From: Halococcus sediminicola | Lineage (GTDB): Archaea > Halobacteriota > Halobacteria > Halobacteriales > Halococcaceae | Direction of reading: 5' to 3' | Assembly (NCBI RefSeq): GCF_000755245.1 | Contig: NZ_BBMP01000026.1 | Coordinates: 186,001 to 250,000 of the forward strand | Length of the DNA: 64,000 nt | Shown here: piece by piece, positions 1-64,000 of the stretch | Layout: every line of letters starts with the position of its first letter | Numbering within the stretch: position 1 is the stretch's first letter | The notes under the pieces: model-generated | Told to the model about the DNA's origin: nothing | Seen by the model: only the letters and a program-made list of their open reading frames with translations | The model's database searches: none | Program-made: the position numbers and the translations under genes

Positions 1-628
1 GTGATTCGTCCCCAAAGCGCGTGCCGGCGAGGTCCTCGTCCGACACCTTACAGACGTCCGTGAGCGCGAGCGCGTCGTCGAGCACCCGCTCGTAGGTCGC
101 CGTGTCCGACCAGAGTTCCGGCCGGCTGTTCGGGTCGAAGACGACGGTACAGTCGTGTTCGCGCGCACGCTCGGCGAAATCGAGCAGTCGTGAGCGGGCG
201 GGGTCGCTTGCGAGCGCGACGCCGCCGAGGGTGACCCACGAGAGACCGTCGAGCGCGTCGTCGCCCACCACGCTGGGGTCGATGTGCTGGTCGGCGGTTG
301 CGGTGCGGTAGAACGAAAAGCTTCGGTCGGCGCTCGCGTCGTGGGCGACGAACGCGAGCGTCGTTCGGTGGTCGGCGTCGCGGGTGAGAAACCGCTCGGG
401 AACCCCTTCGGATGTGAGCGTGTCGGCGAGAAAGTCGCCGAAGGCGTCGGTCGAGAGGTTCGAGAGGAACCACGGCCGCTCGCCCAATCGGGCGAGCGCG
501 ATGGCGACGTTCGCCGGCGCGCCGCCTGCCCGTCGGGAGAACCCCTCGACCGCCTGCAGCGGTCCCGGCCGGTCGGGCAGGAAATCGACGATCGCCTCGC
601 CGGCGACGAGAACGTCGGGCGTTGGCAT
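1..628 (-). CDS. PfkB-family sugar kinase (3' end beyond window)
   Basis: Ribokinase/fructokinase-type carbohydrate kinase that would phosphorylate a sugar or sugar acid in the cytoplasm with ATP. The 209 visible residues start MPTPDVLVAGEAIVDFLPD and carry the PfkB N-terminal signature GGAPANVAIALARLG near residue 35, then a FDPNSRPELW stretch typical of the family. The C-terminal GAGD catalytic signature lies off the window, so the substrate cannot be judged. It is the last gene of a minus-strand sugar/polyol cluster, 127 bp downstream of a Gfo/Idh/MocA dehydrogenase. The ATG at 626-628 is the first start in frame after an AT-rich stretch. Fructokinase and KDG kinase are both possible. Confidence 0.85.
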   Translation of the reverse strand, partial: MPTPDVLVAGEAIVDFLPDRPGPLQAVEGFSRRAGGAPANVAIALARLGERPWFLSNLSTDAFGDFLADTLTSEGVPERFLTRDADHRTTLAFVAHDASADRSFSFYRTATADQHIDPSVVGDDALDGLSWVTLGGVALASDPARSRLLDFAERAREHDCTVVFDPNSRPELWSDTATYERVLDDALALTDVCKVSDEDLAGTRFGDES

Positions 629-755
629 ACGCTATCGTGTCATTGGGGATACTTCCACCTTTTTACTCCTCGGCTATTTTCCCTCCAGTCGGCTACCATT
701 CGTCACAAAACCTAACCTCCCGCACGCCACCGCTATCCGGAATGTTCAATTCGTA

Positions 756-1760
756 TCAGTCGAGATCGACGTCGATCCACTCGCCGGCGCGCGCGGACTC
801 GTAGGCGGCTTCGGTGACGGCGGTGACGCGCAGCGCGTCGTGGACGGTCGCGGGCGGCGCGCTGTCCTCCTCAATGGCCGTGAGGAACGCCTCGGCCTTG
901 TTCACCTGCTCGTCGTGGTCGAGGTAGGGGACGTGTTCGGTGTTCTCGGTGTCGATATCGGTCACGCTGCGTGGTTCCCACTGCCGGCCGTCGAGCGAGA
1001 CCGCGCCCTCGTCGTTCCAGAGGTGAATGTGCTCGCGGACACAGGGCAGATCGCCCGAGACCGTGACGTTCGCCGTCGCGCCGTTCGCGAACTCTATCAA
1101 CACTGTGGCCTCGCTGTCGACGCGCCGTTCGTCGTCGACGAACTCCATGCGCGAGAAGACGGCCGTCGGCTCCAGTCCCGAGGTCCAGAGCAGCCCGTCG
1201 AGCAGGTGACTACCCGTATCGTAGAGCATCCCGCCGCCCGAGAGGTCGGGGTCGGTTCTCCACGTATCGGTGAACCGTGGGAGCCAGTTCTGCGTGATCT
1301 CGGCGGTCATCCACTCCGGTTTCGAGCCCTGAAATCGCTCGCGTGCGGAGATGAACGCCGGGTTGAGGTGGCGCTGGTAACCGACCATCAGCGTTCGAGA
1401 ACTTCCCTCGACGCGCTCGGCGATCTCCTTGGCGTGGTCCAAGTCCGTGGCCAGCGGCTTGTCACAGAACACGTGCAGGTCCGCCTCGAGACCCGCGAGG
1501 ATCTGCTCGTGATGGAGTGTGTGGGGCGTCCCGACGAGAATCGCGTCCAACTCCGTGCCCGCAATCATCTCCCGGTAGTCCTCGTACAGCGCGCCCTCGG
1601 AAACCCCGAATCGCTCGGCAGCGGTCTCCCGGCGGTCGGCGTCGATTTCGGTGATCGCCTCGACCGTCGATTTCGGGTGGTGGTGGAACTGGCCGCCGAC
1701 GGTCGTCCCGATGTAGCCGGTGCCGATGACGCCCACGCGGAGTGGCTGGTCCGTGTTCAT
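756..1760 (-). CDS. Gfo/Idh/MocA-family NAD(P)-dependent oxidoreductase
   Basis: A 334-residue sugar/polyol dehydrogenase of the Gfo/Idh/MocA family, cytoplasmic. The Rossmann motif GVIGTGYIG lies at residues 10-18 and the family lysine at K101 in CDKPLA. A C-terminal alpha/beta domain contains GSHLLDGLL with the expected histidine. I chose the internal ATG at 1760 over an in-frame ATG at 1787 because it puts the Rossmann strand at the usual distance from the N terminus. It lies 147 bp downstream of a second paralogue and upstream of the PfkB kinase, consistent with oxidation of a cyclic polyol or sugar before phosphorylation. The substrate is not determinable. Confidence 0.88.
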   Translation of the reverse strand: MNTDQPLRVGVIGTGYIGTTVGGQFHHHPKSTVEAITEIDADRRETAAERFGVSEGALYEDYREMIAGTELDAILVGTPHTLHHEQILAGLEADLHVFCDKPLATDLDHAKEIAERVEGSSRTLMVGYQRHLNPAFISARERFQGSKPEWMTAEITQNWLPRFTDTWRTDPDLSGGGMLYDTGSHLLDGLLWTSGLEPTAVFSRMEFVDDERRVDSEATVLIEFANGATANVTVSGDLPCVREHIHLWNDEGAVSLDGRQWEPRSVTDIDTENTEHVPYLDHDEQVNKAEAFLTAIEEDSAPPATVHDALRVTAVTEAAYESARAGEWIDVDLD

Positions 1761-1907
1761 CGTCGGAACCAACGGCGAGTCGCGCATAAGGATGGCGTCA
1801 TGGCTTCATCGTGTGGGTCGAATGTCTTTGCGTACCGGGACGCATAGAATCGGGGACCGTGAAGCGGTCCCGTGATGTGCAGTGGTAACGGCCTCCGACC
1901 GACACTA

Positions 1908-3020
1908 TCACTCGACGGTGACCCACTCGCCGCGCTCGTCGCTTTGCTCGATGGCGTCGAGCACGCGCTGGACCCCGGTGGCAGTCTCGAAGGAGGGTTC
2001 ATAGTGCTCGCCGGCCGCGACTGCCGAGAGGAACTCGTAATCCTCGTGGACGAACGTGTGCTCCCAGCCGAGCACGTGACCCGGCGGCCACCAGTGCTCG
2101 ACGTAGGGGTCGGACTCGTCGGTCACCAGAACGGTCTCGTAGCCTCGGCTATCTCCCCGAAGCACCTCGAGTTCGTTCAGCCGTTCGAGCGAGAACTTCA
2201 AACTGCCCTCCGAGCCGTGTACTGCGATGGTGTGGTCGTTCTTGTGCCCGCTCGCCATCCGTGAGGCTTCGAAGGTACCCATCGCGTCACCCTCGAAGGC
2301 GGCCTGTGCCGAATAGGCGTCGTCGACGGTCACGGGGCGTGTTTCGTCGCCGTTCTCCACCGGTCGCTCCTCGATAAAGGTCTCCGTGTGGCCGCTGACG
2401 CGCTCGATATCCCCTGCTTGCTCGCCGACCAGAAAGCGCGCGAGGTCCACCGTGTGCGCACCGAGGTCGCCGAGCGCGCCGCTTCCCGCGAGGTCCGCGT
2501 CCATACGCCACGACCACGGGTCGTCGGGGTCGGTGCCCCAGTCCTGGAGGTAGTGTCCGCGCACGTGGCGAATCGTGCCGAGGTCGCCCGCGTCGATGAG
2601 GTTCTTCGCGTACTGGATGGCTGGCACGAACCGATAGTTGAACGCACAGCCCGCGATGGCGTCGCTTTCTCCTGCTGCGGCGGCCATCCGCTCGGCGTCT
2701 TCCACCGTGGGCGCGAGCGGTTTCTCGCAGAACACTGGTGTATCGGCTTCGAGCGCCGCGATCGACGGCTCGGGGTGGAGGTGGTTCGGTCCGAGGTTGT
2801 AGAAGACATCCACCTCGTTCATGGTGTCCTCCCATTCGGTTTCGGTGTGGGCGAATCCCAACCTATCCGCAGCGTCCGCCAGTGCTTCCTCGTCGCGCCC
2901 GACGAGCGTGTGGCGTTCGATGTCGGGTGCGTCGTCGAAGAACATCGGCAGGCGCGCGAAGGCGTTCGAGTGGGCTTTCCCCATGAACCGGTAGCCGAGG
3001 ACGCCGATTTTGAGTGCCAT
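1908..3020 (-). CDS. Gfo/Idh/MocA-family oxidoreductase, second copy
   Basis: A 370-residue paralogue of the neighbouring dehydrogenase. The N-terminal dinucleotide fold begins KIGVLGYRFMGKAH, the family lysine is K100 in FCEKPLAP, and the conserved GDLGAHTVDLARFLVG segment marks the substrate domain. The glycine motif is GYRFMG rather than GxGxxG, as in several inositol-dehydrogenase-like members. Start chosen at 3020 (MALKIGVLGY), not the in-frame ATG five codons earlier, to begin right at the first beta strand. It sits 39 bp downstream of the TIM-barrel gene and is probably co-transcribed with it. An inositol- or sugar-catabolic role is inferred from context only. Confidence 0.88.
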   Translation of the reverse strand: MALKIGVLGYRFMGKAHSNAFARLPMFFDDAPDIERHTLVGRDEEALADAADRLGFAHTETEWEDTMNEVDVFYNLGPNHLHPEPSIAALEADTPVFCEKPLAPTVEDAERMAAAAGESDAIAGCAFNYRFVPAIQYAKNLIDAGDLGTIRHVRGHYLQDWGTDPDDPWSWRMDADLAGSGALGDLGAHTVDLARFLVGEQAGDIERVSGHTETFIEERPVENGDETRPVTVDDAYSAQAAFEGDAMGTFEASRMASGHKNDHTIAVHGSEGSLKFSLERLNELEVLRGDSRGYETVLVTDESDPYVEHWWPPGHVLGWEHTFVHEDYEFLSAVAAGEHYEPSFETATGVQRVLDAIEQSDERGEWVTVE

Positions 3021-3059
3021 GCCCACTCTACTCACGAGAGGTCCTTAGTCGTTCAGGAA

Positions 3060-4022
3060 CTACTCGGCCCAGTACGCGTCGCCGGGCGTCGTGGCGAACA
3101 CTGACCTGTTGAGCACGTCGACGGCCTTCTCCAGGCCCTCGCGCGAACTCGTCAGCGAGTCCTCGTGCTCGATGGAGAGTGCGCCGTCGTAGCCGACCAT
3201 CCTGAGCGTCGAGACCACGTCCTTCCAGTGGGATTCGCCGTGGCCGTAGCCCACGGTTCGGAAGAGCCACGAGCGCTCGGTCTCCTCGGTGTACGGCGTC
3301 GTGTCGAGATAGCCCTTCACGCCGGCGTTCGCCTCGTACAGTCCAGTGTCCTTCGCGTGGACGTGGTGGATGCCCTCTCCCAAGTATCGAATCGCCCGCG
3401 GTACGTCGATGCCCTGCCAGTAGAGATGCGAGGGGTCGAAGTTCGCGCCGATTCGTTCATTGGTGGCCTCCCGCAACCGCTCCATCCCGGTGGGTTCGTA
3501 GACGAGCATATTGGGATGCATCTCGATGGCGACGTTTATGTCGTGTTCGTCGGCGAAGGCGGCGAGATCGGTCCAATACTCCTCGGCGACCTCCCACTGG
3601 TAGTCGTGGGCCTCCTTGTGGGCGGTTGGCCACGGCGCGGTGATCCAGTTGGGCACGTCGTCGTTCGGCCCACCGGCGGGCAGGCCCGAGAACGTGGTGA
3701 CGGTATCGACACCCAATTGGGCCGCCAGTTCGATAGCCTCCCGGAGTTCCGTGTCGGCCTCGGTAGCATGATCGTCGTCGGGGTGGATCGGGTTGTTGTG
3801 GGTTGCGAGCGCGCTCACCCGGAGGTCGTGCTCGTCGAGTCGCTCGCGCAGTTCGTCTTGGGCGCTCTCGTCGTCGAGGTACTCCTCGCGCGAAAGGTGG
3901 TCGTCGCCCGGATTGCCGCCACAGCCGAGTTCGACGGTATCGACGTCGAGACCGGCGAGATAGTCGAGCGTTTCGTCGAGCGGCCGGTCGCCGAGGGGTA
4001 CGGTGAGTACGCCAACGTCCAT
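3060..4022 (-). CDS. Sugar phosphate isomerase/epimerase (xylose-isomerase-like TIM barrel)
   Basis: A 320-residue AP-endonuclease-2/xylose-isomerase-like TIM barrel (IolE/IolH/YcjR type). Candidate metal ligands are the glutamate of AIEMHPN, the D/H of NFDPSHLYW, the histidine of HHVHAKD and the glutamate of SIEHEDSL. It opens the minus-strand cluster with two Gfo/Idh dehydrogenases and a PfkB kinase. That resembles bacterial inositol or sugar-lactone pathways, in which the isomerase or dehydratase acts on a keto-polyol made by a Gfo/Idh enzyme. The exact reaction is unknown. The start ATG at 4022 begins immediately with the first strand (MDVGVLTVPLG). Confidence 0.85.
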   Translation of the reverse strand: MDVGVLTVPLGDRPLDETLDYLAGLDVDTVELGCGGNPGDDHLSREEYLDDESAQDELRERLDEHDLRVSALATHNNPIHPDDDHATEADTELREAIELAAQLGVDTVTTFSGLPAGGPNDDVPNWITAPWPTAHKEAHDYQWEVAEEYWTDLAAFADEHDINVAIEMHPNMLVYEPTGMERLREATNERIGANFDPSHLYWQGIDVPRAIRYLGEGIHHVHAKDTGLYEANAGVKGYLDTTPYTEETERSWLFRTVGYGHGESHWKDVVSTLRMVGYDGALSIEHEDSLTSSREGLEKAVDVLNRSVFATTPGDAYWAE

Positions 4023-4069
4023 ACGAACCTTGCCACGGGCGGGCGAATAAACCTTCAGGTCGTTTTCGT

Positions 4070-5173
4070 CTACTCCCCGGCCGGCGTCCCACGTCCGGAC
4101 CGGCGTTCGCGGCGTACGCCCTCGTCGAACGGGTCTTCGAGTTCACCCATCACCGCCTCGAAGGCGTCGGTGGCGGTGAGCAGGCCGACGATCTCCTCTC
4201 CCTCGGTGACGAGCGCGAGCTCCTGGTTTTCCTCTTGGAAGCGGTCGATCGCGTCGCTGACCTCTTCGTCCATCGGGAGCGTCATCGGCTCCGTGGCGAG
4301 GTCAGCGATACCCACAGCGCCGCTCGTGAGGTCGTCGTACCGGTTCGTGACCGTCGGCAGATAGACGATGCCCCGGAAATCGTCGAGGTTCTCGCCCACC
4401 AGCGGATACCGCGAGTGGGAGTGCTCGTCCATGACCGCGAGGTTTTCGCCGGGCGTGTTTTCCGTCGAGAGCGCCACGACATCCTCCCGGTCGACCATGA
4501 CGGTGCGGACCGGCACGTCGCCGGCGACGAGCGCGCCCAACACTTCCTGCTGGCGCTCTTTCGGCACGTCGGTGTTCCCGAGCACCGCCTCGAAGCGCCT
4601 GTGCAGGTCGGCACGGCTGTTGACTTCTTCATCTCCGGATTCGAGCCACGCACCGGTCATCTCGATGCCGAACAGCTCGAGCGTCCGCTTCGCGAACGCG
4701 TCGCCGACCCGCAACAGCGGCCAGATGGCACGCGTGAACCAGTACAGCGGGGTCGCACCGTACCGACAGACCTGCTGTGAGCGCTCGACGCCGAGGTAGG
4801 TTGGGGCCTGCTCGCCGTGGGTGAGATGGAGCAGGTTGATGATGAGAAAGCCCACGACTGCACCCGCGCCGACCGACGCGAGCACCGTGCCGGCGAACAG
4901 TGGCTCGAAGATCGCCGCCAGCGCCGGTTCGGCGACGATCCCGACCGCGATCGACGAGGCGGTGATGCCGATCTGACACCCGGTCAGATATATCTCGAGG
5001 CTCTGGGTCATCTCCCAGGCGCGTTCGAGACCGCTCACTCCCGGTTCGACGAACTCCGACTCGGTGTACTGCTGGGCGCGCGTCAGCGCGAACTCGACGG
5101 TGACGAAGAAGCCGTTAGCGAGGATGAGCGCGAGACCGGCGAGCAGTCGGATCGTGATCTCGGGAGCGTTCAT
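4070..5173 (-). CDS. DUF21/CBS (CNNM/CorC-like) membrane protein, copy 1
   Basis: A 367-residue membrane protein of the CNNM/CorC type. The DUF21 transmembrane domain (about residues 5-175) starts with the helix LLAGLALILANGFFVTVEFA, and a CBS pair occupies the C-terminal half (about 205-345). The family is linked to Mg2+ homeostasis. The conserved GExxPK signature is altered to GEQAPTYLG, so the usual lysine is missing. No CorC_HlyC C-terminal domain follows; the tail is short and basic. It is translationally coupled to the upstream paralogue (ATGA overlap at 5170-5173). About 138 bp of its CBS region is nearly identical to copy 2. Confidence 0.88.
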   Translation of the reverse strand: MNAPEITIRLLAGLALILANGFFVTVEFALTRAQQYTESEFVEPGVSGLERAWEMTQSLEIYLTGCQIGITASSIAVGIVAEPALAAIFEPLFAGTVLASVGAGAVVGFLIINLLHLTHGEQAPTYLGVERSQQVCRYGATPLYWFTRAIWPLLRVGDAFAKRTLELFGIEMTGAWLESGDEEVNSRADLHRRFEAVLGNTDVPKERQQEVLGALVAGDVPVRTVMVDREDVVALSTENTPGENLAVMDEHSHSRYPLVGENLDDFRGIVYLPTVTNRYDDLTSGAVGIADLATEPMTLPMDEEVSDAIDRFQEENQELALVTEGEEIVGLLTATDAFEAVMGELEDPFDEGVRRERRSGRGTPAGE

Positions 5174-6276
5174 GCCGGATCACTGTCCGAACCGGGCGTT
5201 CCCTCGCGCCCTCTGGCCCGCTGATAGGTGTCGAGGGGATCTTCGAGGTCACCCATCACGGTTTCAAAGGCGTCGGTGGCGGTGAGCAGGCCGACGATCT
5301 CCTCTCCCTCGGTGACGAGCGCGAGCTCCTGGTTCTTCTCTTGGAAGCGGTCGATCGCGTCGCTGACCTCTTCGTCCATCGGGAGCGTCATCGGCTCCGT
5401 GGCGAGCGCCTCGATTGCGACCTCGCCGTCACGGAACTCCTCGAAGCGGTTGGTGAGCGTGGCGAGATAGACGATCCCTCGAAGATCCCCGTCGCCGTCG
5501 AACAGCGGGAAGCGCAGATGCGGGTTTTCCTCGACGACCGCGAGGTTTTCCTCGGGTGTGTTCGCCGTCGAGAGCCCGGCGATGGCTTCCTTCTCGACCA
5601 TGACATTGCTAATGGGCATCTCGCCGACCGCGAGCGCGTTCATCACCTCCTCGTGGCGCTCGTCGGGGAGGTCGCCCTCGGCGAGCACCGAGCCGAGCTG
5701 GCGGTGGAGGTCGGCCCGCCCTTCGATGACGTCGGCCTCCGATTCGAGCCACGCGCCGGTCATCTCCACGCCGAAGAGCTTGAGCGTCCACTTCGCGACT
5801 GCGTCACCCAGATCGAGGATCGGTCGAATGACGCGCGTGAACCAGTACAGCGGGGTCGCGCCGTACCGACAGACCTGCTTCGAGCGCTCAACGCCGAGGT
5901 AGGTGGGGGTCTGCTCGCCGTAGACGACGTGAACGAGGTTGACAACGAGGTAGGCGAGCAACACGCCCGCGCCGATCGACGCGAGCGCCGTCCCGCCGAA
6001 GAGTGGTTCGAAGATCGCCGCCAGCGCCGGTTCGGCGACGATACCCAGCGAGATGCTGGCGGCGGTGATGCCGACCTGACACCCCGTGAGATAGATCTCG
6101 AGTTCCTCGGTCATCGCCCACGCGCGTTCGAGACCGGTGACGCCCTCCTCGACGAACTCCGATTCGGGATACTGGCGCGCACGAGTCAGCGCGAACTCGA
6201 TGGCGACGAAGAAGCCGTTGGCGAGGATGAGTGCCAGACCGGCGAGAAGTCTAGCGGTGATTTCGAGCGGTTGCAT
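5170..6276 (-). CDS. DUF21/CBS (CNNM/CorC-like) membrane protein, copy 2
   Basis: A 368-residue paralogue of the next gene, with the same layout: DUF21 membrane domain, then two CBS motifs ending near VTEGEEIVGLLTATDAFE. It also has the variant GEQTPTYLG in place of GExxPK. The middle of the two proteins (linker and first CBS) has diverged while the last CBS segment is almost identical. Tandem arrangement with a 4-bp stop/start overlap implies coupled synthesis and perhaps a heteromeric complex. Ion transport or regulation is inferred from the family. The start at 6276 (MQPLEITARLLAG) aligns with copy 1. Confidence 0.88.
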   Translation of the reverse strand: MQPLEITARLLAGLALILANGFFVAIEFALTRARQYPESEFVEEGVTGLERAWAMTEELEIYLTGCQVGITAASISLGIVAEPALAAIFEPLFGGTALASIGAGVLLAYLVVNLVHVVYGEQTPTYLGVERSKQVCRYGATPLYWFTRVIRPILDLGDAVAKWTLKLFGVEMTGAWLESEADVIEGRADLHRQLGSVLAEGDLPDERHEEVMNALAVGEMPISNVMVEKEAIAGLSTANTPEENLAVVEENPHLRFPLFDGDGDLRGIVYLATLTNRFEEFRDGEVAIEALATEPMTLPMDEEVSDAIDRFQEKNQELALVTEGEEIVGLLTATDAFETVMGDLEDPLDTYQRARGREGTPGSDSDPA

Positions 6277-6350
6277 CGACTGCCGCCGTTATGGGTAGTG
6301 GACTGAAAAGAGTAGGGCCTGCGGTCCCGTCCGGTCGGGGCGGTCGTGGA

Positions 6351-6878
6351 TCACCGTCGGTCGAGACGGATCCGGTCGACGCTCCACCGCTGATAGAGCG
6401 CGGAGAAGAGAAACAGGGAGAAAAACAGCGCTATCCACCCCAACACCGGAACGAGGACGAAGGCGAGAACGCCCATACTCGAAAGGGCGGTCACCGCCAG
6501 CGCGATCACCCCCAGCGCCAAGTAGTAGGTCGCCCACGGAACGTCGTTCTCGGGGACGGCCTCCATGTAGAGGGCAATCTGATCGAAGTCGTCGGCCAGC
6601 GTGATGAGCTTTCGATTGCGCTCGTAGTCGACGATCCCCATCTTGTCGAGTTTCGGGAGATGTGTCTGGTGGAGCGAGTTGTAGACACTCTCGCGGATGT
6701 TGCGCGGCGGCGGCTGCTCGCCGGTTTCGTGGGTGGCCAACTGCTCGGATAGCTCCCGGAGCGTCTGGGTGGTCTGCTCTCGCTGGAGGGCCCGGAGCAC
6801 CTGCGTTCGCCGCTCGTTTCGCAGCACGTCGTGGATCTCGTACTCGGTAAGCGGTGTGGTATCTCGGATACTACTCAT
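6351..6878 (-). CDS. DUF7344-type winged-helix protein with two membrane helices
   Basis: A 175-residue haloarchaeal protein. An N-terminal ArsR-like winged helix (about residues 13-95; IHDVLRNERRTQVLRALQRE and SVYNSLHQTHLPKLDKMG) is followed by two hydrophobic helices (about 116-136 and 139-160) and a short basic tail. This is the DUF7344 architecture: a membrane-tethered DNA-binding protein, presumably a transcription regulator. It stands alone between the DUF21/CBS pair and the divergently transcribed glycan operon. A perfect 12-bp palindrome lies 36-47 bp upstream of its start. Autoregulation, or control of the glycan operon, is inference. Confidence 0.85.
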   Translation of the reverse strand: MSSIRDTTPLTEYEIHDVLRNERRTQVLRALQREQTTQTLRELSEQLATHETGEQPPPRNIRESVYNSLHQTHLPKLDKMGIVDYERNRKLITLADDFDQIALYMEAVPENDVPWATYYLALGVIALAVTALSSMGVLAFVLVPVLGWIALFFSLFLFSALYQRWSVDRIRLDRR

Positions 6879-6913
6879 ACCTCAGTTGTTGTCTACTGTT
6901 GGATTTCAATTTG

Positions 6914-6925
6914 ATACCTAGGTAT
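6914..6925. promoter_or_regulatory. 12-bp perfect palindrome upstream of DUF7344 gene
   Basis: ATACCTAGGTAT is its own reverse complement. It lies upstream of the likely TATA/BRE of the minus-strand winged-helix gene, in the 292-bp divergent intergenic region that also serves the glycan operon. The position suits an operator for the winged-helix dimer. No second copy was seen in the window. Confidence 0.4.
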
Positions 6926-7130
6926 GTATATCACGGAACACGACCTGCCGACCGAGCGCCGGGCTTGCCGCCGGATTCGCACCGCCGAGCGGCGCTCTCG
7001 ACACGATATCGACCGCTCCCGTGGCTCGGTTCGTCCGCCGCTCGCAGCAATTATCGACGGCACACGTGGAATAATTCGTCGTTCGAGCACTGGGTCGCGA
7101 TTCAACAAGCCGTTCGGATTCACTAATCAA

Positions 7131-7145
7131 TTAATATATAATATT
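7131..7145 (+). promoter_or_regulatory. TATA promoter of the surface-glycan operon
   Basis: TTAATATATAATATT is the most AT-rich stretch of the 6879-7170 intergenic region, centred about 33 bp before the ATG at 7171. At archaeal TATA-to-start spacing this gives a transcript with almost no leader. The rest of the intergenic region shows only the palindrome at 6914-6925. Confidence 0.6.
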
Positions 7146-7170
7146 CGATACGACCACGGCCTTCGAGAGG

Positions 7171-8295
7171 ATGAGCGAAACCACACGCGAAGACGAGACC
7201 GCCTCCGCCGACGAGCGCACACGATCGCCTGTCGACAGCAACGACCGCGGGAACGGGTCGGTTCGTCCGTCCCGTCCCACGGACGTCGTCGCGCGAAACG
7301 GGGCAGCCGCTGCTCGCGATCACGATTATCGAATCGACATCGAGCACGATCCGCCACCTTTCCAGTCCTGTGAGGTGTTGGTCGCGATTCCGGCGTACAA
7401 CGAGGCGTCGACCATCGGCGACGTCGTCGAGCGGGCACGCGAGCACGCCGACCGCGTCCTCGTCGTCGACGACGGCAGCGACGACGACACCGCCGACAGC
7501 GCGGCGATGGCCGGCGCGCTCGTCAGCGAACACCGACGGAATCGGGGCTACGGAGCTGCCCTGAAGACCGCGTTCACGACCGCACAGCGCCTCGACGCAT
7601 CCCACCTCGTCGTCCTCGACGGCGACGGTCAACACGACCCCAATGACGTTCCCCGGCTGGTCGAGACCCAACGGGAGACCGCCGCCGCCCTCGTCATCGG
7701 CAGTCGGTTCGTCGAGGACGCCGCCTCGGACGTACCGCTCTACCGTCGCGTCGGTCTCGTGACGATAAACCTCCTCACGAACCTGAGCATGGGTGTCGTC
7801 CGCGCCGACTCGCGCGTGAACGACACCCAGAGCGGCTTTCGGGCCTACGACCGCGCGGCGATCGCGACGCTCGCCGAGGACGCGAGCATCGGTGACTGGA
7901 TGAGCGCCAGCACCGACATCCTCTATCACGCCCACCAGTACGACTACGACATCGCGGAGGTCCCCATCGAGGTCAGCTACGACGTCGAGAACCCGAGTAC
8001 GCACGCGCCGGTCTCTCATGGTGTGGCGCTCGTGCGGAACATCCTGAAGACCATCGAGCGCGAGCGCCCGCTGACGGCGCTCGCCGTCCCGGGGTTCTCG
8101 CTCACCTTCGGGGGACTGGGCTTTGGCTACTGGGCGACGGTCAACTACATCCAGTCGGGAACCTTTCCGTTCGGACTCGCGCTCATGGCCGTCTTCCTCA
8201 CGCTCATCGGCATCTTCGCGTGTTTCACCGCCATCGTGCTCCACTCGTTGAGCACCTACTTCGAGAGCGCCAGACGCGAGGGGGCGCTGCGATGA
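7171..8295 (+). CDS. GT2 family glycosyltransferase with two C-terminal membrane helices
   Basis: A 374-residue GT-A enzyme of the dolichyl-phosphate-sugar synthase type. A disordered acidic N-terminal extension (about 1-65) precedes the nucleotide-binding core (VLVAIPAYNEAS at 69-80, VVDDGSDDDT at 98-107) and the DxD motif D150-G-D152 in VVLDGDGQHD. Two hydrophobic helices near the C terminus (about 304-360) anchor it. It probably loads a sugar from a nucleotide donor onto a polyprenyl phosphate at the inner membrane face. It is first in an operon whose next gene overlaps its stop by ATGA. Similar in layout to the haloarchaeal Agl polyprenyl-phosphate GT2s; donor unknown. Confidence 0.88.
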   Translation: MSETTREDETASADERTRSPVDSNDRGNGSVRPSRPTDVVARNGAAAARDHDYRIDIEHDPPPFQSCEVLVAIPAYNEASTIGDVVERAREHADRVLVVDDGSDDDTADSAAMAGALVSEHRRNRGYGAALKTAFTTAQRLDASHLVVLDGDGQHDPNDVPRLVETQRETAAALVIGSRFVEDAASDVPLYRRVGLVTINLLTNLSMGVVRADSRVNDTQSGFRAYDRAAIATLAEDASIGDWMSASTDILYHAHQYDYDIAEVPIEVSYDVENPSTHAPVSHGVALVRNILKTIERERPLTALAVPGFSLTFGGLGFGYWATVNYIQSGTFPFGLALMAVFLTLIGIFACFTAIVLHSLSTYFESARREGALR

Positions 8296-9200
8296 GCGCG
8301 CCGGCGAACGTCCTCTCGTTCGATGTCGAGCACTGGCACTCGGCGACGCTGCTCAGCGACGCGGTGACCGAACCGGCATCACACATCGAGCGGTCGGTCG
8401 ACATCGTCCTCGACGTGCTCGACGCCCACGACGTGCAGGCGACGTTTTTCGTCGTCGGCGAACTCGCCCGCGAGCACCCGGACGTCGTCGCCCGCATCGC
8501 CGACACGGGCCACGAGATCGCCTCACACGGCCACACCCACCGCCCGCTGTTCGATCTCGACAGGGAGGCGTTCGCGACCGAACTCGAGCGCAGCGCGACG
8601 GCCATCCACGACGTCACGGGAGCGGCTCCGGTCGGGTTTCGCGCGCCGAACTTCTCGGTGACGCGACGCACCCGGTGGGCGATCGAGATCCTCGAAGCGG
8701 CGGGCTATCGCTATGATTCGAGCGTCTTCCCCGTTCGTACGCCGATGTACGGTGTGAGCGGCGCGCCGATCCGGCCCTACCGCCCCGACGCGACCGCACC
8801 GTTCGAGGAGCGCGCCGAGGGTGGTCGACTGGTCGAACTCCCGCTGGCCGTGTTCCATCCCCGATTCAGGCTGCCGGTCGCCGGCGGGTTCTACGCACGC
8901 CTCCTGCCGACGTGGCTGCTCCGGCGCGGCATCGCCACTCTCAACGCGCGCGGCCTGCCGGCGACAATCTACTTCCACCCGTGGGAGTTCAACCCGGCGG
9001 TCGGGACCGCCGTCCATCGCACGTCCGTCCCGGCGACCGAACGCTTCGTCAGCGCCCACGGCATCGACGGACTGCGGGCCACGCTCGAAGCGCTGCTCGA
9101 CGAGTTCCGCTTCGAGACGGCCGAAACCGTCGCACGCGAGTACGTCCGTGATGACCGTCACGACAGGGTAACTCGGCCCAAGGCCGGGGGGCAACGATGA
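8292..9200 (+). CDS. Polysaccharide deacetylase (NodB-fold)
   Basis: A 302-residue metal-dependent carbohydrate esterase of the CE4 fold. All family motifs are present: the catalytic aspartate D11 in SFDVEHW, the metal ligand pair H79/H83 in ASHGHTH, the RAPNFS motif, and a late FHPWEF histidine. It resembles the XrtA/exosortase-associated deacetylases that occur with exopolysaccharide genes. No signal peptide is visible, so it is predicted to act in the cytoplasm or at the membrane on lipid-linked N-acetyl sugars. Start chosen at 8292, overlapping the GT2 stop (ATGA). A longer in-frame start at 8220 would overlap the GT2 by 76 bp. Confidence 0.88.
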   Translation: MSAPANVLSFDVEHWHSATLLSDAVTEPASHIERSVDIVLDVLDAHDVQATFFVVGELAREHPDVVARIADTGHEIASHGHTHRPLFDLDREAFATELERSATAIHDVTGAAPVGFRAPNFSVTRRTRWAIEILEAAGYRYDSSVFPVRTPMYGVSGAPIRPYRPDATAPFEERAEGGRLVELPLAVFHPRFRLPVAGGFYARLLPTWLLRRGIATLNARGLPATIYFHPWEFNPAVGTAVHRTSVPATERFVSAHGIDGLRATLEALLDEFRFETAETVAREYVRDDRHDRVTRPKAGGQR

Positions 9201-9400
9201 GCCTTCAGGACTCGCCGCTCTGCCCGCAACACTCCGCGCGGCAGCCAGTCCAGCCCCCTTGTCCGGCGTGTCGGTACGAACGGCGGCTGGTCATCCACGA
9301 TCACCACGTTCGGGCGCTCGAAGAGCGTGTCGAGCGCCTCGAAGCCACGCTCGATGCGCTCGAACCGTCCCGGGCGAGTGCGCCGAGGGCCGACCCATGA
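9197..9400 (+). CDS. Small CxxH/CxxC peptide with coiled coil
   Basis: A 67-residue protein not recognised by family. It has a potential zinc knuckle, C9-x2-H12 and C22-x2-C25 (CPQH ... CPAC), then a predicted short coiled coil (about residues 38-60, HVRALEERVERLEATLDALE). It is locked in the operon: its ATG overlaps the deacetylase stop and its stop overlaps the FemAB-like start, both as ATGA. That coupling argues it is real and made in step with both enzymes. A scaffold or adaptor role is inference. Confidence 0.7.
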   Translation: MSLQDSPLCPQHSARQPVQPPCPACRYERRLVIHDHHVRALEERVERLEATLDALEPSRASAPRADP

Positions 9401-10428
9401 CCGAGGGCGACGCGCTGACGGTGCGGTCGGTGTCACCGGCCCGTGACGCCGAGTGGAGTGCCTTTGTCGAGAGCCACCCGGCCGCGACGGTGTTTCACAC
9501 CGCCGGGTGGGCGAGTGCCGTCGAAACGGCCTTCGGCTACGACCCCGCCCATCGGTGGCTCGCCGACCGCTCGGGAGCGGTTCGTGCGGTGATACCCGGC
9601 TTCGCCGTCGGCGAGGGCCTCGGCTCCAGTGTGCTCAACCCGTTCTGTGAGTACGGCTTCCCGCTCGTCGACGAGGACATTTCCGACGCGGCGGTGCTGT
9701 CCGCGCTCGACGACGGACGGACGCGAATCGTCAAGGACGCCGGCTGGAGCGGCGTGAGCGGCTACCGGTCGACCGGCTACGGCGGCGTTCCGACCGGGTC
9801 GGCCATCCGACTGGCGCTCGACAGGCCCTTCGAAACCCTCCGTGAATCGGCGTTCGACAGGGACGTCCGCCGTTGCGTGCGTACCGCCCGCGACCACGGC
9901 GTCACGGTGCGGGACGGCACGGTCGAGGAGTTCTACCCGCTGTATCTCGCCACGATGCGCCGGCTCGGCAGTCCGCAGTTTCCCGAGCGGTTCTTCACCG
10001 CGCTCGCGGACGAACTCGGCACGGGGGTCACCATCCGTCTCGCCGAGCGTGCGGGCGAGACCATCGCCGGGGTACTGCTGTTCGAGCACGGCGAGACCAC
10101 AATGGTCTGGACGCCCGTCTCGCGGCGCGCTCACTGGGAACACCGCCCGAACCACCTGCTCTACGCGGAGGCCATCGAGCGCGCGTGTGCAGCCGGGCGC
10201 TCGACGGTGGATTTCGGCCGGTCGCGGCGCGAGTCGAGCGTTCACGGGTTCAAAGCCCAGTTCGGCGGCGTCGAGTATCCGCTGATGAGTTTCGTCACGC
10301 CGCCCCACCACGCCTCCCGGGCGTCGCTCGACGGCTACGGGCGGCTGGCACCGCTGACGCAACGGCTGGCACCGCTGATCACCCATCCGACCATCGGCCC
10401 GAAACTCAAGAGGGCAATCCATGAATGA
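9397..10428 (+). CDS. FemAB-like / GNAT-fold (Acetyltransf_6) transferase
   Basis: A 343-residue protein of the FemAB/BioF2-like double-GNAT family, recognised from its N-terminal FHTAGWASAVETAFGY segment and the C-terminal stretch around NHLLYAEAIERACAAG, VDFGRSRRES and GFKAQFGG. Bacterial FemXAB proteins transfer amino acids from aminoacyl-tRNA to peptidoglycan lipid intermediates. Homologues also occur in XrtA/PEP-CTERM exopolysaccharide loci, where the donor is unknown. Archaea lack murein, so the acceptor here is probably the surface glycan or its lipid carrier. Start 9397 (ATGA overlap with the small peptide gene). Its last 8 bp overlap the DHHA1-like gene. Confidence 0.82.
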   Translation: MTEGDALTVRSVSPARDAEWSAFVESHPAATVFHTAGWASAVETAFGYDPAHRWLADRSGAVRAVIPGFAVGEGLGSSVLNPFCEYGFPLVDEDISDAAVLSALDDGRTRIVKDAGWSGVSGYRSTGYGGVPTGSAIRLALDRPFETLRESAFDRDVRRCVRTARDHGVTVRDGTVEEFYPLYLATMRRLGSPQFPERFFTALADELGTGVTIRLAERAGETIAGVLLFEHGETTMVWTPVSRRAHWEHRPNHLLYAEAIERACAAGRSTVDFGRSRRESSVHGFKAQFGGVEYPLMSFVTPPHHASRASLDGYGRLAPLTQRLAPLITHPTIGPKLKRAIHE

Positions 10429-11086
10429 GAAACTACTGACCATCGCATCGGGCATCGCACTCGCCGGAACCAGCCTCTACTGGCGACGGCGCGAACGGAT
10501 AGTGACCAAGAGTCTGACCGCGACCCGGGACTGGGAAGCGAACGCGACCGGCGAGACCGACCGGGCGGTCGGGCGGGCAGCGAGGGAGGCGGCCGACCAC
10601 CTCGACGCAGGCGTTGAGGACCTGCCCGAGCGGGTGCGGGCCGTCGACGAGGAACGGCGCGACCTGCGTCGGGAACTCGATACGGTCCGGGAGCGCTGGG
10701 CCGACGCGCTGTGGCGCGCTCGTTCTGACACCGACGCCGGCGACGCCGACGATGGCGGGCGGGGCGACCCATCGGTCTTTGTCGTCGAGTTCGAACACGG
10801 CGAACTGCCCGACGCGCGGGCGTTCGCAAAGCGTGCCATCGAGGACGAAGCCATCACGCTCGTGGCCGCCCACGGCGACGATTCCTTCGCCGTCGCGGTC
10901 GGCGAGGAGCTGTCCGAGGTGTTCAGCGCCGAAGACATTGCCGACGAACTCGCCGACGAGGTCGGTGGTGGGGCGGGCGGCACCGATCGACTGGCCGCCG
11001 GTGGCGGGGCGACGGGCGCGCTGGGCGACGGCTGTCGGCGCGTGCGGGAGCGACTCTTCCAATCGGATGCGGTGCACGCTGCATGA
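10421..11086 (+). CDS. Membrane-anchored DHHA1 (AlaRS C-domain-like) protein
   Basis: A 221-residue protein. A hydrophobic N-terminal segment (about 5-21) is followed by a basic stop-transfer (WRRRER), a coiled coil (about 67-100), then a domain (about 118-212) that reads like the DHHA1/C-Ala domain at the end of alanyl-tRNA synthetase: DDSFAVAVGEEL, a helix with SAEDIADELADE, and a Gly-rich loop (residues 182-196) comparable to the synthetase Gly-rich/AQGG region. No aminoacylation, editing or DHH catalytic domain is present. The coiled coil before DHHA1 also matches AlaRS architecture. It overlaps the FemAB-like gene by 8 bp. A tRNA-binding helper for that transferase is inference; DHHA1 domains also occur in nucleases. 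Confidence 0.75.
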   Translation: MNEKLLTIASGIALAGTSLYWRRRERIVTKSLTATRDWEANATGETDRAVGRAAREAADHLDAGVEDLPERVRAVDEERRDLRRELDTVRERWADALWRARSDTDAGDADDGGRGDPSVFVVEFEHGELPDARAFAKRAIEDEAITLVAAHGDDSFAVAVGEELSEVFSAEDIADELADEVGGGAGGTDRLAAGGGATGALGDGCRRVRERLFQSDAVHAA

Positions 11087-11136
11087 GTCGCCGGCGAGCG
11101 ATCCACGACCAGCCCTCACCGGTAGACGACACATGA
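11083..11136 (+). CDS. Possible 17-aa coupled mini-ORF
   Basis: MSRRRAIHDQPSPVDDT. Its ATG overlaps the stop of the DHHA1-like gene (ATGA at 11083) and its TGA overlaps the start of the FkbM gene (ATGA at 11133). It would bridge an otherwise 46-bp gap with continuous translation. Two precise ATGA junctions by chance are possible in GC-rich DNA, so it may be only a coupling device or nothing. Confidence 0.3.
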   Translation: MSRRRAIHDQPSPVDDT

Positions 11137-11975
11137 CGCGCATCGAGCTTGGCGGGATGAAAGACCGTCTGCTCGCCGTTCCGTTTCGGCTGGCCGCCCG
11201 CTACGGCGTTCCGCCGGCGGTCGCCGCAGCGTACTGGCACATCGACCAAGCGTACTGTCGGGCACGGATGGCGGCTTTGGGCGGAACGATGGATGTTCGC
11301 GTCGGCGACGAGACCGTCACTTTCGGGCTGTCGACGCGGATGGAGTACCGGCGTGCGCGGGATTTGGGGGGCGAACGGGCTGTCATCGCGGCGCTGCTCG
11401 ACGACCTCGACGGCACCGAGACCGTCTGGGACGTCGGCGCGGGCGTCGGCACGTACACCTGCTTCGTTGCAAACGCGCTGACGAGCGGTCACGTCGTCGG
11501 CTTCGAACCCGAGCCGACCAATCGGGCGCGTCTGCGCACGAACCTCGCGAACAACGCACTCGACGAACGTTGGACGGTGCTCCCGGTCGCGCTCGCCGAC
11601 CGCGACGGCACCGGAACGCTCTCGTCGGAGTTCGTCGAGGCGGGCGGCGGTCACCACTTCCTCTCGACGGCCGAGACCGGCCGGCGGGTCCGGACGAGGC
11701 GCGGTGCGTCGCTGGTCGAGGATGGGTTCGACGCGCCGGACGTCCTCAAAATCGACGTCCAAGGGGCCGAAAAACTCGTTCTCGACGGCATGGGACCGCT
11801 CCTCGACACTGTGGAATCGATCTATCTCGAAGTCCACCGCGAGAAATGCACCCGATACGGGACTACCGCCGAGGCGGTCGAGGCGTCACTCCGTGGTGCG
11901 GGGTTTTCGCTCACGGCCTTCGGGAAACCGACCAATCGACGGTCGGGCGTGTATCTGCTCCGTGCATGGCAATAA
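11133..11975 (+). CDS. FkbM-family SAM-dependent methyltransferase
   Basis: A 280-residue class I methyltransferase. SAM-binding motif I is VWDVGAGVGTYTCFV, motif II is VVGFEPEPTNRARL, and the FkbM hallmark KIDVQGAEKLVLDGM follows (in KIDVEGAE form in most members). FkbM enzymes O-methylate sugars or other hydroxyls, and in glycan loci they modify the polysaccharide. It is the last gene of the coupled operon that starts at 7171. I chose the ATG at 11133 because it lies in the ATGA junction; an internal ATG at 11157 (MKDRLLAVPF) is also possible. Confidence 0.87.
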   Translation: MTRIELGGMKDRLLAVPFRLAARYGVPPAVAAAYWHIDQAYCRARMAALGGTMDVRVGDETVTFGLSTRMEYRRARDLGGERAVIAALLDDLDGTETVWDVGAGVGTYTCFVANALTSGHVVGFEPEPTNRARLRTNLANNALDERWTVLPVALADRDGTGTLSSEFVEAGGGHHFLSTAETGRRVRTRRGASLVEDGFDAPDVLKIDVQGAEKLVLDGMGPLLDTVESIYLEVHREKCTRYGTTAEAVEASLRGAGFSLTAFGKPTNRRSGVYLLRAWQ

Positions 11976-12106
11976 CCGCGATCACCCACTGCGTCCGTTT
12001 CCGGGCGCATAACAAACCATTCAACGAGGCTATTGATTCGTCATGAGCGCTCGTTCCGGCGTTCAACGTCCGCATAGTTAGGTCGTTCTCAATCATTCGC
12101 TCTGCC

Positions 12107-13354
12107 ATGACACGGAAACCGAACACGCGCGAGTCCGTTCTCCTGCCGATCAACGATTCGGGGAGTAGCCTTACGTGTTTGCGGTCGCTCGGGAGTCGGG
12201 ACGTGCGGACGATCGCCGCCTCTGAACGTCGAGACAGACCGGCGTTCGCCTCGCGCTACTGCGACGAGAAAATCATCATACCGTCGCCGTACGACGATCT
12301 GATCGCCTACAAGGACGCCCTCCGCACGCTCGCCGAGCGCCCGGACGTCCGGACCATCGTTCCTCACCGTGAGATAGATGCGTTCGTGCTGGCGAAGTAC
12401 GAATCAGAGTTCGAAGATCATGTCGAGACGCTCTGGCCCTCCTTCGAGCAGGTTCGGACGGTCCACGATCGACTGCTGTTGGCCCATGCTGCGCGGGACG
12501 CCGGCGTTCCGATCCCGGAGACCTACTCGTTCGACGCGGTCGAGGACTGGGACCGCGAACTCATCGTCAAGCCACGCTACTCGTTTCTGACCGGCGAGTA
12601 CGTCGATTCGCTGTCCGAACGCGACTGCGAGGGCAAGATGGATCCGGTGTACGTACCGGCCGGGACCGAGCCGAGTCTGGATGAGATCCACGACGAGATG
12701 CACGAACCGGGCGTCGATGCGCCCGACCACATTCCCATCGTCCAGGAACTCGTCAGGAGCACGGAGCACGAGTACGGCTTTCGCGGACTCTCCGAGCACG
12801 GCACGACCGTACTAACTTGCCAGAAACGACAATTGCGGGGGAAATCGTATGCGGGCGGCGCGAGCGTCTATCGCGAGACGATGGCCGATCCCGACATCGA
12901 TCGATTGGGACGGCAGATCCTCGAACACCTCGACTGGCACGGGCTCGCGTCGGTGCAGTTTCTCTGGGATGACGAGAGGGAGAGATACGTCTTCACCGAG
13001 ATCAACCCCCGTGTCTGGGCCTCTCTCGAAATGGACGTGCTGGCGGGTGCAGACTTCCCCTACGGACATTGGCTGGTTGCGACCGGCCAGTCGGAGCAGA
13101 TCGAACGAGAATACGAGGCCGGCGTCGGCAACCATCTCCTCGTCGGCGAACTACAGTATCTTGCGAGTGTCCTCCGGGAGCGTTATCCGTCCATCGAGCG
13201 TCCCCCGTTCGGTCGCGCGCTCCGAGATGTTCTCTCGTCGTGTTACGAACAGCCACACTTCGATTACATCCACTTCGACGACCCTGGTCCGTTCGTCCGC
13301 GGCGTGCGCAACCAACTCGTCAGCGGACGGTCGGAGCAGACCGCTGGACAGTGA
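12107..13354 (+). CDS. ATP-grasp carboxylate-amine ligase-like protein A
   Basis: A 415-residue ATP-grasp protein of the PylC/carbamoyl-phosphate-synthase-like carboxylate-amine ligase group. The N-terminal pre-ATP-grasp domain contains CLRSLGSRDVRTIAASE. The central ATP-binding part includes LIVKPRYS, and the Mg2+/ATP site is FTEINPRVWASLEMDV. Such enzymes form amide or peptide bonds through an acyl phosphate. It has its own promoter region (11976-12106) and faces a paralogue tail to tail 176 bp away. Position between FkbM and the flippase suggests amidation of a uronic acid or peptide attachment to the glycan; substrate unknown. Confidence 0.85.
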   Translation: MTRKPNTRESVLLPINDSGSSLTCLRSLGSRDVRTIAASERRDRPAFASRYCDEKIIIPSPYDDLIAYKDALRTLAERPDVRTIVPHREIDAFVLAKYESEFEDHVETLWPSFEQVRTVHDRLLLAHAARDAGVPIPETYSFDAVEDWDRELIVKPRYSFLTGEYVDSLSERDCEGKMDPVYVPAGTEPSLDEIHDEMHEPGVDAPDHIPIVQELVRSTEHEYGFRGLSEHGTTVLTCQKRQLRGKSYAGGASVYRETMADPDIDRLGRQILEHLDWHGLASVQFLWDDERERYVFTEINPRVWASLEMDVLAGADFPYGHWLVATGQSEQIEREYEAGVGNHLLVGELQYLASVLRERYPSIERPPFGRALRDVLSSCYEQPHFDYIHFDDPGPFVRGVRNQLVSGRSEQTAGQ

Positions 13355-13530
13355 CATCCCCCCCCTACCGCTCGCCTGACGATCCGCGCTTGAGGGTGAG
13401 GGTTCCTACTTTCGCGACGTTGTTTGCAGCGACCGCCTGAAAAGCACTCGTCGTATCACCTCCCTACTCGCACTCCCCTCGATCACGCTCGTTGAAGAAG
13501 GACATTGCCAACTAGAGTTTAGGGCAACTC

Positions 13531-14718
13531 CTACCGGAGATACTGTTGTGCGCCGAACAAGAGAGGGCGGAGGTCGTCGAGATGTGAAAAATCGAAATGG
13601 GGGTGTTCGATACCGGAGCGGATCATTGCCCAGAGCGTCGCGCGGAGTGGCGGGCGCTCGACGTGAGGGGAACTGTCCCGAAAGAGGCTGACGAGATAGC
13701 CCAACTCGCCGTCGAGGCGATGGCAGCCGATACCGGTCTCGTAGCCCGGTTCGATCTTCTCCAACTGACCCGTTGCAGCGAGCCAGTAGTAGTACGGGAA
13801 ATCCGCGCCGGCCCGAACGGCCGCGGGCAGCGACTGCCACATCCGGGGGTTGATCTCGACGAGAACGAACTCCCCGGTATTTGCGTCCTCGATGTACTCG
13901 ATACACGCCAGTCCGTGCCAGTCGAGGTGGTCGAGCAGCGCCCGTCCCACCTGCTCGAGCTCGTCGATATACACCGACTCCCGATAGACGCCGCCACCGC
14001 CGGTGTAGGAGTTGCCGCGGATCTGTCGGTGCTGGAAGGTCGCGAGCGGTTTGCCGTGGTCGTACAGCGCGGCGAAGACGTACTCGTCGCCCTTCTCGAC
14101 GAACTCCTGGACGATTGGATCGTGGGCCATCTCCGTCCGGATCGCCGCTCTGTCCGGCTTGAGACCGGGTTCCGGATGGACGACCGTCTTTGTCACGTCC
14201 ATCGATTCGGGCGGGTACGAGTCGATGTAGTCGTTCGTCAGGAGGTTGTACCGCGATTTGACGATGGACTTCGCCGACCAGTCGTCCGTCTCGGAGAGCA
14301 GCCGCGTCTCGGGGACGGGCACGCCCGCTTCCGTGGCGGCCTCGGCCAGCTGGAGTCGGTCGTGGACCCGTTCGAGTCGCTCGAGTTCGGGCACCACGAG
14401 CGAGACGTGCGCTTCGAACTCGTCACGATACTTCGAGAGCAGGTAGGCATCCGTCTCCCGACAGGGGATGACCGTCGAGACGGCGCGCTCGGCGACGATT
14501 TCGAGGAGTGCGTTCCGGTAGGCCACCCAGTCGTCGAGCGGCGAGGGCACACGGACGAACTCCCCACAGTATTTCGAGACGAACGGTGCATTGGGCTCGT
14601 GAGCGACGCCGATGGTCGGGATCCCGCGCATGCCGAGCGAGCGGATGCACTGATACGCTCCGGATTGGCTGCCAGTCGTCACGAGAACGGCTTCATCCGA
14701 CATCGCTGTCTCGTTCAT
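13531..14718 (-). CDS. ATP-grasp carboxylate-amine ligase-like protein B
   Basis: A 395-residue paralogue of ligase A, alignable from end to end: CIRSLGMRGIPTIG, RVHDRLQLAEAATEAGVPVPET, SIVKSRYNLLTNDYIDSYP, and the metal site VEINPRMWQSLPAAV. It lies convergent to its paralogue, so the pair did not arise by simple tandem copying without inversion. A TATA-like element (reverse of 14737-14752) lies about 25 bp upstream of the ATG at 14718, favouring this start over ATG 14703. Likely role: ATP-dependent amide bond formation on a glycan or its precursor. Confidence 0.85.
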   Translation of the reverse strand: MNETAMSDEAVLVTTGSQSGAYQCIRSLGMRGIPTIGVAHEPNAPFVSKYCGEFVRVPSPLDDWVAYRNALLEIVAERAVSTVIPCRETDAYLLSKYRDEFEAHVSLVVPELERLERVHDRLQLAEAATEAGVPVPETRLLSETDDWSAKSIVKSRYNLLTNDYIDSYPPESMDVTKTVVHPEPGLKPDRAAIRTEMAHDPIVQEFVEKGDEYVFAALYDHGKPLATFQHRQIRGNSYTGGGGVYRESVYIDELEQVGRALLDHLDWHGLACIEYIEDANTGEFVLVEINPRMWQSLPAAVRAGADFPYYYWLAATGQLEKIEPGYETGIGCHRLDGELGYLVSLFRDSSPHVERPPLRATLWAMIRSGIEHPHFDFSHLDDLRPLLFGAQQYLR

Positions 14719-14845
14719 TCTATCGCATTGATCGTGGTATCATATAGCTAATTACAGAATAGACGGGTTGCAACCGTTTCGTTCGGAGTGGCAACCCTAT
14801 CGGCCAACGCATCGACAGCATCACCGCTCGGCTCGTTCGATGGTA

Positions 14846-16264
14846 TCAGAACAACACCCGCGCCGTTGCAACTCGAACCCTATCGACCAGCACCAACAGC
14901 GCGACGGCGTAGACGACCGCGCCGACGGCCATGAGGAGGACGGTTTCGAGCAGGGGTAGCGAGGCCGTCGACGCCGGGAGCAACACGAGCAGACACGCGC
15001 CCATGACGAGCGCGGCGACGCCTTCAAGCAAGATCTCCCGGACCGGAACGGAGAAACTGATCAGCGATCTGATGTAGTGGTAGGACAGTCCCGTCTTGAG
15101 AACCATCGCGACGGACGTAGCGATAGCGGCACCGACCCAACCCACCGTGGCGATGGCGACGACGTTCAACGCCACGTTCACGACGACGAACGCCGCATTC
15201 GTCCGGAGGGTGAGGTCTGGTCGGTCGAGCGCGTCGATGACTTTTCCGAAGACCACTTCATAACTGTGCAGCAGCCGCGCGAGGATCAGGATGGTGACCA
15301 CCGTGGCTCCGACCCGGTACTCCTCGCCGAACATCGCGAGCAACGGCTCGGCGAGGATGATGCCGCCGACGAGACCCGGTATCGCCAGAATCCCGGTATA
15401 GACGAGCGATCGTTCGAGCAGGTCGGTGACGCGGTCGATGTCGCCTTGTGCCGCGAGGTCGCTGATGGTGGCGAACAGCGTCCGGCTGATCGCCGACGAG
15501 AGCAAGAAGAGCATACCAGTGATGCGCCATCCAAGTTCGTACACGCCGATGAGTGACTGTATGACGAACACGCCGAGCACGAGCGTGTCCGTCCAGACCC
15601 ACGCCTCGGTCGTCACCGTCCCGACCCAACTGTACTTGGCGAAGTGATAGAGGCTCCGAAAGTGTTCCACTGATGGTCGCTCGAGTCGTAGTGTGAACAG
15701 CAGCAGTCCCGCCCCAACGGCCAGCAGTTGACCGATAACGTAACCGGCGAGGACGCCGATCAGCCCGTAGTCGAGTGAGACGAGGACGACCCACATGACG
15801 AGTTGGCCGACGGCGTGGACGAGCGGAAGCACGCCGGCCCGAGCGACCTTTTTCTCGCCGATGAGGCCCGATTCGAGCGCCTGTCGCAGGAGATACGCCA
15901 GCGAGCCAACGAGCAGGAACGGTACCGCCATCCCGTGACCGACGTACGACGTGATCGGCTCCTGGAAACCGACGACGACGAGACCGAGGGGGACGAACAG
16001 CGACAGCCGGACGAGGAGTCCGGCGGTGAAGAACTCGTCCCGGTCGGTTCCCTCGCTGATCCGCTTCTGGGTCGCCTCGTTGACGCCGACGTTCGTCAGG
16101 AAATCGAGAACCCGAACGACCGCGACGAACAGCGAATAGATCCCGAGGACTGCCGGTCCCGTCGCCGCTGCGAGATAGAATACACCAAGAAAGATCGCGA
16201 TGGACATCCCGATCCGCGTGGCGAACGTCCCGAGCGAGGACTGGAGGAGTTTCGAGCCGTTCAT
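14846..16264 (-). CDS. Polysaccharide flippase (Wzx/MOP superfamily), first
   Basis: A 472-residue integral membrane protein with about 12-14 hydrophobic helices, of the oligosaccharide/lipid exporter (PST/Wzx) group. It begins MNGSKLLQSSLGTFATRIGM, followed by the first helix, and has the typical NVGVNEATQKRISEG loop after helix 2. It would flip the lipid-linked oligosaccharide made by this locus across the membrane. An in-frame ATG at 16384 would add a 40-residue basic extension. I prefer 16264 because it starts just before the first helix and has an A-rich promoter-like stretch about 30 bp upstream. It is divergent from the DUF1616 gene. Confidence 0.85.
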   Translation of the reverse strand: MNGSKLLQSSLGTFATRIGMSIAIFLGVFYLAAATGPAVLGIYSLFVAVVRVLDFLTNVGVNEATQKRISEGTDRDEFFTAGLLVRLSLFVPLGLVVVGFQEPITSYVGHGMAVPFLLVGSLAYLLRQALESGLIGEKKVARAGVLPLVHAVGQLVMWVVLVSLDYGLIGVLAGYVIGQLLAVGAGLLLFTLRLERPSVEHFRSLYHFAKYSWVGTVTTEAWVWTDTLVLGVFVIQSLIGVYELGWRITGMLFLLSSAISRTLFATISDLAAQGDIDRVTDLLERSLVYTGILAIPGLVGGIILAEPLLAMFGEEYRVGATVVTILILARLLHSYEVVFGKVIDALDRPDLTLRTNAAFVVVNVALNVVAIATVGWVGAAIATSVAMVLKTGLSYHYIRSLISFSVPVREILLEGVAALVMGACLLVLLPASTASLPLLETVLLMAVGAVVYAVALLVLVDRVRVATARVLF

Positions 16265-16507
16265 CCGGTGGAGGCGAGAGAGCCGAAATCGGCGAATTTT
16301 TTTGCTATCTCGCCGCTGTCGGATGCGGGTGATGACTGCCTCTCGCTTGTTTCCATACTCTCTCCACTCCCCTTTGCCACTCAACTATTGAGCCGTTCAA
16401 CCGGTCGGCACGGCGACACTCGTTGGCGCAATCGCGTGCACTGGCGAGCGGGCACTGCTGTTGACTGACTCGGCCGTCGATTGGGGAGGTGGGGTCGGGG
16501 GAGGGGG

Positions 16508-16549
16508 TTATAAACAACCAACGAATAGCCAATACCGCTCTCGTGATAT
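16508..16549 (+). promoter_or_regulatory. Promoter element shared with the sulfatase at 21379
   Basis: TATA box TTATAAAC followed by a roughly 40-bp stretch about 75-80% identical to 21339-21380, ending close to the DUF1616 start codon at 16559. The rest of the 16265-16558 intergenic region is GC-rich and shows no gene. Confidence 0.55.
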
Positions 16550-16558
16550 GGCTGTTCA

Positions 16559-17110
16559 ATGGGCAAGCTTACCGATACACTCCGTCGTGGACGGGAATCG
16601 ACCGACACCGAGGGTCGCGCTGATACCCTGCTGTACGTCGTGCTCGCGGCCAGTCTCATCCTCGCTGCGGGGAGCGTCGGGTGGGTGGTCGCCGCCTCGG
16701 ATCGCGGCGATTCGTTCACTGAACTGTCGTTGCTGACCGAGAACGAGACCGGGGTGGCCGTCGGCGACGACTACCCAACGAGGATGGTCCAGGGTGAGGA
16801 GACACCGCTCGTGGTCGCCATCGGCAACCACGAACACCGGGCGATGAACTACACCGTCGTGGTCGAACTCCAGCGTGTCGCTCGGACGAACGACACCACG
16901 GTCATCAGTGCCGAGCGCGAACTTCGTCGGTTCACCGCACGTGTCGAGGCAAACGAGACCCGCCAGCAGCGCCTCGCGCTCGCGCCCTCGCTGACCGGAC
17001 CACGCCTTCGGCTGGCGTTTTTGCTTTACAAAGGCCCAGCTCCGGCCGACCCCTCGATGCGGACGGCCGACCACGAGGTCCACCTGTGGGTGGACGTGGT
17101 TTCGGAATGA
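16559..17110 (+). CDS. Stand-alone DUF1616-type membrane-anchored ectodomain
   Basis: A 183-residue protein. A short basic cytoplasmic N terminus (about 1-24) precedes one membrane helix (about 25-47) and an extracytoplasmic beta domain. The core of that domain (NYTVVVELQRV, LRRFTARVEANET, LRLAFLLYKG) matches the C-terminal domain of the full-length DUF1616 protein encoded at 59450-60571. Here the multi-helix half of DUF1616 is absent and the next gene encodes a large DUF2206 membrane protein, so the two may work as one split unit. Function unknown; DUF1616 genes recur in haloarchaeal glycosylation loci. Confidence 0.75.
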   Translation: MGKLTDTLRRGRESTDTEGRADTLLYVVLAASLILAAGSVGWVVAASDRGDSFTELSLLTENETGVAVGDDYPTRMVQGEETPLVVAIGNHEHRAMNYTVVVELQRVARTNDTTVISAERELRRFTARVEANETRQQRLALAPSLTGPRLRLAFLLYKGPAPADPSMRTADHEVHLWVDVVSE

Positions 17111-17192
17111 CCGACGGCCCGCTGCGAGTGATGAATCAGGCGCTAACGACACATTAATTATCGTATCAGAACGCGGAGAACGACCTAACTAT

Positions 17193-19412
17193 ATGGATCC
17201 TGATGACCGTCGCTCGACGCTGGCAGCATGGATGGTTTCGAAAAGCTCGTCCGCTCCCATGGTGGGGGTAGAACGAGCGGAGCCGGTAGCGGTTCTCGCC
17301 GTCGCTTGCTACCTGCTCGCTGTCGTCTTCGGCGCCGACGTGCTCGACATTGCCGTTGTCCGGACGGTTGCGGGGGTCGTCCTCTTGACCATCCTTCCCG
17401 GCTATCTGCTCGTTTCATCGTTGGGATTCGACGACGACTCACTCGGCCGGATCGCTCTCTACTCTGTCGGACTCAGCGTGCCTGTCGTGATCGCGACGGC
17501 TCTCGTGGTCAACTTCGCCCTGCCGGTACTCGGCGTCGATCGACCGCTCTCGGCGCGAACGCTAACGGCGGCCGTCTCGCTGCTCGTCATGGGGCTGGTC
17601 GTCGTCCGATACGGTCGGTACGGCGCTCGCAGTCGATCGCCACTCCGGCGGCTCTCGCTATCGGCAAGCGACTGGGTATTCGTCGGTCTGTTCACTCTTC
17701 TCCCCGCCTATTCGGTAGTGGCGACCGACTACGTGAACGCCATCGGCTACGAAAGCCCGGTCATCGCGCTGACGACGGCGCTATCGTTGGTTCCCCTCTT
17801 TCTCCTCTGGTGGCGTGGTTCGCCCATGCTCTATCCTTACGCCATCTGGTCGGTGGCAGTGTCGGTGCTGTTAGGGATGACGCTGGTCTCCGGGCATATC
17901 TGGGGGTGGGACATCCACTACGAGTACCACACCGCCGACACCATTCTTCGGAACGGGTACTGGGACCCGGTCCGGATGGATGCGACCAACTCGCTGCTGT
18001 CGATCACGCTGCTGGCGAGCATGTTCTCAATGCTCACCGGTCAGGAACTCGCATGGGTCTACAAGGCTGTCTATCCGCTGCTGGCCTCGCTACTGCCGGT
18101 CGCCATCTGGTATTTCGCACGGCGGCAGTTCGCCGATCGCTCGGTCGCCGTGCTCGCGCCGTTCGTCCTCGTGTTCTACTACGGCTTCTTCAAGACCATG
18201 CCCGACAAGCAGATCATCGCGGGACTGTTTGTGACTCTGGTGTTCGCCGTGCTCCTTGATGACGAACGCCCGACCACCAAAACGTGGGTTCTCGCCGGTG
18301 GGTTCGCCGTCGGTATGGTGTTGTCCCATTACGCCACGAGCCTGCTGTTCATCGGATTTCTGTTGTTCGCTCTCGCTGGCCGATACGCCCTCCGGGCGCT
18401 GCCGTCGGGCAAGGTTCCCACGGCCAGACTCACCAGACCGGCGTTCGTAGGGTTTGTCGGGATGTTCTGGCTGTTCTGGTATTGGCTCACGGCTTCGGGT
18501 GTGAACTTCTATCGCGTCCTCAATACGGGCGTCAGTACGGTCGAACAGCTGCTGACTCAATCCGCGTCAGGGCGAAGCGGCGCAGGCTATGCGACGATGG
18601 AGTTCGACTCGGTGCTCTGGGTGATCTACCAGTTCCTGCACGTGATACTCATCGGGCTTATCGGTATCGGCATCCTGCGAGCCGTCTACTCGCTGTATGC
18701 GGACCGCGAGACGCCTCAATCGGGCGAATTCGCCTTGCTCTCGATCGGCGCGTTCGCCTTTCTCGTCTCCTCGGTTCTGATGACGTTCAGTATGGGTTTC
18801 GACAGGATACTCCTGATCGTACTGTTCGTGCTGTCGCCGTTCACGGTCGTCGGTCTAACGACTTCTCTTTCGGTCGGCTCGTGGTCCGCTAGACGGTTCT
18901 CGCCAGCTTTCCGAGCGCGCATCGATGCCGTCCCGATCAGGAGTCTCTTCGCCGTGTTTCTCGCTGTCCTCTTCGTGTTCAGTTCGGGGACCGCGTTTGC
19001 CCTCGCCGGTGAGGAGGTACCGCCGTACAGCATCAATCTGAACGAGAGCGCCGGGTGGCCGGTATATAGCGATAGCGAGGTGACGGCTACTCGGTGGGTG
19101 ACGACACACGACGGTCCCGGCGAGCCGGAAGTCGCCGTCTACAACACGAAGCAAAACGTCAATAGCCGCGACGGGCTCCTGTTACAGGAAGTCCTCGAAA
19201 CTGAACACATAGAGCGGGTCTGGTTGGGAAAAACGGCCCTGGACGACTCCACGTACGTCTATCTGAGCGAAAAGCCGGTCGAGCGACCCGATGACGACAT
19301 TGACTACAATTATATCGACGCGCGGCAGACGCCGTTCTACCGGGAAACACTTGCTAGGGCGAATAAGGTCTATAGCAGCGACAACGCGTCGATCTACCAC
19401 GTCCCGCCGTGA
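17193..19412 (+). CDS. DUF2206-type large multi-pass membrane protein
   Basis: A 739-residue protein with about 14-16 hydrophobic helices over residues 25-600 and a C-terminal extracytoplasmic domain (about 620-739). It matches the haloarchaeal DUF2206 type, which resembles GT-C glycosyltransferases or polymerases: the loop after an early helix contains HIWGWDIHYEYHTADTILRNG with acidic residues typical of GT-C first loops. It would use lipid-linked sugar outside the membrane. A TATA-like ATTAATTATC lies about 35-40 bp upstream. The start at 17193 could be replaced by ATG 17232. It follows the split DUF1616 gene by 82 bp. Function inferred, not shown. Confidence 0.75.
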   Translation: MDPDDRRSTLAAWMVSKSSSAPMVGVERAEPVAVLAVACYLLAVVFGADVLDIAVVRTVAGVVLLTILPGYLLVSSLGFDDDSLGRIALYSVGLSVPVVIATALVVNFALPVLGVDRPLSARTLTAAVSLLVMGLVVVRYGRYGARSRSPLRRLSLSASDWVFVGLFTLLPAYSVVATDYVNAIGYESPVIALTTALSLVPLFLLWWRGSPMLYPYAIWSVAVSVLLGMTLVSGHIWGWDIHYEYHTADTILRNGYWDPVRMDATNSLLSITLLASMFSMLTGQELAWVYKAVYPLLASLLPVAIWYFARRQFADRSVAVLAPFVLVFYYGFFKTMPDKQIIAGLFVTLVFAVLLDDERPTTKTWVLAGGFAVGMVLSHYATSLLFIGFLLFALAGRYALRALPSGKVPTARLTRPAFVGFVGMFWLFWYWLTASGVNFYRVLNTGVSTVEQLLTQSASGRSGAGYATMEFDSVLWVIYQFLHVILIGLIGIGILRAVYSLYADRETPQSGEFALLSIGAFAFLVSSVLMTFSMGFDRILLIVLFVLSPFTVVGLTTSLSVGSWSARRFSPAFRARIDAVPIRSLFAVFLAVLFVFSSGTAFALAGEEVPPYSINLNESAGWPVYSDSEVTATRWVTTHDGPGEPEVAVYNTKQNVNSRDGLLLQEVLETEHIERVWLGKTALDDSTYVYLSEKPVERPDDDIDYNYIDARQTPFYRETLARANKVYSSDNASIYHVPP

Positions 19413-19605
19413 CCGCAATCGCACCGCTCGAACTCGGACTCGAACAGAGAACGTCACACTGGAGACGAACACTCCTACTGCTCTGATCCGTATCCACCCG
19501 ATCAATGCCGGAACGAACACGGCGTAGACGACCGCCCCAGTCCGGCCACCGAGACGAGTACGGGATGGGAGAGGACGAAAACGGGACTGATCGAGCCTGT
19601 GTCAC

Positions 19606-20883
19606 TTAGCCGACCAAATCGGTGCGTATGTCTTTCAACACATGCCTCGCATTTTCGAAGGTTATCGAGTAATCGACGGCGTTGGGTTCGGAAAATCGAC
19701 CCCGTTGCTCTTCGAACGTATCGGGAAGACTTTCCGACACATCGGCCGGAGTGAACATCGGCCGTCCGTACGTCACCGTCGGTGAGAAGTAACTCCGAAA
19801 GAATCTCGCTTGTTTTTGTAGCGTCCAGTTCTTTCGGGTGGCCGCCGACGATTGCCCGAGGAATTCGCATGGAAACACGTAGGCTGCCCGCTGAATCGGT
19901 GACCGTCGGTGAAAGACGATTCCACCCTTCGAGTCCCAGATGGACGCCGCCGCGTACGCGTCGGCCGAGCCTGTCTTTCCCCGCACGGCGAGATTAAGAT
20001 GGCCCCATACCTCCGAGCGAACTCTGCGGCCACGCGCCGGTGTCTCGTTCCAGAGATCCATGCCTTCGATGGCGCTGGGAACGGATCGTCCCTGTGCGGC
20101 GAGCGCCGTCGGGGCAATGTCGGTCCCGGAGACGGACCCCGGATACTCCACGTTTTCCGGGAGACCAGCACCGAGAAACACTGCCGGGACGTCCACAACT
20201 TTGGGAGCGAGAGGGTACAGATGGCCGAACCGTCCGCCGCTTTCGATTTCGCCGAGATGCTCCCCATGGTCCGCACTGAACATCACGAGCGTCCGCTCTA
20301 ACAGCCCACGCTCGTCGAGGTCGTCGACAAGCGAAAGAAACCGGTCGGCGGAACTGGCACAGTCAGCGCGGTACCGCTCGTGGAGAGTGTCTTTTCCGGG
20401 ATAGTCCGCGAAGAACTCCTTTCGTGTCTCGTAGACTCCGTTCGGGAATCCATATGGTGCGTGCGCACCGATGTCGAAGACGACGTGGACGAACGGCGGT
20501 TCGAGGTCTCCAAGCCACGACTCCTCGTCGAGATGGATCCACTGCAGCGGTGGCTTCTCGTCGTATTCGATGTACTGGGTCTTCGTATCGAACCCGACAC
20601 TAATGTCATCCTCCTCGCACAGCAATTCGGGTTTCGAGGGGAGTCGATCCGTTTCGCGCCACAATTGATGTGTGCCGGGATACCTTCCCGAAACGATCGC
20701 AGGAAACGAACTGTGCGAGCAGGTGCTCGGTGCGATCGCCTTCGCCGTTACCCCGCGCTTTCGAATCTTCTCGGGAAGCGAATCGTAGCGCATCGAGTCG
20801 GCGACAAAGACGAGCACGTTCTCGACGGTATCACTCGCCGCGACCGCCGACAGCGGAGTGCGTTCTTGTAGTGTGGAACTCAT
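19606..20883 (-). CDS. Sulfatase-family hydrolase/transferase 1 (Cys-type active site)
   Basis: A 425-residue alkaline-phosphatase-superfamily protein. The metal-binding start is VFVADSMRYDS (D29). The nucleophile region is STCSHSSFPAIVSGRYPG, where C55-S-H-S-S aligns with the C-x-P-S-R formylglycine motif but lacks the Pro and Arg. The second metal motif is SADHGEHLGE. No signal peptide is visible. It could hydrolyse or transfer sulfate or phosphate groups on the glycan. Start taken at 20883; a longer reading frame to 21315 runs through the insertion-sequence remnant and is not credible. GC and codon use look lower than in flanking housekeeping genes. Confidence 0.82.
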   Translation of the reverse strand: MSSTLQERTPLSAVAASDTVENVLVFVADSMRYDSLPEKIRKRGVTAKAIAPSTCSHSSFPAIVSGRYPGTHQLWRETDRLPSKPELLCEEDDISVGFDTKTQYIEYDEKPPLQWIHLDEESWLGDLEPPFVHVVFDIGAHAPYGFPNGVYETRKEFFADYPGKDTLHERYRADCASSADRFLSLVDDLDERGLLERTLVMFSADHGEHLGEIESGGRFGHLYPLAPKVVDVPAVFLGAGLPENVEYPGSVSGTDIAPTALAAQGRSVPSAIEGMDLWNETPARGRRVRSEVWGHLNLAVRGKTGSADAYAAASIWDSKGGIVFHRRSPIQRAAYVFPCEFLGQSSAATRKNWTLQKQARFFRSYFSPTVTYGRPMFTPADVSESLPDTFEEQRGRFSEPNAVDYSITFENARHVLKDIRTDLVG

Positions 20884-20982
20884 TCGCGTACGTAGTTCAA
20901 TACACTCACAATAGTCTATTGCGTGGTTAGATCGGTTTTGCACGTTGATGTGCGTGCGTAACGTTGGTGACGACGAAGACGG

Positions 20983-21337
20983 ATGATGCCGATCACGGGC
21001 TTCCTGTCGTGCACGCACGTCTTCGACGAGTTCGAGCCACTGTGGCCAGAGCAGCGCTATCGAGCAAAAACCTATGTTACCGGTCTTGTTGCGGCCAGCA
21101 CCAAGACCGTAGCGGGCACCGCACGCGAAGTTCTTCCGGCCGAAAGCAAACGCACCCTCAACGGATTCCTCGTCGAGTACGTCTGAGACGAAGAGCAGTT
21201 CAACCGCGAACGACAAGAGAAACTCCAGAAAGACGGTGAACGCGCTGGTCACGGGATGGCTACATCGTCCTCGACGACACGATTGCCGAGAAAACCGGGA
21301 CGAAGTCCCCGGCATCGGCCACTTCTACGATCATGCG
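20983..21337 (+). pseudogene. Decayed transposase remnant (IS701/IS4-like)
   Basis: N-terminal part of a haloarchaeal DDE transposase, recognised from MMPITGFLSCTHVFDEFEPL, RYRAKTYVTGLVAASTKTVA and DEEQFNRERQEKLQKDGE. A TGA at 21184-21186 breaks the frame. The product then continues in a second frame from 21243 (GYIVLDDTIAEKTG, with a candidate catalytic Asp) and a third from about 21305 (VPGIGHFYDH) before it ends at the TATA box of the next gene. The 495-bp space 20884-21378 holds nothing else I can support. Family assignment is from memory of similar proteins. Confidence 0.75.
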
Positions 21338-21338
21338 T

Positions 21339-21380
21339 TTATAAGGAACCAGTGAATATCCAATAACGTTCTCTCAGTAT
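21339..21380 (+). promoter_or_regulatory. Promoter of the sulfatase at 21379, shared element
   Basis: TTATAAGGAACC... ending in the ATG, with about 33 of 43 positions matching 16508-16549. TATA-to-ATG spacing of about 40 bp predicts a leader of roughly 10-15 nt. It begins exactly where the transposase remnant stops. Confidence 0.55.
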
Positions 21381-22794
21381 GGACGTAGTGATGCATAGAA
21401 ACGTCGTTCTCGTCTGTCTCGATGCAGTACGGAAAGATTACTTCGAGAAGCATGCCAGTCGACTGAAAGCACTCTCCGAGGTGTCCTTCGACCAGTGCCG
21501 GGCGGCGAGTTCGTGGAGCGTGCCGAGCCACGCGAGCATGATTACGGGACAACTCCCCCACCAACATGGCGTCCACACCCACAACCGTGACTTCTCGACC
21601 ATCGACCGCGAGCAAACGCTGTTCGAACAGTTGCCCGCGGAGTATCAGACGGTCGGCATCAGCGCAAACGTATACGCCGGTCCGTCGCACAATTTTGATA
21701 GATTCTTCGATACGTTCGTCAACGTCCCTCGGTATCAGTATTTCACCGAGGGACTGAACGCGACGGAGTTCATCCACAACGCGGATTCGACGGATCTCTC
21801 TCTTTATTTGGACTATCTGGCTGCAGCACTCGGCCACGAGAAACCGACGAAGAGCTTGGTCAATGGCGTGATGGCACAGGCTAAGCAGTTCTCGATGGGA
21901 CGGCGCGTTCCCGACCCGATGGACGATGGAGCACAGGCCGCAAGCAGAGCAGCCACGAAACTGATCGCGGACACGGACCGCCCAACATTTATGTTCATGA
22001 ATCTCATGGAGGCTCACGAACCGTACAGCCATTTCCGTGGGCTGGACCGGTCGCTACACTCGGCACCGTTGTCGTGGGTTCACTCTGCAAATGATTACTG
22101 GGATGTCGTGAACCAGCCTGGGGCCTATACCGAACACGTTCGATTACTCCGGGAGTTGTATGTGGCAAACGTGGACTACCTCGACCGTATCGTTGCGGAG
22201 TTGGTAACGACCATCCAGCAACGAACCGATCGGGAAACGACGGTCATCATTACGGCCGACCACGGCGAGAACCTCGTCTTTGCCCACGAAGACCATCTCC
22301 TCGGTCACAAGAGCAGCCTCTCCGAATCCTTGCTTCACGTTCCGCTAGAGATCATCAATCCACCTGGCGGGTACGCAGCGATCGAGTCGGGATACGTCTC
22401 GCATTGCCGACTCCCGGAGCTGATAGGGGGACTGGCACGTAATCGCTCTCCGGACGTATGCACGGAGCGAGTTGCCGCGGAACTCGTCGGAATGAGCGGC
22501 GGACCGGAACCACCGAGTGACCGGGAGTGGTGGGATCGGATGCAGCGCTGTGTCTACGACGGGTCACGGAAGGTCGTCTGGGACTCCGTCGGTCATGTCT
22601 CAGCGTACGATCTCGACGCGGACAGACCATGCTGGCAGGTGACTGGCGACGAGGCTGACGGCGTGCCGGCGTGGGCCGCCGAATTCTTCGATCAGGAGAT
22701 AGGTGGGTACAAACGATCCGCCCGTGAAAACGAGCGACAACAAACCGTTGATGCGGCGACCCAACGGCGGTTGGCCGACTTGGGCTATTTGTAG
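21379..22794 (+). CDS. Sulfatase-family hydrolase/transferase 2 (Ser-type active site)
   Basis: A 471-residue alkaline-phosphatase-superfamily enzyme. It has D15 in VLVCLDAVRKD, a nucleophile segment SSWSVPSHASMITGQLPHQHG in which S47-V-P-S-H matches the sulfatase S-x-P-S-R pattern, and the metal site TADHGENLVFAHEDHL. The C terminus ends RRLADLGYL, a tail also seen in two other enzymes of this window. Substrate could be sulfate or phosphodiester groups on surface glycan. Start ATG 21379 follows the shared promoter element; an ATG at 21391 is an alternative. It is convergent with the next gene across 228 bp that shows no gene. Confidence 0.83.
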   Translation: MDVVMHRNVVLVCLDAVRKDYFEKHASRLKALSEVSFDQCRAASSWSVPSHASMITGQLPHQHGVHTHNRDFSTIDREQTLFEQLPAEYQTVGISANVYAGPSHNFDRFFDTFVNVPRYQYFTEGLNATEFIHNADSTDLSLYLDYLAAALGHEKPTKSLVNGVMAQAKQFSMGRRVPDPMDDGAQAASRAATKLIADTDRPTFMFMNLMEAHEPYSHFRGLDRSLHSAPLSWVHSANDYWDVVNQPGAYTEHVRLLRELYVANVDYLDRIVAELVTTIQQRTDRETTVIITADHGENLVFAHEDHLLGHKSSLSESLLHVPLEIINPPGGYAAIESGYVSHCRLPELIGGLARNRSPDVCTERVAAELVGMSGGPEPPSDREWWDRMQRCVYDGSRKVVWDSVGHVSAYDLDADRPCWQVTGDEADGVPAWAAEFFDQEIGGYKRSARENERQQTVDAATQRRLADLGYL

Positions 22795-23022
22795 GTCAGT
22801 ACGCGATTTCCAGTTCTGTATTCGGAGTTGGTTTCTGCCTGTCGTACTCGACACCGCTGCAATCGGCGTCGCCGTGACTGTGCAGTCGTTCCGAAGTGTA
22901 CAGTCAGGGACCGACGCGCTGCGGTCGTCGCACTGACCACCGGAGCGGGCAAGCGAGCCAGAAGTTGTGTTCCAGAACCGTGTCGAACTCAGTGTCCACG
23001 AATCGTTTTCGTTCGTTCCGAC

Positions 23023-23982
23023 TCAGGTGACATACCCGAGGTCGGCAAGCCGCTTTTCGAGCATCTGTTCGTCCGTCTCGCTCGCTTGCTGGGGCGGTTC
23101 GGATTCGATGACTTTCCGCTCCCCTTCTCCGCGGACTTCGTACCACGGTACGGTCGTGAGGACGGATGCGTTGACACGAGGGGGATGGCCGTACCACCGG
23201 GTTGGAATGGGACGCATCCGCTCCGTGATGATGTTCCCGTGGTCCGACGTGAGAACCGACTTCCCCGGTAGTGACTCCGCGAGTGGCAGCGCCTCGTCCA
23301 GCACGATGTCGAAATTCTCCCGATACGCCCGCCACAGCTCGTCGATCGATACATCCGCAATGCCGAATTGTAACTGTGTCCAGATGGCGTACTTTGCGAG
23401 ACCGTTCGTCTCAGCGTTGGTGTGTCCCTGAAGGATACCTTTCTCTTCGATCGTCTCTCCGGTCGCCCCGAGAAACGGGTAGTGCGGCTGCATGAAATGA
23501 ACGAGGAGACGCTTGTTCGGAAACTCCTCGGCCGCCTTACGGGTTTCGTCGGCAACGACCGCCGGCGTGACCGTGGCGGCGTCCTCGTCCCAGCAGCTGT
23601 CGTAGAGATGCCAAACGTCGTGAAACGTATCCGCGGCGAGTGCGGCGACGTGCGGGTTCGCGGTGACGTAAACGGTGTCGTGGAGTTGGCGGCCGGCGAA
23701 GTTGTGGCGGATGAATTCGGCACTACTGCTGCCGAGCGACCGAACGGCCGAGAGCTGGGCGTCGTCGAGCCGGTCGGACTCTACGCACATGTCGTATCGA
23801 CATGCATCGAGGATGAGACAGTTGTCCCAGTCGCGCTCGACCAACGGCGTCCCACGTCGCCCTCGCCATCCGGTGTATCGCTGATTCGCGCGCAACCCGG
23901 CGCGAGCGACGGCGACTTTCGCCACTGCGGGGACACCCGCCCGCTCGGTAAGTTCCCTCATCTCGCTCAACGAAGGGGTCAT
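23023..23982 (-). CDS. Sulfatase-like alkaline phosphatase superfamily protein 3 (degenerate nucleophile)
   Basis: A 319-residue haloarchaeal sulfatase-like protein. It keeps the first metal motif (NCLILDACRYDMC) and the second (LTSDHGNIITER), plus a HFMQPHYPFLG segment. The canonical C/S-x-P-S-R nucleophile motif is not recognisable; a serine-rich SLGSSSAEFIRH occupies that place. It ends KRLADLGYVT, as in sulfatase 2. Activity is therefore uncertain. It could be a divergent phosphotransferase or a non-catalytic binding protein. Start 23982 chosen over 24087 because the upstream part is Arg-rich and lacks acidic bias. The 23983-24194 spacer shows no gene. Confidence 0.78.
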   Translation of the reverse strand: MTPSLSEMRELTERAGVPAVAKVAVARAGLRANQRYTGWRGRRGTPLVERDWDNCLILDACRYDMCVESDRLDDAQLSAVRSLGSSSAEFIRHNFAGRQLHDTVYVTANPHVAALAADTFHDVWHLYDSCWDEDAATVTPAVVADETRKAAEEFPNKRLLVHFMQPHYPFLGATGETIEEKGILQGHTNAETNGLAKYAIWTQLQFGIADVSIDELWRAYRENFDIVLDEALPLAESLPGKSVLTSDHGNIITERMRPIPTRWYGHPPRVNASVLTTVPWYEVRGEGERKVIESEPPQQASETDEQMLEKRLADLGYVT

Positions 23983-24194
23983 TGATCGTTCGCCTCGGCG
24001 ATAGCGGCCACAGCTCGGCGTCGCTCTCTGCTCGTCGGCACGAATCGTCGGTGCAGACCGGTGGAATCCGTTTGCATGTCTCCTCATACGCGCCGCCTTA
24101 CTCTACTATTGGGACGTTCAACCGCCGATAGCGTAGGATTTCGCTGCTAACTATATGTAATCATCAAATTATCCGAAGATGAAGTGATTGATAC

Positions 24195-25595
24195 TCAGGA
24201 ATTGCCCGCGCCGATGTTTCCTCTCGTGGACCATCCGTCGAGGAGCGCGAGTTTCGAACCGGCGAACGACCCTACAAACGTGTTGTTCGTGACTGAGCAG
24301 TTGACGAACGCCCCACCATCTTCGATGTTCGCGGCGATCCCATCGACGGCATCCCCCTCGCTTTGCAACACGTTGTCGCACACCTGCAACGCGACGACAT
24401 CGTCCTCCTCAGCCTCACACAGCACTGCCGTTCCGTAACTTCCCCTCAGGTCGTTGTTCGTTATCCGATTGCCGACGCTATCGGCCTCCTTGTACGCCAG
24501 TACGGTGACGAGCGATCCCGACTCGCTTTCAGAGTACATGTCACAGCCGGTAACGCTCGAATAGCTGCATCGATCGAGTTCGATGGTCGCCCCACTTGTG
24601 GACCCATTGCCGTAGAACTTCGAGTAACCGATCTTCCAGGAGTTTCCGCGGGCGATTATCCCCGGGCCGTCGTTGTTGCCGAACCAGTTGGTGTCGATGC
24701 GGACCACGCCGACGGCGCGGTACGTCTCCTTGTTGGCTCCGCCGCGGAGACCGGCCCCCGCGTTGTGGACGAAACGACAGCCGCGAAAGTAGTTGTCGTC
24801 GGTGCTGCCGTCGGATCCGGCGAGCCAGAAGCCGTGCTCGGGGGCGGTGCTGAACTCGCAGTCGATAAACCGGCCGTTCCAGAACGCTCCGTAGACGACG
24901 TTGCCTGCGTCGTTGTTCGCCCTGTTTCCCTCGAACGTGATGTTTCGGAGTGTACACTCCTGGACGTTTTGGCTGGGGGCGTCGGGCGTCCGTACCAAAT
25001 CGGTGTTCGCCCCATCTTCGAGTCGTAGCGTGGTCGCATGGCGGCCGGCTCCTTCAAGGAGAATACCGTCGGTCAGCGTCAGTTCGCTGCCGACGTACGT
25101 TCCCGGTGCCAACCGAATCACAGCGTCGCCACCCGTCCGATCGATGGCGTCCTGGATGGCCCCGAAACCATCGTCGGGCGTGAGATAGTGCTCGTTTGCC
25201 TGTCCGGAATCAGCCGAAGCGGTTTCGACGTTCAGGGAAATCCATCGTTCGCCATCCGAGAGCGTCCGCCGAACCGTGCCATCCCCGCTCGCATCTGTCA
25301 CCTCCCAGATCGAGCCCTCCGCCTCGTTCGCCGGCGGACGCTCTCGTTTCGGTCCGACGTGGTAGTTCTTCGTTATCCGATAGACGGTTTCTAGTGGCAT
25401 TGTTTGGTCGTTTCTGTCGCTATCAGCGCTCCGAGCACGATGGCTCGGCCCGCCGGGTGTCAGCTGCTCCGAAGGCTGTCGATTCGACGACGAACAGGCG
25501 GCAGTGGCGCTCGCGCTAACCATCGCTAAGAACGCCCGTCGTCGGACCGACAGTGTCGTGGATGGTTCATCATCGCTGGTGTGTCCCATGTTCAA
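24195..25595 (-). CDS. Tat-exported lipoprotein with right-handed beta-helix
   Basis: A 466-residue secreted protein. The N terminus has a twin-arginine signal (RRRAFLAM, residues 18-25) and a lipobox TAAC with the lipid-accepting C34, typical of haloarchaeal Tat lipoproteins. After a polar linker, a pectate-lyase-like right-handed beta-helix begins around residue 135 (YLTPDDGFGAIQDAIDRTGG) and continues with repeated N-x-F/I rungs (NITFEGN, NNYFRG-like, NRITNNDLRG, NNTFVG). Such folds bind, cleave or epimerise polysaccharides, here outside the cell. Catalytic residues cannot be assigned. It sits between sulfatase 3 and a GT4, within the glycan locus. Confidence 0.85.
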   Translation of the reverse strand: MNMGHTSDDEPSTTLSVRRRAFLAMVSASATAACSSSNRQPSEQLTPGGPSHRARSADSDRNDQTMPLETVYRITKNYHVGPKRERPPANEAEGSIWEVTDASGDGTVRRTLSDGERWISLNVETASADSGQANEHYLTPDDGFGAIQDAIDRTGGDAVIRLAPGTYVGSELTLTDGILLEGAGRHATTLRLEDGANTDLVRTPDAPSQNVQECTLRNITFEGNRANNDAGNVVYGAFWNGRFIDCEFSTAPEHGFWLAGSDGSTDDNYFRGCRFVHNAGAGLRGGANKETYRAVGVVRIDTNWFGNNDGPGIIARGNSWKIGYSKFYGNGSTSGATIELDRCSYSSVTGCDMYSESESGSLVTVLAYKEADSVGNRITNNDLRGSYGTAVLCEAEEDDVVALQVCDNVLQSEGDAVDGIAANIEDGGAFVNCSVTNNTFVGSFAGSKLALLDGWSTRGNIGAGNS

Positions 25596-25737
25596 AGGTT
25601 TTAGCCGTCGCCGGCAGCCGTCCCGTCTCGCCAGCCAGTCACGATTGGTCGGTTCCGGTATTCGTTATTGGGTCGTTCGATTTCCCTCATCGAGTCAATG
25701 ACCGGTTGTCGCCCGACGCCTCCAAACGGGTGTAACA

Positions 25738-26943
25738 CTACTCGACGGTGGGCGTCTCGATCACCCGCTCGCGCCCGTGAAAGGAGGCGATTGCGTCCTC
25801 GTAGACCGCCATATGTCGTTCGGCGATCGTCGCCCACGAGAGCCGTTCGCCCTGTCGCCGGCTCTCTTCGGCCATCGCGGCCCGGCGCTCGTCGTCGGTG
25901 AGCAGCGCGACGATGGCCTCCGCGAGCGCCGCCGGGTCCTCCTCGGGGACGACCACCCCGGCACCCGTCGCCTCGACTTGCGCGGGGAAGTCGCCGGTTC
26001 GGGTCGCCACCACCGGCTTGCCGAACGAGTGCGCTGTCGAGAGTGCGCCGCTGTGGCCCTTGGTGCCGTCGCCGTGGGTGCTGCGGTACGGCAGCGCGAC
26101 CAGCGCCGCCCGCGAGAAGAGTTCGCCGACGCGCTCGTTCGGGACGAAGTAGTTGTGGACCTCGAAACGCCCCTCGTCGGCGGTGTCGATGAGCCGCTCG
26201 GTCTCGCTCGAAAGCGGCCCGTCGCCGGCGATGACGAGTGTCAGGTTCGGGAGTTCGTCGCTCGCCAGTCGCACCGCCTCGGCCAGCACGTCGAGACCTT
26301 TGCCGGGGAAGATGTTGCCGAAAAAGAGCAGCGTGTGGGCCTCTTCGGGCCGCTGCTCGTAGTCGTAATCGGTGAAGAACTCGTAGGTCGCGTGCGGGAT
26401 GACCTCAATGGCCGTCGATTCACCGAGGCGTTTTGCGAACGCCGCGCGCTGTTGGTCGCTGTGAACGATGACGTGATCGGTCGCGGCGTCGGGGATCAGC
26501 GTGTTCAACAGCTCCTCGAACGCCGAGAGCGGACTCGATAGTGTCGTAATCGAGGGCGGCACCTCGTGGTAGGTCACGACGAACGGGTAGCGCTCGTCGA
26601 GCCCGTAGCGCTTGGTGAAGAACTTGACCTGGGGGAAGAAATCGGTGGGGTCGTGGACTACGTCCGGATCGAACTCTTGGAGGCGCTTCAGGTTTCGATA
26701 GGAGAGCAACCCCCGAAGGTTGTTCCGGACGTCGAAATCGAGGTTGTACATGTCGGGGATGGAGATGTTCATACTGTCGAAGGCGTCGACCGTCTCGACG
26801 CGCTCGGAGAACACCTCGTCGGCGCTCGTCTCGGCCGGTTTGAACACGACCACCTCCGCGCGCTCGGCGACGGCGTTTGCGAGTTCGGCGGCGTAGTGGG
26901 GCAATCCGCCTTTGTTCTGTGAGAGGACATACGCGACCTTCAT
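25738..26943 (-). CDS. GT4 family glycosyltransferase
   Basis: A 401-residue GT-B enzyme. The N-terminal acceptor domain begins MKVAYVLSQNKGGLPHYAAE. The C-terminal donor domain has FFGNIFPGKGLDVLAEA and VIAGDGPLSSE, and the retaining-GT4 E-x7-E region lies near the conserved SFGKPVVATRTGDFPAQVE segment. It would transfer a sugar from a nucleotide donor to the growing lipid-linked glycan at the cytoplasmic face. It is the last gene of the locus on this strand, and its promoter lies in 26944-27126, shared divergently with a small membrane protein. Codon use is back to the high-GC norm. Confidence 0.88.
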   Translation of the reverse strand: MKVAYVLSQNKGGLPHYAAELANAVAERAEVVVFKPAETSADEVFSERVETVDAFDSMNISIPDMYNLDFDVRNNLRGLLSYRNLKRLQEFDPDVVHDPTDFFPQVKFFTKRYGLDERYPFVVTYHEVPPSITTLSSPLSAFEELLNTLIPDAATDHVIVHSDQQRAAFAKRLGESTAIEVIPHATYEFFTDYDYEQRPEEAHTLLFFGNIFPGKGLDVLAEAVRLASDELPNLTLVIAGDGPLSSETERLIDTADEGRFEVHNYFVPNERVGELFSRAALVALPYRSTHGDGTKGHSGALSTAHSFGKPVVATRTGDFPAQVEATGAGVVVPEEDPAALAEAIVALLTDDERRAAMAEESRRQGERLSWATIAERHMAVYEDAIASFHGRERVIETPTVE

Positions 26944-27077
26944 ACACGAGAGTGCGTTTCGAGTGACTTATACCCAGACGACGGTACGTCCGTCTATCCA
27001 CCCGTTCGAAACGGCCGCTCGTCGAGTAACGGGGCGTAATTCGTGATTGAACCCGCCCCTTCGAGCGAATACCTATG

Positions 27078-27094
27078 CCGCCGTGGGACGGCGG
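27078..27094. other. Short perfect hairpin before a small membrane protein
   Basis: CCGCCGTGGGACGGCGG has a 7-bp stem and 3-nt loop. It sits in the 26944-27126 divergent spacer, 33 bp before the ATG at 27127. It could be the GT4 promoter side or a 5' leader structure of the small gene. Confidence 0.35.
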
Positions 27095-27126
27095 ATACCG
27101 TATCGTGCGACGCGACCGATCTCACC

Positions 27127-27288
27127 ATGTTTCGAAAGAGAACCGTCTGGAGATACGTTCGTTGGCTGTTCCTACTGATGCCGGGCATGAAGCCACGAGC
27201 GGTGAAACGAAACGTGCTCGTGGCGCTTTTGTATCTGCTCGTGTTCGGGCTCTCCATTTCGGTCGTTTTCCGCCTCCCGATGGGCTGA
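27127..27288 (+). CDS. Small single-helix membrane protein (53 aa)
   Basis: [20 protein letters not shown], a basic amphipathic start, then [21 protein letters not shown], giving one clear membrane helix (about residues 29-47), and a very short tail. Unusually basic for a haloarchaeal protein, which fits a membrane peptide with its N terminus inside. Not recognised. I chose this ATG rather than 27043 because the upstream segment has no acidic or hydrophobic character. It is 101 bp upstream of the zinc-finger/aEF1B pair, which has its own promoter. Confidence 0.6.
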
Positions 27289-27389
27289 CGGCCCGACGCG
27301 CGTGACGGTCGCTTTATCGTGGCTCCGTCTGTCGTCGCGTTGCGAGCGGCTTTCGACAGGATTTAACCCACGGGTACACAGGTGGCGGT

Positions 27390-27575
27390 ATGAGCGAGAG
27401 CGACTCCGCGTCGACGCAGTCACGAACCTGCGTCTCCTGTGGCATCGACATCTCCGGAACCAACGCCGCCGCGTTCTCCTGTCCGGAGTGTGGACAGCGG
27501 ATCTACCGCTGTGCGAAGTGCCGCAAGCAGAGCAACCTCTACGAGTGTCCCGACTGCGGCTTTACGGGGCCGTAA
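27390..27575 (+). CDS. HVO_2753-family zinc finger protein
   Basis: A 61-residue protein with four CxxC pairs: CVSCG, CPECG, CAKCR and CPDCG. This is the two-zinc-finger microprotein type widespread in Halobacteria (HVO_2753 family), regularly encoded immediately before aEF1B as here (2-bp gap). The family has been linked to swarming and biofilm phenotypes in Haloferax; its molecular role is not established. A TATA-like GATTTAACCC at 27360-27369 lies about 25 bp before the ATG, so the mRNA is essentially leaderless. Confidence 0.9.
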
Positions 27576-27577
27576 CG

Positions 27578-27844
27578 ATGGGAAAGGTCGCCGCGAAGCT
27601 CAAGGTGATGCCCGAGAGCCCAGAGGTCGACCTCGACGACCTCCAGGAAGAACTCGAAGACTCGCTGCCCGAAGGGGCGAAGATCAACGGCTTCGAGCGC
27701 GACGACGTGGCCTTCGGGCTGGTCGCACTCCTACCGACGGTCATCGTCCCGGACGACGCGGGCGGGACCGAATCGGTCGAGGAGGCCTTCGGCAGCGTCG
27801 AGCGCGTCGAAAGCGTCGAAGTGGCGAACGTCGGTCGCATCTGA
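27578..27844 (+). CDS. ef1b: Translation elongation factor aEF-1 beta
   Basis: An 88-residue archaeal EF-1beta, the guanine-nucleotide exchange factor for aEF-1alpha. It begins [20 protein letters not shown] and contains the family stretch [25 protein letters not shown] and the C-terminal [12 protein letters not shown]. Length is the archaeal norm. It is co-transcribed with the zinc-finger gene, and its start codon follows that gene's stop by 2 bp. Confidence 0.95.
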
Positions 27845-27860
27845 GCGGTTCGGAACACAC

Positions 27861-27870
27861 GTTTTATACG
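27861..27870 (+). promoter_or_regulatory. Promoter of the L21e-rpoF operon
   Basis: GTTTTATACG, about 25-30 bp before the L21e ATG at 27894, predicting a very short 5' leader. Confidence 0.6.
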
Positions 27871-27893
27871 GGCCGCTCCGCAACGCAGGGCAT

Positions 27894-28184
27894 ATGCCGA
27901 ACTCCAAGGGCCCACTCAAGAAAACCCGGAACAAACTCTCGAACGACCCGCGAGAGCGCGGTACCTCGCCGCCCCAGCGTGCCATCGAGGACTTCGACGC
28001 CGGCGAGCGCGTCCATCTCCGTATCGACCCGAGCGTACCAGACGGACGATTCCACCCCCGATTCAACGGTCACACCGGCGAAGTGCTCGACCGACAGGGC
28101 CGTGCCTACCGCGTGCAGATCACCGACGGCGGCAAGGACAAGATCATCATCGTCACCGCCGCCCACCTCCGCCGGCAGGAATGA
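27894..28184 (+). CDS. rpl21e: 50S ribosomal protein L21e
   Basis: A 96-residue archaeal/eukaryotic-type L21 protein of the large subunit. Recognised from [20 protein letters not shown] and the [21 protein letters not shown] core, with the ending [14 protein letters not shown]. Full length. Its last 4 bp overlap the RpoF start (ATGA at 28181). This is the usual archaeal order L21e-rpoF-DUF655-ksgA. Confidence 0.96.
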
Positions 28185-28537
28185 CGATCTTCAAGGAGAA
28201 ACTCGACGAGGAGTATCTGACGCTCGCCGAGACGAAGACGCTGCTCGCCGACATCGAGGCCGATCGCGCCGCCGACGAGGAGCGCGAGATGCGCTACGAA
28301 CTCGCCCGCGCCATCGACCACGTCAACCGCTTTGCCGAGCTCACGGTCGAAGAGTCACAGGAGTTCGTCGACGAACTCGAAGGGTTGGAGAAAGTCGACG
28401 AACCGACGGCGTACAAGATCGCCAACCTCCGGCCCGCGAACCGCGACGAACTCCGCGCCATCTACGCACAGGAGCGCTACTCCCTGTCGGGCGAGGAACT
28501 CGACGCCGTCCTCGACGTGGTCGCCAAGTACGAGTAA
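28181..28537 (+). CDS. rpoF: RNA polymerase subunit Rpo4/RpoF (Rpb4 homologue)
   Basis: A 118-residue subunit F of the archaeal RNA polymerase stalk, which pairs with RpoE (Rpb7). The N-terminal part ([20 protein letters not shown]) and the C-terminal HRDC-like helices ([20 protein letters not shown]) are typical. It overlaps the L21e stop by 4 bp and is therefore translationally coupled to a ribosomal protein. Confidence 0.95.
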
Positions 28538-28546
28538 GCGGGACGA

Positions 28547-28556
28547 ACTTAAGTAC
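28547..28556 (+). promoter_or_regulatory. Promoter of the DUF655-ksgA unit
   Basis: ACTTAAGTAC lies 23-32 bp before the ATG at 28579, the expected place for a TATA box of a leaderless transcript. Confidence 0.5.
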
Positions 28557-28578
28557 GTCCTCGGCGTAGCTGAGTGTT

Positions 28579-29151
28579 ATGAGCGATGTCGAAAGCGACG
28601 ACGCCAGCGAGCACCGCGCCGTCGTCCTCGATATGTTGCCGACCGGCCGGCCCGACGACGACCGGCCGCCACAGCAGAAATCGGCGCTCGCGTTCACCCT
28701 CGGCGAGAGCGACTTCCGGCTCGCCGAACTCACGCTCGCCGACGACGCCGACATCGGTTTCAGCGACCGCATCCAGCCCGACGACTCGACCGTCGAATCG
28801 ACGCACACGATCGAGTTCGACGCGCTGCCGAACGCCGCCCGCTCGGAACTCGAATACGCCATCGAGGACACCATCGACCGCGACGAACAGCGGTTCGTCG
28901 ATTTCTACAACGACGCCCAACCCATCACCCTCCGGCTCCACCAGCTCAACCTCCTCCCCGGTATCGGGAAGAAACTCCGGAACTCCATCCTCGACGAGCG
29001 CAAACGACAGCCCTTCGAGAGCTTCGACGACCTCGAAGAGCGCGTCGCCGGTCTCCATCGACCCAAAGAGATCCTCATCGAGCGTATCCGCGAGGAGCTA
29101 CGCGACGAAGACCTGAAATACCGCATCTTCGTCGGGCGCGACGCGGAGTAA
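28579..29151 (+). CDS. DUF655 RNA-binding protein
   Basis: A 190-residue member of the conserved archaeal DUF655 family. An OB-like N-terminal region (VVLDMLPTGRPDDDRPP ... ALAFTLGESDFRLAEL) precedes a helix-hairpin-helix (NLLPGIGKKLRNSILDERK) and the C-terminal AGLHRPKEILIERIREEL segment. It is always near ksgA in archaea, suggesting a part in rRNA maturation or translation. The biochemical function is not known. Confidence 0.9.
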   Translation: MSDVESDDASEHRAVVLDMLPTGRPDDDRPPQQKSALAFTLGESDFRLAELTLADDADIGFSDRIQPDDSTVESTHTIEFDALPNAARSELEYAIEDTIDRDEQRFVDFYNDAQPITLRLHQLNLLPGIGKKLRNSILDERKRQPFESFDDLEERVAGLHRPKEILIERIREELRDEDLKYRIFVGRDAE

Positions 29152-29229
29152 GTAGGGTTTTGTCGGCCGCGTCGCTACCGCCGCCATGAACGAAAGAGCG
29201 CGGAGAGCACGGTCGGCGGGCGGGCAGCG

Positions 29230-30072
29230 ATGAGCGACAGGCGCGACCCCGACGCGCTGCTCGGGCGGGCGGGCGTGCGCGGCGACCCCCAACAGGACCA
29301 GCACTTCCTCGTCGACGATCGCGTGCTCGACCGCCTGCCGACCTATGGAACCGAATTCGACACGAGTCACGTCCTCGAAATCGGGGCCGGCACCGGCGCG
29401 CTGACCGACCGTCTGCTCGGTCGTGCCGAGCGTGTGACGGCCGTCGAGCGCGACAGCCGACTCGCCGACTTCCTCCGCGAGGAGTTCGCCGACGCCATCG
29501 AAGCGGGACGGCTGGACATCATCGAGGGCGACGCGCTCGCGGTCGACCTCCCGGAGTTCTCGGTCTCGGTATCGAATCTCCCCTATGGAATATCGAGCGA
29601 GATCCTGTTCCGGTTGCTGCCTCGAAAGCGGCCGCTGGTCGCCACAGTACAAAAGGAGTTCGCCGAGCGGATGGTCGCCGCCCCCGACACTTCCGAGTAC
29701 GGTCGGCTGTCGGTGACGACGGGTCACTACGCCGACTGTGAGATCGTCGAGACCGTTCCTCCGGCGGCGTTTGCGCCGCCGCCGGCCGTCGAGAGTGCGG
29801 TCGTGCGGGCCACGCCGCGTGACCCCGCGTACACCGTGCCTGAAGAGGCGTTTCTCGCGCTCGTCAGGGGTGTGTTCACCCAGCGACGCAAGACGCTGCG
29901 CAACGCGATCCGGAACACGACACACATCACGGGCATCGAGCGGCCCGAGGCGGTCGTCGAAGCGGCCGACGAGGCGCTGCTCGGCAAGCGGGCGGGCGAA
30001 CTCGCTCCCGAGGGATTCGCCGCGCTCACGGAACTGGCACTTGAACACGGTGGCGTCCCTCGGGGCGAGTGA
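29230..30072 (+). CDS. ksgA: 16S rRNA (adenine-N6,N6)-dimethyltransferase KsgA/RsmA
   Basis: A 280-residue Dim1/KsgA enzyme that dimethylates two adjacent adenines in the helix-45 loop of 16S rRNA. N-terminal QDQHFLVDDRVLDRL, SAM motif VLEIGAGTGALTDRLLG, and the catalytic NLPY motif in VSNLPYGISSEILFRLL. The C-terminal helical domain contains FTQRRKTLRNAIRNTTH. Full length. It follows DUF655 by 78 bp in the conserved order. Confidence 0.95.
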   Translation: MSDRRDPDALLGRAGVRGDPQQDQHFLVDDRVLDRLPTYGTEFDTSHVLEIGAGTGALTDRLLGRAERVTAVERDSRLADFLREEFADAIEAGRLDIIEGDALAVDLPEFSVSVSNLPYGISSEILFRLLPRKRPLVATVQKEFAERMVAAPDTSEYGRLSVTTGHYADCEIVETVPPAAFAPPPAVESAVVRATPRDPAYTVPEEAFLALVRGVFTQRRKTLRNAIRNTTHITGIERPEAVVEAADEALLGKRAGELAPEGFAALTELALEHGGVPRGE

Positions 30073-30187
30073 TGGGTTCGCGGACGACACTGGCACGCAG
30101 CACGGACGCCTCGCGGTTTGTGTTGATTTATCGAACACGGCACACACAAGCAACGGGTCGAAAGGTTTCAGGTCCGTACGAGCAGTC

Positions 30188-30349
30188 ATGGCGCTCATCG
30201 AAGGTCTCCGGGAAGCGTTCGGCGCGGACGCCGCCGAAGCGGGGACCGCCGACGAGAGAACGTACCGGTGTATCGACTGCCACGCCGAGTTCGACGACCG
30301 AAAACAGCTCTGTCCGAAGTGTGGCGGCGAGCAGTTCAAGCGCGCCTGA
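30188..30349 (+). CDS. Small zinc-ribbon protein (53 aa)
   Basis: A 53-residue protein: an alpha-helical start MALIEGLREAFGADAAEAG followed by a zinc ribbon with two CxxC pairs (CIDC and CPKC) in YRCIDCHAEFDD ... LCPKCGGEQFKR. Below the usual size cut-off but with clear acidic coding bias and a GATTTATCG promoter-like stretch upstream. Not assigned to a characterised family. It lies between ksgA and mscS and may be a regulator or RNA-binding microprotein. Confidence 0.75.
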   Translation: MALIEGLREAFGADAAEAGTADERTYRCIDCHAEFDDRKQLCPKCGGEQFKRA

Positions 30350-30361
30350 GGCCGCAACCGG

Positions 30362-30448
30362 ATGGTCCGCTCGGTCGATTCGCCCCACTCGCCGACCCAC
30401 GAGACGGGCGGCGAGGGCAGCGACGAATCCCAACGGCGGGAGCGGTGA
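30362..30448 (+). CDS. Possible 28-aa ORF before mscS
   Basis: MVRSVDSPHSPTHETGGEGS and eight further residues, ending TGA 3 bp before the mscS ATG. Acidic, Ser-rich, without domain. It may be a coupled leader peptide of the channel gene or random. Confidence 0.25.
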   Translation: MVRSVDSPHSPTHETGGEGSDESQRRER

Positions 30449-30451
30449 CGG

Positions 30452-31579
30452 ATGATACTGCCCGAGTTCCTCAGACGCTTACAGATGGACCACCTCTCCT
30501 CGATCGGGGGGCAGTTGCTCGGCAGCGTCGCCGCGCTGGTCGCCCTCGGTGGGGTCGTCGTGTTCGTCGACCGCGCCGGCAGACCGCTCAAACGACGGTA
30601 CAGCACCCGACTCACGGAGGCGCTGCAGGCCGGTGCCGTCGCCGTCTGGGTCGTCGTCACCGTGCTCTGGCTCACCGTGGTCTGGCGGGTCGTGCCGGCC
30701 GTCGGGCTGGTCGTCGACGCGCTCACGGTGAACCGTTGGACCGGCGCTCGACTGTTGCTCATCGGTGCGGTGATCGTCATCGCCTACCTGCTGATCCGTC
30801 TCATCAACCGCTCGATCGACCGGTTGGCCGAAGAGCACGGCGCGATCACCGACCACCAGAGCGAGGTCGCCTACCACGTCGCCGACGTCGGCGTGGCGGG
30901 GGTGGCGGTGTTCGTCTCGCTCGCGGTCTGGGGGATTCAACTCAGCCGGCTGTTCGTCGGTGCGGGCGTCCTCGGGGCGGTCGTCGGACTGGCCGCACGC
31001 GAAACCATCGGCTCGGTGACGGCCGGGTTCGTGCTCCTCTTCTCGCGGCCGTTCCACGTCGGCGATTGGATCGCCGTCGACGAGTACGAGGGCATCGTCA
31101 GGGACGTCACCATCGTCAACACGGAGATCCGGACGTTCAACGACGAGCACGTGCTGATCCCGAACGACCAGATAACGAGCGAGCCGCTCGTCAATCTCTC
31201 GGAGAACAACCGCCTGCGGGTTGACACCGAGATCGGCATCGATTACGCGACCGACCTCGACGAGGTGACGGCGCTCGTCGAGGAGACGATGGGGGAGATG
31301 GACGAACCGCGCTCGGTGCCGTCGCCACAGGCCGTCCTGAAGGAATTCGACGATTCGTGCATCGTCCTCGAAGCGCGCTTTTGGGTCGACGACCCGAGTT
31401 CGCGGCGCGTCTGGGAGGCCAAGACCGCCCTCATCCAGGCCCTGAAAGCGGCGTTCGATCGCGAGAGTATCTCCATCGCCTACCCGCAGCGCGTGCTCGC
31501 CGCCCGCGAGGAGGTCGGCGAGGTCGGCCCGCACGCAGAGCGCGGCAGCCTCAGCCCCGCGACCGACGGGGGCGAGTAG
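30452..31579 (+). CDS. MscS-family mechanosensitive ion channel
   Basis: A 375-residue small-conductance mechanosensitive channel. Four hydrophobic segments lead to the pore helix (LSRLFVGAGVLGAVVGLAAR, then ETIGSVTAGFVLLFSRPFHV), followed directly by the beta domain GDWIAVDEYEGIVRDVTIVN and the alpha/beta C-terminal cage (VDTEIGIDYATDLDEVTALV). One more N-terminal helix than E. coli MscS. It releases solutes on hypo-osmotic shock. It is inserted between ksgA and the hemK2 gene, which are direct neighbours in many archaea. Confidence 0.92.
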   Translation: MILPEFLRRLQMDHLSSIGGQLLGSVAALVALGGVVVFVDRAGRPLKRRYSTRLTEALQAGAVAVWVVVTVLWLTVVWRVVPAVGLVVDALTVNRWTGARLLLIGAVIVIAYLLIRLINRSIDRLAEEHGAITDHQSEVAYHVADVGVAGVAVFVSLAVWGIQLSRLFVGAGVLGAVVGLAARETIGSVTAGFVLLFSRPFHVGDWIAVDEYEGIVRDVTIVNTEIRTFNDEHVLIPNDQITSEPLVNLSENNRLRVDTEIGIDYATDLDEVTALVEETMGEMDEPRSVPSPQAVLKEFDDSCIVLEARFWVDDPSSRRVWEAKTALIQALKAAFDRESISIAYPQRVLAAREEVGEVGPHAERGSLSPATDGGE

Positions 31580-31580
31580 C

Positions 31581-32150
31581 GTGGGGCTTGACGAGCGCCG
31601 CGAGCGCGAGAAGGTCTATCAGCCCGCCGAGGACTCGCACCTGTTGGCGACGGCCGCCCGCGACGAGGTCGCCCCCGCCGACCGCGCGCTCGACGTCGGG
31701 ACTGGATCGGGCTACGTCGCGACCGCGATGGCCGAGACCGGTGCGACGGTCTACGGCGTCGACCCGAACCCACACGCCTGCCGGCAGGCCCGCGAGAGCG
31801 GTATCCGGGTCGTGCAGGGAAACCTCACCGACCCCTTCGGAGACGGCGTGTTCGACCTCGTGACGTTCAACCCGCCGTATCTGCCGACCACGCCCGACGA
31901 AGCGGTGGGCGACTGGATGGAGGTGGCGCTCGCGGGTGGCGAGAGCGGGCGCGCGGTGATCGAGCCGTTCCTCGCCGGCGTCGGGCGCGTGATCGCGCCG
32001 AGCGGTCGAGTACTCATGCTCGTGAGCAGCCTGAGTGATTTCGACACCGTCGTCGATCTGGCGAACGAGGCCGGCTTCGTCGCGGCGACCGTCGCCGAGG
32101 ACTCGTTCCCGTTCGAGACGCTCTCGATCCTCCGTCTCGATCGCGAGTGA
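31581..32150 (+). CDS. HemK2/Mtq2-type protein glutamine N5-methyltransferase
   Basis: A 189-residue class I methyltransferase of the HemK2/MTQ2/PrmC-like type. SAM motif LDVGTGSGYVATAMAE, acidic loop VYGVDPNPHA, and the NPPY catalytic motif in VTFNPPYLPTTPDEAVG. In archaea and eukaryotes this enzyme methylates the Gln of the GGQ motif of release factor aRF1, in complex with Trm112. It starts with GTG at 31581, one base after the mscS stop, so it is probably co-transcribed. Confidence 0.88.
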   Translation: MGLDERREREKVYQPAEDSHLLATAARDEVAPADRALDVGTGSGYVATAMAETGATVYGVDPNPHACRQARESGIRVVQGNLTDPFGDGVFDLVTFNPPYLPTTPDEAVGDWMEVALAGGESGRAVIEPFLAGVGRVIAPSGRVLMLVSSLSDFDTVVDLANEAGFVAATVAEDSFPFETLSILRLDRE

Positions 32151-32177
32151 TTACTGGAGTGCATAATCGCGAGTAGC

Positions 32178-32187
32178 AAATATTAAG
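32178..32187 (+). promoter_or_regulatory. Promoter of the MetE-like pair
   Basis: AAATATTAAG, 24-33 bp before the ATG at 32211, is the only AT-rich element in the spacer. Confidence 0.55.
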
Positions 32188-32210
32188 CGCCGTCATTCCT
32201 CATCCCTCGT

Positions 32211-33215
32211 ATGACGGAATTCGTCGCGACGACGCCCGGCGTGTTTCCGCTGCCCGACTGGGCGAAGGACCGGTTGGGGAGCCTGAAGGGCCACCAGAAG
32301 GAGGACCTCGTCGACGGGAGCGAGGGGACCGAGATTACGGACGTCTACGGTGAGGCGCGGGCGTCCGTCGCCGACTGGCAGGCGACCGCCGGTCTCGACA
32401 GAATAGTCGAGGGCCAGCTCCGGTGGGACGACATGCTCGCCCACCCGCTCTGCGTCCACGACGCCGTCGAGACGCGCGGCATCGTGCGTTACTACGACAA
32501 CAACAATTTTTACAGGGAGCCGGTCGTCACTGGCGAACTCACCTTCGACGGCGACCTCGCCGACGATCTCGACGCGCTCGACGAGATCGGTCCCGACGCG
32601 CCGACGCAGGCTGTCGTTCCCGGTCCGTACACGCTCTCGGAGCTCGCGACCAACGAGTTCTACGGCGATAGTGGGGAGTTCCTCGATGCCATCGCGAACT
32701 TCCTGGCGGGCGAGGTGCGAGCGTTTGCGGACGTCGAGACCGTCTTCGTCCTCGAACCGTCGCTCGTGACGAGCCCGCCCGGCGACGGCGAGGACGAACG
32801 CGCGAGCGAAGCCATCGACCGCGTGGCCGACGCGACCGACGCCGACGTTGTGGTCCAGACCTACTGGGGCGCGCTCACCGAGAAGGTCCACGCCCACCTG
32901 CTCGACGCGGACATCGATGCCGTGGGCTACGACTTCGTCACGAATCACGAGGACAATTTGTATAACATCAACGAGTACGGAACGAAGGAGGGGATCGCGC
33001 TCGGGCTGGCCGACGGCCAGAACACGCTGGTCGAAGAGCCCGCAAAGATCGCCGAGCGCGTCGCGTGGGTCGACGAGCAGACGCCCGGTGCGGAGTTCGA
33101 AACCATGTACGTCACCACCAACACGGAACTGTTCTACCTGCCGGTGAGTCGCTGTGTCGAGAAGCTCGAAGCGCTGGCTGCAGGCGCTGCCCGCGCCGCG
33201 GAGGTGGCCCGATGA
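32211..33215 (+). CDS. MetE-like TIM-barrel protein without zinc ligands
   Basis: A 334-residue homologue of cobalamin-independent methionine synthase barrels (VVPGPYTLSELATNEFY, VQTYWGALTEKVHAHLLD). The zinc-binding H-x-C and late Cys of the catalytic MetE domain are absent: the HxC position reads QTYWG and the terminal part TTNTELFYLPVSRC lacks the PDCG context. It precedes an intact catalytic-type MetE barrel with a 4-bp overlap (ATGA at 33212), so the two are probably subunits of one enzyme, this one contributing methyl-donor binding or structure. That division is inference. Confidence 0.85.
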   Translation: MTEFVATTPGVFPLPDWAKDRLGSLKGHQKEDLVDGSEGTEITDVYGEARASVADWQATAGLDRIVEGQLRWDDMLAHPLCVHDAVETRGIVRYYDNNNFYREPVVTGELTFDGDLADDLDALDEIGPDAPTQAVVPGPYTLSELATNEFYGDSGEFLDAIANFLAGEVRAFADVETVFVLEPSLVTSPPGDGEDERASEAIDRVADATDADVVVQTYWGALTEKVHAHLLDADIDAVGYDFVTNHEDNLYNINEYGTKEGIALGLADGQNTLVEEPAKIAERVAWVDEQTPGAEFETMYVTTNTELFYLPVSRCVEKLEALAAGAARAAEVAR

Positions 33216-34267
33216 GCCGCGAACAGTTCCGGCCGGCCGACCACCCGAACGAGCACTTCATCCTTACCACCGTCGTGGGGAGCTACCCGAAACCGAAGTG
33301 GCTCGATCGCGTGCGCGAACTCCACGACGATCCCGAGGGTGAGTTCGACGATGGCGAGTGGGAGGAGGCGACCGACGACGCCGCCCGCCTCATCACCCAC
33401 GAGCACGAGCGCGCGGGTCTCGACGCCGTCGTCGACGGCGAGATGAGAAGGAATGAAATGGTCGAGTTCTTCGCCGAGCGCATCGAAGGCTACGAATTTA
33501 ATGGACCAGTCAAGGTCTGGGGCCACAACTACTTCGACAAACCCTCGGTCGTGAGCGATGTCGAGTACGACGACTCGTGGCTCGTCTCGGAGTTCGAGTT
33601 CACCGACGGCGTGGCCGATCGCCCGGTGAAAGTCCCGATCACGGGCCCGTACACGCTCGCCAGCTGGAGTTTCAACGAAGCCTACGACGACGACCGTGAC
33701 CTCGCGCTCGCGCTCGCCGACCTCGTTAACGAGGAGATCCGGAAACTGGTCGACGCTGGCGCGCGCTACATCCAGATCGACGAGCCCGCCCTCGCCACGA
33801 CGCCCGACGACCACGCCATCGTCGGCGAGGCGCTCGATCGCATTGTGACTGGGCTCCCCGAGGAGGTACGGATCGGCCTGCACGTCTGCTACGGCGATTA
33901 CTCGCGGATCTACCCCGAGATTCTGGAGTTCCCGATCGACGAGTTCGACGTCGAACTCGCCAACGGCGACTTCGAGCAGTTGGACGTGTTCAAGGAGCCG
34001 GGATTCGACCTCGACCTCGCGCTCGGTGTTACGGACGTCCACGTCGCCGAGGTCGAATCGGTCGCCGAGATCAAGGCGAACATCCAGAAGGGTCTCGAAA
34101 TCGTTCCGCCCGAACGGCTGACGGTGAGTCCCGACTGCGGCGTCAAACTCCTCCCGCGGGACGTGGCCTACGGCAAGATGGAAAACATGGTCGAAGCCGC
34201 TCGCGAGGTCGAACGTGAACTCGACGCCGGCGAGATCGAGATCGGTGCGGCGACCGCCGACGACTGA
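33212..34267 (+). CDS. Core MetE-type methionine synthase (zinc barrel)
   Basis: A 351-residue catalytic MetE domain. It has TTVVGSYPKPKW at the start, a conserved ITGPYTLASWSF, QIDEPALATTP, and a full set of candidate zinc ligands: H224 and C226 in GLHVCYGDY, E248, and C309 in SPDCGVKLLP. It lacks the N-terminal half of bacterial MetE (about 750 aa), as do the short archaeal core-MetE proteins, whose methyl donor is not methyl-folate polyglutamate in the bacterial sense. It methylates homocysteine to methionine. Coupled to the zinc-less paralogue. Confidence 0.88.
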   Translation: MSREQFRPADHPNEHFILTTVVGSYPKPKWLDRVRELHDDPEGEFDDGEWEEATDDAARLITHEHERAGLDAVVDGEMRRNEMVEFFAERIEGYEFNGPVKVWGHNYFDKPSVVSDVEYDDSWLVSEFEFTDGVADRPVKVPITGPYTLASWSFNEAYDDDRDLALALADLVNEEIRKLVDAGARYIQIDEPALATTPDDHAIVGEALDRIVTGLPEEVRIGLHVCYGDYSRIYPEILEFPIDEFDVELANGDFEQLDVFKEPGFDLDLALGVTDVHVAEVESVAEIKANIQKGLEIVPPERLTVSPDCGVKLLPRDVAYGKMENMVEAAREVERELDAGEIEIGAATADD

Positions 34268-34289
34268 CGTGTAATATCTCTCGTAGCGC

Positions 34290-35618
34290 TCAGCGCTCGC
34301 GGACCGACATCTCGACGGGATCGGCGGGGTGGAGCGTCAGCGTCGGCAGGAAGTCGAACGAGGCGCTCGATTCGAGATCCAGATGGTAGTCCTGGGCGAC
34401 GGTGGCGATGATGAACTTCGCTTCGAGCAGCGAGAGCTGTTTGCCGATGCACGACCGTGGACCGGCCCCGAACGGGAAATAGGCATAGCTCGGGCGCTCG
34501 TTCCGGCGGGCTGGTTTCCAGCGGTCGGGGTCGAAGGTGTCGGGGTCGTCGTACCACCGTGGGTCGCGGTGGACGGCCCACTGGGGGAGCATGAGCAACG
34601 ACCCCTCCGGCAGTCGATAGCCGCCGAGAGTAACTGGTTGTTTCGCGGTTCGAAAGAGGGTGTAGACCGGCGGGTAGAGCCGCATCGCCTCGTTGAGCAC
34701 GCGGTCGGTGTAGTCGAGTTCCCTGACGCTTTCGGCCGTCGGCGGTTCGCCGCCCAGCACGTCGTCGAGTTCGTCGTGGAGTCGCGCCTCGATCTCGGGG
34801 TGGCGCGCGAGGAGATGCCAGGTGTACGTCAGCGTGAGTGCCGTCGTGTCGTGGCCCGCCAGCAACATCGTCATCATCTCGTCACGGATCTGCTTGCGGC
34901 CGACCTCGCTCGTCCCGGACTGGGCGTCGAACAACAGTGAGAGCATGTCCGGGCCGCCGGCCTGCGGTCCCTGTCGGTCGCGGAGCACGTCTTGCAGGAC
35001 GTCTTCGAGGACGGCTATCGACTGCCGGTAGTCGCGCTGCTCGCGCGTCGGGACCCACTCGGGCATCAGGAAGCCGCGGATCGTCGGGCTGAACTGATCG
35101 CCAACAGGTTGCAGACTCTCCTGGACGCGCTCGACGGTGTGGTCGTCGAGTTCGACGCCCATCATCGCGCTGGTGATGATCTTGAGGGTGACTTTCGCCA
35201 TCTCGATGTCGACCTCGATGGTCTCGCCCGCGTTCCATCGCCCGGCCATCTCCGCGGCATAGTCGGCCATCAGGTCCGCACAGTCGTCAAGCCGGCTCCT
35301 GAGAAACGCTGGCTGCATCCGCTGGCGCTGTCGCTTCCACGTCTCGCCGTCGCTGAGCAGCAATCCATCACCGAGCAGCGCGCCGAGCGTGTCCTCCTGG
35401 AACTGCGGTTTGCTGTAGGTCCCTTCGTCGCTCACGAGCACCCGCTCGATGTCCTCGGGATTCGTCACCATGTACGTCTGCTCGGGACCGAGCGTGAACT
35501 GGGCGATGTCACCGTAGGCGTCCCGGACCGCCGTCATGAATCGCAGCGGGTCCTGTGCGTAGTGATAGGAGTTGCCGACCACCGGCAAACCCTTCGGTCC
35601 GGGAGGGGTGGTGCTCAT
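34290..35618 (-). CDS. Cytochrome P450
   Basis: A 442-residue heme monooxygenase. All hallmarks are present: I-helix AGHDTT (254-259), the K-helix E310-x-x-R313 in LNEAMRLYPP, the meander FDPDRWKPARR, and the heme-thiolate motif FPFGAGPRSCIG with C390. Soluble, with no membrane anchor, resembling bacterial CYP102-like/fatty-acid hydroxylase P450s. No redox partner is adjacent; an FNR-like reductase lies 2 kb away. Start 35618 (MSTTPPGPKGLPVVG) puts the proline-rich region at the N terminus; an upstream ATG at 35642 is less likely. Substrate unknown. Confidence 0.92.
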   Translation of the reverse strand: MSTTPPGPKGLPVVGNSYHYAQDPLRFMTAVRDAYGDIAQFTLGPEQTYMVTNPEDIERVLVSDEGTYSKPQFQEDTLGALLGDGLLLSDGETWKRQRQRMQPAFLRSRLDDCADLMADYAAEMAGRWNAGETIEVDIEMAKVTLKIITSAMMGVELDDHTVERVQESLQPVGDQFSPTIRGFLMPEWVPTREQRDYRQSIAVLEDVLQDVLRDRQGPQAGGPDMLSLLFDAQSGTSEVGRKQIRDEMMTMLLAGHDTTALTLTYTWHLLARHPEIEARLHDELDDVLGGEPPTAESVRELDYTDRVLNEAMRLYPPVYTLFRTAKQPVTLGGYRLPEGSLLMLPQWAVHRDPRWYDDPDTFDPDRWKPARRNERPSYAYFPFGAGPRSCIGKQLSLLEAKFIIATVAQDYHLDLESSASFDFLPTLTLHPADPVEMSVRER

Positions 35619-35866
35619 ACCGATACCAGGGGCTAACGCCACTTGAACGGTCGGAATCGACAGAATCGATTCACGTTTCCTCGTCGTCTCGAACTCGATG
35701 ACGAGCGACGAGCAGTGTTTCGAAGCGCAACAATGAGTGTTGGAATCGGACCATCCATCAGAAATCGTATGAATACCTCAGCCGGATTCGTCCGGAGGCA
35801 GTGACGGTATAGTACACCGGGAATACGGTGGGCAACCATCTTAACCCCCGCTTGCTTTTTCCATCT

Positions 35867-36475
35867 ATGAGCCGTTTTCACGTCGCGCTCGCGCTCGCCG
35901 CTCTCGTCGTGGTGAGCGGGTGTACGATCCCTGGTGGGTCACTCACCGCCGAGGCGAATCCCGCCTCGGTCGACGAGGGCGCACTCGATGCGACTGGGTA
36001 CGCCGTCGACGAGAGCGCCACCATCGCGCTCAACGAGACCGTCGGCATCGAGGGCGAGGACCGCGAGGTGGGTGTGAAAAACCACATCGAGACGTACGCG
36101 CGAAACGGGGAGTCGGGACGGTTCGTCGTCTTCAGCACGCCGAGTCCCGATACCGATGATGGGCCGGTGAACCCGTTCGCAAAGCGCTCCGAGCGCCGCG
36201 ACGTCGGACGAATGCTCGGCGAGGTGAACAACACGAGCGCGCTCGTAGTCGAGAACAGGCAGAACGTGACGATGGCCGGCCAGCGGACGGAACTCGTGAC
36301 CTACGCGACGACCAATCGATCGGGTGAGACGACCACACCGGTCTTCGTCCACGTCGCCGTCGCGCAGAATGCCGGTGATGCAGTGGTCGCCGTCGGCGTC
36401 CATCCGCAGTCGGTCGACGCGGAAGGGAGCACGAAACGGCTGGTCGAGGGCGTCGAACACGGTGAGTCGGCGTGA
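35867..36475 (+). CDS. Secreted lipoprotein of unknown function
   Basis: A 202-residue protein with a Sec-type signal and a lipobox: MSRFHVALALAALVVVSGCT, lipid-accepting Cys at residue 19. The mature part is acidic with beta-rich segments (YAVDESATIALNETVGIEGE, GQRTELVTYATTNRSGETTT) like small haloarchaeal surface lipoproteins of the DUF6517 kind. It is divergent from the P450 and overlaps the next hydrolase start (GTGA at 36472), so the two are co-translated. Function unknown. Confidence 0.8.
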   Translation: MSRFHVALALAALVVVSGCTIPGGSLTAEANPASVDEGALDATGYAVDESATIALNETVGIEGEDREVGVKNHIETYARNGESGRFVVFSTPSPDTDDGPVNPFAKRSERRDVGRMLGEVNNTSALVVENRQNVTMAGQRTELVTYATTNRSGETTTPVFVHVAVAQNAGDAVVAVGVHPQSVDAEGSTKRLVEGVEHGESA

Positions 36476-37407
36476 GGGGCGATCTCGACCCGCAGGTACA
36501 GATGCTGCTCGATCTGCTGAACGACTACGACATCTCGCTGTCGGGCGACGTGACCGGATCACGACAGCAACTCGATACGATGATGGATCTCGCGGGCGAC
36601 GACCCAGTGGAGGTCGGTGCAGTTTCGGATACTACCATTCCGGCCGAGGACCACGACCTGCCGGCACGGGCGTACGTGCCCGATGGCGAGGGACCGTTTC
36701 CAACTGTCGCGTTTTTCCACGGCGGCGGGTTCGTCCTCGGCAGTCTGGAGGGGTACGACAACCTCTGTCGGCTGTTGGCGCGTCGGTCCGGGTGTCTCGT
36801 GGTGTCGGTTGACTACCGGCTCGCGCCCGAGCACCCGTGGCCGGCGGCGCTCGAAGACGTCTACACGGCGACGAACTGGCTCGCAAGCAACGCCGAGCGG
36901 TTTTCCGGCGACGGCAGTCGATTGGCGGTCGCCGGCGACAGCGCGGGCGGCAACCTCGCGGCGACGGTCTCGCTGCTGGCCCGCGAGCGCGGCATGCCCG
37001 ACATCGACCGGCAGATCCTGCTGTACCCGGCGACGGCGTATCTGGAGCCGATGGAGTCGCGTGCGGAGAACGCGTCGGGCTACTTCCTCACTGCCGAGGA
37101 CCTGCTGTGGTTCGTCTCCCAGTACATTGAGAACGAACTCGACGCGCACAACCCGCTGGCCTTCCCGCTCGCGGCGCGCGACCTGTCCGAGCTACCGCCG
37201 GCGTTCGTCATGACCTGTGGGTTCGACCCGCTGCGCGACGAGGGGGTCGCCTACGCTGACCGTCTCCGGGAAGCCGGCATCGCAGTCGAGCACACCAACT
37301 ACGAGTCGATGATTCACGGTTTCCTCAACATGGAGGGCATCGTCGACCGCACACACGACGGCATCGACGAGATCGCAGCGTATCTACACGACGAACTCGG
37401 CGAGTGA
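36472..37407 (+). CDS. Alpha/beta hydrolase, HSL (family IV) esterase
   Basis: A 311-residue carboxylesterase/lipase of the hormone-sensitive-lipase family. It has the oxyanion motif HGGGF at 83-87, nucleophile S157 in GDSAGGN, the aspartate of CGFDPLRDEG, and the histidine of MIHGFLNMEG. No signal peptide. Predicted start is GTG at 36472 in a GTGA overlap with the lipoprotein gene; an ATG at 36502 is the alternative. Hydrolyses short acyl or aryl esters; the natural substrate is unknown. Confidence 0.9.
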   Translation: MRGDLDPQVQMLLDLLNDYDISLSGDVTGSRQQLDTMMDLAGDDPVEVGAVSDTTIPAEDHDLPARAYVPDGEGPFPTVAFFHGGGFVLGSLEGYDNLCRLLARRSGCLVVSVDYRLAPEHPWPAALEDVYTATNWLASNAERFSGDGSRLAVAGDSAGGNLAATVSLLARERGMPDIDRQILLYPATAYLEPMESRAENASGYFLTAEDLLWFVSQYIENELDAHNPLAFPLAARDLSELPPAFVMTCGFDPLRDEGVAYADRLREAGIAVEHTNYESMIHGFLNMEGIVDRTHDGIDEIAAYLHDELGE

Positions 37408-37432
37408 GGTGTGGCGACCGCGCGGCAGCGGT

Positions 37433-37655
37433 GCGGTTCCTCGGTGGATGAAGGGCGAGCGAACGAGCGGCGCGAGTGAGCGAGGGCTTCTGCGGTGCTG
37501 CACGGCGGCAAGCAGCGTCCGCGCGAGCGGAGCGAGCGCGGTTCACCGTGAGTGACCGAAGGGAGCGAGCGGGGGTTTTTGAGGAACATTTTTGCGAGGG
37601 GTTGAGCGTGAGCGAACGAAGTGAGCGAGCGCGATTCCCCGAGGTAAAAAGGTTC
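37433..37655 (+). repeat. Intergenic GAGCGA-rich repeat, left copy
   Basis: About 220 bp from GCGGTTCCTCGG to AAAAAGGTTC, closely matching the reverse complement of 41011-41223. Blocks such as the one starting GGATGAAGGGCGAGCGAACG and another around GCGAGGGGTTGA are almost identical. Read from the FNR-like gene (minus strand), the element starts right after the TAA with GAACCTTTTTA, a U-run that may end transcription. It contains many alternating GAGCGA/TCGCTC motifs and fills the space 37408-37656, which has no gene. Confidence 0.8.
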
Positions 37656-37656
37656 T

Positions 37657-38298
37657 TTAGCCGAAGTTCTCGACCTTCGCGCGGTCGGGGTCGCCGCCGG
37701 CGGCTTGGAGCGCGTCGGTGGCGACGTCGAGGAAGTCGGCGAAGCCGTAGACGAACACCTGCTCGTCGGGTGTGCCGGCGAGTGCGTTCTCGACCGCGTC
37801 GGTCATTGACTCCTGCTCGTCGAGGACCGTAACGGCCACCCCTGCCTCGTCGAGAGCTGCGAGGCGTTCGTCGTGGATGGGGTCGTCGTCGCGGTAGACG
37901 ATGGCGCTCTCGCCGCCGTCGGCCAGCGTGCGCTCGGCGATGCCGATCGCGGGACCGACGCCCGGCCCGCCGGCGAGCACGGTAGTACGAGGTTCGTCCT
38001 CGTAGTAGGCGTTGCCGAAGGGACCGGCCACCGTCACCGTGGCACCCGGTTCGAGCGCGGCGAGTCGTGGGCCGACGTCGCCGTCGGGATCGATGCCGAC
38101 GGTTATCTCGAAGGTATCCTTGACGCCGGGCGAGGAGAGGGTGTAGAAGCGCGAGACGCGCTCGCCATCGACGGCGAGCGAGAGTTTGACGAACTGACCG
38201 GGACGGGCGTCGAATCCTGCGGGGGTGTGGATGTCGAGCGCGATGGCGTCCGGGCCGACGCTGTGGACGGACTCGACCGGCGTTTCCGTTGGGTCCAT
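37657..38298 (-). CDS. FAD-dependent ferredoxin/flavodoxin reductase-like protein
   Basis: A 213-residue FNR-family protein. The FAD-binding barrel has the R50-F-Y-T motif (RFYTLSSPG), and the NAD(P)-binding domain begins TTVLAGGPGVGPAIGIAE. No iron-sulfur or ferredoxin domain is fused. It is divergent from korA across 87 bp and bounded downstream by the repeat. Electron exchange between NAD(P)H and the ferredoxin reduced by the adjacent 2-oxoacid oxidoreductase is a plausible inference; other flavin reductases of this size are possible. Start ATG 38298 (MDPTETPVESVHSVGP). Confidence 0.85.
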   Translation of the reverse strand: MDPTETPVESVHSVGPDAIALDIHTPAGFDARPGQFVKLSLAVDGERVSRFYTLSSPGVKDTFEITVGIDPDGDVGPRLAALEPGATVTVAGPFGNAYYEDEPRTTVLAGGPGVGPAIGIAERTLADGGESAIVYRDDDPIHDERLAALDEAGVAVTVLDEQESMTDAVENALAGTPDEQVFVYGFADFLDVATDALQAAGGDPDRAKVENFG

Positions 38299-38385
38299 GC
38301 GATTTCTCGACCCGTTTCGGACATATGGACTTCGGTCACGGTTCCGAAGCCTTTTCGTTCGCACGCCGAGTAGCGCGGCTAGCAC

Positions 38386-40152
38386 ATGCCAGACGATTTG
38401 AACTGGGCCATCGGCGGCGAGGCCGGCGACGGCATCAATTCGACGGGGAAGATCTTCGCCCAAGCGCTCTCGCGGGCGGGTCGACAGGTCTTCACCTCGA
38501 AGGATTTCGCCTCGCGCATCCGCGGCGGCTACACCGCCTACAAAGTCCGCAGCTCGACCGAGCGCGTCGAGTCGGTCGTCGACAGGCTCGACGTCCTCAT
38601 CGCGCTGACACAGCGCACGGTCGAGGAGAACATGGACGAACTCCACGAGGGATCGGTCATCATCTACGACGGCGAGCGCACGATGATGGAGGACTTCGAA
38701 GCGCCCGAGGGGATGATCGACATGCCCGTCCCCTTGAAACGGCTCGCACAGGACGCCGGCGGGGCCATCATGCAGAACATCGTCGCACTCGGCGCGGCCT
38801 GCGAGGCGGCGAACTTCCCCATCGAGAACCTGGACGAGGCGCTCGAAAAGCGCTTCGGCGACAAGGGCCAGTCCATCATCGAGAACAACCAGCAAGCCGC
38901 TCGCCTCGGCGAGGAGTACGTCCAAGAGGAGTACGACCGCGAGGACTTCGGCTACGACATCGAGACCACCGACAACGATTACGTCCTCCTCAACGGCGAC
39001 GAGGCCATCGGTATGGGCGCGATCGCTGCCGGCTGCCGGTTCTACTCGGGCTACCCCATTACCCCTGCGACGGACGTGATGGAGTATCTCAAGGGACGAC
39101 TCGAACGGTACGGCGGCCACGTGATGCAGGCCGAGGACGAGCTTTCGGCCATCAATATGGCGCTCGGCGCGGCACGGGCCGGCGCGCGGGCGATGACCGC
39201 CACCTCGGGACCGGGCATCGACCTGATGGCCGAGACCTTCGGGTTGGTGGCGACGAGCGAGACACCGCTCGTGATCTGTGACGTGATGCGCTCGGGCCCG
39301 TCGACCGGGATGCCGACCAAGCAAGAACAGGGTGACCTCAACATGACGCTGTTCGGCGGTCACGGCGAGATTCCGCGACTGGTCGTCGCACCGACCTCGA
39401 TCTCGGAGTGTTTCCACAAGACCATCGAGGCGTTCAACCTCGCCGAGAAGTATCAAACCCCTGTGTATCTGGTCGCCGACCTCGCGCTCGCGGTCACCGA
39501 ACAGACGTTCTCGCCCGAGGAGTTCGACATGGATAGCGTGGAGATCGACCGTGGCAAACTCGTCGGCGAGAGCGACATCGACACGTGGTTGAACGACAAG
39601 GACCAGTTCCAGCCGCACTTCCCCGCCGCGGACGGCATCAGCCCGCGCACGCTGCCCGGGACGTCGGGCGGCGCACACATGACGACCGGACTCGAACACG
39701 ACGAACTCGGCCGGCGAACCGAAGAGCAGGAGGTGCGCATCGAGCAGGTCGACAAGCGAAACCAGAAGGTCGACACCGCGAAGAGCGAGGAAGACTGGGA
39801 CTACCGCGAGTTCGGGGATAGCGATTCGGAGACGCTCGTGCTCTCGTGGGGGTCGAACGAGGGCGCGATGCGCGAGGCGATGGATTTCCTTGACGAGGCG
39901 GACGTCTCAGTGCGATTCATCTCGGTGCCGTATCTGTTCCCGCGGCCCGATCTGACTGAGGAGATCGAGGCAGCCGAGGAGGTCATCGTCGTCGAGTGCA
40001 ATGCGACTGGCCAGTTCGCGGACGTGATCGAACACGACAGCCTTACACGACTGAAACGGGTAAACAAGTACAACGGCGTGCGGTTCAAGGCCGACGAACT
40101 GGCCGAGCGGATCACCGAAGAACTCGACACGCCACAGGAGGTCCCCACATGA
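38386..40152 (+). CDS. korA: 2-oxoacid:ferredoxin oxidoreductase, alpha (gamma-alpha fused) subunit
   Basis: A 588-residue subunit with gamma and alpha domains fused, as in haloarchaeal two-subunit enzymes. The gamma domain (about 1-190) begins LNWAIGGEAGDGINSTGKIF with the SRIRGGYTAY motif. The alpha domain has FYSGYPITPATDVMEYL, TSGPGIDLMAE and the CoA/substrate loop SGPSTGMPTKQEQ. It oxidatively decarboxylates a 2-oxoacid to acyl-CoA, reducing ferredoxin. The companion beta subunit overlaps by 4 bp. 2-Oxoglutarate is favoured over pyruvate because the beta subunit has KorB-like length and sequence, from memory. Confidence 0.85.
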   Translation: MPDDLNWAIGGEAGDGINSTGKIFAQALSRAGRQVFTSKDFASRIRGGYTAYKVRSSTERVESVVDRLDVLIALTQRTVEENMDELHEGSVIIYDGERTMMEDFEAPEGMIDMPVPLKRLAQDAGGAIMQNIVALGAACEAANFPIENLDEALEKRFGDKGQSIIENNQQAARLGEEYVQEEYDREDFGYDIETTDNDYVLLNGDEAIGMGAIAAGCRFYSGYPITPATDVMEYLKGRLERYGGHVMQAEDELSAINMALGAARAGARAMTATSGPGIDLMAETFGLVATSETPLVICDVMRSGPSTGMPTKQEQGDLNMTLFGGHGEIPRLVVAPTSISECFHKTIEAFNLAEKYQTPVYLVADLALAVTEQTFSPEEFDMDSVEIDRGKLVGESDIDTWLNDKDQFQPHFPAADGISPRTLPGTSGGAHMTTGLEHDELGRRTEEQEVRIEQVDKRNQKVDTAKSEEDWDYREFGDSDSETLVLSWGSNEGAMREAMDFLDEADVSVRFISVPYLFPRPDLTEEIEAAEEVIVVECNATGQFADVIEHDSLTRLKRVNKYNGVRFKADELAERITEELDTPQEVPT

Positions 40153-41012
40153 GTTCAGAGATTCGATTCACCGACTTCAAGTCGGACAAGCAACCCACAT
40201 GGTGTCCCGGCTGCGGCGACTTCGGCACCATGAACGGTATGATGAAAGCGCTCGCCAACACGGGCAACGACCCCGACAACACGTTCGTGGTGGCGGGCAT
40301 CGGCTGTTCGGGCAAGATCGGCACGTACATGCACAGCTACGCGCTCCACGGCGTCCACGGCCGCGCGCTCCCCGTCGGCATTGGGGTCAAGAGCGCCAAC
40401 CCCAACCTCGAAGTGATGGTCTCGGGTGGCGACGGCGACGGCTACTCCATCGGCGCGGGCCACTTCGTCCACGCCGTGCGGCGCAACATGGACATGACCT
40501 ACGTCGTGATGGACAACCGGATCTACGGTCTCACCAAGGGTCAGTTCTCGCCGACTTCCCGCGAGGACTTTGAGACGGCGACCTCGCCGGACGGCCCGAA
40601 GCAGGCTCCCGTCAACCCGCTCGCGCTCGCGCTCGCGGCCGACGGCACCTTCATCGCCCAGTCCTTTTCCTCGGACGCCCAGCGCCACGAGGAGATCGTC
40701 CAGCAGGCGGTCGAACACGACGGCTTCGGCTTCGTCAACGTCTACAGTCCCTGCGTGACGTTCAACGATGTTGACACCTACGACTACTTCCGCGACACTA
40801 TCGTCGACGTCGAGGACGAGGACCACGACCCGACCGACCGCGACGCCGCCCGCGAGATGATTACCGACGACGAGACCGAGTATCAGGGCGTCCTCTACCA
40901 GGACGAGGACTCCGTTCCCTACAACGAGCGCCACGGTCTCACCGAGAACATGGCCGACATTCCGGACGGCGCACCCGAGGACGCGACCGACCTCGTCCGC
41001 GAGTTCTACTGA
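40149..41012 (+). CDS. korB: 2-oxoacid:ferredoxin oxidoreductase, beta subunit
   Basis: A 287-residue thiamine-diphosphate and [4Fe-4S] subunit. Cluster-binding CPGCGDFG near residue 19, IGCSGKIGTYMH, the TPP-Mg motif GGDGDGYSIGAGH, and DNRIYGLTKGQFSPT, the last typical of 2-oxoglutarate enzymes. A late Cys (YSPCVTFN) supplies a further cluster ligand. Start ATG 40149 in the ATGA overlap with korA. Its TGA stop lies inside the repeat at 41011, so the transcript runs straight into GAACCTTTTT. Confidence 0.87.
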   Translation: MSSEIRFTDFKSDKQPTWCPGCGDFGTMNGMMKALANTGNDPDNTFVVAGIGCSGKIGTYMHSYALHGVHGRALPVGIGVKSANPNLEVMVSGGDGDGYSIGAGHFVHAVRRNMDMTYVVMDNRIYGLTKGQFSPTSREDFETATSPDGPKQAPVNPLALALAADGTFIAQSFSSDAQRHEEIVQQAVEHDGFGFVNVYSPCVTFNDVDTYDYFRDTIVDVEDEDHDPTDRDAAREMITDDETEYQGVLYQDEDSVPYNERHGLTENMADIPDGAPEDATDLVREFY

Positions 41013-41223
41013 ACCTTTTTACTTCGGGGAATCACTCGCTTCGCTCGTTCAACCCCTCGCAAAAAGGTTCATGAAAAACTTCCGCTCGTTCGTCTTCGAC
41101 TCACTCGCGGTGAACCGCGCTCACTTCGTTCGTGCGGATACAACACTCTCCGCAAAGCACCGCCGAAGCCCTCGCTCACTCGCTCCGCTCGTTCGCTCGC
41201 CCTTCATCCGCCGAGGAACCGCG
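41011..41223 (-). repeat. Intergenic GAGCGA-rich repeat, right copy
   Basis: Inverted partner of 37433-37655. It starts GAACCTTTTTAC directly at the korB stop and ends CCGAGGAACCGC. A 10-bp perfect inverted repeat, GAACCTTTTT (41011-41020) and AAAAAGGTTC (41061-41070), encloses a 40-nt loop. The left copy has the same design with one mismatch. The space 41013-41308 has no gene. Confidence 0.8.
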
Positions 41224-41308
41224 ACTGCTACCGCCCCAGCGGCCGCACCGCAGCCGCCGGTAACGGGTGGCACAAAACACTGATGACGCCGGGCGAAATC
41301 CATCGAGT

Positions 41309-41830
41309 ATGCCTGGTCCCGCATTCCTCGAAGGCGAGCAAATTACGCTCAGACCGCCCGAAAAGGAGGACGTCGAATTCCTCGCACGGAACATGAACGA
41401 CCCGCGGGTGCGCCGCCCGATCGCCTCGGTCGGGCCGCTGAGTACGGACGACGAAGCCGAATGGGTCGAGGGAGCCAACGAGGAGGGTGTGTCACTGCTC
41501 ATCTGCGTCGGCGACGACCCCGTGGGAACCATCGGTCTCTCGGACGTCAACGAGCTATGGGGCCGTGCGGAGATCGGCTACTGGCTCGCCCCTGATGCGT
41601 GGGGCGAGGGCTACGCGACCGAGGCGACTGAATTGCTCGTCGCGTACGGCTTCGATCAGCGCCGATTCAACAAAGTCGTCGCCCACGCCTTCGCGTTCAA
41701 CGCCGCTTCGCGCCGCGTGCTCGAAAAGGTCGGCTTCGTCGAGGAGGGCGTCCACCGCAAGGAGGCATTTATCGACGGCGAATACGTCGATATCCACAGT
41801 TACGGCCTGCTGGCCGACGAGTACGAGTGA
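41309..41830 (+). CDS. GNAT acetyltransferase, RimJ/RimL type
   Basis: A 173-residue GNAT protein: ITLRPPEKEDVEFLARNMND at the start, the acetyl-CoA segment GYWLAPDAWGEGYATEATEL, and the typical VAHAFAFNAASRRVLEKVGF ending. RimJ/RimL-like enzymes acetylate protein N termini or small amines. Here the substrate is unknown. It is convergent with the acyl-CoA dehydrogenase (stop codons 1 bp apart). Start 41309 chosen over the ATG at 41267 since homologues begin near the first beta strand. Confidence 0.87.
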   Translation: MPGPAFLEGEQITLRPPEKEDVEFLARNMNDPRVRRPIASVGPLSTDDEAEWVEGANEEGVSLLICVGDDPVGTIGLSDVNELWGRAEIGYWLAPDAWGEGYATEATELLVAYGFDQRRFNKVVAHAFAFNAASRRVLEKVGFVEEGVHRKEAFIDGEYVDIHSYGLLADEYE

Positions 41831-41831
41831 C

Positions 41832-42971
41832 TCAGAGACCCAGTTCCCTGCCGATGACGAGGTGCTGGATTTCGGAGGTTCCCTCGCCGATTTCCATGAG
41901 CTTCGCATCACGGTAGAACCGCTGTGGCGCGAAGTCGGTGGTGTAGCCATACCCTCCCAAAACCTGCACGGCGTCCTCGGCGACTTCGCGGCTGATCTCG
42001 CTCGCGTCGAGTTTCGCCAGCGCGCTGAGTCGAGTGACGTCCTTGCCGGCGTCGTAGGTCGTCGCGGCTTTGTGGGTTAGCAGGCGCGCGCGCTCGATCT
42101 TTCGGTCCATGTCGACGATCTTGTTCCGTACGGCGTCGAACTCGGCGATGGGCTGGCCGAACTGCTCGCGCTCGGTCGCATAGGATTTCGCCGCCTCGTA
42201 GGCTCCCTGTGCCAGTCCCACCGAGAGCGCCGCGATCGAGATGCGCCCGCCATCCAGCGTCTTCTTGGTCTGATTCCACCCTTCACCCTCCGCGCCGAGC
42301 AGGCGATCCTCGGAGAGGCGCACGTCGTCGAGTTGGATTTCACACGTCGGCGAGGCGTTGAGTCCCATCTTGTCCCAGATCGTCGTGACCTCGAACCCGT
42401 CGTCGTCGGGGTCGACGATGAACGTCGAAATCCCGTCGTAACCCGCCTCGGGGTCCGTGACCGCCTTCACCAGCACCGAACCCGCCTCGCTGGCGTTCGT
42501 GATGAACTGCTTGGTGCCGTTGAGCACGTATTCGTCGCCCTCTTTTTCGGCGTGGGTGTCCATGTCGCTGGCGTCCGACCCGCTGCTGGGTTCGGTGAGC
42601 GCCCAGCCACCCATGTGTTCGCCCTCGGCGAGCGGACGGAGCCACTCCTCCTTTTGTTCGTGTGTCCCAAAGAGTTCGAGCGGCTTGGAGGCCAGCGAGA
42701 CGTGGGCGGCATAGGAGAGCCCGATCGAGCCGGAGACGCGCCCGAGTTCCTCGGTCACCAAGGCGTACATGAGCTGGTCGCCACCCAATCCCCCGTACTC
42801 CTCGCTGATGGGGACGCCCATCACGTCGAGGCTTCCCAACTCCGCGAACACCTCCTCGGGAAAGCGGTGTTCGTCCTCGATCTCCTGGGCGAGCGGTTCG
42901 ATTTCGGCCTCGCAGAACTCACGGACCGTATCGCGCATCATCCGATGCTCGTCGGGCAGGTCGAAATTCAT
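41832..42971 (-). CDS. Acyl-CoA dehydrogenase
   Basis: A 379-residue FAD enzyme of beta-oxidation or branched-chain amino acid breakdown. It has MNFDLPDEHRMMRDTVREFC, AHMGGW-type WALTEPSSGSDASDMDTHAE, TCEIQLDDVRLSEDRLLG, and a C-terminal YRDAKLMEIGEGTSEIQ in which the Glu before GTS is the expected catalytic base. Full length. It shares a symmetric divergent promoter with the kinase gene; its TATA is about 25 bp before the ATG, so the mRNA is leaderless. Confidence 0.93.
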   Translation of the reverse strand: MNFDLPDEHRMMRDTVREFCEAEIEPLAQEIEDEHRFPEEVFAELGSLDVMGVPISEEYGGLGGDQLMYALVTEELGRVSGSIGLSYAAHVSLASKPLELFGTHEQKEEWLRPLAEGEHMGGWALTEPSSGSDASDMDTHAEKEGDEYVLNGTKQFITNASEAGSVLVKAVTDPEAGYDGISTFIVDPDDDGFEVTTIWDKMGLNASPTCEIQLDDVRLSEDRLLGAEGEGWNQTKKTLDGGRISIAALSVGLAQGAYEAAKSYATEREQFGQPIAEFDAVRNKIVDMDRKIERARLLTHKAATTYDAGKDVTRLSALAKLDASEISREVAEDAVQVLGGYGYTTDFAPQRFYRDAKLMEIGEGTSEIQHLVIGRELGL

Positions 42972-42995
42972 ACTCGTTCTACGGGTTCGGGAGGA

Positions 42996-43031
42996 TAAAA
43001 CTCCCGGCACTCTCCGGGCGCGGGAGTTTTA
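42996..43031. promoter_or_regulatory. Symmetric divergent promoter (11-bp inverted repeat)
   Basis: TAAAACTCCCG (42996-43006) and CGGGAGTTTTA (43021-43031) form a perfect inverted repeat around a 14-bp centre. Each arm holds a TATA-like TTTTA(T/C) facing outward about 25 bp from the start codons at 42971 and 43055, so both genes would give leaderless transcripts. GGGAG/CTCCC sits at the BRE position of both. Confidence 0.65.
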
Positions 43032-43054
43032 CCCGCTCGCACCCGATTTCGGGC

Positions 43055-43852
43055 GTGGCAGTCCGTCGATTCGTCCGCGGTCGCATCGAGTGGCCGCGCC
43101 TCGAAGCCGTCTGTCGGGAGTTCGCGGCGCGCTACGGCGAGTCGGCCGTTCGTGTGACCTTTCTCGACGGCGACAACTGGCTCTCGACGCCCTGCGTGAT
43201 CGACGAGCGCTGGTTCGTGAAGATCATCACCCCGCAGAACGCGCTGGTCCACGCGCTCTTCACCGCCGGACGGAACCTCGGCGTGTTTTCGAGCGGTCGG
43301 GAGGGGTTCTTCGAGCGCTTCGAAGGCCCCCTCGCGATGGCCGAGCACGAACTCGATGCTACCCGGCGCATCCGCGCGGTCGGCGTCAACGCGCCCGAAC
43401 CCATCGAGGCGTTCGCCCACGAGGAACTCGGGGTGGTCGTGCTCGAATACCTGCCCGACTTCCGCACGCTCGCGGCCCTCTCGCCGGCAGAGATACGGAC
43501 GTTCGCGCCGGCCCTGTTCGCGTCGCTCGCGCGGATGCACGATGCGGGCTTCGGCCACGGCGACCTCCGGGCCGAGAACGTCCTCGTTGCCGACGACGAG
43601 CTGTATTTCATCGACGCGACGAGCGTGCGCGCCGACGCCATCGCCGACGCGCGCTCGTACGATCTGGCCTGTGCGCTCGCGGCGCTCGAACCCGCCATCG
43701 GCGCGCGAGCGGCGGTCGATGCCGCCAATGAACAGTATGCCATCGAAGAACTACTCGCCGCCCGCGAGTTCGTCGGGTTCGTCGGCATGCGCCCCGACCA
43801 CGACTTCGACGCCGCCGTGCTCCGTGGCGAGATCGAAAAGCGCGCGGCGTAG
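43055..43852 (+). CDS. RIO/Bud32-like atypical protein kinase
   Basis: A 265-residue kinase-fold protein. It has an ATP-site lysine candidate in WFVKIITPQN, a hinge VVVLEYLPDFRTL, the catalytic loop GFGHGDLRAENVLV, and a metal motif IDAT in place of DFG, as in RIO, Bud32 and Kdo-kinase-like (WaaP) proteins. It could phosphorylate proteins or a small molecule or lipid sugar. GTG start at 43055, placed by the leaderless divergent promoter shared with the acyl-CoA dehydrogenase. No recognised N-terminal RIO domain. Confidence 0.8.
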   Translation: MAVRRFVRGRIEWPRLEAVCREFAARYGESAVRVTFLDGDNWLSTPCVIDERWFVKIITPQNALVHALFTAGRNLGVFSSGREGFFERFEGPLAMAEHELDATRRIRAVGVNAPEPIEAFAHEELGVVVLEYLPDFRTLAALSPAEIRTFAPALFASLARMHDAGFGHGDLRAENVLVADDELYFIDATSVRADAIADARSYDLACALAALEPAIGARAAVDAANEQYAIEELLAAREFVGFVGMRPDHDFDAAVLRGEIEKRAA

Positions 43853-43907
43853 CCTGGCCGGTCATGACCGGGAACAGCTATACCCGAACGCACCCCGTCA
43901 AGACGGT

Positions 43908-45476
43908 ATGGCAGAGACGACCACACGGCGACGGCCGGCGACGGAGTTCACGGACCTCCTCTCCCACCTTCCGCGGGACACGGAAGACCGCGAGGTGATC
44001 ACCGTCGAGGCACCCTACACCGGTGCGGAACTCGGTACGGTACCCGCCCACACCGTCGCGGACGTGCGTGCGGCCACCGAGCGCGCTGCCGATGCACAGC
44101 AGTCGTGGGCCGACCGGTCGTTCGACGAGCGCGCCGAAGTGATAAAGCGGTATCACGATCTCGTCCTCGACGAACAGGACGAATTACTGGATCTCGTCCA
44201 GCGCGAGAGCGGCAAGAGCCGACGGGCCGCCTACGAGGAGGTGCTCGATATCGCCATCACGAGCCGGTACTACGCCTACCACGGCGACGAGCACATCGGA
44301 TCGCGCCGGCGCGCGGGCGCGATTCCGTTCTTGACGAAGACCGTCGAACACCACCATCCGAAGGGAGTCGTCGGCATCATCTCACCGTGGAACTACCCCC
44401 TCACCCTCTCGGTGTCGGACGCGATTCCGGCGCTGCTCGCGGGCAATACCGTCGTCCTCAAGCCCGCAAAAGAAACTCCGTTCACCGCGCTGCGCGCCGT
44501 CTCGCTGCTCCGCGAAGCCGGTCTTCCAGAGGGCGTTTTGCAGGTCCTCACCGGGCGTGGCTCGGCGATCGGCACGCCGCTCATCGAGAACGTCGACTAC
44601 CTGATGTTCACCGGCAGCACCGAGATTGGGAAGACGGTGGCCGAACAGGCCGGCGCGAACCTGATCGACTGCTCGATGGAACTCGGCGGGAAGAATCCCT
44701 TGCTGGTGTTCGACGACGCCGACCTCGCCAAAACTACCGAGGGTGCGGTTCGCGGTGCGTTCACCAACGCCGGCCAACTCTGTATCTCGCTCGAACGATT
44801 CTACATCCAGTCGGGTATTCGCACGGAGTTCGAGCGGCGATTCGTCGAAGCCGTCGAAGCCCTCACGCTTGGCACGAGCCTCGATTACGGACCCGACGTC
44901 GGTTCGCTGGCCTCGGCCGACCAGTTGGAAAAGGTCGAGTCGCACGTCGAAGACGCCCGCGAGAAGGGCGCGAGGGTGCTCACGGGTGGGAAGGCGCGGC
45001 CCGATGTCGGCCCGTACTTCTACGAGCCGACGGTTTTGACCGGCGTGACCGACGAGATGACCGTAGCGAGCGAGGAGACCTTCGGACCGGTGGTGTCGAT
45101 CTACGAGTTCGACGAGACGAGCGAAGCCATCGCGCTGGCGAACGATTCCGAGCGCGGCCTGAACGCGAGCGTCTGGACCGAGAACTCGGAACTGGGCCAG
45201 GCCGTCGCCAAGCGCATCGAGTGTGGTACTGTCAACATCAACGAGGGCTACGTGGCGACGTGGGCCTCGACCGACGCGCCGATGGGCGGGATGAAGGAAT
45301 CCGGACTGGGCCGGCGACACGGTCGCGAGGGCATCCTGAAGTACACCGATTCCCAAACGGTGGCCGAGCAGCGCCTCGCACCTATCGCCGCCCCGCCCGG
45401 CGTTCCTGAGGAACTCTACACGACGGGGATGACGGCCGCGTTGCGCGCGCTGAAGCGGATTCCCGGGCTTCGATAG
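43908..45476 (+). CDS. NAD(P)-dependent aldehyde dehydrogenase A (succinate-semialdehyde type)
   Basis: A 522-residue ALDH. The cofactor region is GVVGIISPWNYPLTLS, with MFTGSTEIGKTVAEQAG; the general-base Glu is in MELGGKNPLLV and the catalytic Cys in NAGQLCISLERF. The C-terminal ESGLGRRHGREGILKYTD follows. The N terminus is about 40 residues longer than usual. The set of motifs is closest to succinate-semialdehyde dehydrogenases. Start 43908 chosen as the first ATG after the kinase stop (55 bp). A second ALDH follows with its own promoter. Confidence 0.9.
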   Translation: MAETTTRRRPATEFTDLLSHLPRDTEDREVITVEAPYTGAELGTVPAHTVADVRAATERAADAQQSWADRSFDERAEVIKRYHDLVLDEQDELLDLVQRESGKSRRAAYEEVLDIAITSRYYAYHGDEHIGSRRRAGAIPFLTKTVEHHHPKGVVGIISPWNYPLTLSVSDAIPALLAGNTVVLKPAKETPFTALRAVSLLREAGLPEGVLQVLTGRGSAIGTPLIENVDYLMFTGSTEIGKTVAEQAGANLIDCSMELGGKNPLLVFDDADLAKTTEGAVRGAFTNAGQLCISLERFYIQSGIRTEFERRFVEAVEALTLGTSLDYGPDVGSLASADQLEKVESHVEDAREKGARVLTGGKARPDVGPYFYEPTVLTGVTDEMTVASEETFGPVVSIYEFDETSEAIALANDSERGLNASVWTENSELGQAVAKRIECGTVNINEGYVATWASTDAPMGGMKESGLGRRHGREGILKYTDSQTVAEQRLAPIAAPPGVPEELYTTGMTAALRALKRIPGLR

Positions 45477-45533
45477 GTCATCCGCGCGAACAGCGCGACG
45501 TTTTTGTACTCGGCACACGCAACATTTGCCGAG

Positions 45534-47066
45534 ATGAGCCAGCAACTCAGCGAACCGTCCCAACACTACATCGGCGGCGAGTGGACCGACGGCCAGAGTA
45601 CGGAAACGTTCGAGAGTACGAACCCGGCGACGGGCGAGACGCTCGGCGAGTTCCATCGGGGGACCGACGCCGACGTCGACCGCGCGCTCGCGGCCGCCGA
45701 CGACGCCTTCGAGGAGTGGTCGTCGCTGTCGTACATCGACCGCGCGGAGTACCTCTGGGAGATCTACCATGAACTCCGCGACCGCACCGACGAACTCGGC
45801 GAGATCGTCACCAAGGAATGTGGCAAGGAGGTCTCCGAAGGTCGGGCCGACGTGGTTGAGGCCGCCCACATGGTCGAGTGGGCCGCCGCCGACGCGCGCC
45901 ATCCCCACGGCGACGTCGTCCCCTCCGAAATCGCCGGCAAGGACGCCTACATGCGCCGCAAACCCCGCGGCGTCGTCGGCTGCATCTCGCCGTGGAACTT
46001 CCCAGTCGCGATTCCGTTCTGGCACATGGCCGTCACGCTGGTGGAAGGGAATACTGTGGTGTGGAAACCCGCCGAGCAGACGCCGTGGTGCGGACAGGTC
46101 ATCGCCGAGATGTTCGAGCAGACGGGCATCCCCGACGGCGTCTTCAACATGGTACAGGGCTATGGCGACGCCGGCGAGGCCATCGTCGACGATGACCGCG
46201 TCGAGACCGTGCTCTTCACCGGATCGGCCGAGGTCGGTCACGAGATCGCCGGCAAGGTCGGTGGCGAACCGGGCAAGCTCGCGGCCTGTGAGATGGGCGG
46301 CAAGAACGGGATCGTCGTGACGAGCGAGGCCGACATGGAGACGGCCGTCCACTCGGCCGTGATGAGTTCGTTCAAGACGACGGGCCAGCGCTGCGTCTCC
46401 TCCGAGCGCCTCATCGTCCACGAGGACCTCTACGACGAGTTCAAGGAGCGCTTCGTCGACATCGCCGAGGACGTTGCCGTCGGCGACCCGCTGGAGGAGA
46501 ATACGTTCATGGGGCCGCTCATCGAACCCGACCACAAGGAGAAGGTCACCGGCTACAACGATCTCGCACGCGAGGAGGACGTCGAGGTGCTCGTCGACCG
46601 CACGGAACTCGACGAGAGCGAGATTCCCGAGGGCCACGAGGATGGCCACTGGGTCGGGCCGTTCGTCTACGAGGCCGACCACGACGCGGACCTGCGGGTC
46701 ACCCACGAGGAGGTCTTCGGCCCGCACGTCGCGCTCATGCCGTACTCGGGCGATATCGAGGAGGCAGTCGAGATCCACAACGATACCGAGTACGGGCTGG
46801 CGGGAGCCATTATCTCGGAGAACTACCACGAGATCAACTACTTCCGCGACAACGCCGAGATCGGACTCGCCTACGGCAATCTCCCGTGCATCGGCGCGGA
46901 GATCCAGTTGCCCTTCGGCGGCGTGAAGAAATCGGGCAACGGCTACCCGAGCGCGCGCGAGATCATCGAGGCCGTCACCGAGCGCACCGCGTGGACGCTC
47001 AATAACGCCGAGGGCATCCAGATGGCACAGGGTCTCTCGGCCGACATCACGACCAAAGACGACTGA
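45534..47066 (+). CDS. NAD(P)-dependent aldehyde dehydrogenase B
   Basis: A 510-residue ALDH only distantly like its neighbour. YIGGEWTDGQSTETFES at the start, GVVGCISPWNFPVAIPFWHM for cofactor binding, Glu in CEMGGKNGIVV, catalytic Cys in TTGQRCVSSERL, and a C-terminal PFGGVKKSGNGYPSAREIIE. Insertions around residues 345-370 (VLVDRTELDESEIPEGHEDG) are acidic and halophile-specific. Possible substrates include semialdehydes from amino acids or sugars. A TATA-like TTTTTGTAC lies about 25-33 bp upstream. In-frame ATG at 45504 rejected. Confidence 0.9.
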   Translation: MSQQLSEPSQHYIGGEWTDGQSTETFESTNPATGETLGEFHRGTDADVDRALAAADDAFEEWSSLSYIDRAEYLWEIYHELRDRTDELGEIVTKECGKEVSEGRADVVEAAHMVEWAAADARHPHGDVVPSEIAGKDAYMRRKPRGVVGCISPWNFPVAIPFWHMAVTLVEGNTVVWKPAEQTPWCGQVIAEMFEQTGIPDGVFNMVQGYGDAGEAIVDDDRVETVLFTGSAEVGHEIAGKVGGEPGKLAACEMGGKNGIVVTSEADMETAVHSAVMSSFKTTGQRCVSSERLIVHEDLYDEFKERFVDIAEDVAVGDPLEENTFMGPLIEPDHKEKVTGYNDLAREEDVEVLVDRTELDESEIPEGHEDGHWVGPFVYEADHDADLRVTHEEVFGPHVALMPYSGDIEEAVEIHNDTEYGLAGAIISENYHEINYFRDNAEIGLAYGNLPCIGAEIQLPFGGVKKSGNGYPSAREIIEAVTERTAWTLNNAEGIQMAQGLSADITTKDD

Positions 47067-47085
47067 GTCGGCAGTTCCTTTTTGC

Positions 47086-47976
47086 TCAGTCGGCGGCGTT
47101 CGCCGCCCTGTTTAGTTCCGCCACCGTGCGACCCTCTCCCACGAGTCGGTCGTAACAGTCGGCCGGCGGGCCGACCCACGCGCCCAGTTCGAGCGCGCGC
47201 TCGATGAGTCGCCGGTAGAGCGTTCGATAACCCGGGAAGTCGCCACTCAGGTAGCGTGGATGCCAAAGCACCGTCATCACGGCGTCGTTCGCGGCGGCCT
47301 CCGCGAGGAGTTCCTCGCAGGCGTTCCACGCCGTCTCGATATTCTCGTGCTGTTCGAACAGCGCGACTTCCATCAGCGTGAGCGGAAAGACGGTAAACTC
47401 GTCGTCGAACGGATGGACGAGGTCGTAGCCGTGGGTGAACCCGTAGTCGATGCTCGATCCGAGCGAACTGTCGTATTCGAGACCGATGGCACGGTGGTGG
47501 TCCCACGTTGCCGGTGCACGATTGAGGAAGTGCTGGCGACCCCCTCTCAGTCGGTGGCCGAGCACCCGTTCGACCATCCCCTTCTCTGTGGCGAGGCGTT
47601 CGCGGTCGTCGTAGGAGTCGTAGGAGCCGTGCAGGCCCACCTCCCAGCCGCCCGCATCGAGGTTCCGGATGACCTTCGCCATCCGGGGAGCCGAGACGTC
47701 GTAGCGCCCGAGGTGTTCGAGCCAGTAGCGCGGGCGCAGCCACTCTCGCGGGGAGCGATTCCACAACCCGCGCTCGGAGAGGAAATACAGCGCCGAGCGC
47801 ACGCCGAAATCTTCTTCTAGTTGCATCAGCGTGTCGAACTGCCAGTAGGGATTGACGTGGGGCGAGAGCGCCCTGAGACGGGCGGGGTCGCGTTCGACCA
47901 GCGTGTCGGAAATGGCCTGATACGTCTTGTACGGGCGATCCACGTCGTGGGTGAGACAGAGCGCGAACTCAGCCAT
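47086..47976 (-). CDS. Polysaccharide-deacetylase-like protein
   Basis: A 296-residue NodB-like barrel protein. It has the aspartate motif LCLTHDVDRPYKTYQ, a GWEVGLHGSYDSYDD histidine segment, GGRQHFLNR in place of the RxP motif, and a terminal VMTVLWHPRYLSG histidine. It keeps most metal ligands, but the arginine motif is changed, so a variant specificity is likely. It overlaps the 2-epimerase gene by 8 bp and is the last gene of the minus-strand Wbp-like operon. It may deacetylate the N-acetylated uronic acid or its glycan. Confidence 0.82.
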   Translation of the reverse strand: MAEFALCLTHDVDRPYKTYQAISDTLVERDPARLRALSPHVNPYWQFDTLMQLEEDFGVRSALYFLSERGLWNRSPREWLRPRYWLEHLGRYDVSAPRMAKVIRNLDAGGWEVGLHGSYDSYDDRERLATEKGMVERVLGHRLRGGRQHFLNRAPATWDHHRAIGLEYDSSLGSSIDYGFTHGYDLVHPFDDEFTVFPLTLMEVALFEQHENIETAWNACEELLAEAAANDAVMTVLWHPRYLSGDFPGYRTLYRRLIERALELGAWVGPPADCYDRLVGEGRTVAELNRAANAAD

Positions 47977-49033
47977 CGTGCTCTTCGAGCAGCGCGACCA
48001 TCCGTTCGGCGGCGTCGCCGTCGCCGTAGAGTTCGGGCTTTTCAGGTAACGAGACCTCCCTGCCGAGTTCGCGCTCGATGGCGTCTTCGTCGGCTCCGAC
48101 CAGCGTGTTCCAGCCGGCGTCGACGGTCTCGACCCACTCGGTTTCGTCACGAAGCGTCACACAGGGCGTATCGAGGAAGAACGCCTCCTTCTGGACGCCC
48201 CCCGAATCGGTGGCGACGCGTTCGGCCTCGTCGAGGAGGCGGACGAAATCGAGATAGCCCTGTGGCTCGATGAGTGTCAACTGCCGCTCGACGTCCTCGT
48301 AGAATCCGTACGTTTCGAGGCGTTCGGTCGTCCGCGGATGGATGGGAAAGACTACCTCGCGGTCGGTCTCGCCGAGCGCGCGCATGATGGTCGCCAGCCG
48401 CTCGCGGTCGTCGGTGTTGCCCGCTCGGTGGACGGTTGCGAGGACGTACTCGCCCGCGGTGAGGTTGTACTCCTCTAACACCGTCGAGTGGTCGGCGGCG
48501 CGGGTGCGCGCCCAGAGGATGGCGTCGTACATGACGTCGCCCGTGAGGTGGACGTTCTCGACGCCCTCCGTTTCGAGGTTCGTGACGCCGCGCTCGGTCG
48601 GCGCGAAGAGCAGGTCCGAGACGTGATCGGTGAGCACGCGATTTCTCTCCTCGGGCATCGAACGGTTGTAGCTGCGCAGGCCGGCCTCGACGTGGGCGAG
48701 GCGGGCGTCGGTCTTTGCGGTCACGACCGCCCCCGCGAGCGTCGAGTTCGTGTCGCCGTAGACGACGACCACGTCGGGGTCTTCGTGTGCGACCAATTCG
48801 CCGAAGCGTGTCACCATCTCGCCGGTCTGCTCGCCGTGGGTGCCCGATCCCACCCCCAAATCGTACTCGGGGGTCGGGATGGCGAGTTCCTCGAAGAACA
48901 CCTCGGACATCGCCTCGCTGTAGTGCTGGCCGGTGTGGACGAGTACCTCCTCGTGGCGGCCGGTGAGCGCGCGCGAGACGGGGAAGGCTTTGATGAACTG
49001 CGGGCGCGCGCCGACGACCGAGACGACCTTCAT
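47969..49033 (-). CDS. wecB: Non-hydrolysing UDP-N-acetylglucosamine 2-epimerase (WecB/WbpI)
   Basis: A 354-residue GT-B-fold epimerase that interconverts C2 epimers of UDP-HexNAc. KVVSVVGARPQFIKAFPVSR, the HTGQHYSEAMSEVFFEEL loop, VYGDTNSTLAGA with its catalytic Asp, HVEAGLRSYNRSMPEERNR with catalytic Glu residues, and a late SGGVQKEAFFL motif. In the Wbp pathway the homologue WbpI acts on UDP-GlcNAc3NAcA. The presence of WbpA/B/E/D equivalents in the same operon favours that role, but plain WecB activity (UDP-GlcNAc to UDP-ManNAc) is equally consistent with sequence. It overlaps both neighbours. Confidence 0.92.
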   Translation of the reverse strand: MKVVSVVGARPQFIKAFPVSRALTGRHEEVLVHTGQHYSEAMSEVFFEELAIPTPEYDLGVGSGTHGEQTGEMVTRFGELVAHEDPDVVVVYGDTNSTLAGAVVTAKTDARLAHVEAGLRSYNRSMPEERNRVLTDHVSDLLFAPTERGVTNLETEGVENVHLTGDVMYDAILWARTRAADHSTVLEEYNLTAGEYVLATVHRAGNTDDRERLATIMRALGETDREVVFPIHPRTTERLETYGFYEDVERQLTLIEPQGYLDFVRLLDEAERVATDSGGVQKEAFFLDTPCVTLRDETEWVETVDAGWNTLVGADEDAIERELGREVSLPEKPELYGDGDAAERMVALLEEHDG

Positions 49034-50073
49034 CGTCCCTCCCGACCCACACTCTCGGGTTCGAGACCGTCGTACTGTCCGACGCGCAGTCGCTCGTTCG
49101 TCTGCAAGTCGTAGGCCATCCCGACCGCGAGCGCGATGACGCCGACGACGACCAACAGCAACGATAGCGCCCCCCTGACGAACCCGAATCCCGACCCGAG
49201 CAGGGTAACGAGGGTGAACAGCGCACCGAGGACGCCCGCGACAGTGCTACTGATACCGACGAAATAGAGCAACACGAGCGGGTGGAAGTCGTGGACCACG
49301 TAGCGCATCGTCAGCCGGCGGACGAAGTTGCGCGCGAGCAACACCGACAGCCGGGGAACGAACGTCGAGTAGCGAATCCCACTCTGTTCGTCGCCGTAGA
49401 CCGCCGGATGGGAGACGTCGACCACCCGACACTGGTGGACGTTGAGCGTCGTGAGCATGTCGTTCAAAAAGCCGTAGTCGTCGTATAGCCTGTCAACGTC
49501 GATACGTGCGAGCGCGTCGCCGGCAATCGCCGTGAAGCCGTTCTGCGGGTCGCTCATCTTCCAGTAGCCACTGGAGATCTTGGTGAGATAGGTCAGCAGT
49601 GAATTACCGAAAAATCGCCAGTTCGACATTTGTTTGCGGTCGCGGTGGAGGAGACGGGTCCCTTTCGCGTAGTCGGCCCAGCCCTCGGCGACCGGTTCGA
49701 CGATGCGAGCGAGCATGTCGGGGTTCATCTGTCCGTCGGCGTCCATCACCGCCACGACGTCGATACCGTCGTCGAGCGCGCGCCGATACCCGGTCTTGAC
49801 CGCGCCGCCGCGACCGTGGTTGGTCTCGTGGCGAATTGGCTCGACCACGCCCCCGAAGGCCGCGCCGCCGTCGGCCAGCGTCGTGCTCTCGCCCCGAGTC
49901 CGGTTTGCGCGCTCGGCGTGGCGCTCTATTTCCGCCCACGTCCCGTCGGTCGAGCAGTCATCGACGGCATAGACGCGGTCGACGTACTTCGGAAGGGTCT
50001 CGATGACCCGTCCGACGAACGCCTCCTCGTTGTGAGCGGGGATGACGACCCCGACGCTTTTCCCGTTATACAT
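49030..50073 (-). CDS. GT2 polyprenyl-phosphate glycosyltransferase with membrane tail
   Basis: A 347-residue dolichyl-phosphate-sugar-synthase-like GT2. VGVVIPAHNEEAFVGRVIET, YAVDDCSTDGTW, and the DxD motif in VAVMDADGQMNPDML. Two C-terminal hydrophobic helices (about 254-315) follow an interface region with RFFGNSLLTYLTKISSGYW, typical of DPMS-like enzymes with attached membrane domains. It may transfer a sugar made by this operon to dolichyl phosphate. Linked by ATGA overlap to wecB and by 8 bp to the dehydrogenase. Confidence 0.9.
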   Translation of the reverse strand: MYNGKSVGVVIPAHNEEAFVGRVIETLPKYVDRVYAVDDCSTDGTWAEIERHAERANRTRGESTTLADGGAAFGGVVEPIRHETNHGRGGAVKTGYRRALDDGIDVVAVMDADGQMNPDMLARIVEPVAEGWADYAKGTRLLHRDRKQMSNWRFFGNSLLTYLTKISSGYWKMSDPQNGFTAIAGDALARIDVDRLYDDYGFLNDMLTTLNVHQCRVVDVSHPAVYGDEQSGIRYSTFVPRLSVLLARNFVRRLTMRYVVHDFHPLVLLYFVGISSTVAGVLGALFTLVTLLGSGFGFVRGALSLLLVVVGVIALAVGMAYDLQTNERLRVGQYDGLEPESVGREGR

Positions 50074-51421
50074 GGCCGCTCCCTATCGTGTACACCCTGT
50101 GGGTGGTGTCCGATAAATCGAGCGTTCCGCGCCCGTCGACGACGACCAGCGGCGCGGGGAATGCCGTCCAGTCGATGCGCTCGAAGGCCTCGTGTGGCGT
50201 CACCATGACGACACCGTCTATCTCCCGGTCGGTGATCTCGTCGACCGAGACCGGTGTCGCAGCGAATTCACTGAAATCGTCGATGAGTGGGTCCGTACAG
50301 AGGACCTCCGTCCCCGCCGCGTCAAGTCCGTCGATGATGGGGCGGGCGGGCGTCGCGGCAGTCTCGGCGACGCCGGGCCGATAGGCGATTCCCAGCACGA
50401 GCACCGTCGTCTCCCCCAACTCCCGTCCTTCGGCTTCGAACTCCTCGCGGAGTTTGCGCACCGTGAACGCGGGCATGCCGTCGTTGACGTCGCGTGCGGT
50501 GTGCAACAGCGGCGCGTCCTCGGTGCGGTCGTGGGCGAGGAAGTAGGGATAGTAGGGGATGCAGTGGCCGCCGACGCCCGCGCCGGGGTCGTGGATCTCG
50601 CAGAAGGGCTGGGTGTTCGCGGTGGCGATGGCCTCGCGCACGTCGATAGCGAGGTCGTCGGTGAACCGCGCCAGTTCGTTGGCGAGGGCGATGTTCACGT
50701 CGCGGTAGACTCCTTCAAACAATTTGACTGCTTCGGCCGTCGTCGCGTCTCTGACAGTGAGCACGCCCTCCGAATTGATCTCCTCGTAGATGGTCCGTGC
50801 CGCTTTCGTACTTTTCTCGTCGACGCCACCCACCACCTTCGGGTAGGCTCCCCGGATGTCTTCGAGCGCGCGCCCGCTCGACGTGCGCTCGGGACAGAAC
50901 GCGACGCCGAACTCGCCGCCCGAAACGTCGCTTTCGGCTTCGAGCAGCGGTAACACGACCTCCCGACAGGTCTTCGGCGGCACCGTACACTCGACGACCA
51001 CGAGGTCGCCCGCCGAAAGTCCGGCGGCGACGTCTTCGATCACGGATTCGAGAATCGAGATGTCGGGAGCGTTCCCCGCGGCGAGTCGCGTCGGCACGAT
51101 GACGACGTGGACCGCCGCCGCGTCGGCCGCCGCACGGTTGCCGGTCGCCCGCAGCGCATCCTCGGCGACCAACTGCTCGACGAGCGTGTCGAGACCGGGC
51201 TCGCCACGTACGTGGGAGTCGCCACGGTTGATGTCCTCGACGACGGCTTCGTTCGCGTCCGCACCGACGACGTTGCCACAGACCTCGGCATAGGCCGCCG
51301 CCAGCGGCAGCCCCATCTTGCCGAGTCCGTACACGCCCACGGGGATCTCCCCATCGAGAAACGCCTCGCGCGTGCGCTCGCTCTCCCTGCCATAGGGGGC
51401 GACGGACTCGGCCCGGCTCAT
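50066..51421 (-). CDS. wecC: UDP-N-acetyl-hexosamine 6-dehydrogenase (WecC/WbpA type)
   Basis: A 451-residue nucleotide-sugar dehydrogenase performing two NAD+-dependent oxidations of C6 to a uronic acid. NAD motif GVYGLGKMGLPLAAAYAE (GLGKMG 32-37), FCPERT at 175-180, catalytic K233 in AEAVKLFEG, catalytic C287 in GVGGHCIPYYPYF, and a C-terminal UDP-binding domain (VLVLGIAYRPGVAETAATPA). Start 51421 in ATGA overlap with the Gfo/Idh gene. Substrate UDP-GlcNAc (WbpA) or UDP-ManNAc (WecC) cannot be told from sequence; operon context favours the WbpA route. Confidence 0.92.
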   Translation of the reverse strand: MSRAESVAPYGRESERTREAFLDGEIPVGVYGLGKMGLPLAAAYAEVCGNVVGADANEAVVEDINRGDSHVRGEPGLDTLVEQLVAEDALRATGNRAAADAAAVHVVIVPTRLAAGNAPDISILESVIEDVAAGLSAGDLVVVECTVPPKTCREVVLPLLEAESDVSGGEFGVAFCPERTSSGRALEDIRGAYPKVVGGVDEKSTKAARTIYEEINSEGVLTVRDATTAEAVKLFEGVYRDVNIALANELARFTDDLAIDVREAIATANTQPFCEIHDPGAGVGGHCIPYYPYFLAHDRTEDAPLLHTARDVNDGMPAFTVRKLREEFEAEGRELGETTVLVLGIAYRPGVAETAATPARPIIDGLDAAGTEVLCTDPLIDDFSEFAATPVSVDEITDREIDGVVMVTPHEAFERIDWTAFPAPLVVVDGRGTLDLSDTTHRVYTIGSGHV

Positions 51422-52392
51422 CGCGCCTCGGCCTCCATGCGGTCGTCGGCCAGCCGGTCGATCTTGTGGGCGACCGACAGCGCGCGCAGGCCGTCCGCTG
51501 CGGTCACGAGCGGTGTTTTTCGCTCGCGGACGCAGTCGACGAACGAGGCGAGTTCTTCCTTCAACGGTTCGCCGCTGTCGACCATCGGCTGCTCGACGAC
51601 GCCCTCGTGGCGGTAGTGCATGCCGCTTTTCCGCTCGACGTACTCGGGCAGCGAGTGACGGTGGATGGCGACCGAGCGGTCGATGTAGTCGACGGCGATC
51701 CAGCACTCGCGGGTCGTAATCGAGAGCTGGCGGATCTTCTTCTGGGTGACGCGGCTCGCGGTCAGGCTGGCGACGATGCCGCTCTCGAAACGCAGTTGGG
51801 CGTCGATGTAGCGGTTCTCCTCCGCACCGAGGGCGTTCACCGTTGTAACGTCCTCGTCGATGAGCGAGAGGAGGACATCGATGTCGTGGATCATCAGGTC
51901 CATCACGGCGTTGTCCGCGATGGTGCGCTCGCGCGGCGAACCGAGCCGTTGGGCGTCGACGGCGAGTATCTCCTGATCGGAGAGGATCTCCGAGACGGCC
52001 TGTACGGCCGGGTTGAACCGCTCGACGTGGCCCACTTGGACGATGACACCCTGCTCGTCGGCCAGCGCTTCGAGCGCGCGCCCCTCGCTCGGCTCGCTGA
52101 CGAACGGTTTCTCGACGAGCACATCCACGTCGGCTTCGATACACTCGCGTGCGAGGCTCGCGTGATGGGCGGTCGGCACGGCGATCGAGACCGCCTCGGC
52201 GCGGTCGAGCAGCTCTCCCTTTGCGAGCGCCGCCGTGTCGTGGCTCGCGGCGACCTCGGACGCGCGCTCGGCGTCGACGTCGGCGACCCCGACGAGTTCG
52301 ACGCCGGGCAGTTCGGCGTAGACACGCGCGTGGTTCTGGCCCATACTACCGACGCCGACGACGCCGGCCCGTATCGGCTCCGTACGACTCAT
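51418..52392 (-). CDS. UDP-GlcNAc-uronate 3-dehydrogenase (WbpB/WlbA-like, Gfo/Idh/MocA)
   Basis: A 324-residue Gfo/Idh/MocA oxidoreductase. Rossmann motif RAGVVGVGSMGQNHARVYAE, catalytic lysine in DVLVEKPFVSEPSEG, and the GHVERFNPAVQAVSEIL segment typical of WbpB/WlbA-like UDP-sugar 3-dehydrogenases. It would oxidise C3 of UDP-GlcNAcA to the 3-keto sugar for the aminotransferase encoded next. It overlaps both neighbours (ATGA). It differs clearly from the two catabolic Gfo/Idh paralogues at 0.7-3 kb. Confidence 0.87.
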   Translation of the reverse strand: MSRTEPIRAGVVGVGSMGQNHARVYAELPGVELVGVADVDAERASEVAASHDTAALAKGELLDRAEAVSIAVPTAHHASLARECIEADVDVLVEKPFVSEPSEGRALEALADEQGVIVQVGHVERFNPAVQAVSEILSDQEILAVDAQRLGSPRERTIADNAVMDLMIHDIDVLLSLIDEDVTTVNALGAEENRYIDAQLRFESGIVASLTASRVTQKKIRQLSITTRECWIAVDYIDRSVAIHRHSLPEYVERKSGMHYRHEGVVEQPMVDSGEPLKEELASFVDCVRERKTPLVTAADGLRALSVAHKIDRLADDRMEAEAR

Positions 52393-53471
52393 CCAACCAC
52401 CTCCGGGGCGATAGCGTTCACGATATCCCCGACGTCCGACGGCGAGAGGTTTGGATGTACCGGTAGCGAGAGCACTTCACGGCTCGCGCGCTCGGCGACC
52501 GGCAGCGACCGATCGACGCCGCTGTAGGCGGGCTGCTCGTGTATCGGGATCGGGTAGTACACCCCCGTGCCGATCTCCGCCGTGTCGAGGTGCGCTTCGA
52601 GCGCGTCACGGTTCTCGGTGCGCACGGTATACTGGTGATAGACGTGTTTTCGACCGTCGGGTTCGACGGGCGTCGCCAGCGCGTCGGGCAGTTCGGCCGT
52701 GAGTCGCTCGGCGTTCGCGCGCCGGGCCTCGTTATAACTAGGTAGGCGGTCGAGTTGGACGCGCCCGATGGCCGCGAGCACGCTCGTCATCCGGTAGTTC
52801 TGACCCACTCCACGGTGTTCGTAGGCCGGTCCGTCTGCGCTGCGGCCGTGGTTCGCGAAACTCGCCGCGCGCTCGGCGACTTCGTCACTATCGGTCACGA
52901 CCATCCCGCCCTCGCCGGTGGTCATGTTCTTCGTGGGGTAGAACGAAAAACAGGCCGCGTCGCCGAACGTGCCGACGTGCTCGCCGTCGAACGCCGCGCC
53001 GTGGGCCTGTGCGGCGTCCTCGATCACGAGGAGATCGTGTTTGTCGGCGATCTCTCTCAACTGGTCCATCGCGGCCGGCAGTCCGTAGAGATGGACGGGC
53101 ATGACGGCGTCGACATCTCGTTCGCGGACGATGTCCTCGACGGCATGTGGGTCGATATTGTAGGTTCGAGGGTCGATGTCGGCGAAGACGACCTCTGCGC
53201 CAGCCAGACGGACGGCGTTCGCGCTGGCGATCATCGAAAACGGCGTCGTCACGACTGTGTCGCCCGGCCCGAGACCGAGCGCCTCGCACGCCGTGTGGAG
53301 GGCGGTCGTTCCGTTCGTGGTCGCCACCCCGTGGGTGGCCCCACAGAAGTCGGCGAACTCCTCCTCGAAGGCGCGCACCTCGGGGCCGTCGGCGAGTTGG
53401 CCGCTGTCGAGGACCGCCTCGACGCGCTCTTTCTCGCGCGCGCCGAGTTCGGGGTCGGCTATCGGTATCAT
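52389..53471 (-). CDS. DegT/DnrJ/EryC1 PLP sugar aminotransferase (WbpE-like)
   Basis: A 360-residue PLP-dependent nucleotide-sugar aminotransferase. GVATTNGTTALHTACEALGL binds phosphate and cofactor, VIEDAAQAHGAAFDG supplies the PLP-contacting Asp, and the Schiff-base lysine is K181 in FSFYPTKNMTTGEGGMV. C-terminal HQYTVRTENRDAL completes the fold. In the Wbp route it converts the 3-keto sugar to the 3-amino sugar with glutamate as donor. Coupled by 4-bp overlaps to the dehydrogenase and the acetyltransferase. Confidence 0.9.
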   Translation of the reverse strand: MIPIADPELGAREKERVEAVLDSGQLADGPEVRAFEEEFADFCGATHGVATTNGTTALHTACEALGLGPGDTVVTTPFSMIASANAVRLAGAEVVFADIDPRTYNIDPHAVEDIVRERDVDAVMPVHLYGLPAAMDQLREIADKHDLLVIEDAAQAHGAAFDGEHVGTFGDAACFSFYPTKNMTTGEGGMVVTDSDEVAERAASFANHGRSADGPAYEHRGVGQNYRMTSVLAAIGRVQLDRLPSYNEARRANAERLTAELPDALATPVEPDGRKHVYHQYTVRTENRDALEAHLDTAEIGTGVYYPIPIHEQPAYSGVDRSLPVAERASREVLSLPVHPNLSPSDVGDIVNAIAPEVVG

Positions 53472-54058
53472 AGCTCGTTTTCCCCCGTGAGGTCCTCGGG
53501 CAGCGGTTCGTGACTGGCGGGGACGCCGACCGCCAGCGTCTCCGGAGGTACGTCCTCGGTGACGACCGCGCCGGCGGCGACGAACGCACCCGTTCCGACC
53601 GTGACGTCCGGCAGCAGCGTCGCGTTCGCACCGACCGAGACGCCGTCGTCGAGCGTCGGCCCAGTGAGAGGGGCCTCGCGCCGGACGGGATAGGGGTCGT
53701 TCGTGAGTACCGCCCGCGGCCCGACGAACACCTGATCGCCGATCGTCGTCTGTGTGGGGATGTACACCCCCGTCTGGAGGCTCACGTGCGAGCCGATGGT
53801 CGATGAACCGTCGATGGTGGTATCGGTTCCGACGAGAACGTCGTCGCCGATGGTCGTGTCCTCACGGACCAGGGCGTTGTGACCGGTGGTGAAGCCGTCG
53901 CCGATCGTGGTGTCGGCATAGACGATGGTGCCGGCCCGAATCGTCGCGTCGTCACCGATGTCGGCGGGCGGGGCGTCGGCGTCGTGGATGTAGCCGACGG
54001 TCGCGTCGTCGTCGATACGATTACTCGCGCCGACGCGAGCGCGTGTCTCGGTGCTCAT
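53468..54058 (-). CDS. Left-handed beta-helix N-acetyltransferase (WbpD-like)
   Basis: A 196-residue hexapeptide-repeat acyltransferase. Successive [I/V]GDxx rungs (DIGDDATIRAGTIVYADTTI, TIGDDVLVGTDTTI, TIGDQVFVGPRAVLTNDPYP) end in VGTGAFVAAGAVVTEDVPPE. The NDPYP(V)RR segment is usual in WbpD/WlbB UDP-3-aminosugar N-acetyltransferases. It would acetylate the 3-amino group to give UDP-GlcNAc3NAcA. First gene of the operon. Start 54058; a longer frame to 54406 is Arg/His-rich and not credible. Confidence 0.87.
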   Translation of the reverse strand: MSTETRARVGASNRIDDDATVGYIHDADAPPADIGDDATIRAGTIVYADTTIGDGFTTGHNALVREDTTIGDDVLVGTDTTIDGSSTIGSHVSLQTGVYIPTQTTIGDQVFVGPRAVLTNDPYPVRREAPLTGPTLDDGVSVGANATLLPDVTVGTGAFVAAGAVVTEDVPPETLAVGVPASHEPLPEDLTGENEL

Positions 54059-54402
54059 CGGGCGACCCTCTGGTGTCCGTCGACGGGTCGCCCCGGTATC
54101 TGCCACCGGAACTCGGGACTGGACGGCTGTCTCGGTGACGTCCTCTTCGATGGCTGTATTGGTTGGGTGGTGTGTTCGGTCATTCGGTGGAGGTGGGTGT
54201 ATCAGGGCGCTTGAATGACTGGTCGTGTTCGGTCTCGTTGAGGTACACTCCGTTCTCACATATGTGTTTTCCCATCCGACGAAAGCGAAGGAGCGGTTCC
54301 GGCGACGAACCCGCTGTTTTCGATAGCGTGGGACGCGCGCGAGACGAGCAATCTTCGGCTGCGTTCGAGGGCGAGTGAAGTGAGGGGAGTGGCGCTCGTT
54401 GG
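54059..54402. other. 344-bp spacer between the Wbp-like operon and the flippase
   Basis: No confident gene. It must hold the operon's promoter (minus strand). One small minus-strand ORF, 54180-54275 (MGKHICENGVYLNETEHDQS and 11 further residues), has more acidic, haloarchaeal-like composition than its surroundings and follows a CACATATG/TG motif, but has no recognisable domain. Confidence 0.4.
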
Positions 54403-55974
54403 TCACGACCGTCCGCCCGACGGGTCACGGCGACGCGAAGGAATGTAGCGACGGATAAGCGGCACCCGAACGCCGAGGCGGTCCTCGACGAGTTCGAGCG
54501 GGATCTCGTCTTCGGGTTGGAGACAACCGGTGACAGCGACCAGCGCCACCGAGACGAGGCCCGTGATGACGGCGAACACCGGCAGCGTGAGTACCGAAAG
54601 CGTCACGACGCGCGACAGCGCGAGTGCCGGCGGGAACAGCGCGACCGGGAGCAACAGGAAGGTCCGGGCGGTCAGCCGTGAGAACGGCGAGATGCCCGAG
54701 AGCCGCCAGAGCACCACCATTGCGATGGCGTTGAGCGAGAAAAAGGACAGCGCCGAGGCCGCCGCCGCGCCGATGACACCGTAGGTTGGCACCAACACGA
54801 CGTTGAGCGCGATGTTGAGGACGGCGGCGGCGGTGTTCACGGCGAGGATGTAGCCAGTATAGCCAAAGGCCGAGAGCGTGTCCTGACACCGGCCGTTGGC
54901 CGCGCTCGAAAAGAAGCCGACCGAGAGAATCGCCAGTGCCGCCGCCGAGCGTGGGTCGCCGACGCCGAAGACGATCCCGACGACGTCGCCCGAGAAGGCG
55001 ACGAACGTCAGAAACAGCGGGAAGGCAGCGATATATATCCATTTCGTGGTTATCTTGTAGATGCGGTCGACCTCCGACCGGTTGCTGTCGTCGTCGAGGC
55101 GCGAGGCCAGTGGAAGGTAGAGGAAACCGAACACCGAGAGGATCACGGGCAGGCCGGCCGCGAGCGGGTAGCCGTAGTTGTAGATGCCGGCGGCGTTCGG
55201 ATCTGCCGCGAGCGCGCCGAGCATCAGCTTGTCGACCTGCGAGAGGATCGACGAGACCGCCGAGGCGACCACGAGCGGGAAGGAAAACCGGACCATCGCG
55301 CCCGCGTGCGTCCGGATGGGCCCCCGGAGCGAGAGCAATCGGTCGAGAAGGACGTGCGCGACGGCGAAGGCGACCACGCCAGCAACGATATAGGCGTAGC
55401 CCGCCGCGAGCACACCCATCCCTGCGCCGAACAGCAGGACGAGCAGGATACCGACGCGAAGGCCGTTGTAGAGCAAGTCGTAGGCGTAGGTCCGGTAGAT
55501 GGTGTTCTCGTGACCGCGGATCGCTCCGACGGCGATGCGTAGCCCGACGACGAACGGGATCGCCACCGCAAAGAGCGTGACCAACAGCGGCGGCGCGTCG
55601 GTACCGAAGAACACCCGCATGACCCAGCCCCGACCGGCGACGAGCGCTCCGGCGAACCCGATCCCCACGACGCCGGCGATGGTGATGCCCGTCACCCAGA
55701 CGCCGCGGACGTCGCGCTCGTCGTCGAAACGCGACATGAAGCGGGGAATCCCCTCGTTGAAGCCGACGAGCGCGATGGTCGTGCTGAGCATCAGTATCGA
55801 AAACCCCTTGCTGAAGGCGTCGAACGCCGGTTGGGAGAGCACGCGACCGAGCAGCACCTGCTCGAACAGCTTCGAGAACGAGCCGAACAGGCTGCCGACG
55901 AGCACGAGGCTCGCACTCGACACCAGCGACGAGAGGTCCGATTCCTCGGTCGCCGACGACTGCTCACCCGCCAT
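54403..55974 (-). CDS. Polysaccharide flippase (Wzx/MOP superfamily), second
   Basis: A 523-residue membrane protein with about 14 hydrophobic helices. LVGSLFGSFSKLFEQVLLGR in helix 1, LVGFNEGIPRFMSRF after helix 2, and DKLMLGALAADPNAAGIYNY in the central region are typical of Wzx/polysaccharide transporters. It would export the lipid-linked glycan built with the Wbp-derived sugar. The C terminus is a cytoplasmic tail rich in Arg (RYIPSRRRDPSGG). Only distantly similar to the flippase at 14846, so the two loci probably export different chains. Confidence 0.87.
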   Translation of the reverse strand: MAGEQSSATEESDLSSLVSSASLVLVGSLFGSFSKLFEQVLLGRVLSQPAFDAFSKGFSILMLSTTIALVGFNEGIPRFMSRFDDERDVRGVWVTGITIAGVVGIGFAGALVAGRGWVMRVFFGTDAPPLLVTLFAVAIPFVVGLRIAVGAIRGHENTIYRTYAYDLLYNGLRVGILLVLLFGAGMGVLAAGYAYIVAGVVAFAVAHVLLDRLLSLRGPIRTHAGAMVRFSFPLVVASAVSSILSQVDKLMLGALAADPNAAGIYNYGYPLAAGLPVILSVFGFLYLPLASRLDDDSNRSEVDRIYKITTKWIYIAAFPLFLTFVAFSGDVVGIVFGVGDPRSAAALAILSVGFFSSAANGRCQDTLSAFGYTGYILAVNTAAAVLNIALNVVLVPTYGVIGAAAASALSFFSLNAIAMVVLWRLSGISPFSRLTARTFLLLPVALFPPALALSRVVTLSVLTLPVFAVITGLVSVALVAVTGCLQPEDEIPLELVEDRLGVRVPLIRRYIPSRRRDPSGGRS

Positions 55975-56171
55975 TCAGGATTCGGTCGGTGGTCGTCGAT
56001 GACGGTCGTGGCGACCGTTCCTGGCGCGACGCGCGGGCTGTGCGGAAGAACTCATCACGTTCGTTCGACTCCAGCACCGGGCAACAGCCTTTCGTTCTCC
56101 GACTGTCCCGTCGAGCGCTCATCACGCATCGGTAGATTCACGGCCGCCGCACCGACAACCACCGACAACGA

Positions 56172-57812
56172 ATGGACGACGAACGTCCCGACACGGGAAT
56201 GGAGACGCTGCTCGTCGGGCTGGATGCGGCCTGCGGGCCGGTGTTCGACCGCCTCGAAAAACGCGGGGCCGAGCTGCCGGCGCTCGAAGGAATCCTCGCC
56301 AACGGCACGAGCGGCCCGCTCGAATCGCAGGTCCCGCCGTGGACCGCGAGCGCGTGGCCCTCGCTCTACACGGGGACGAACCCCGGCAACCACGGCGTCT
56401 TCGGCTTTCTCGACTACGATGGCTACGACTGGGACGTAGTGAACGCGACCGACGTGCGCGAGCACGCGCTCTGGGAACTGCTCGACGAGGAGGGAAAATC
56501 GTCCGTCGTCGTCAACGTGCCAGTCACCGCCCCTCCAGGGGAGTTCGACGGCGCGCTGATCCCGGGCTACGTCGCGCCCGATTCCCCGACCTGCCATCCC
56601 GACGGACTGCTCGCCGACGTCCGCGAGGAACTCGGCGCGTACCGGGTCTATCCGCGCCACACCGGCGGCGAGGAGACGAGCATCGAGGCAAAGATCGACG
56701 AGTACCGAACGGTGACACGGATGCGTGGCGAGGCGTTTCGCTATCTCGCCGAGCGCTTCTCGCCGGAGTTCGGTTTCGTCCAGTTCCAGACGACGGACAC
56801 CGTCTTCCACGAGTGTCCCGGCGATTTCGCCGCCCTCCAGGCGGTCTACGAGGCCGTCGACGAGCAGATCGGTGAAATCATCGACGTCTGTGATCCCGAT
56901 ACGATCGTGGTCGCCAGCGACCACGGTATCGGGAAGTACAGCGGCTACGACGTGCGAGTGAACTCCCTCTTGCGCGACGAGGGCTACGTCGAGACGGCCC
57001 GCGGCGGCGGGATGCCGTCGTGGGACGTGCTCCGTGACGAGCAGTTCTTCGACGACGAAGGGAGCGAGAGCGGCACTGACGCGCTGCTCGAACGGGCGAT
57101 GGGTGGTCTGGCGCGCGTGGGCATCACGAGCCAGCGGCTCAACGGCGCCCTCGAACGTCTCGGACTCGCCGAGTTCGTCGTCGCCCACGCCCCGAAGGCG
57201 ATGGTCCGTGCCGGTACTGAACGAGTCGATTTCCCCGCCTCGACGGCCTACGCCCGCTCGCACATCGAGTGTGGCGTTCGGCTGAACGTGGCCGGACGCG
57301 ATCCAGAGGGTGTTGTCCCGGCCGACGAATACGAGGAGGTTCGAGAGACGCTCATCGATCTCCTCGCCGCCCTCGAAACGCCCGACGGAAAGCCGGCGTT
57401 CGACGACGTGGCCCCGCGCGAGGACTACTTCCACGGGCCGGAGGCGGATCGCGCGGTCGATATCGTGCTCGTCCCGCGCGCGTTCGACCAGTTCCTCTCG
57501 ACGCAGTTGCGCGGGGAAACCTTTGGTCCGCCGACCGAACCCTACAACCACAAACGCGACGGCATGGTCGCCGCGACGGGCGCGGGTATCGATAGCGACG
57601 GGTCGCTCGCGGACGCACATCTGTTCGACGTCGCGCCGACGGTGCTGGCGTCGCTCGGGTTGCCGCACGGCGAGCACATGGACGGTGAGGTACTGGATAT
57701 CGTCGACTCGGCCGGCGAGCGGGCCTATCCCGACTACGACGGGCGGGCACGCGAGACGACCGACGAGCAGGCAGTCGAAGAGCGACTCTCGGATCTGGGG
57801 TACATGGAATGA
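56172..57812 (+). CDS. Alkaline-phosphatase-superfamily phosphodiesterase (nucleotide pyrophosphatase type)
   Basis: A 546-residue protein of the type I phosphodiesterase/nucleotide pyrophosphatase group. TLLVGLDAACGPVF binds metal, the nucleophile Thr is in PPWTASAWPSLYTGTNPGNH, then QTTDTVFHECPGDF and the metal motif VVASDHGIGKYSG. It ends ERLSDLGYME, echoing the tails of sulfatases 2 and 3. Haloarchaeal homologues lie in N-glycosylation loci. Phospho- or sulfo-group transfer is possible. It is coupled to the FemAB-like gene by ATGA. A start at 56199 (METLLVGLD) is the alternative. Confidence 0.87.
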   Translation: MDDERPDTGMETLLVGLDAACGPVFDRLEKRGAELPALEGILANGTSGPLESQVPPWTASAWPSLYTGTNPGNHGVFGFLDYDGYDWDVVNATDVREHALWELLDEEGKSSVVVNVPVTAPPGEFDGALIPGYVAPDSPTCHPDGLLADVREELGAYRVYPRHTGGEETSIEAKIDEYRTVTRMRGEAFRYLAERFSPEFGFVQFQTTDTVFHECPGDFAALQAVYEAVDEQIGEIIDVCDPDTIVVASDHGIGKYSGYDVRVNSLLRDEGYVETARGGGMPSWDVLRDEQFFDDEGSESGTDALLERAMGGLARVGITSQRLNGALERLGLAEFVVAHAPKAMVRAGTERVDFPASTAYARSHIECGVRLNVAGRDPEGVVPADEYEEVRETLIDLLAALETPDGKPAFDDVAPREDYFHGPEADRAVDIVLVPRAFDQFLSTQLRGETFGPPTEPYNHKRDGMVAATGAGIDSDGSLADAHLFDVAPTVLASLGLPHGEHMDGEVLDIVDSAGERAYPDYDGRARETTDEQAVEERLSDLGYME

Positions 57813-58813
57813 GCATCGAGATACGCAGCGCGACCGACGACGATCTGGACAAGTGGAACAGTTATGTAGAGCGCTCGCCGCAGTCGAACCCGTTCCATCT
57901 GCGGGGAAGTCTCGCGGCGCTCGCGGCACACGCCGACGCCGATTTACATCCTCTGATCGGGTTCAAGGGCCAGGAACCGGTGGGGATCTTCCCCATCTTC
58001 GCCGTCGAGCGACTGGGGATTTCGATGGCCTTCTCGCCGCCGCCCGATCTCCTAGTCTCCTATCTCGGGCCGGCGCTGCTGAACATGGGGAAACTGAAGC
58101 AGCGAAAGCGCGAGCGCCGCCACCAGCGGTTCGTCGACGGCTGCATCGAATGGATCGACGAGCAGCTCGCCCCACGCTACACTCACGTCCGCAGCGACTA
58201 TCGGTACACGGACCTCCGCCCGCTCGAATGGAACGGGCTGGCGGCGTCGCTTGGCCACACGTACACCGTGGATCTCTCGGTCGGTGCGGACGAGCTGTTG
58301 GGACGCTTCAGTAGCGACGCGCGGAGCAACGTCCGTGACGGGGTTCCTGAAAACTGCACCATCGAAGAGGGCGGCGAGCGGGCGATCCGGCGCATCGTCA
58401 CCCAGGTCTATCGCCGGTACGAGGCACAGAACAAGTCCTACGGCGTCACGCCGGGGTTCGTCCTCGACCTGCGCGAGCGCCTGCCGGAGGGCTGCCTGCG
58501 CGCGTACGTCTGCCGCGTCGACGGCCGTTTCGCTGGCGGGATGATAACCCTCGAGGACGAGGGGACGATCCACCGCTGGCAAGGCGGCGCGAAACACGAC
58601 GCCGAGATTCCCGTCAACGACCACGTGGACTGGCAGATCATGCGCGACGCGATAGAACGCGACATCGATTCGTACGATCTCGTGGGAGCGGACTCACGCC
58701 GCCTCAACGAGTACAAGGCGAAGTTCGATCCCGACCTCAGAACGTATCACGAGGCCGAGCGCGCCGGCCCGGCCATGCGCCTCGTGCGGGCAGCCTACCT
58801 GTACCTTCGCTGA
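57809..58813 (+). CDS. FemAB-like / GNAT-fold transferase, second
   Basis: A 334-residue FemAB/BioF2-like protein. NPFHLRGSLAALAAHADADL and HPLIGFKGQEPVGIFPIF resemble the first GNAT repeat; the second contains YRRYEAQNKSYGVTPGFVLD, RVDGRFAGGMITLEDEG, HRWQGGAKHDAEIPVNDHVD and DLVGADSRRLNEYKAKFDP. It parallels the FemAB-like gene at 9397 but is not a close copy, and no DHHA1 protein is adjacent. Transfer of an acyl or aminoacyl group to the glycan or its lipid carrier is inferred. Confidence 0.82.
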   Translation: MSIEIRSATDDDLDKWNSYVERSPQSNPFHLRGSLAALAAHADADLHPLIGFKGQEPVGIFPIFAVERLGISMAFSPPPDLLVSYLGPALLNMGKLKQRKRERRHQRFVDGCIEWIDEQLAPRYTHVRSDYRYTDLRPLEWNGLAASLGHTYTVDLSVGADELLGRFSSDARSNVRDGVPENCTIEEGGERAIRRIVTQVYRRYEAQNKSYGVTPGFVLDLRERLPEGCLRAYVCRVDGRFAGGMITLEDEGTIHRWQGGAKHDAEIPVNDHVDWQIMRDAIERDIDSYDLVGADSRRLNEYKAKFDPDLRTYHEAERAGPAMRLVRAAYLYLR

Positions 58814-58851
58814 GTACGTTCCGTCCGTCGATTACGCCCCATCGCCGGCTC

Positions 58852-59448
58852 TCAGTGCGAACTCCGGCCGGTCACCCGGCCGAGGGCGCGCCCGACGATT
58901 CCGATGCCAGGACGCCCGTCGTGGAGCCAAAGTGTGACGACACCCACCATGAACAGTACGTACGCTACGCCGACGGGACTGAACAGCATCGGCAGGAAGT
59001 CGCTCATGTAGTAGGCGGCGTTCTCCAGCAGGCCCGCACCCGCACCGGGACCGACGATCGGGTCCGAGACGTCGACGCCCGGGCGGGCCATCGCGGGCCA
59101 GAACAGCGGCCAGTAGGAGGGGTCACCGGTCGCGAGCGAGGGCAGCACGTCGGCCGGGAGATGCGAGAAGTAGCCCACGACGAACGCGCCCGCGAGTTCG
59201 GTGTGCGAGAGGCGGCGGGCGACGACGAGCACGAGCACCGAGAACGGGATGGCGAAAAAGAGCGAGTGGGCCAGCACGCCCGCCGGCAGGAGGTCGAACG
59301 ACCACGAGAGCGGCTTGTCGACGAGATCGGCGAACTGCGTGCCGACGACGAGCGCGATCGTCGCCGCGCCGGTCGGCGTGCGTCCGCGGAGATGGGTCAG
59401 GAGGGAATAACAGAGATAGCCGACCGCGACGTGGCCCCACGGGAACAC
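58852..59448 (-). CDS. YdjM-like membrane metal-dependent hydrolase
   Basis: A 198-residue membrane protein of the YdjM/DUF457 group (LexA-regulated, metal-dependent hydrolase in annotation). The first helix begins FPWGHVAVGYLCYS with a conserved His, then the GTQFADLVDKPLSW and LAHSLFF motifs supply Asp/His metal ligands, and YFSHLPADVLP carries another H/D pair. I start at GTG 59448, one base after the stop of DUF1616 (59450), rather than at 59508 inside that gene. Function and substrate are not established. Confidence 0.8.
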   Translation of the reverse strand: MFPWGHVAVGYLCYSLLTHLRGRTPTGAATIALVVGTQFADLVDKPLSWSFDLLPAGVLAHSLFFAIPFSVLVLVVARRLSHTELAGAFVVGYFSHLPADVLPSLATGDPSYWPLFWPAMARPGVDVSDPIVGPGAGAGLLENAAYYMSDFLPMLFSPVGVAYVLFMVGVVTLWLHDGRPGIGIVGRALGRVTGRSSH

Positions 59449-59449
59449 C

Positions 59450-60571
59450 TCAGGCGCTCCCGTTGGGACCGCCGCCACCGGTTCCGTTGGCACCGCCCGC
59501 GCCGCCACTCGTGACGTTCACCGAGAGGTGGACCGACCGATAGGCGTTCTCCTCGGTGGGGTTCTGTGGCGGGTCACCCTGATAGAGGAGATATACCAAT
59601 CGGAGGTCGTCTTCGGCGAGGGTCGGCGTGACGGTGTGTTGGCGCTGCCACGTCCGGTTTTCCGGGACGGTCGACGTCGAGAACTGCTTCAGCTCTTGGC
59701 GTGTGAGCACCTCCTCGCCGTCGTAGCGCTGGAGCTGGACGATCACCGAGTAGTTCGCCGGTTCACCCTCCTGATTTTGGACGCCGACGGTGAACTGTTG
59801 GGGCTGGTTCGCCGTCAGGTTGCGCGGGTAGTCGAGCGTGACGTCCCCGGAGCCGTTCTGCGTGCCGACGTAGAAATTCGTCGCCGACGAGCCGTCCTGT
59901 GGCACCGCGAGCGCGTAGGTCATGCTCGCCGCCCCGACGAGCACACTGAGGATCAACACGACGTTCAGCAGTGCATCGACCGGCGAGCCGGTGAGGCCGC
60001 CGACGAAATCACTGATCCAGTAGCCGACCGGGACGCCGAAGCGCTGTGCGCGCGGCAGTCTGAGGCGACGGACGAGACCGACGGCCGCACAGATGAGCGA
60101 GAAGCCGACGAGGATCGTGACGATGGGTGCCGTGTGATAGAGCGAGTCCGTCCCGAAGACGAGCGTGGCGAAGTCGAGCACGAGCGCGAGCAGCGGCACG
60201 ACGAACAGGCTGAGACCAAAGGATAGCGCCACGCGCTCGCCCCAGCGGACGCCACGCTGTTGGATCGAGCGCAGGCTCGAAAACGACCGAGCCATCCCCG
60301 ACAGCGAACTCACCTGTCCCGCGTTGCGCGAGGGGCGACCGGGAAAGAGCGCCGCCAGTACCGTGTAGCCCGGAACGAACAGCGCGAGCGGAATCCCGAC
60401 GAGGAACTGGAGCGTCGAGGGCAGCCCGACGACGACGAGACCGCCGGCGACGAGCGCGTAGGCGACGACGACGAGGAGGTCGCCCGGCAGCCCGCCGAGG
60501 GCCGAGGCGCTCTCGGCGTAGCGGTCGGTCGTCGTGTTCTCCGAAAGCGAGTCACGGGACACTGTATGCAC
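59450..60571 (-). CDS. DUF1616 membrane protein, full length
   Basis: A 373-residue protein. N-terminal hydrophobic helices (about 28-210, four to six) include ALFVPGYTVLAALFPGR, a motif of the family, and an extracytoplasmic beta domain follows (NFYVGTQNGSGDVTLDYPRN, NYSVIVQLQRYDGEEVLTRQ, LRLVYLLYQGDPP). The end is Gly-rich (GGAGGANGTGGG). It is the intact form of which 16559-17110 is only the ectodomain. Frequent in haloarchaeal glycan loci; activity unknown. Divergent from the winged-helix gene at 60742. Confidence 0.82.
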   Translation of the reverse strand: MHTVSRDSLSENTTTDRYAESASALGGLPGDLLVVVAYALVAGGLVVVGLPSTLQFLVGIPLALFVPGYTVLAALFPGRPSRNAGQVSSLSGMARSFSSLRSIQQRGVRWGERVALSFGLSLFVVPLLALVLDFATLVFGTDSLYHTAPIVTILVGFSLICAAVGLVRRLRLPRAQRFGVPVGYWISDFVGGLTGSPVDALLNVVLILSVLVGAASMTYALAVPQDGSSATNFYVGTQNGSGDVTLDYPRNLTANQPQQFTVGVQNQEGEPANYSVIVQLQRYDGEEVLTRQELKQFSTSTVPENRTWQRQHTVTPTLAEDDLRLVYLLYQGDPPQNPTEENAYRSVHLSVNVTSGGAGGANGTGGGGPNGSA

Positions 60572-60741
60572 CTCCTCGGACGAGCGGGTTCTTGAGTGTG
60601 TTCGTTCGCCATCGGTCCCGAGCGCGCCGACGAAGACGAATCGATGCCACCCACTGACGTAAATCGCAAGTAAAACGACGTATCCGACACGGACTTGTTA
60701 TGGTTCTCCGGCGTATATGTGCCGTGAACGGGGGAAGAGCC

Positions 60742-61023
60742 ATGACAGAGGACTGGGATACGATCAGTTTCGTGATTCGCTCGCAGTACCGCGTGGACGT
60801 GCTCTCGCGGCTGGCCGAGGGACCGGCGACTCCCTCGCGCATCGCCACCGACGAGGACATCGCCATCGCGCACGTCTCGCGGGCGCTGTCAGGACTGCGC
60901 GAGGACGACCGAGGGATGGTCGAACTGCTCGTCTCCGAAGAGCAGAAGAAGGGGCGCGTCTACGGCATCACTGAGAAGGGCGAAGCCGTCTGGCAGCGCC
61001 TCGAAGCCGAGAACATGCTCTGA
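60742..61023 (+). CDS. Winged helix-turn-helix transcription regulator
   Basis: A 93-residue one-domain wHTH. SFVIRSQYRVDVLSRLAEGP, the recognition-helix region AIAHVSRALSGLRE, and the wing KGRVYGITEKGEAVWQRLE. Very common haloarchaeal ArsR/MarR-like fold, DNA binding, probably a dimer. Start 60742 preferred over 60700 since the upstream codons look non-coding and a CGTATATGT TATA-like element at about 60713 lies in them. It could regulate the divergent DUF1616-YdjM pair or the PGF-CTERM gene. Confidence 0.87.
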   Translation: MTEDWDTISFVIRSQYRVDVLSRLAEGPATPSRIATDEDIAIAHVSRALSGLREDDRGMVELLVSEEQKKGRVYGITEKGEAVWQRLEAENML

Positions 61024-61050
61024 GGCCGTCGACCGAATCACACCGAAGCG

Positions 61051-61060
61051 GTATCTATAT
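61051..61060 (+). promoter_or_regulatory. Promoter of the PGF-CTERM protein gene
   Basis: GTATCTATAT ends 27 bp before the ATG at 61087; gives a leaderless or very short-leader mRNA. Confidence 0.55.
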
Positions 61061-61086
61061 GTCGATGGGCGGAACATCCCGGTGCA

Positions 61087-62160
61087 ATGAGCGACGAGAC
61101 GGGAGGAGACACGAACGGGCACGGGCCGTCGCGCCTCGCCGGTATTGTGCTCGCAGTCGTCGTGGTGGCCGGAGCGCTCGCGGGCGGACCGGGAACGGTG
61201 GCAGCCCAAGAGAACGCGACGTTCATCGTCCAGCAGGGCGATACGTGCACGGAGGTCACGCCGCTCGGCGACGGGACCCAATCGGTCGAATCGTTCTACG
61301 GGTACGAGGTCCTGAACGACACGGCGAACTACAGTTCGCTCGGCACCACCGACATTCAAGAGAACCAGGTGAGTCAACTGTTCGTCTATCGCGGCAGCGA
61401 CGGGCTGAGCCTCGTCTTCCTCCACGACAAGATCGACGACCCGGGCGGGTTCGTCGCCACGGCCGACATCTCGGGACTGCCGTCCGACGGCGAGTGGGCC
61501 GTCGAGGACGACAACTACACCGACCGCGACGACACCTTCGAATACACCGACACGGGCGCACACATCGAGTGGAACTCGAACGGCGAGCGCACCGACGGCG
61601 CAGCCTTCCGGGGGCTGGGGAGTGGGGACTACAGTACGGTCACCGTGGACATGAAGTTCAACGACGTGGTCGAACGCTACCCCTTCGACGAGTGGAGCGG
61701 GTCGCCGAGCGACAACGAAATCGAACGTTGGGTCGTCCGATCGGCCGGCGGCGAGACGACCGAACTCGACATGAGTAGCCCCGTGAAGATCAGTCCGGGC
61801 ACCTGCAGCGGCGGCGTGAGCACGTTCACGGCGACCAACGGCACGAACACCAGCGCGACCGACACGTCCGCGACCGACGGCTCAACGACCGGGCAGTCGG
61901 CCACGGCCGACACGTCCGCGACCGACAGTCCGACGCCGACCGACACGCCGACGGCGACGCCCACCGAGGGCGAAAGCGGTGATACGGCCGCCGACGAGAG
62001 CGATGGTGAGGAAACCACGACCGATGGTGGAGGACTGGTCGGGACAGGCGAATCGACCGAAACCGACAGCAGCGGCGCGTTCGGTCCCGGATTCGGGACC
62101 GGAGCGGCGGTCGCGGCGGTCCTCGCGCTCGCGGCCATCGCGCTCGCGCGCCGCCGCTGA
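61087..62160 (+). CDS. PGF-CTERM-anchored surface protein
   Basis: A 357-residue exported protein. After a hydrophilic start, a Sec signal (GIVLAVVVVAGALAGGPGTV) runs to a site near AAQ-EN. A beta-rich domain (about 42-245) carries several N-x-S/T sites. A Ser/Thr-rich linker (about 255-325) with repeated ATDTSATD units precedes the tripartite tail: GPGFG, a hydrophobic helix and ARRR. This is the PGF-CTERM signal processed by archaeosortase ArtA, which attaches proteins to membrane lipid. No ArtA gene is in the window. The linker would be a target for O-glycans. Confidence 0.88.
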   Translation: MSDETGGDTNGHGPSRLAGIVLAVVVVAGALAGGPGTVAAQENATFIVQQGDTCTEVTPLGDGTQSVESFYGYEVLNDTANYSSLGTTDIQENQVSQLFVYRGSDGLSLVFLHDKIDDPGGFVATADISGLPSDGEWAVEDDNYTDRDDTFEYTDTGAHIEWNSNGERTDGAAFRGLGSGDYSTVTVDMKFNDVVERYPFDEWSGSPSDNEIERWVVRSAGGETTELDMSSPVKISPGTCSGGVSTFTATNGTNTSATDTSATDGSTTGQSATADTSATDSPTPTDTPTATPTEGESGDTAADESDGEETTTDGGGLVGTGESTETDSSGAFGPGFGTGAAVAAVLALAAIALARRR

Positions 62161-62208
62161 TTTCGGCGAGCCTAAAAACTCAAGTGGGGGTGGGGCGAAC
62201 CCGCGCCG

Positions 62209-62901
62209 ATGAGTACATCCAAACCCTACGATTTCGAGGACGTGAGCGTCGTGATGGGCACCTACAACGAGGCGGCCGCCGTCGGGACCGTGCTCGACTC
62301 CATCGACGAAGCTACCGACGGCGCGGCCGAGATCGTCTGTGTCGACGGGTCGAGCGACTGCACACCGGAGATCGCCCGCGAGCACGGCGCGCACGTCATC
62401 GAACAAGAGCCACGGGGATACGGCGTCGCCGTCGCCCGCGCGCTCCGCGCGGCCAGCCGCCCAGTCATAGTCACGACCGACTGCGACGGGACCTATCCGA
62501 TGGACGCGCTCCCCGAGTTTCTCGACGCCATCAATCGGGGCTACGACGTGGTGAGCGGCGACCGACTCTACCACGGGGCGGCGACGATGCCGGCGTTCAA
62601 CCGCTTCGGCAACCACGCCTTCGCCGCGCTTGCGAGCGTCCTGTTGGGCGAGCGCGTCCACGATACCACGACCGGGATGCGCGCCTATCGGCGAGAAGTC
62701 ATCGAGAACATCGACTGGACCGAGAACACAGGATTGTCGGCCGAACTGCTCGTCCGTCCGCTCGCGCGCGGCTACGCCGTCCGCGAGCATCCCATCGACT
62801 ACGGCGAGCGCCTCGGCGAGACCACCCTTGACCCGCTCTCAGGTGGAGCGGCCATCGCGCGCTCGATACTCACGGTTTGTCTCGAAGAGCGCCGTCGGTA
62901 G
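62209..62901 (+). CDS. GT2 dolichyl-phosphate sugar synthase-like glycosyltransferase
   Basis: A 230-residue soluble GT-A protein with no membrane helix. VSVVMGTYNEAAAVGTVLDS, IVCVDGSSDCTPEIAREHGA, the DxD in VTTDCDGTYPMDALPEF, and the TTTGMRAYRREVIENIDW segment typical of dolichyl-phosphate mannose synthases. It probably makes a Dol-P-sugar donor for outer-face glycosylation. It ends exactly where the converging membrane protein gene ends (stop codons abut at 62901/62902). Confidence 0.9.
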   Translation: MSTSKPYDFEDVSVVMGTYNEAAAVGTVLDSIDEATDGAAEIVCVDGSSDCTPEIAREHGAHVIEQEPRGYGVAVARALRAASRPVIVTTDCDGTYPMDALPEFLDAINRGYDVVSGDRLYHGAATMPAFNRFGNHAFAALASVLLGERVHDTTTGMRAYRREVIENIDWTENTGLSAELLVRPLARGYAVREHPIDYGERLGETTLDPLSGGAAIARSILTVCLEERRR

Positions 62902-64000
62902 TTATTGGACTGTGAGGTTCGTCGCGACGAACACGCCCTTCCGGGTCGTGGTCGTGCCGCGGCCGTCGCCGCAGCGATAGGCCGGACAGACCTCCGCCGT
63001 CGGCGGCAGCGCGCGGAGACCGCTTTTCCGTTCGTCGACAGGGAGGACGACACGATAGCCGAACCCGCCGGTCGGTCCCCGGTCGACGAACACCGAGAGC
63101 GTGAGCGAGTTCGATAGGGGTATCGAACTTCCATTTACGGGCGTGACCGCTCCCTTCAGTCGGGCGCGCTCGTCGGCGACGAGCCGGAGATCCAAACGCC
63201 CGTTTTCGGGCACGGCGGTGTAGTAGGTCTGATTGTTTCCGCTGGCGAGTCTGACCGTGACGCTCTCGGGCGAGTTCGGGATTCCGAACCGGCTATCGAG
63301 CGCGAGTCGTTCGCCGGCACGAACCTCGATCCGGCGAAGGCGGCCCTCGGAAGCGTCGCCGTCCGTCGGGTTCCACGTTCCGCCGTACGTGTAGCGGTAG
63401 TACGCCCTGTTGGGGTAGGCGTCGACGACCGCGAACTGGTGCTCGGCGAGCGCGTAGACGGTATCGCCGGCGAAATCGGGGTCGTTGCGCAGCGCCTGAA
63501 ACGGGTGGTTGAGCCAGTCGCCGAACGGGGTCGGGAGGAAGACGAGCGCGTTCTCCAGAGACCGATTCTCGAAGGGCTGGTAGGCTGCCTCGTACTCGGC
63601 GGTGACGTTGCGATTCCGTTCGAGCGGGTCGTCCATCGCGGTCGCCGTCACGCCCGCGAGCGCTGCCCCCGCGACGAGGAGACAGATCACGAGCGCGACG
63701 CGCGCGTGTCGCGGAGTGAACCGCTGCCGTGCCAGCCGTCGGAACCGAAGCGCGCCCCGGAGACCGGCGTACGCCGCGAACCCGGACACGGGAACGAGCA
63801 GGTCGAAGTGGTAGTACGGACCCAGAAACGCGACGAGACCCGTTCCCGAACTCTCGAGGTCGCCGAGGATATTGAGATTGCCCCAGAAGAGGACGTTACC
63901 GACGGGAATCGTCACGAACAGGCCGGCGAGCGCCGCGGTTCGGGCGTTTCGCCGCTTTCGAGGAACGAGCGCCAGCACGGTCCCGCAGGCCGCGAGCAGC
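62902..64000 (-). CDS. Large haloarchaeal membrane protein, 5' end beyond window
   Basis: At least 366 residues, open to the right edge (no stop or forced start before 64000). The visible part has membrane helices near GLFVTIPVGNVLFWGNLNIL, PVSGFAAYAGL and ARVALVICLLVAGAAL, then a C-terminal extracytoplasmic domain (about 240 residues) with several N-x-S/T sites. It contains FDLLVPVSGF and RAYYRYTYGGTWNPTDG. It resembles the GT39-like/DUF7846 haloarchaeal membrane proteins, whose N-terminal GT-C part would be off the window. A role in glycan transfer is possible, not shown. Confidence 0.75.
   Translation of the reverse strand, partial: LLAACGTVLALVPRKRRNARTAALAGLFVTIPVGNVLFWGNLNILGDLESSGTGLVAFLGPYYHFDLLVPVSGFAAYAGLRGALRFRRLARQRFTPRHARVALVICLLVAGAALAGVTATAMDDPLERNRNVTAEYEAAYQPFENRSLENALVFLPTPFGDWLNHPFQALRNDPDFAGDTVYALAEHQFAVVDAYPNRAYYRYTYGGTWNPTDGDASEGRLRRIEVRAGERLALDSRFGIPNSPESVTVRLASGNNQTYYTAVPENGRLDLRLVADERARLKGAVTPVNGSSIPLSNSLTLSVFVDRGPTGGFGYRVVLPVDERKSGLRALPPTAEVCPAYRCGDGRGTTTTRKGVFVATNLTVQ

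Follow-up and report, generated by a model that had tools for sequence, protein, structure and literature searches.

A membrane-anchored C-Ala protein linked to a FemAB-like enzyme in Halobacteria: a candidate two-part, tRNA-dependent transferase for surface glycans

Why should the gene for a FemAB-like transferase in an archaeon overlap with one for a domain of alanyl-tRNA synthetase (AlaRS)? The two genes lie in the window analysed here, a 64,000-nucleotide stretch of a Halococcus sediminicola contig. An earlier note on this DNA placed a FemAB-fold gene at 9397-10428 (+) and a gene for a DHHA1 protein at 10421-11086 (+), the start of the second overlapping the stop of the first by 8 bp, and both frames and the overlap are indeed found there. 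The note also proposed that the pair moves an amino acid from tRNA onto a surface glycan and that this is a new kind of archaeal glycan modification.

The FemAB-like protein (343 aa) matches TIGR03019 (E = 1e-37), Acetyltransf_6 (4e-18) and the PF02388 FemAB model (5e-7), and it has a double GNAT fold according to its predicted structure. Its score against the TIGR03019 equivalog is 129.7 bits, below the curated cut-off of 260 bits. When the predicted structure (pLDDT 77) was compared with solved structures, with Foldseek also used, the best 11 were FemX, FemA and Sba18/Sbb17 (Z 22.3-23.5), and Z drops to 16.5 for the next structures. The alignments to FemX, FemA and Sbb17 span 264-280 residues. 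FemX, FemA and Sba18/Sbb17 are all aminoacyl-tRNA-dependent. By sequence, the family profile picks up Sbb17 (2e-9) and FemX (7e-7), with no CoA enzyme among the matches listed. Phe285-Lys286 (codons at 10249-10254, +) is invariant in all 20 FemAB members and aligns with Phe304-Lys305 of Weissella FemX, in which Lys305 is catalytic. The FemAB fold read earlier from this gene is borne out by these matches, and the enzyme probably takes amino acids from tRNA, as judged from a structural model and from sequence.

The overlapping gene encodes a protein of 221 aa that scores, as a single protein, just under the PF02272 gathering cut-off of 25.9 bits (24.3 bits as protein, 26 in the genome frame), and its DHHA1 label therefore needed a test. 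Matches of the whole family remove the doubt: among 21 proteins, window copy included, 18 match PF02272 (E<0.01) and all 21 match the archaeal AlaRS model TIGR03683, which the window copy matches over residues 52-197 (E = 3e-7). The family profile aligns with the C-terminal domain of Archaeoglobus fulgidus AlaRS (2ZVF; E = 1e-16, positions 48-196) and with the tRNA-bound structure 3WQY (1e-15), in each case over both the helical and the globular parts. AlaRS is the only DHHA1 protein that this profile reaches by sequence. AlaRS C-Ala domains also rank first against the predicted structure (pLDDT 86; Z 11.5-14.6), followed by RecJ-type DHHA1 at about 10. Because the family profile, the TIGR03683 matches and the structural ranking agree, the product is a complete C-Ala domain of archaeal AlaRS type. 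It consists of a helical subdomain with a conserved R-W-A motif (approximately residues 45-106; 10553-10738, +) and a globular DHHA1 subdomain (residues about 118-214; 10772-11062, +). The DHHA1 label is thus right for one part of the protein and too narrow for the whole.

C-Ala is the module of AlaRS that binds the tRNA elbow (PMC10036535, PMC10485164). In the family described here, the globular domain and its Gly-rich loop are the most conserved part. The loop, GGGAGGTDRLAAGGG, occupies residues 182-196 (10964-11008, +), as had been claimed, and G183, G186, G187, A192 and G194 are invariant. It reads GGGAGG...LAxGGG in the family, versus GGGGGG...AQGGG in AlaRS and AlaX, and the Gln of AQGGG, kept in AlaRS and AlaX, is lost in nearly all C-Ala copies. 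The lysine of the GGKGGGK motif, which reads G18 in C. elegans C-Ala, is absent from the window copy and also from haloarchaeal AlaRS and AlaX. Because this lysine is absent and the glutamine is lost, it is possible that the tRNA specificity of the protein has been altered or lost. The domain is acidic, to a degree also seen in the C-Ala domains of archaeal AlaRS and AlaX, and in a small tree the family falls outside the AlaRS and AlaX group.

Ahead of the C-Ala domain lies a hydrophobic segment (residues 5-21; 10433-10483, +) followed by RRRER, with the C-terminus predicted to be cytoplasmic. The segment and a YWxRRxR basic stretch recur in nearly all relatives. Mean hydrophobicity over 17 residues is low, 1.39, in the window copy and reaches 2.5 in other copies, so that the N-terminal membrane helix proposed earlier is a trait of the family that the window copy displays only faintly. 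By the positive-inside rule, the C-Ala domain would lie on the cytoplasmic side of the membrane.

Linkage between the two genes was surveyed in 391 Halobacteria genomes. FemAB (E<=1e-30) occurs in 18 of these, and all 18 carry the membrane C-Ala; the linkage that the earlier note had proposed to look for is complete. C-Ala genes are found in 19 genomes, full length in 18 and truncated by a contig end in one (G012), and FemAB adjoins every one of them. Even in genome G178, where the neighbouring FemAB has 27% identity and divergent orientation, the two remain adjacent. Of the 22 loci measured, 16 show an overlap of exactly 8 bp, two show one of 4 bp and three have a gap (two loci are counted twice). 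The hypergeometric value for co-occurrence is 4e-30, uncorrected for kinship. Pairwise identities of FemAB and C-Ala correlate at 0.96, as expected of genes that travel together, and fall to about 47% for FemAB and 25% for C-Ala with gene order kept, across at least six families. Carriers include Halococcus thailandensis, Halocatena marina, Halocatena salina, Actinarchaeum halophilum, Salinarchaeum sp. and other Halobacteriales. Beyond Halobacteria, the matches listed in a sample of the phylum are long frames consistent with AlaRS. A search of the available literature for work linking DHHA1 with FemAB found none.

Some individual loci deserve mention. Frames of 482 aa in genomes G056 and G177 were considered as FemAB-C-Ala fusions and rejected, being open-frame extensions only. 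In genome G127 (locus L040, 370-1496), FemAB is split over two frames by a frameshift, a sequencing error or pseudogene formation, and the downstream C-Ala gene is intact. The whole block of Halocatena salina resides on a 532-kb plasmid (NZ_CP096020.1), a location that hints at how the block may have spread so patchily.

In the window, the pair is preceded by three genes on the same strand. A family 2 glycosyltransferase (GT2; 7171-8295, +) with a single long C-terminal hydrophobic stretch has PpgS and AglJ, which are polyprenyl-phosphate sugar synthases, as its nearest curated models, with scores below their cut-offs. An ATGA overlap joins it to a polysaccharide deacetylase (8292-9200, +) that matches PF01522 and DUF3473 and, below cut-off, the XrtA-type model TIGR03006; no signal peptide is seen in the deacetylase sequence. 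A small 67-aa CxxC/coiled-coil protein (9197-9400, +) then shares an ATGA overlap with each neighbour. This frame had been missed earlier, and its product has a homologue in H. thailandensis only (63%). Because the genes from GT2 to C-Ala are joined by overlaps, the five look like one translationally coupled unit.

The next gene of the conserved block encodes an FkbM-family methyltransferase (11133-11975, +), followed by an ATP-grasp protein, also conserved in the block (12107-13354, +), a second ATP-grasp protein (13531-14718, -) and a Wzx/MurJ-like polysaccharide flippase (14846-16384, -) whose annotated start may be too early. The order GT2, deacetylase, FemAB, C-Ala, FkbM and ATP-grasp, together with a flippase, recurs in several genera. 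A DUF2206 multi-span membrane protein (17193-19412, +) and a family 4 glycosyltransferase (GT4; 25738-26943, -) are recurrent neighbours of the FemAB/C-Ala block. The C-terminal part of DUF1616 is encoded by a separate gene (16559-17110, +) before the DUF2206 gene. When tRNA genes were sought in FemAB/C-Ala clusters, only one was found, a tRNA-Ile at the edge of locus L133.

The position of the deacetylase directly upstream of FemAB has a counterpart in bacteria. There, TIGR03019 FemABs likewise lie directly beside TIGR03006 deacetylases in glycosyltransferase/flippase clusters and in the same order, and the exopolysaccharide loci of Nitratidesulfovibrio, Vibrio and Chelatococcus contain the deacetylase-FemAB pair without a C-Ala gene. 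The bacterial XrtA-type FemABs share a C-terminal GP tail and the FK motif with the haloarchaeal enzyme. Unlike in the bacterial XrtA system, FemAB and deacetylase of the window score under both curated cut-offs (TIGR03019 and TIGR03006). A search for exosortase with the PF09721 model gave no match at E 0.01 in the window assembly, which is 95.5% complete. These comparisons are consistent with a haloarchaeal system that would equal the bacterial deacetylase-FemAB module plus a tRNA-binding membrane partner. The FemAB C-terminal tail, GPxLKxxIHE, was considered as a docking site for C-Ala and rejected, because a similar tail with GP is present in bacterial FemABs that have no C-Ala; a tail of this type is missing from other FemAB paralogues of haloarchaea. 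A FemAB of broader type in Natronococcus sp. CG52 has no C-Ala nearby.

With FemX, FemA, FemB and MurM, the window enzyme has in common the double GNAT fold, the aligned catalytic lysine and a presumed aminoacyl-tRNA donor. The setting differs in that the host has no murein and that the tRNA domain is a separate protein; we know of no split, trans-acting tRNA recognition in FemXAB enzymes. S. aureus FemA (1LRZ) has an inserted coiled-coil arm that the window FemAB lacks. The closest solved relatives in sequence are Sba18/Sbb17. For these and for Orf11, all of the streptothricin group, the acceptor is a small molecule, unlike the glycan proposed here, and to our knowledge none has a C-Ala partner. 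Orf11, a FemX-like relative, adds glycine from Gly-tRNA to streptothrisamine (PMC12945691). MprF/aa-PGS enzymes also use aminoacyl-tRNA with a GNAT fold at the membrane, but their structural similarity to FemAB is clearly lower (Z 14-16) and their membrane domain is fused in cis. The C-Ala domains of AlaRS and type II AlaX share the helical and globular DHHA1 architecture and the Gly-rich loop with the window protein, which differs from both in having no catalytic or editing domain and a single N-terminal hydrophobic anchor.

We favor, with a probability of roughly 0.55, the reading that FemAB and C-Ala together form a transferase in two parts, which depends on aminoacyl-tRNA and serves a surface-polysaccharide pathway. 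The GT2 enzyme would load N-acetylhexosamine onto polyprenyl phosphate, and the deacetylase, going by its family, would free the amine of the lipid-linked sugar. Because no signal peptide is seen in the deacetylase, free amine, FemAB and tRNA would share one side of the membrane. The FemAB-like enzyme, for which fold and lysine are established and activity is predicted, would form an amide between the freed amine and an amino acid from aminoacyl-tRNA. The C-Ala protein, anchored at the inner face of the membrane, would hold the tRNA, with the CCA end reaching FemAB by the lipid-linked acceptor; this scheme predicts tRNA binding by C-Ala, a FemAB-C-Ala complex, the acceptor and the amino acid. 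The aminoacylated product would then be flipped across the membrane and become part of the surface glycan. The amino acid would likely be glycine or alanine: Orf11 with its Gly-tRNA donor and the N-glycyl-glucosamine found in the Halococcus wall speak for glycine, and the origin of C-Ala speaks for alanine. None of the three findings that the earlier note named as refuting its proposal was made: the C-Ala match holds, the linkage is complete in the genomes surveyed, and modelled fold and conserved lysine both fit a tRNA donor. The transfer suggested there, from tRNA to a surface glycan, would be the best reading. More tentatively, a tRNA-binding domain that stems from a synthetase may have been freed and membrane-anchored, and a glycan aminoacyltransferase may now require it as a subunit. 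Haloarchaea might in this way divert aminoacyl-tRNA from translation to the inner face of the membrane and N-aminoacylate deacetylated amino sugars, a route to glycans like those with N-glycyl-glucosamine.

Other readings give the C-Ala protein a different part. FemAB might handle aminoacyl-tRNA alone, as Weissella FemX does. C-Ala would then have lost tRNA binding and, as a dimerising scaffold in the membrane, would bring FemAB there or bind the glycan acceptor. In AlaRS, the helical part of C-Ala serves for dimerisation (PMC10485164), and the lost Gln, the different loop signature and the bacterial FemABs of this type without C-Ala all agree with such a scaffold. However, the globular domain and Gly loop would be superfluous in a simple tether, yet they are the most conserved part, and we regard this explanation as unlikely. 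Alternatively, the protein could be a quality-control or regulatory factor for tRNA that, for example, hands tRNA on to AlaX or lets FemAB act only when tRNA is in surplus, rather than a subunit that presents the donor. AlaX editing proteins do contain C-Ala, and theirs is a relative of the one described here, but the window protein has no editing domain and is encoded in a transferase operon, not near AlaX or AlaRS, which makes this role very improbable.

The donor itself could also be different. A FemAB-like N-acyltransferase dependent on acyl-CoA or another donor might re-acylate the deacetylated sugar, and the ligand for which C-Ala was recruited might be an unrelated nucleic acid or a nucleotide. 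Pfam names the catalytic domain Acetyltransf_6, and we know of no assay of any TIGR03019 enzyme; human C-Ala, moreover, binds DNA (PMC10485164). The structural gap (Z 22-23.5 for aminoacyl-tRNA enzymes versus 16.5 and below for CoA-type GNATs), the conserved FemX lysine and the constancy of a tRNA-binding partner all argue against this, and we hold it to be quite improbable. That the linkage is accidental or stems from one recent transfer has a negligible chance: the plasmid copy of Halocatena salina and the patchy distribution could be read this way, but the depth of divergence at constant gene order in at least six families and the retention of C-Ala beside the distant, divergently oriented FemAB of G178 speak against it.

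If the favored reading of a two-part transferase is correct, the always linked and usually overlapping genes suggest that cells attach amino acids to surface sugars by way of the tRNA of protein synthesis. We know of no other archaeal surface glycan that is modified by way of tRNA, so this case would be the first, and C-Ala would have gained a new use. The pair would also be a candidate enzyme for the amino-acid-linked amino sugars whose presence in the Halococcus wall was reported in 1979 and for which we know of no enzyme. Independent support would follow for the idea that the widespread XrtA-associated FemABs of bacteria take amino acids from tRNA; we know of no demonstration of their donor. 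The claim of a new archaeal glycan modification must be narrowed, because bacteria have deacetylase-FemAB pairs without C-Ala and because N-glycyl-glucosamine was already known from Halococcus: novelty lies in the C-Ala partner tethered to the membrane, and the modification itself may not be new.

N-glycyl-glucosamine, known chemically in the Halococcus morrhuae wall since 1979, partly joins the domains of that wall as N-glycyl-glucosaminyl bridges, and glycine there amounts to 100 nmol per mg, compared with 7 nmol per mg in H. salifodinae (PMC4187196). It is the kind of product expected from a deacetylase and a glycyl transferase. The link from the locus to H. morrhuae is a lead, not a result, because the pair is present in 4 of 10 Halococcus genomes (H. 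thailandensis and three more), absent from the other 6, and has orthologues in other genera. A role as general Halococcus wall enzyme was rejected on the same count. In the Halococcus subgroup G001, G005, G006 and G008 (16S 98-99% alike; the 16S comparison is unreliable for G000 and G007, which were read on the opposite strand), there is no FemAB-like match whatsoever. This fits trace wall glycine if the subgroup is the H. salifodinae group.

The Halococcus wall is sulfated, and two sulfatase-superfamily genes lie near the cluster (19606-21315, -; 21379-22794, +). A second FemAB-like/GNAT protein (57809-58813, +), with a different C-terminus and no C-Ala neighbour, belongs to another glycan cluster of the window. 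Two tandem membrane proteins (4070-5173 and 5170-6276, -) are alike in length and N-terminus and overlap by 4 bp, and the second has a CNNM/CBS match.

Follow-up and report, generated by a model that had tools for sequence, protein, structure and literature searches.

An inverted pair of gene-end elements, putative terminators, bounding the FNR/korA-korB block of Halococcus sediminicola

The divergent FNR/korA-korB block of Halococcus sediminicola runs at both ends into copies of one element of about 215 nt, which begins at or beside the stop codon. The best reading of our sequence comparisons is a haloarchaeal gene-end element that would belong to the upstream gene; its stop-codon position and T-runs, taken with the T5C data from Haloferax, strongly suggest a role as terminator. 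The explanation that we favor overall, with moderate confidence, is a terminator element whose block-bounding copies exchange modules, such exchange having contributed to a difference in block orientation. The two roles offered by an earlier sequence-only reading, terminator and recombination substrate, thus both appear to be supported. If this is true, the gene-end element of the haloarchaea is well defined, covaries, extends over the order and is open to testing in Haloarcula or a comparable genetic host.

The element pair and its relatives at gene ends

The window, meaning the whole stretch of 64,000 nt that was analysed, contains the FNR gene (37657..38298, minus strand) diverging from korA (38386..40152, plus strand) and korB (40152..41012, plus strand), all three named as in the sequence-only reading. 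A putative hydrolase gene, named by inspection, adjoins FNR (36472..37407, plus strand). The right element lies at the korB stop codon (41011..41222, plus strand; nhmmer 9e-51) and the left element at the FNR stop codon (37433..37655, minus strand; nhmmer 1e-47). The claim that the same element stands at both ends, in the same orientation relative to transcription, holds: read from 37655 on the minus strand and from 41011 on the plus strand, the two copies align over the whole element with 80% identity in 225 columns, and a stretch of 67 nt within the inverted arms reaches 96% (37433-37499 and 41156-41222). Their start at or next to a stop codon is likewise as described. The korB TGA (41010-41012) overlaps the GAACC of the right element, whose first base is 41011, and the GAACC at 37655 of the left element is 1 base from the FNR TAA (complement of 37657-37659). 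The proposed stem of GAACCTTTTT and AAAAAGGTTC is exact in the right copy; in the left copy the second arm is AAAAATGTTC, with one mismatch. Three occurrences of GAACCTTTTT were found in the 64 kb, against 0.02 expected.

A count of copies and of their position relative to stop codons, suggested earlier as a check, yielded about 50 copies that cluster at gene ends. BLAST gave at least 49 matches in the own genome (40 of the 106 first-look candidates scored), and the exact 12-mer CGCCCTTCATCC occurs 50 times genome-wide, the reversed control pattern twice. A profile search of 54 own-genome stretches returned 54 elements after merging of split matches; one pair among these 54, C22:142431 and C22:142594, is a single element divided by an insert. 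Among the 43 copies whose 5′ edge is intact, at least 30 begin between -1 and +8 nt relative to the stop codon of a gene called on the same strand, a lower bound since FNR, and possibly a few genes besides, escaped the simple gene caller. Further such copies stand at the FNR end and at two tRNA-Arg 3′ ends, and 10 of the 43 have neither a called gene end nor a tRNA at their edge.

The association is conserved across the genus. Nine of ten Halococcus genomes carry the element behind PCNA, and the same proportion was found for radA (9/10) and for korB (9/10); at the radA end of the tenth genome, L197, only a decayed partial copy lies further downstream. At the level of the order, 223 of the 293 genomes contain the core signature, the reversed control giving mostly 0. 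A search of Rfam with window positions 37000-42000 found tRNAs only, and no family at gathering score or E<=1. We recognised no description of the element in the literature searched, from which subscription journals were largely absent.

T-runs, hairpins and predicted transcript ends

The element can be divided into four modules. Module 1 of the right copy (41011..41070, plus strand) consists of GAACCTTTTT, a variable hairpin and AAAAAGGTTC, and holds the T-run for korB transcripts (41016-41020, plus strand); in the left copy (37584..37655, minus strand) the T-run for FNR transcripts is at 37650-37646 on the minus strand. Such a run of T5-6, placed 0-15 nt past the stop codon, would end the transcript of the upstream gene. 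Two A5 runs in the right copy (41061-41065 and 41074-41078, together 41061..41078) are T5 runs of the minus strand for the reverse direction, and their counterparts in the left copy, two T5 runs on the plus strand (37576-37580 and 37589-37593, together 37576..37593), face the transcripts of the hydrolase gene ending at 37407. Module 2 is a GC-rich hairpin (CCGC..GCGG; 41082..41110, plus strand in the right copy) that precedes the T5 runs when read on the minus strand, an arrangement that would end transcripts arriving from the other direction. Termination in both directions is what the layout predicts. The downstream neighbors are convergent in 28 of 54 cases and co-directional in the other 26, and not every copy would need to terminate both ways. 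Module 3 of the right copy (41115..41137, plus strand) is a hairpin with TC/TC mismatches and a TTC loop, which on the other strand are GA/GA and GAA. Finally, module 4 (41165..41209, plus strand) comprises GAAGCCCTC, a hairpin and CTCGCCCTTCATCC, forms the conserved distal end and lies within the 67-nt stretch in which the two copies are 96% identical; in the left copy it occupies 37446..37490 on the minus strand.

Runs of five or more T are rare in the window (35 start positions in the 64 kb, both strands counted), and together with the stop-codon position they are the most constant features of the element. A T-run close behind the gene end is also the mark of archaeal U-tract termination. 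The T5C terminator of Haloferax volcanii is described by Berkemer (2020) as a short intergenic T stretch behind genes, with a conserved TC and sometimes with hairpins (PMC7237163), and is reported there to have ended 95% of transcripts in vivo (PMC7237163). The Halococcus element differs in that its T-run forms one side of a hairpin with covarying arms, in that three further hairpins and a conserved distal motif come after this one, and in that it forms a repeat family. The bidirectional terminators reported for low-GC Firmicutes also have A- and T-runs flanking a stem near stop codons (PMC1590033); here, in contrast, the T-run of the upstream gene is on the 5′ arm, an A-run is on the 3′ arm and a second A-run follows 8 nt further on. 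The element bears on how archaeal transcripts end beyond a "run of U".

A strand-specific hairpin rule

Since the T-run alone would terminate, termination does not account for the hairpins that fill the next 150 nt. Their arms are complementary and covary, and the GA strand is built to fold. The triplet flanking the T-run is complementary to the one flanking the A-run in 62 of 67 elements (six types), compared with a mean of 21.4 and a largest value of 32 in shuffles. Of 155 TC..TC contexts in the own-genome copies, 88 are complementary (shuffle mean, 10.8), and 76 of these 88 have a TNC loop. The hairpins of the GA strand follow one rule, by which RY base pairs alternate with GA/GA mismatches under GNA triloop caps; the apex rule holds at loop size 3 only. 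Folding was better on the GA strand in 74 of 74 cases. A generic search for mismatched hairpins across entire loci, with coding sequence included, gave no signal, the pattern being confined to the elements, and folding of each whole window copy as sense-strand RNA was unexceptional (z of -1.0 and 0.5). Sense-strand UNCG tetraloops were rejected as the cause of the TNC loops because TNC is also found in the GT/AC class (18/18), in which an A follows. The idea of GNRA loops on the GA strand was likewise rejected, such loops making up 5 of the 33 loops of four bases that close perfect stems.

GNA triloops are very stable loops of DNA minihairpins (Yoshizawa 1997, as cited in PMC6479982). A rather doubtful reading is that the GA strand was selected to fold through RY Watson-Crick steps, tandem sheared G.A pairs and GNA triloops, which would suit single-stranded DNA, as a cruciform or displaced template strand, at haloarchaeal gene ends. 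Such a fold may take part in termination or in supercoil release, and may be what directs module exchange to the copies. The rule, a strand-specific hairpin code beyond Watson-Crick pairing, can be checked on short oligonucleotides. A structured RNA or single-stranded DNA fold of the GA strand could instead be the selected object in its own right, with the T-runs as its boundary and a function in RNA stability, protein binding or DNA topology but not in termination. The strand-specific rule and folding, the conservation of module 4 and the reported stability of GNA triloops in DNA (via PMC6479982) point that way; we nonetheless regard it as unlikely, as the fold matches no Rfam family and the T-runs and stop-codon position are what is most constant.

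Mobility, module exchange and block orientation

The sequence-only reading had suggested that the element may be a mobile 3′ element and act as a terminator. Its position and T-runs strongly suggest the second part, but transposition finds no support in the sequence comparisons, since the copies stay with their genes. A non-autonomous mobile element favoring gene 3′ ends, such as a MITE or a PATE as in Haloquadratum, with incidental T-runs, would account for some 50 dispersed copies, for palindromes near the termini and for the hairpin modules nested inside some copies. The PATEs of Haloquadratum walsbyi are described as short, transposase-free elements with near-terminal palindromes and without inverted ends (PMC3119063), so that a haloarchaeal precedent exists (PMC3119063), and by inspection the Halococcus element shares this build. 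We consider mobility improbable all the same. Across the genus the copies remain with the genes that they follow, the PCNA, radA and korB ends all keeping the element, and comparison of relatives revealed no insertion polymorphism, whereas PATE insertions are described as strain-specific (PMC3119063). Inspection of an alignment of 30 copies showed no terminal inverted repeats (ACCTTTTTAC.. versus ..CATCCRCC), and searches gave a single match in plasmids, covering 42% of the query, and none in phages. Element-free orthologs in the genus are limited to the FNR end of the sister clade and one PCNA end. The FNR end differs between clades, and in H. thailandensis and H. morrhuae it is element-free but diverged, so it offers no clean empty site. 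That sister-clade end is compatible with insertion or loss alike. Bacterial REP/BIME sequences are similarly dispersed, intergenic and palindromic, some of them no more than 15-20 nt from a stop codon (PMC12306157), and REPs are described as 20-40 bp long and tagged with GTAG or CGTC (PMC3733652); the present element is haloarchaeal, has about 215 nt and shows no constant GTAG/CGTC tag in the alignment by inspection.

In Halococcus, the element has grown into a family of about 50 copies that swap modules by recombination or gene conversion. Since FNR and korB each end in a copy, the divergent block is bounded by inverted homology. Relative to the hydrolase flank, FNR-korA-korB is inverted in three sister genomes (G004, H. 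thailandensis and H. morrhuae), in which the hydrolase gene is beside korB, not beside FNR as here, and the hydrolase-side junction of the inverted block falls at an element. To this extent the earlier idea of a recombination substrate that flips the 3.8-kb block is sustained; a simple flip it is not. In the sister clade an element is missing at FNR and the block has another outer flank, which means that the observed orders do not follow from one exchange between two elements. The GNAT gene of that clade likewise has no element upstream, and tracing the moves of R1 and the GNAT gene did not produce a single-step history. Exchange between such copies would nevertheless be a candidate cause of the inversion and has, judging by the comparisons, probably contributed to the orientation difference between the sister species. 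This would be a natural case in which terminators also serve as scattered stretches of homology through which gene blocks are rearranged.

A possible alternative, to which we give less credence, is that the inversion is unrelated to the elements and that rearrangements simply fall at transcription-unit ends, where elements stand. Synteny also changes on the upstream side of PCNA, where neighbors are conserved in 3 of 9 cases, as they are downstream (3/9); with change equally frequent on both sides, elements do not emerge as more break-prone than other transcription-unit ends. The FNR-side junction in the sister clade is likewise without an element. Against this, the distal 67 nt of the window pair are reciprocal best matches at 96%, a tract exclusive to this pair: the modules of the korB copy find their best matches among different paralogs, as in a mosaic, and its module 4 matches the FNR copy best (96%), the next in the own genome reaching 86%. 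Moreover, within-genome pairs are most alike in the own genome and, for the FNR copy, in G005. Finally, one element-GNAT junction is common to the own genome, G005 and G007, with different upstream neighbors in each.

The inverted pair and its relatives

The left element (37433-37655, minus strand) lies behind FNR and the right element (41011-41222, plus strand) behind korB. Inspection of both copies bore out the sequence-only reading that the same element, in this orientation, bounds the divergent FNR-korA-korB block at both ends. GAACC begins within the TGA of korB in the right copy, and one base separates it from the TAA of FNR in the left. The two copies are 80% identical (225 alignment columns), with 96% identity in the distal 67 nt, and GAACCTTTTT, for which 0.02 occurrences are expected in the window, is present there three times. 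The stem attributed to each copy is present, with one mismatch in the left one. A weak, truncated match to the element start (CCACCTTTTTACTCCTCGG; E 0.04) at window positions 655-748 probably represents either a degenerate copy or a T-run terminator of unrelated origin. The ORF list also holds spurious Arg/Ser-rich (SERSER) frames, several of which span the elements at 37314-37832 and 41071-41550; such repeats may get mis-annotated as small proteins.

Many further copies were found in the genome: at least 49 BLAST matches with the right copy as query (40 of 106 candidates scored), and 54 elements in 54 stretches with a profile built from 30 copies, two of the 54 being one copy split by an insert. 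The 12-mer CGCCCTTCATCC occurs 50 times and its reversed pattern twice. All nine other Halococcus genomes have elements, at least 19 matches each (19 candidates scored per genome), and weak matches were seen in 8 of 31 genomes of other genera. Order-wide, 223 of 293 genomes contain AAAAANCTNNNCNAAAAA, with 10 to 49 occurrences in each Halococcus genome; most genomes show none of its reversed control, and a few of one family (f14) show as many as 6 on a strand. No Rfam family matches the element.

The modules of the korB copy, numbered from the stop codon to the distal end, match different best paralogs: L003/L004 for module 1, L014 (95%) for module 2, L007 for module 3, and the FNR copy for module 4 (96%, next 86%). 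This pattern indicates, from sequence comparison, that modules have been exchanged among copies, latest between this pair at the junction-side end. Transposition, as proposed for a mobile element, found no support and is not needed. In genome G005, module 4 of the FNR-side copy (L255) shares 94% identity over 79 nt with the H. sediminicola copy behind a Cdc48-like gene (L025), which exceeds its identity to the other copies of the genus that were compared.

Position at gene ends

The 5′ edge is intact in 43 of the 54 elements, and 30 of these begin -1 to +8 nt from the same-strand stop codon of a called gene. FNR, missed by the simple gene caller, and two tRNA-Arg genes bring the count to 33; the elements of L023 and L160 start 1-4 nt past the tRNA-Arg 3′ ends (CCT and TCT anticodons). 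No called gene end lies at the remaining 10 edges, a few of which may follow genes that the caller missed. Judged from their translations without family search, the genes upstream of elements include PCNA, RadA, elongation factor 2, Cdc48, aconitase, ferredoxin, and DNA polymerase B. The neighbour downstream is convergent in 28 cases and co-directional in 26.

An element is found in 9 of 10 Halococcus genomes at each of the radA, PCNA, and korB ends. For radA, the tenth genome (G007) has only a partial profile match starting about 240 nt downstream, and none of eight other genomes of the family has an element there. At the PCNA end, a similar feature can be seen in three of the four g3 genomes, g3 being another genus (two by profile, one by eye). 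Orthologous elements at the same place differ in subtype, both triplets (NNN/NNN′ of module 1) changing together. The KorB protein shares 95% identity with its counterparts in Halococcus thailandensis and H. morrhuae, which assigns the window to Halococcus. Among korB loci outside the two named Halococcus species, the profile search matched 8 of 78 (L070, L081, L087, L094, L109, L110, L113, L139), and a few more resemble the element by eye; Halorarius litoreus (L110) has a profile match behind FNR as well.

Orientation of the block between lineages

The hydrolase gene (36472-37407, plus strand) lies left of FNR here, in the order hydrolase, element, FNR. Three sister genomes (G004, H. thailandensis, and H. 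morrhuae) instead have the hydrolase and six further genes right of korB, in the order korB, element, hydrolase (convergent); thus the block is inverted relative to the hydrolase flank between sister lineages. In both orders an element marks the junction on the hydrolase side. The inversion in these three genomes lends support to the suggested flipping of the block, but the two orders are more than one event apart, because in the sister clade FNR lacks an element and the outer flank is a gene set placed 100 kb away in H. sediminicola behind another element (L020), and in H. thailandensis GNAT lies about 150 kb away without an element. Misassembly of the pair in this draft assembly is not likely because the copies are too divergent.

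Elements flank the block at both ends in H. sediminicola, G002, G003 (where the korB copy is partial), G005, G007 (where the FNR copy is partial), and G008, and G006 carries one at the FNR end. The flank on the FNR side is common to G002 and G003, which differ beyond the korB element. The element-GNAT junction lies behind korB in H. sediminicola and behind other genes in G005 and G007. At PCNA, neighbours on the element-free side have changed just as often; at radA, the gene upstream is retained in 9/9 and the one downstream, at high identity, in 3/9. In H. thailandensis a gene of 789 aa lies near FNR (L249, 1698-4288); its counterpart in H. sediminicola (G000:C26:327409-329757) stands directly behind L020, 100 kb from the block, and the intervening gene L249_4288 is missing there.

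Architecture and possible function

Module 1 consists of NNNC(C/T/G)T5 at the stop codon, AC, a variable stem, and A5NN(NNN′), with a second A5 8 nt after the first. In 62 of 67 elements (7 of 74 that did not fit the pattern used being omitted) the triplets NNN and NNN′ are complementary, against at most 32 in 5000 shuffles, and they form six types (CCA/TGG, GAA/TTC, GTA/TAC, CGA/TCG, GCA/TGC, AAA/TTT). Each of modules 2 and 3 is a hairpin, and module 4 is framed by the constant sequences GAAGCCCTC and CTCGCCCTTCATCC.

The GAGCGA-type alternation described earlier is present and follows a hairpin rule. The sense strand alternates TC/TC with RY dinucleotides that pair between the two arms, and TNC forms its loop; read on the opposite strand, this becomes GA/GA flanked by Py and Pu, with GNA as the loop. 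Tandem sheared G.A pairs prefer PyGAPu. In the H. sediminicola copies (n=34), the dinucleotides are complementary in 88 of 155 TC..TC contexts (shuffles: mean 10.8, maximum 21), 76 of the 88 with a TNC loop; for the genus copies (n=74) the figures are 185/341 and 156/185. The rule is limited to three-base loops (54% versus 1 to 20% at other sizes). UNCG tetraloops are excluded as the cause of the TNC loops, since the rule holds in the GT/AC class (18/18).

In Haloferax volcanii, a T5C insert is reported to halt 95% of transcripts (PMC7237163). The T-run would similarly end the transcript of the upstream gene, and on the opposite strand hairpin 2 with two T-runs would halt opposing transcription. 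Termination alone does not account for the persistence of modules 2 to 4, for which the fold of the GA strand is the best lead. This strand has the more stable fold in all 74 elements, whether RNA or DNA parameters are used, and GNA loops are described as stable DNA minihairpins (PMC6479982, citing Yoshizawa 1997).

Some elements, in Halococcus and other genera, contain separate double-hairpin modules (CTCACGGG..CCCGTTCGCATGG.. and GAGAGCTTCGCTCTCTCGTGATGACG..) inside their hairpins (L172, L178 at the PCNA end, L018, L021, L027, L083, L088, and L141); these look like a second palindromic family, perhaps a mobile one.
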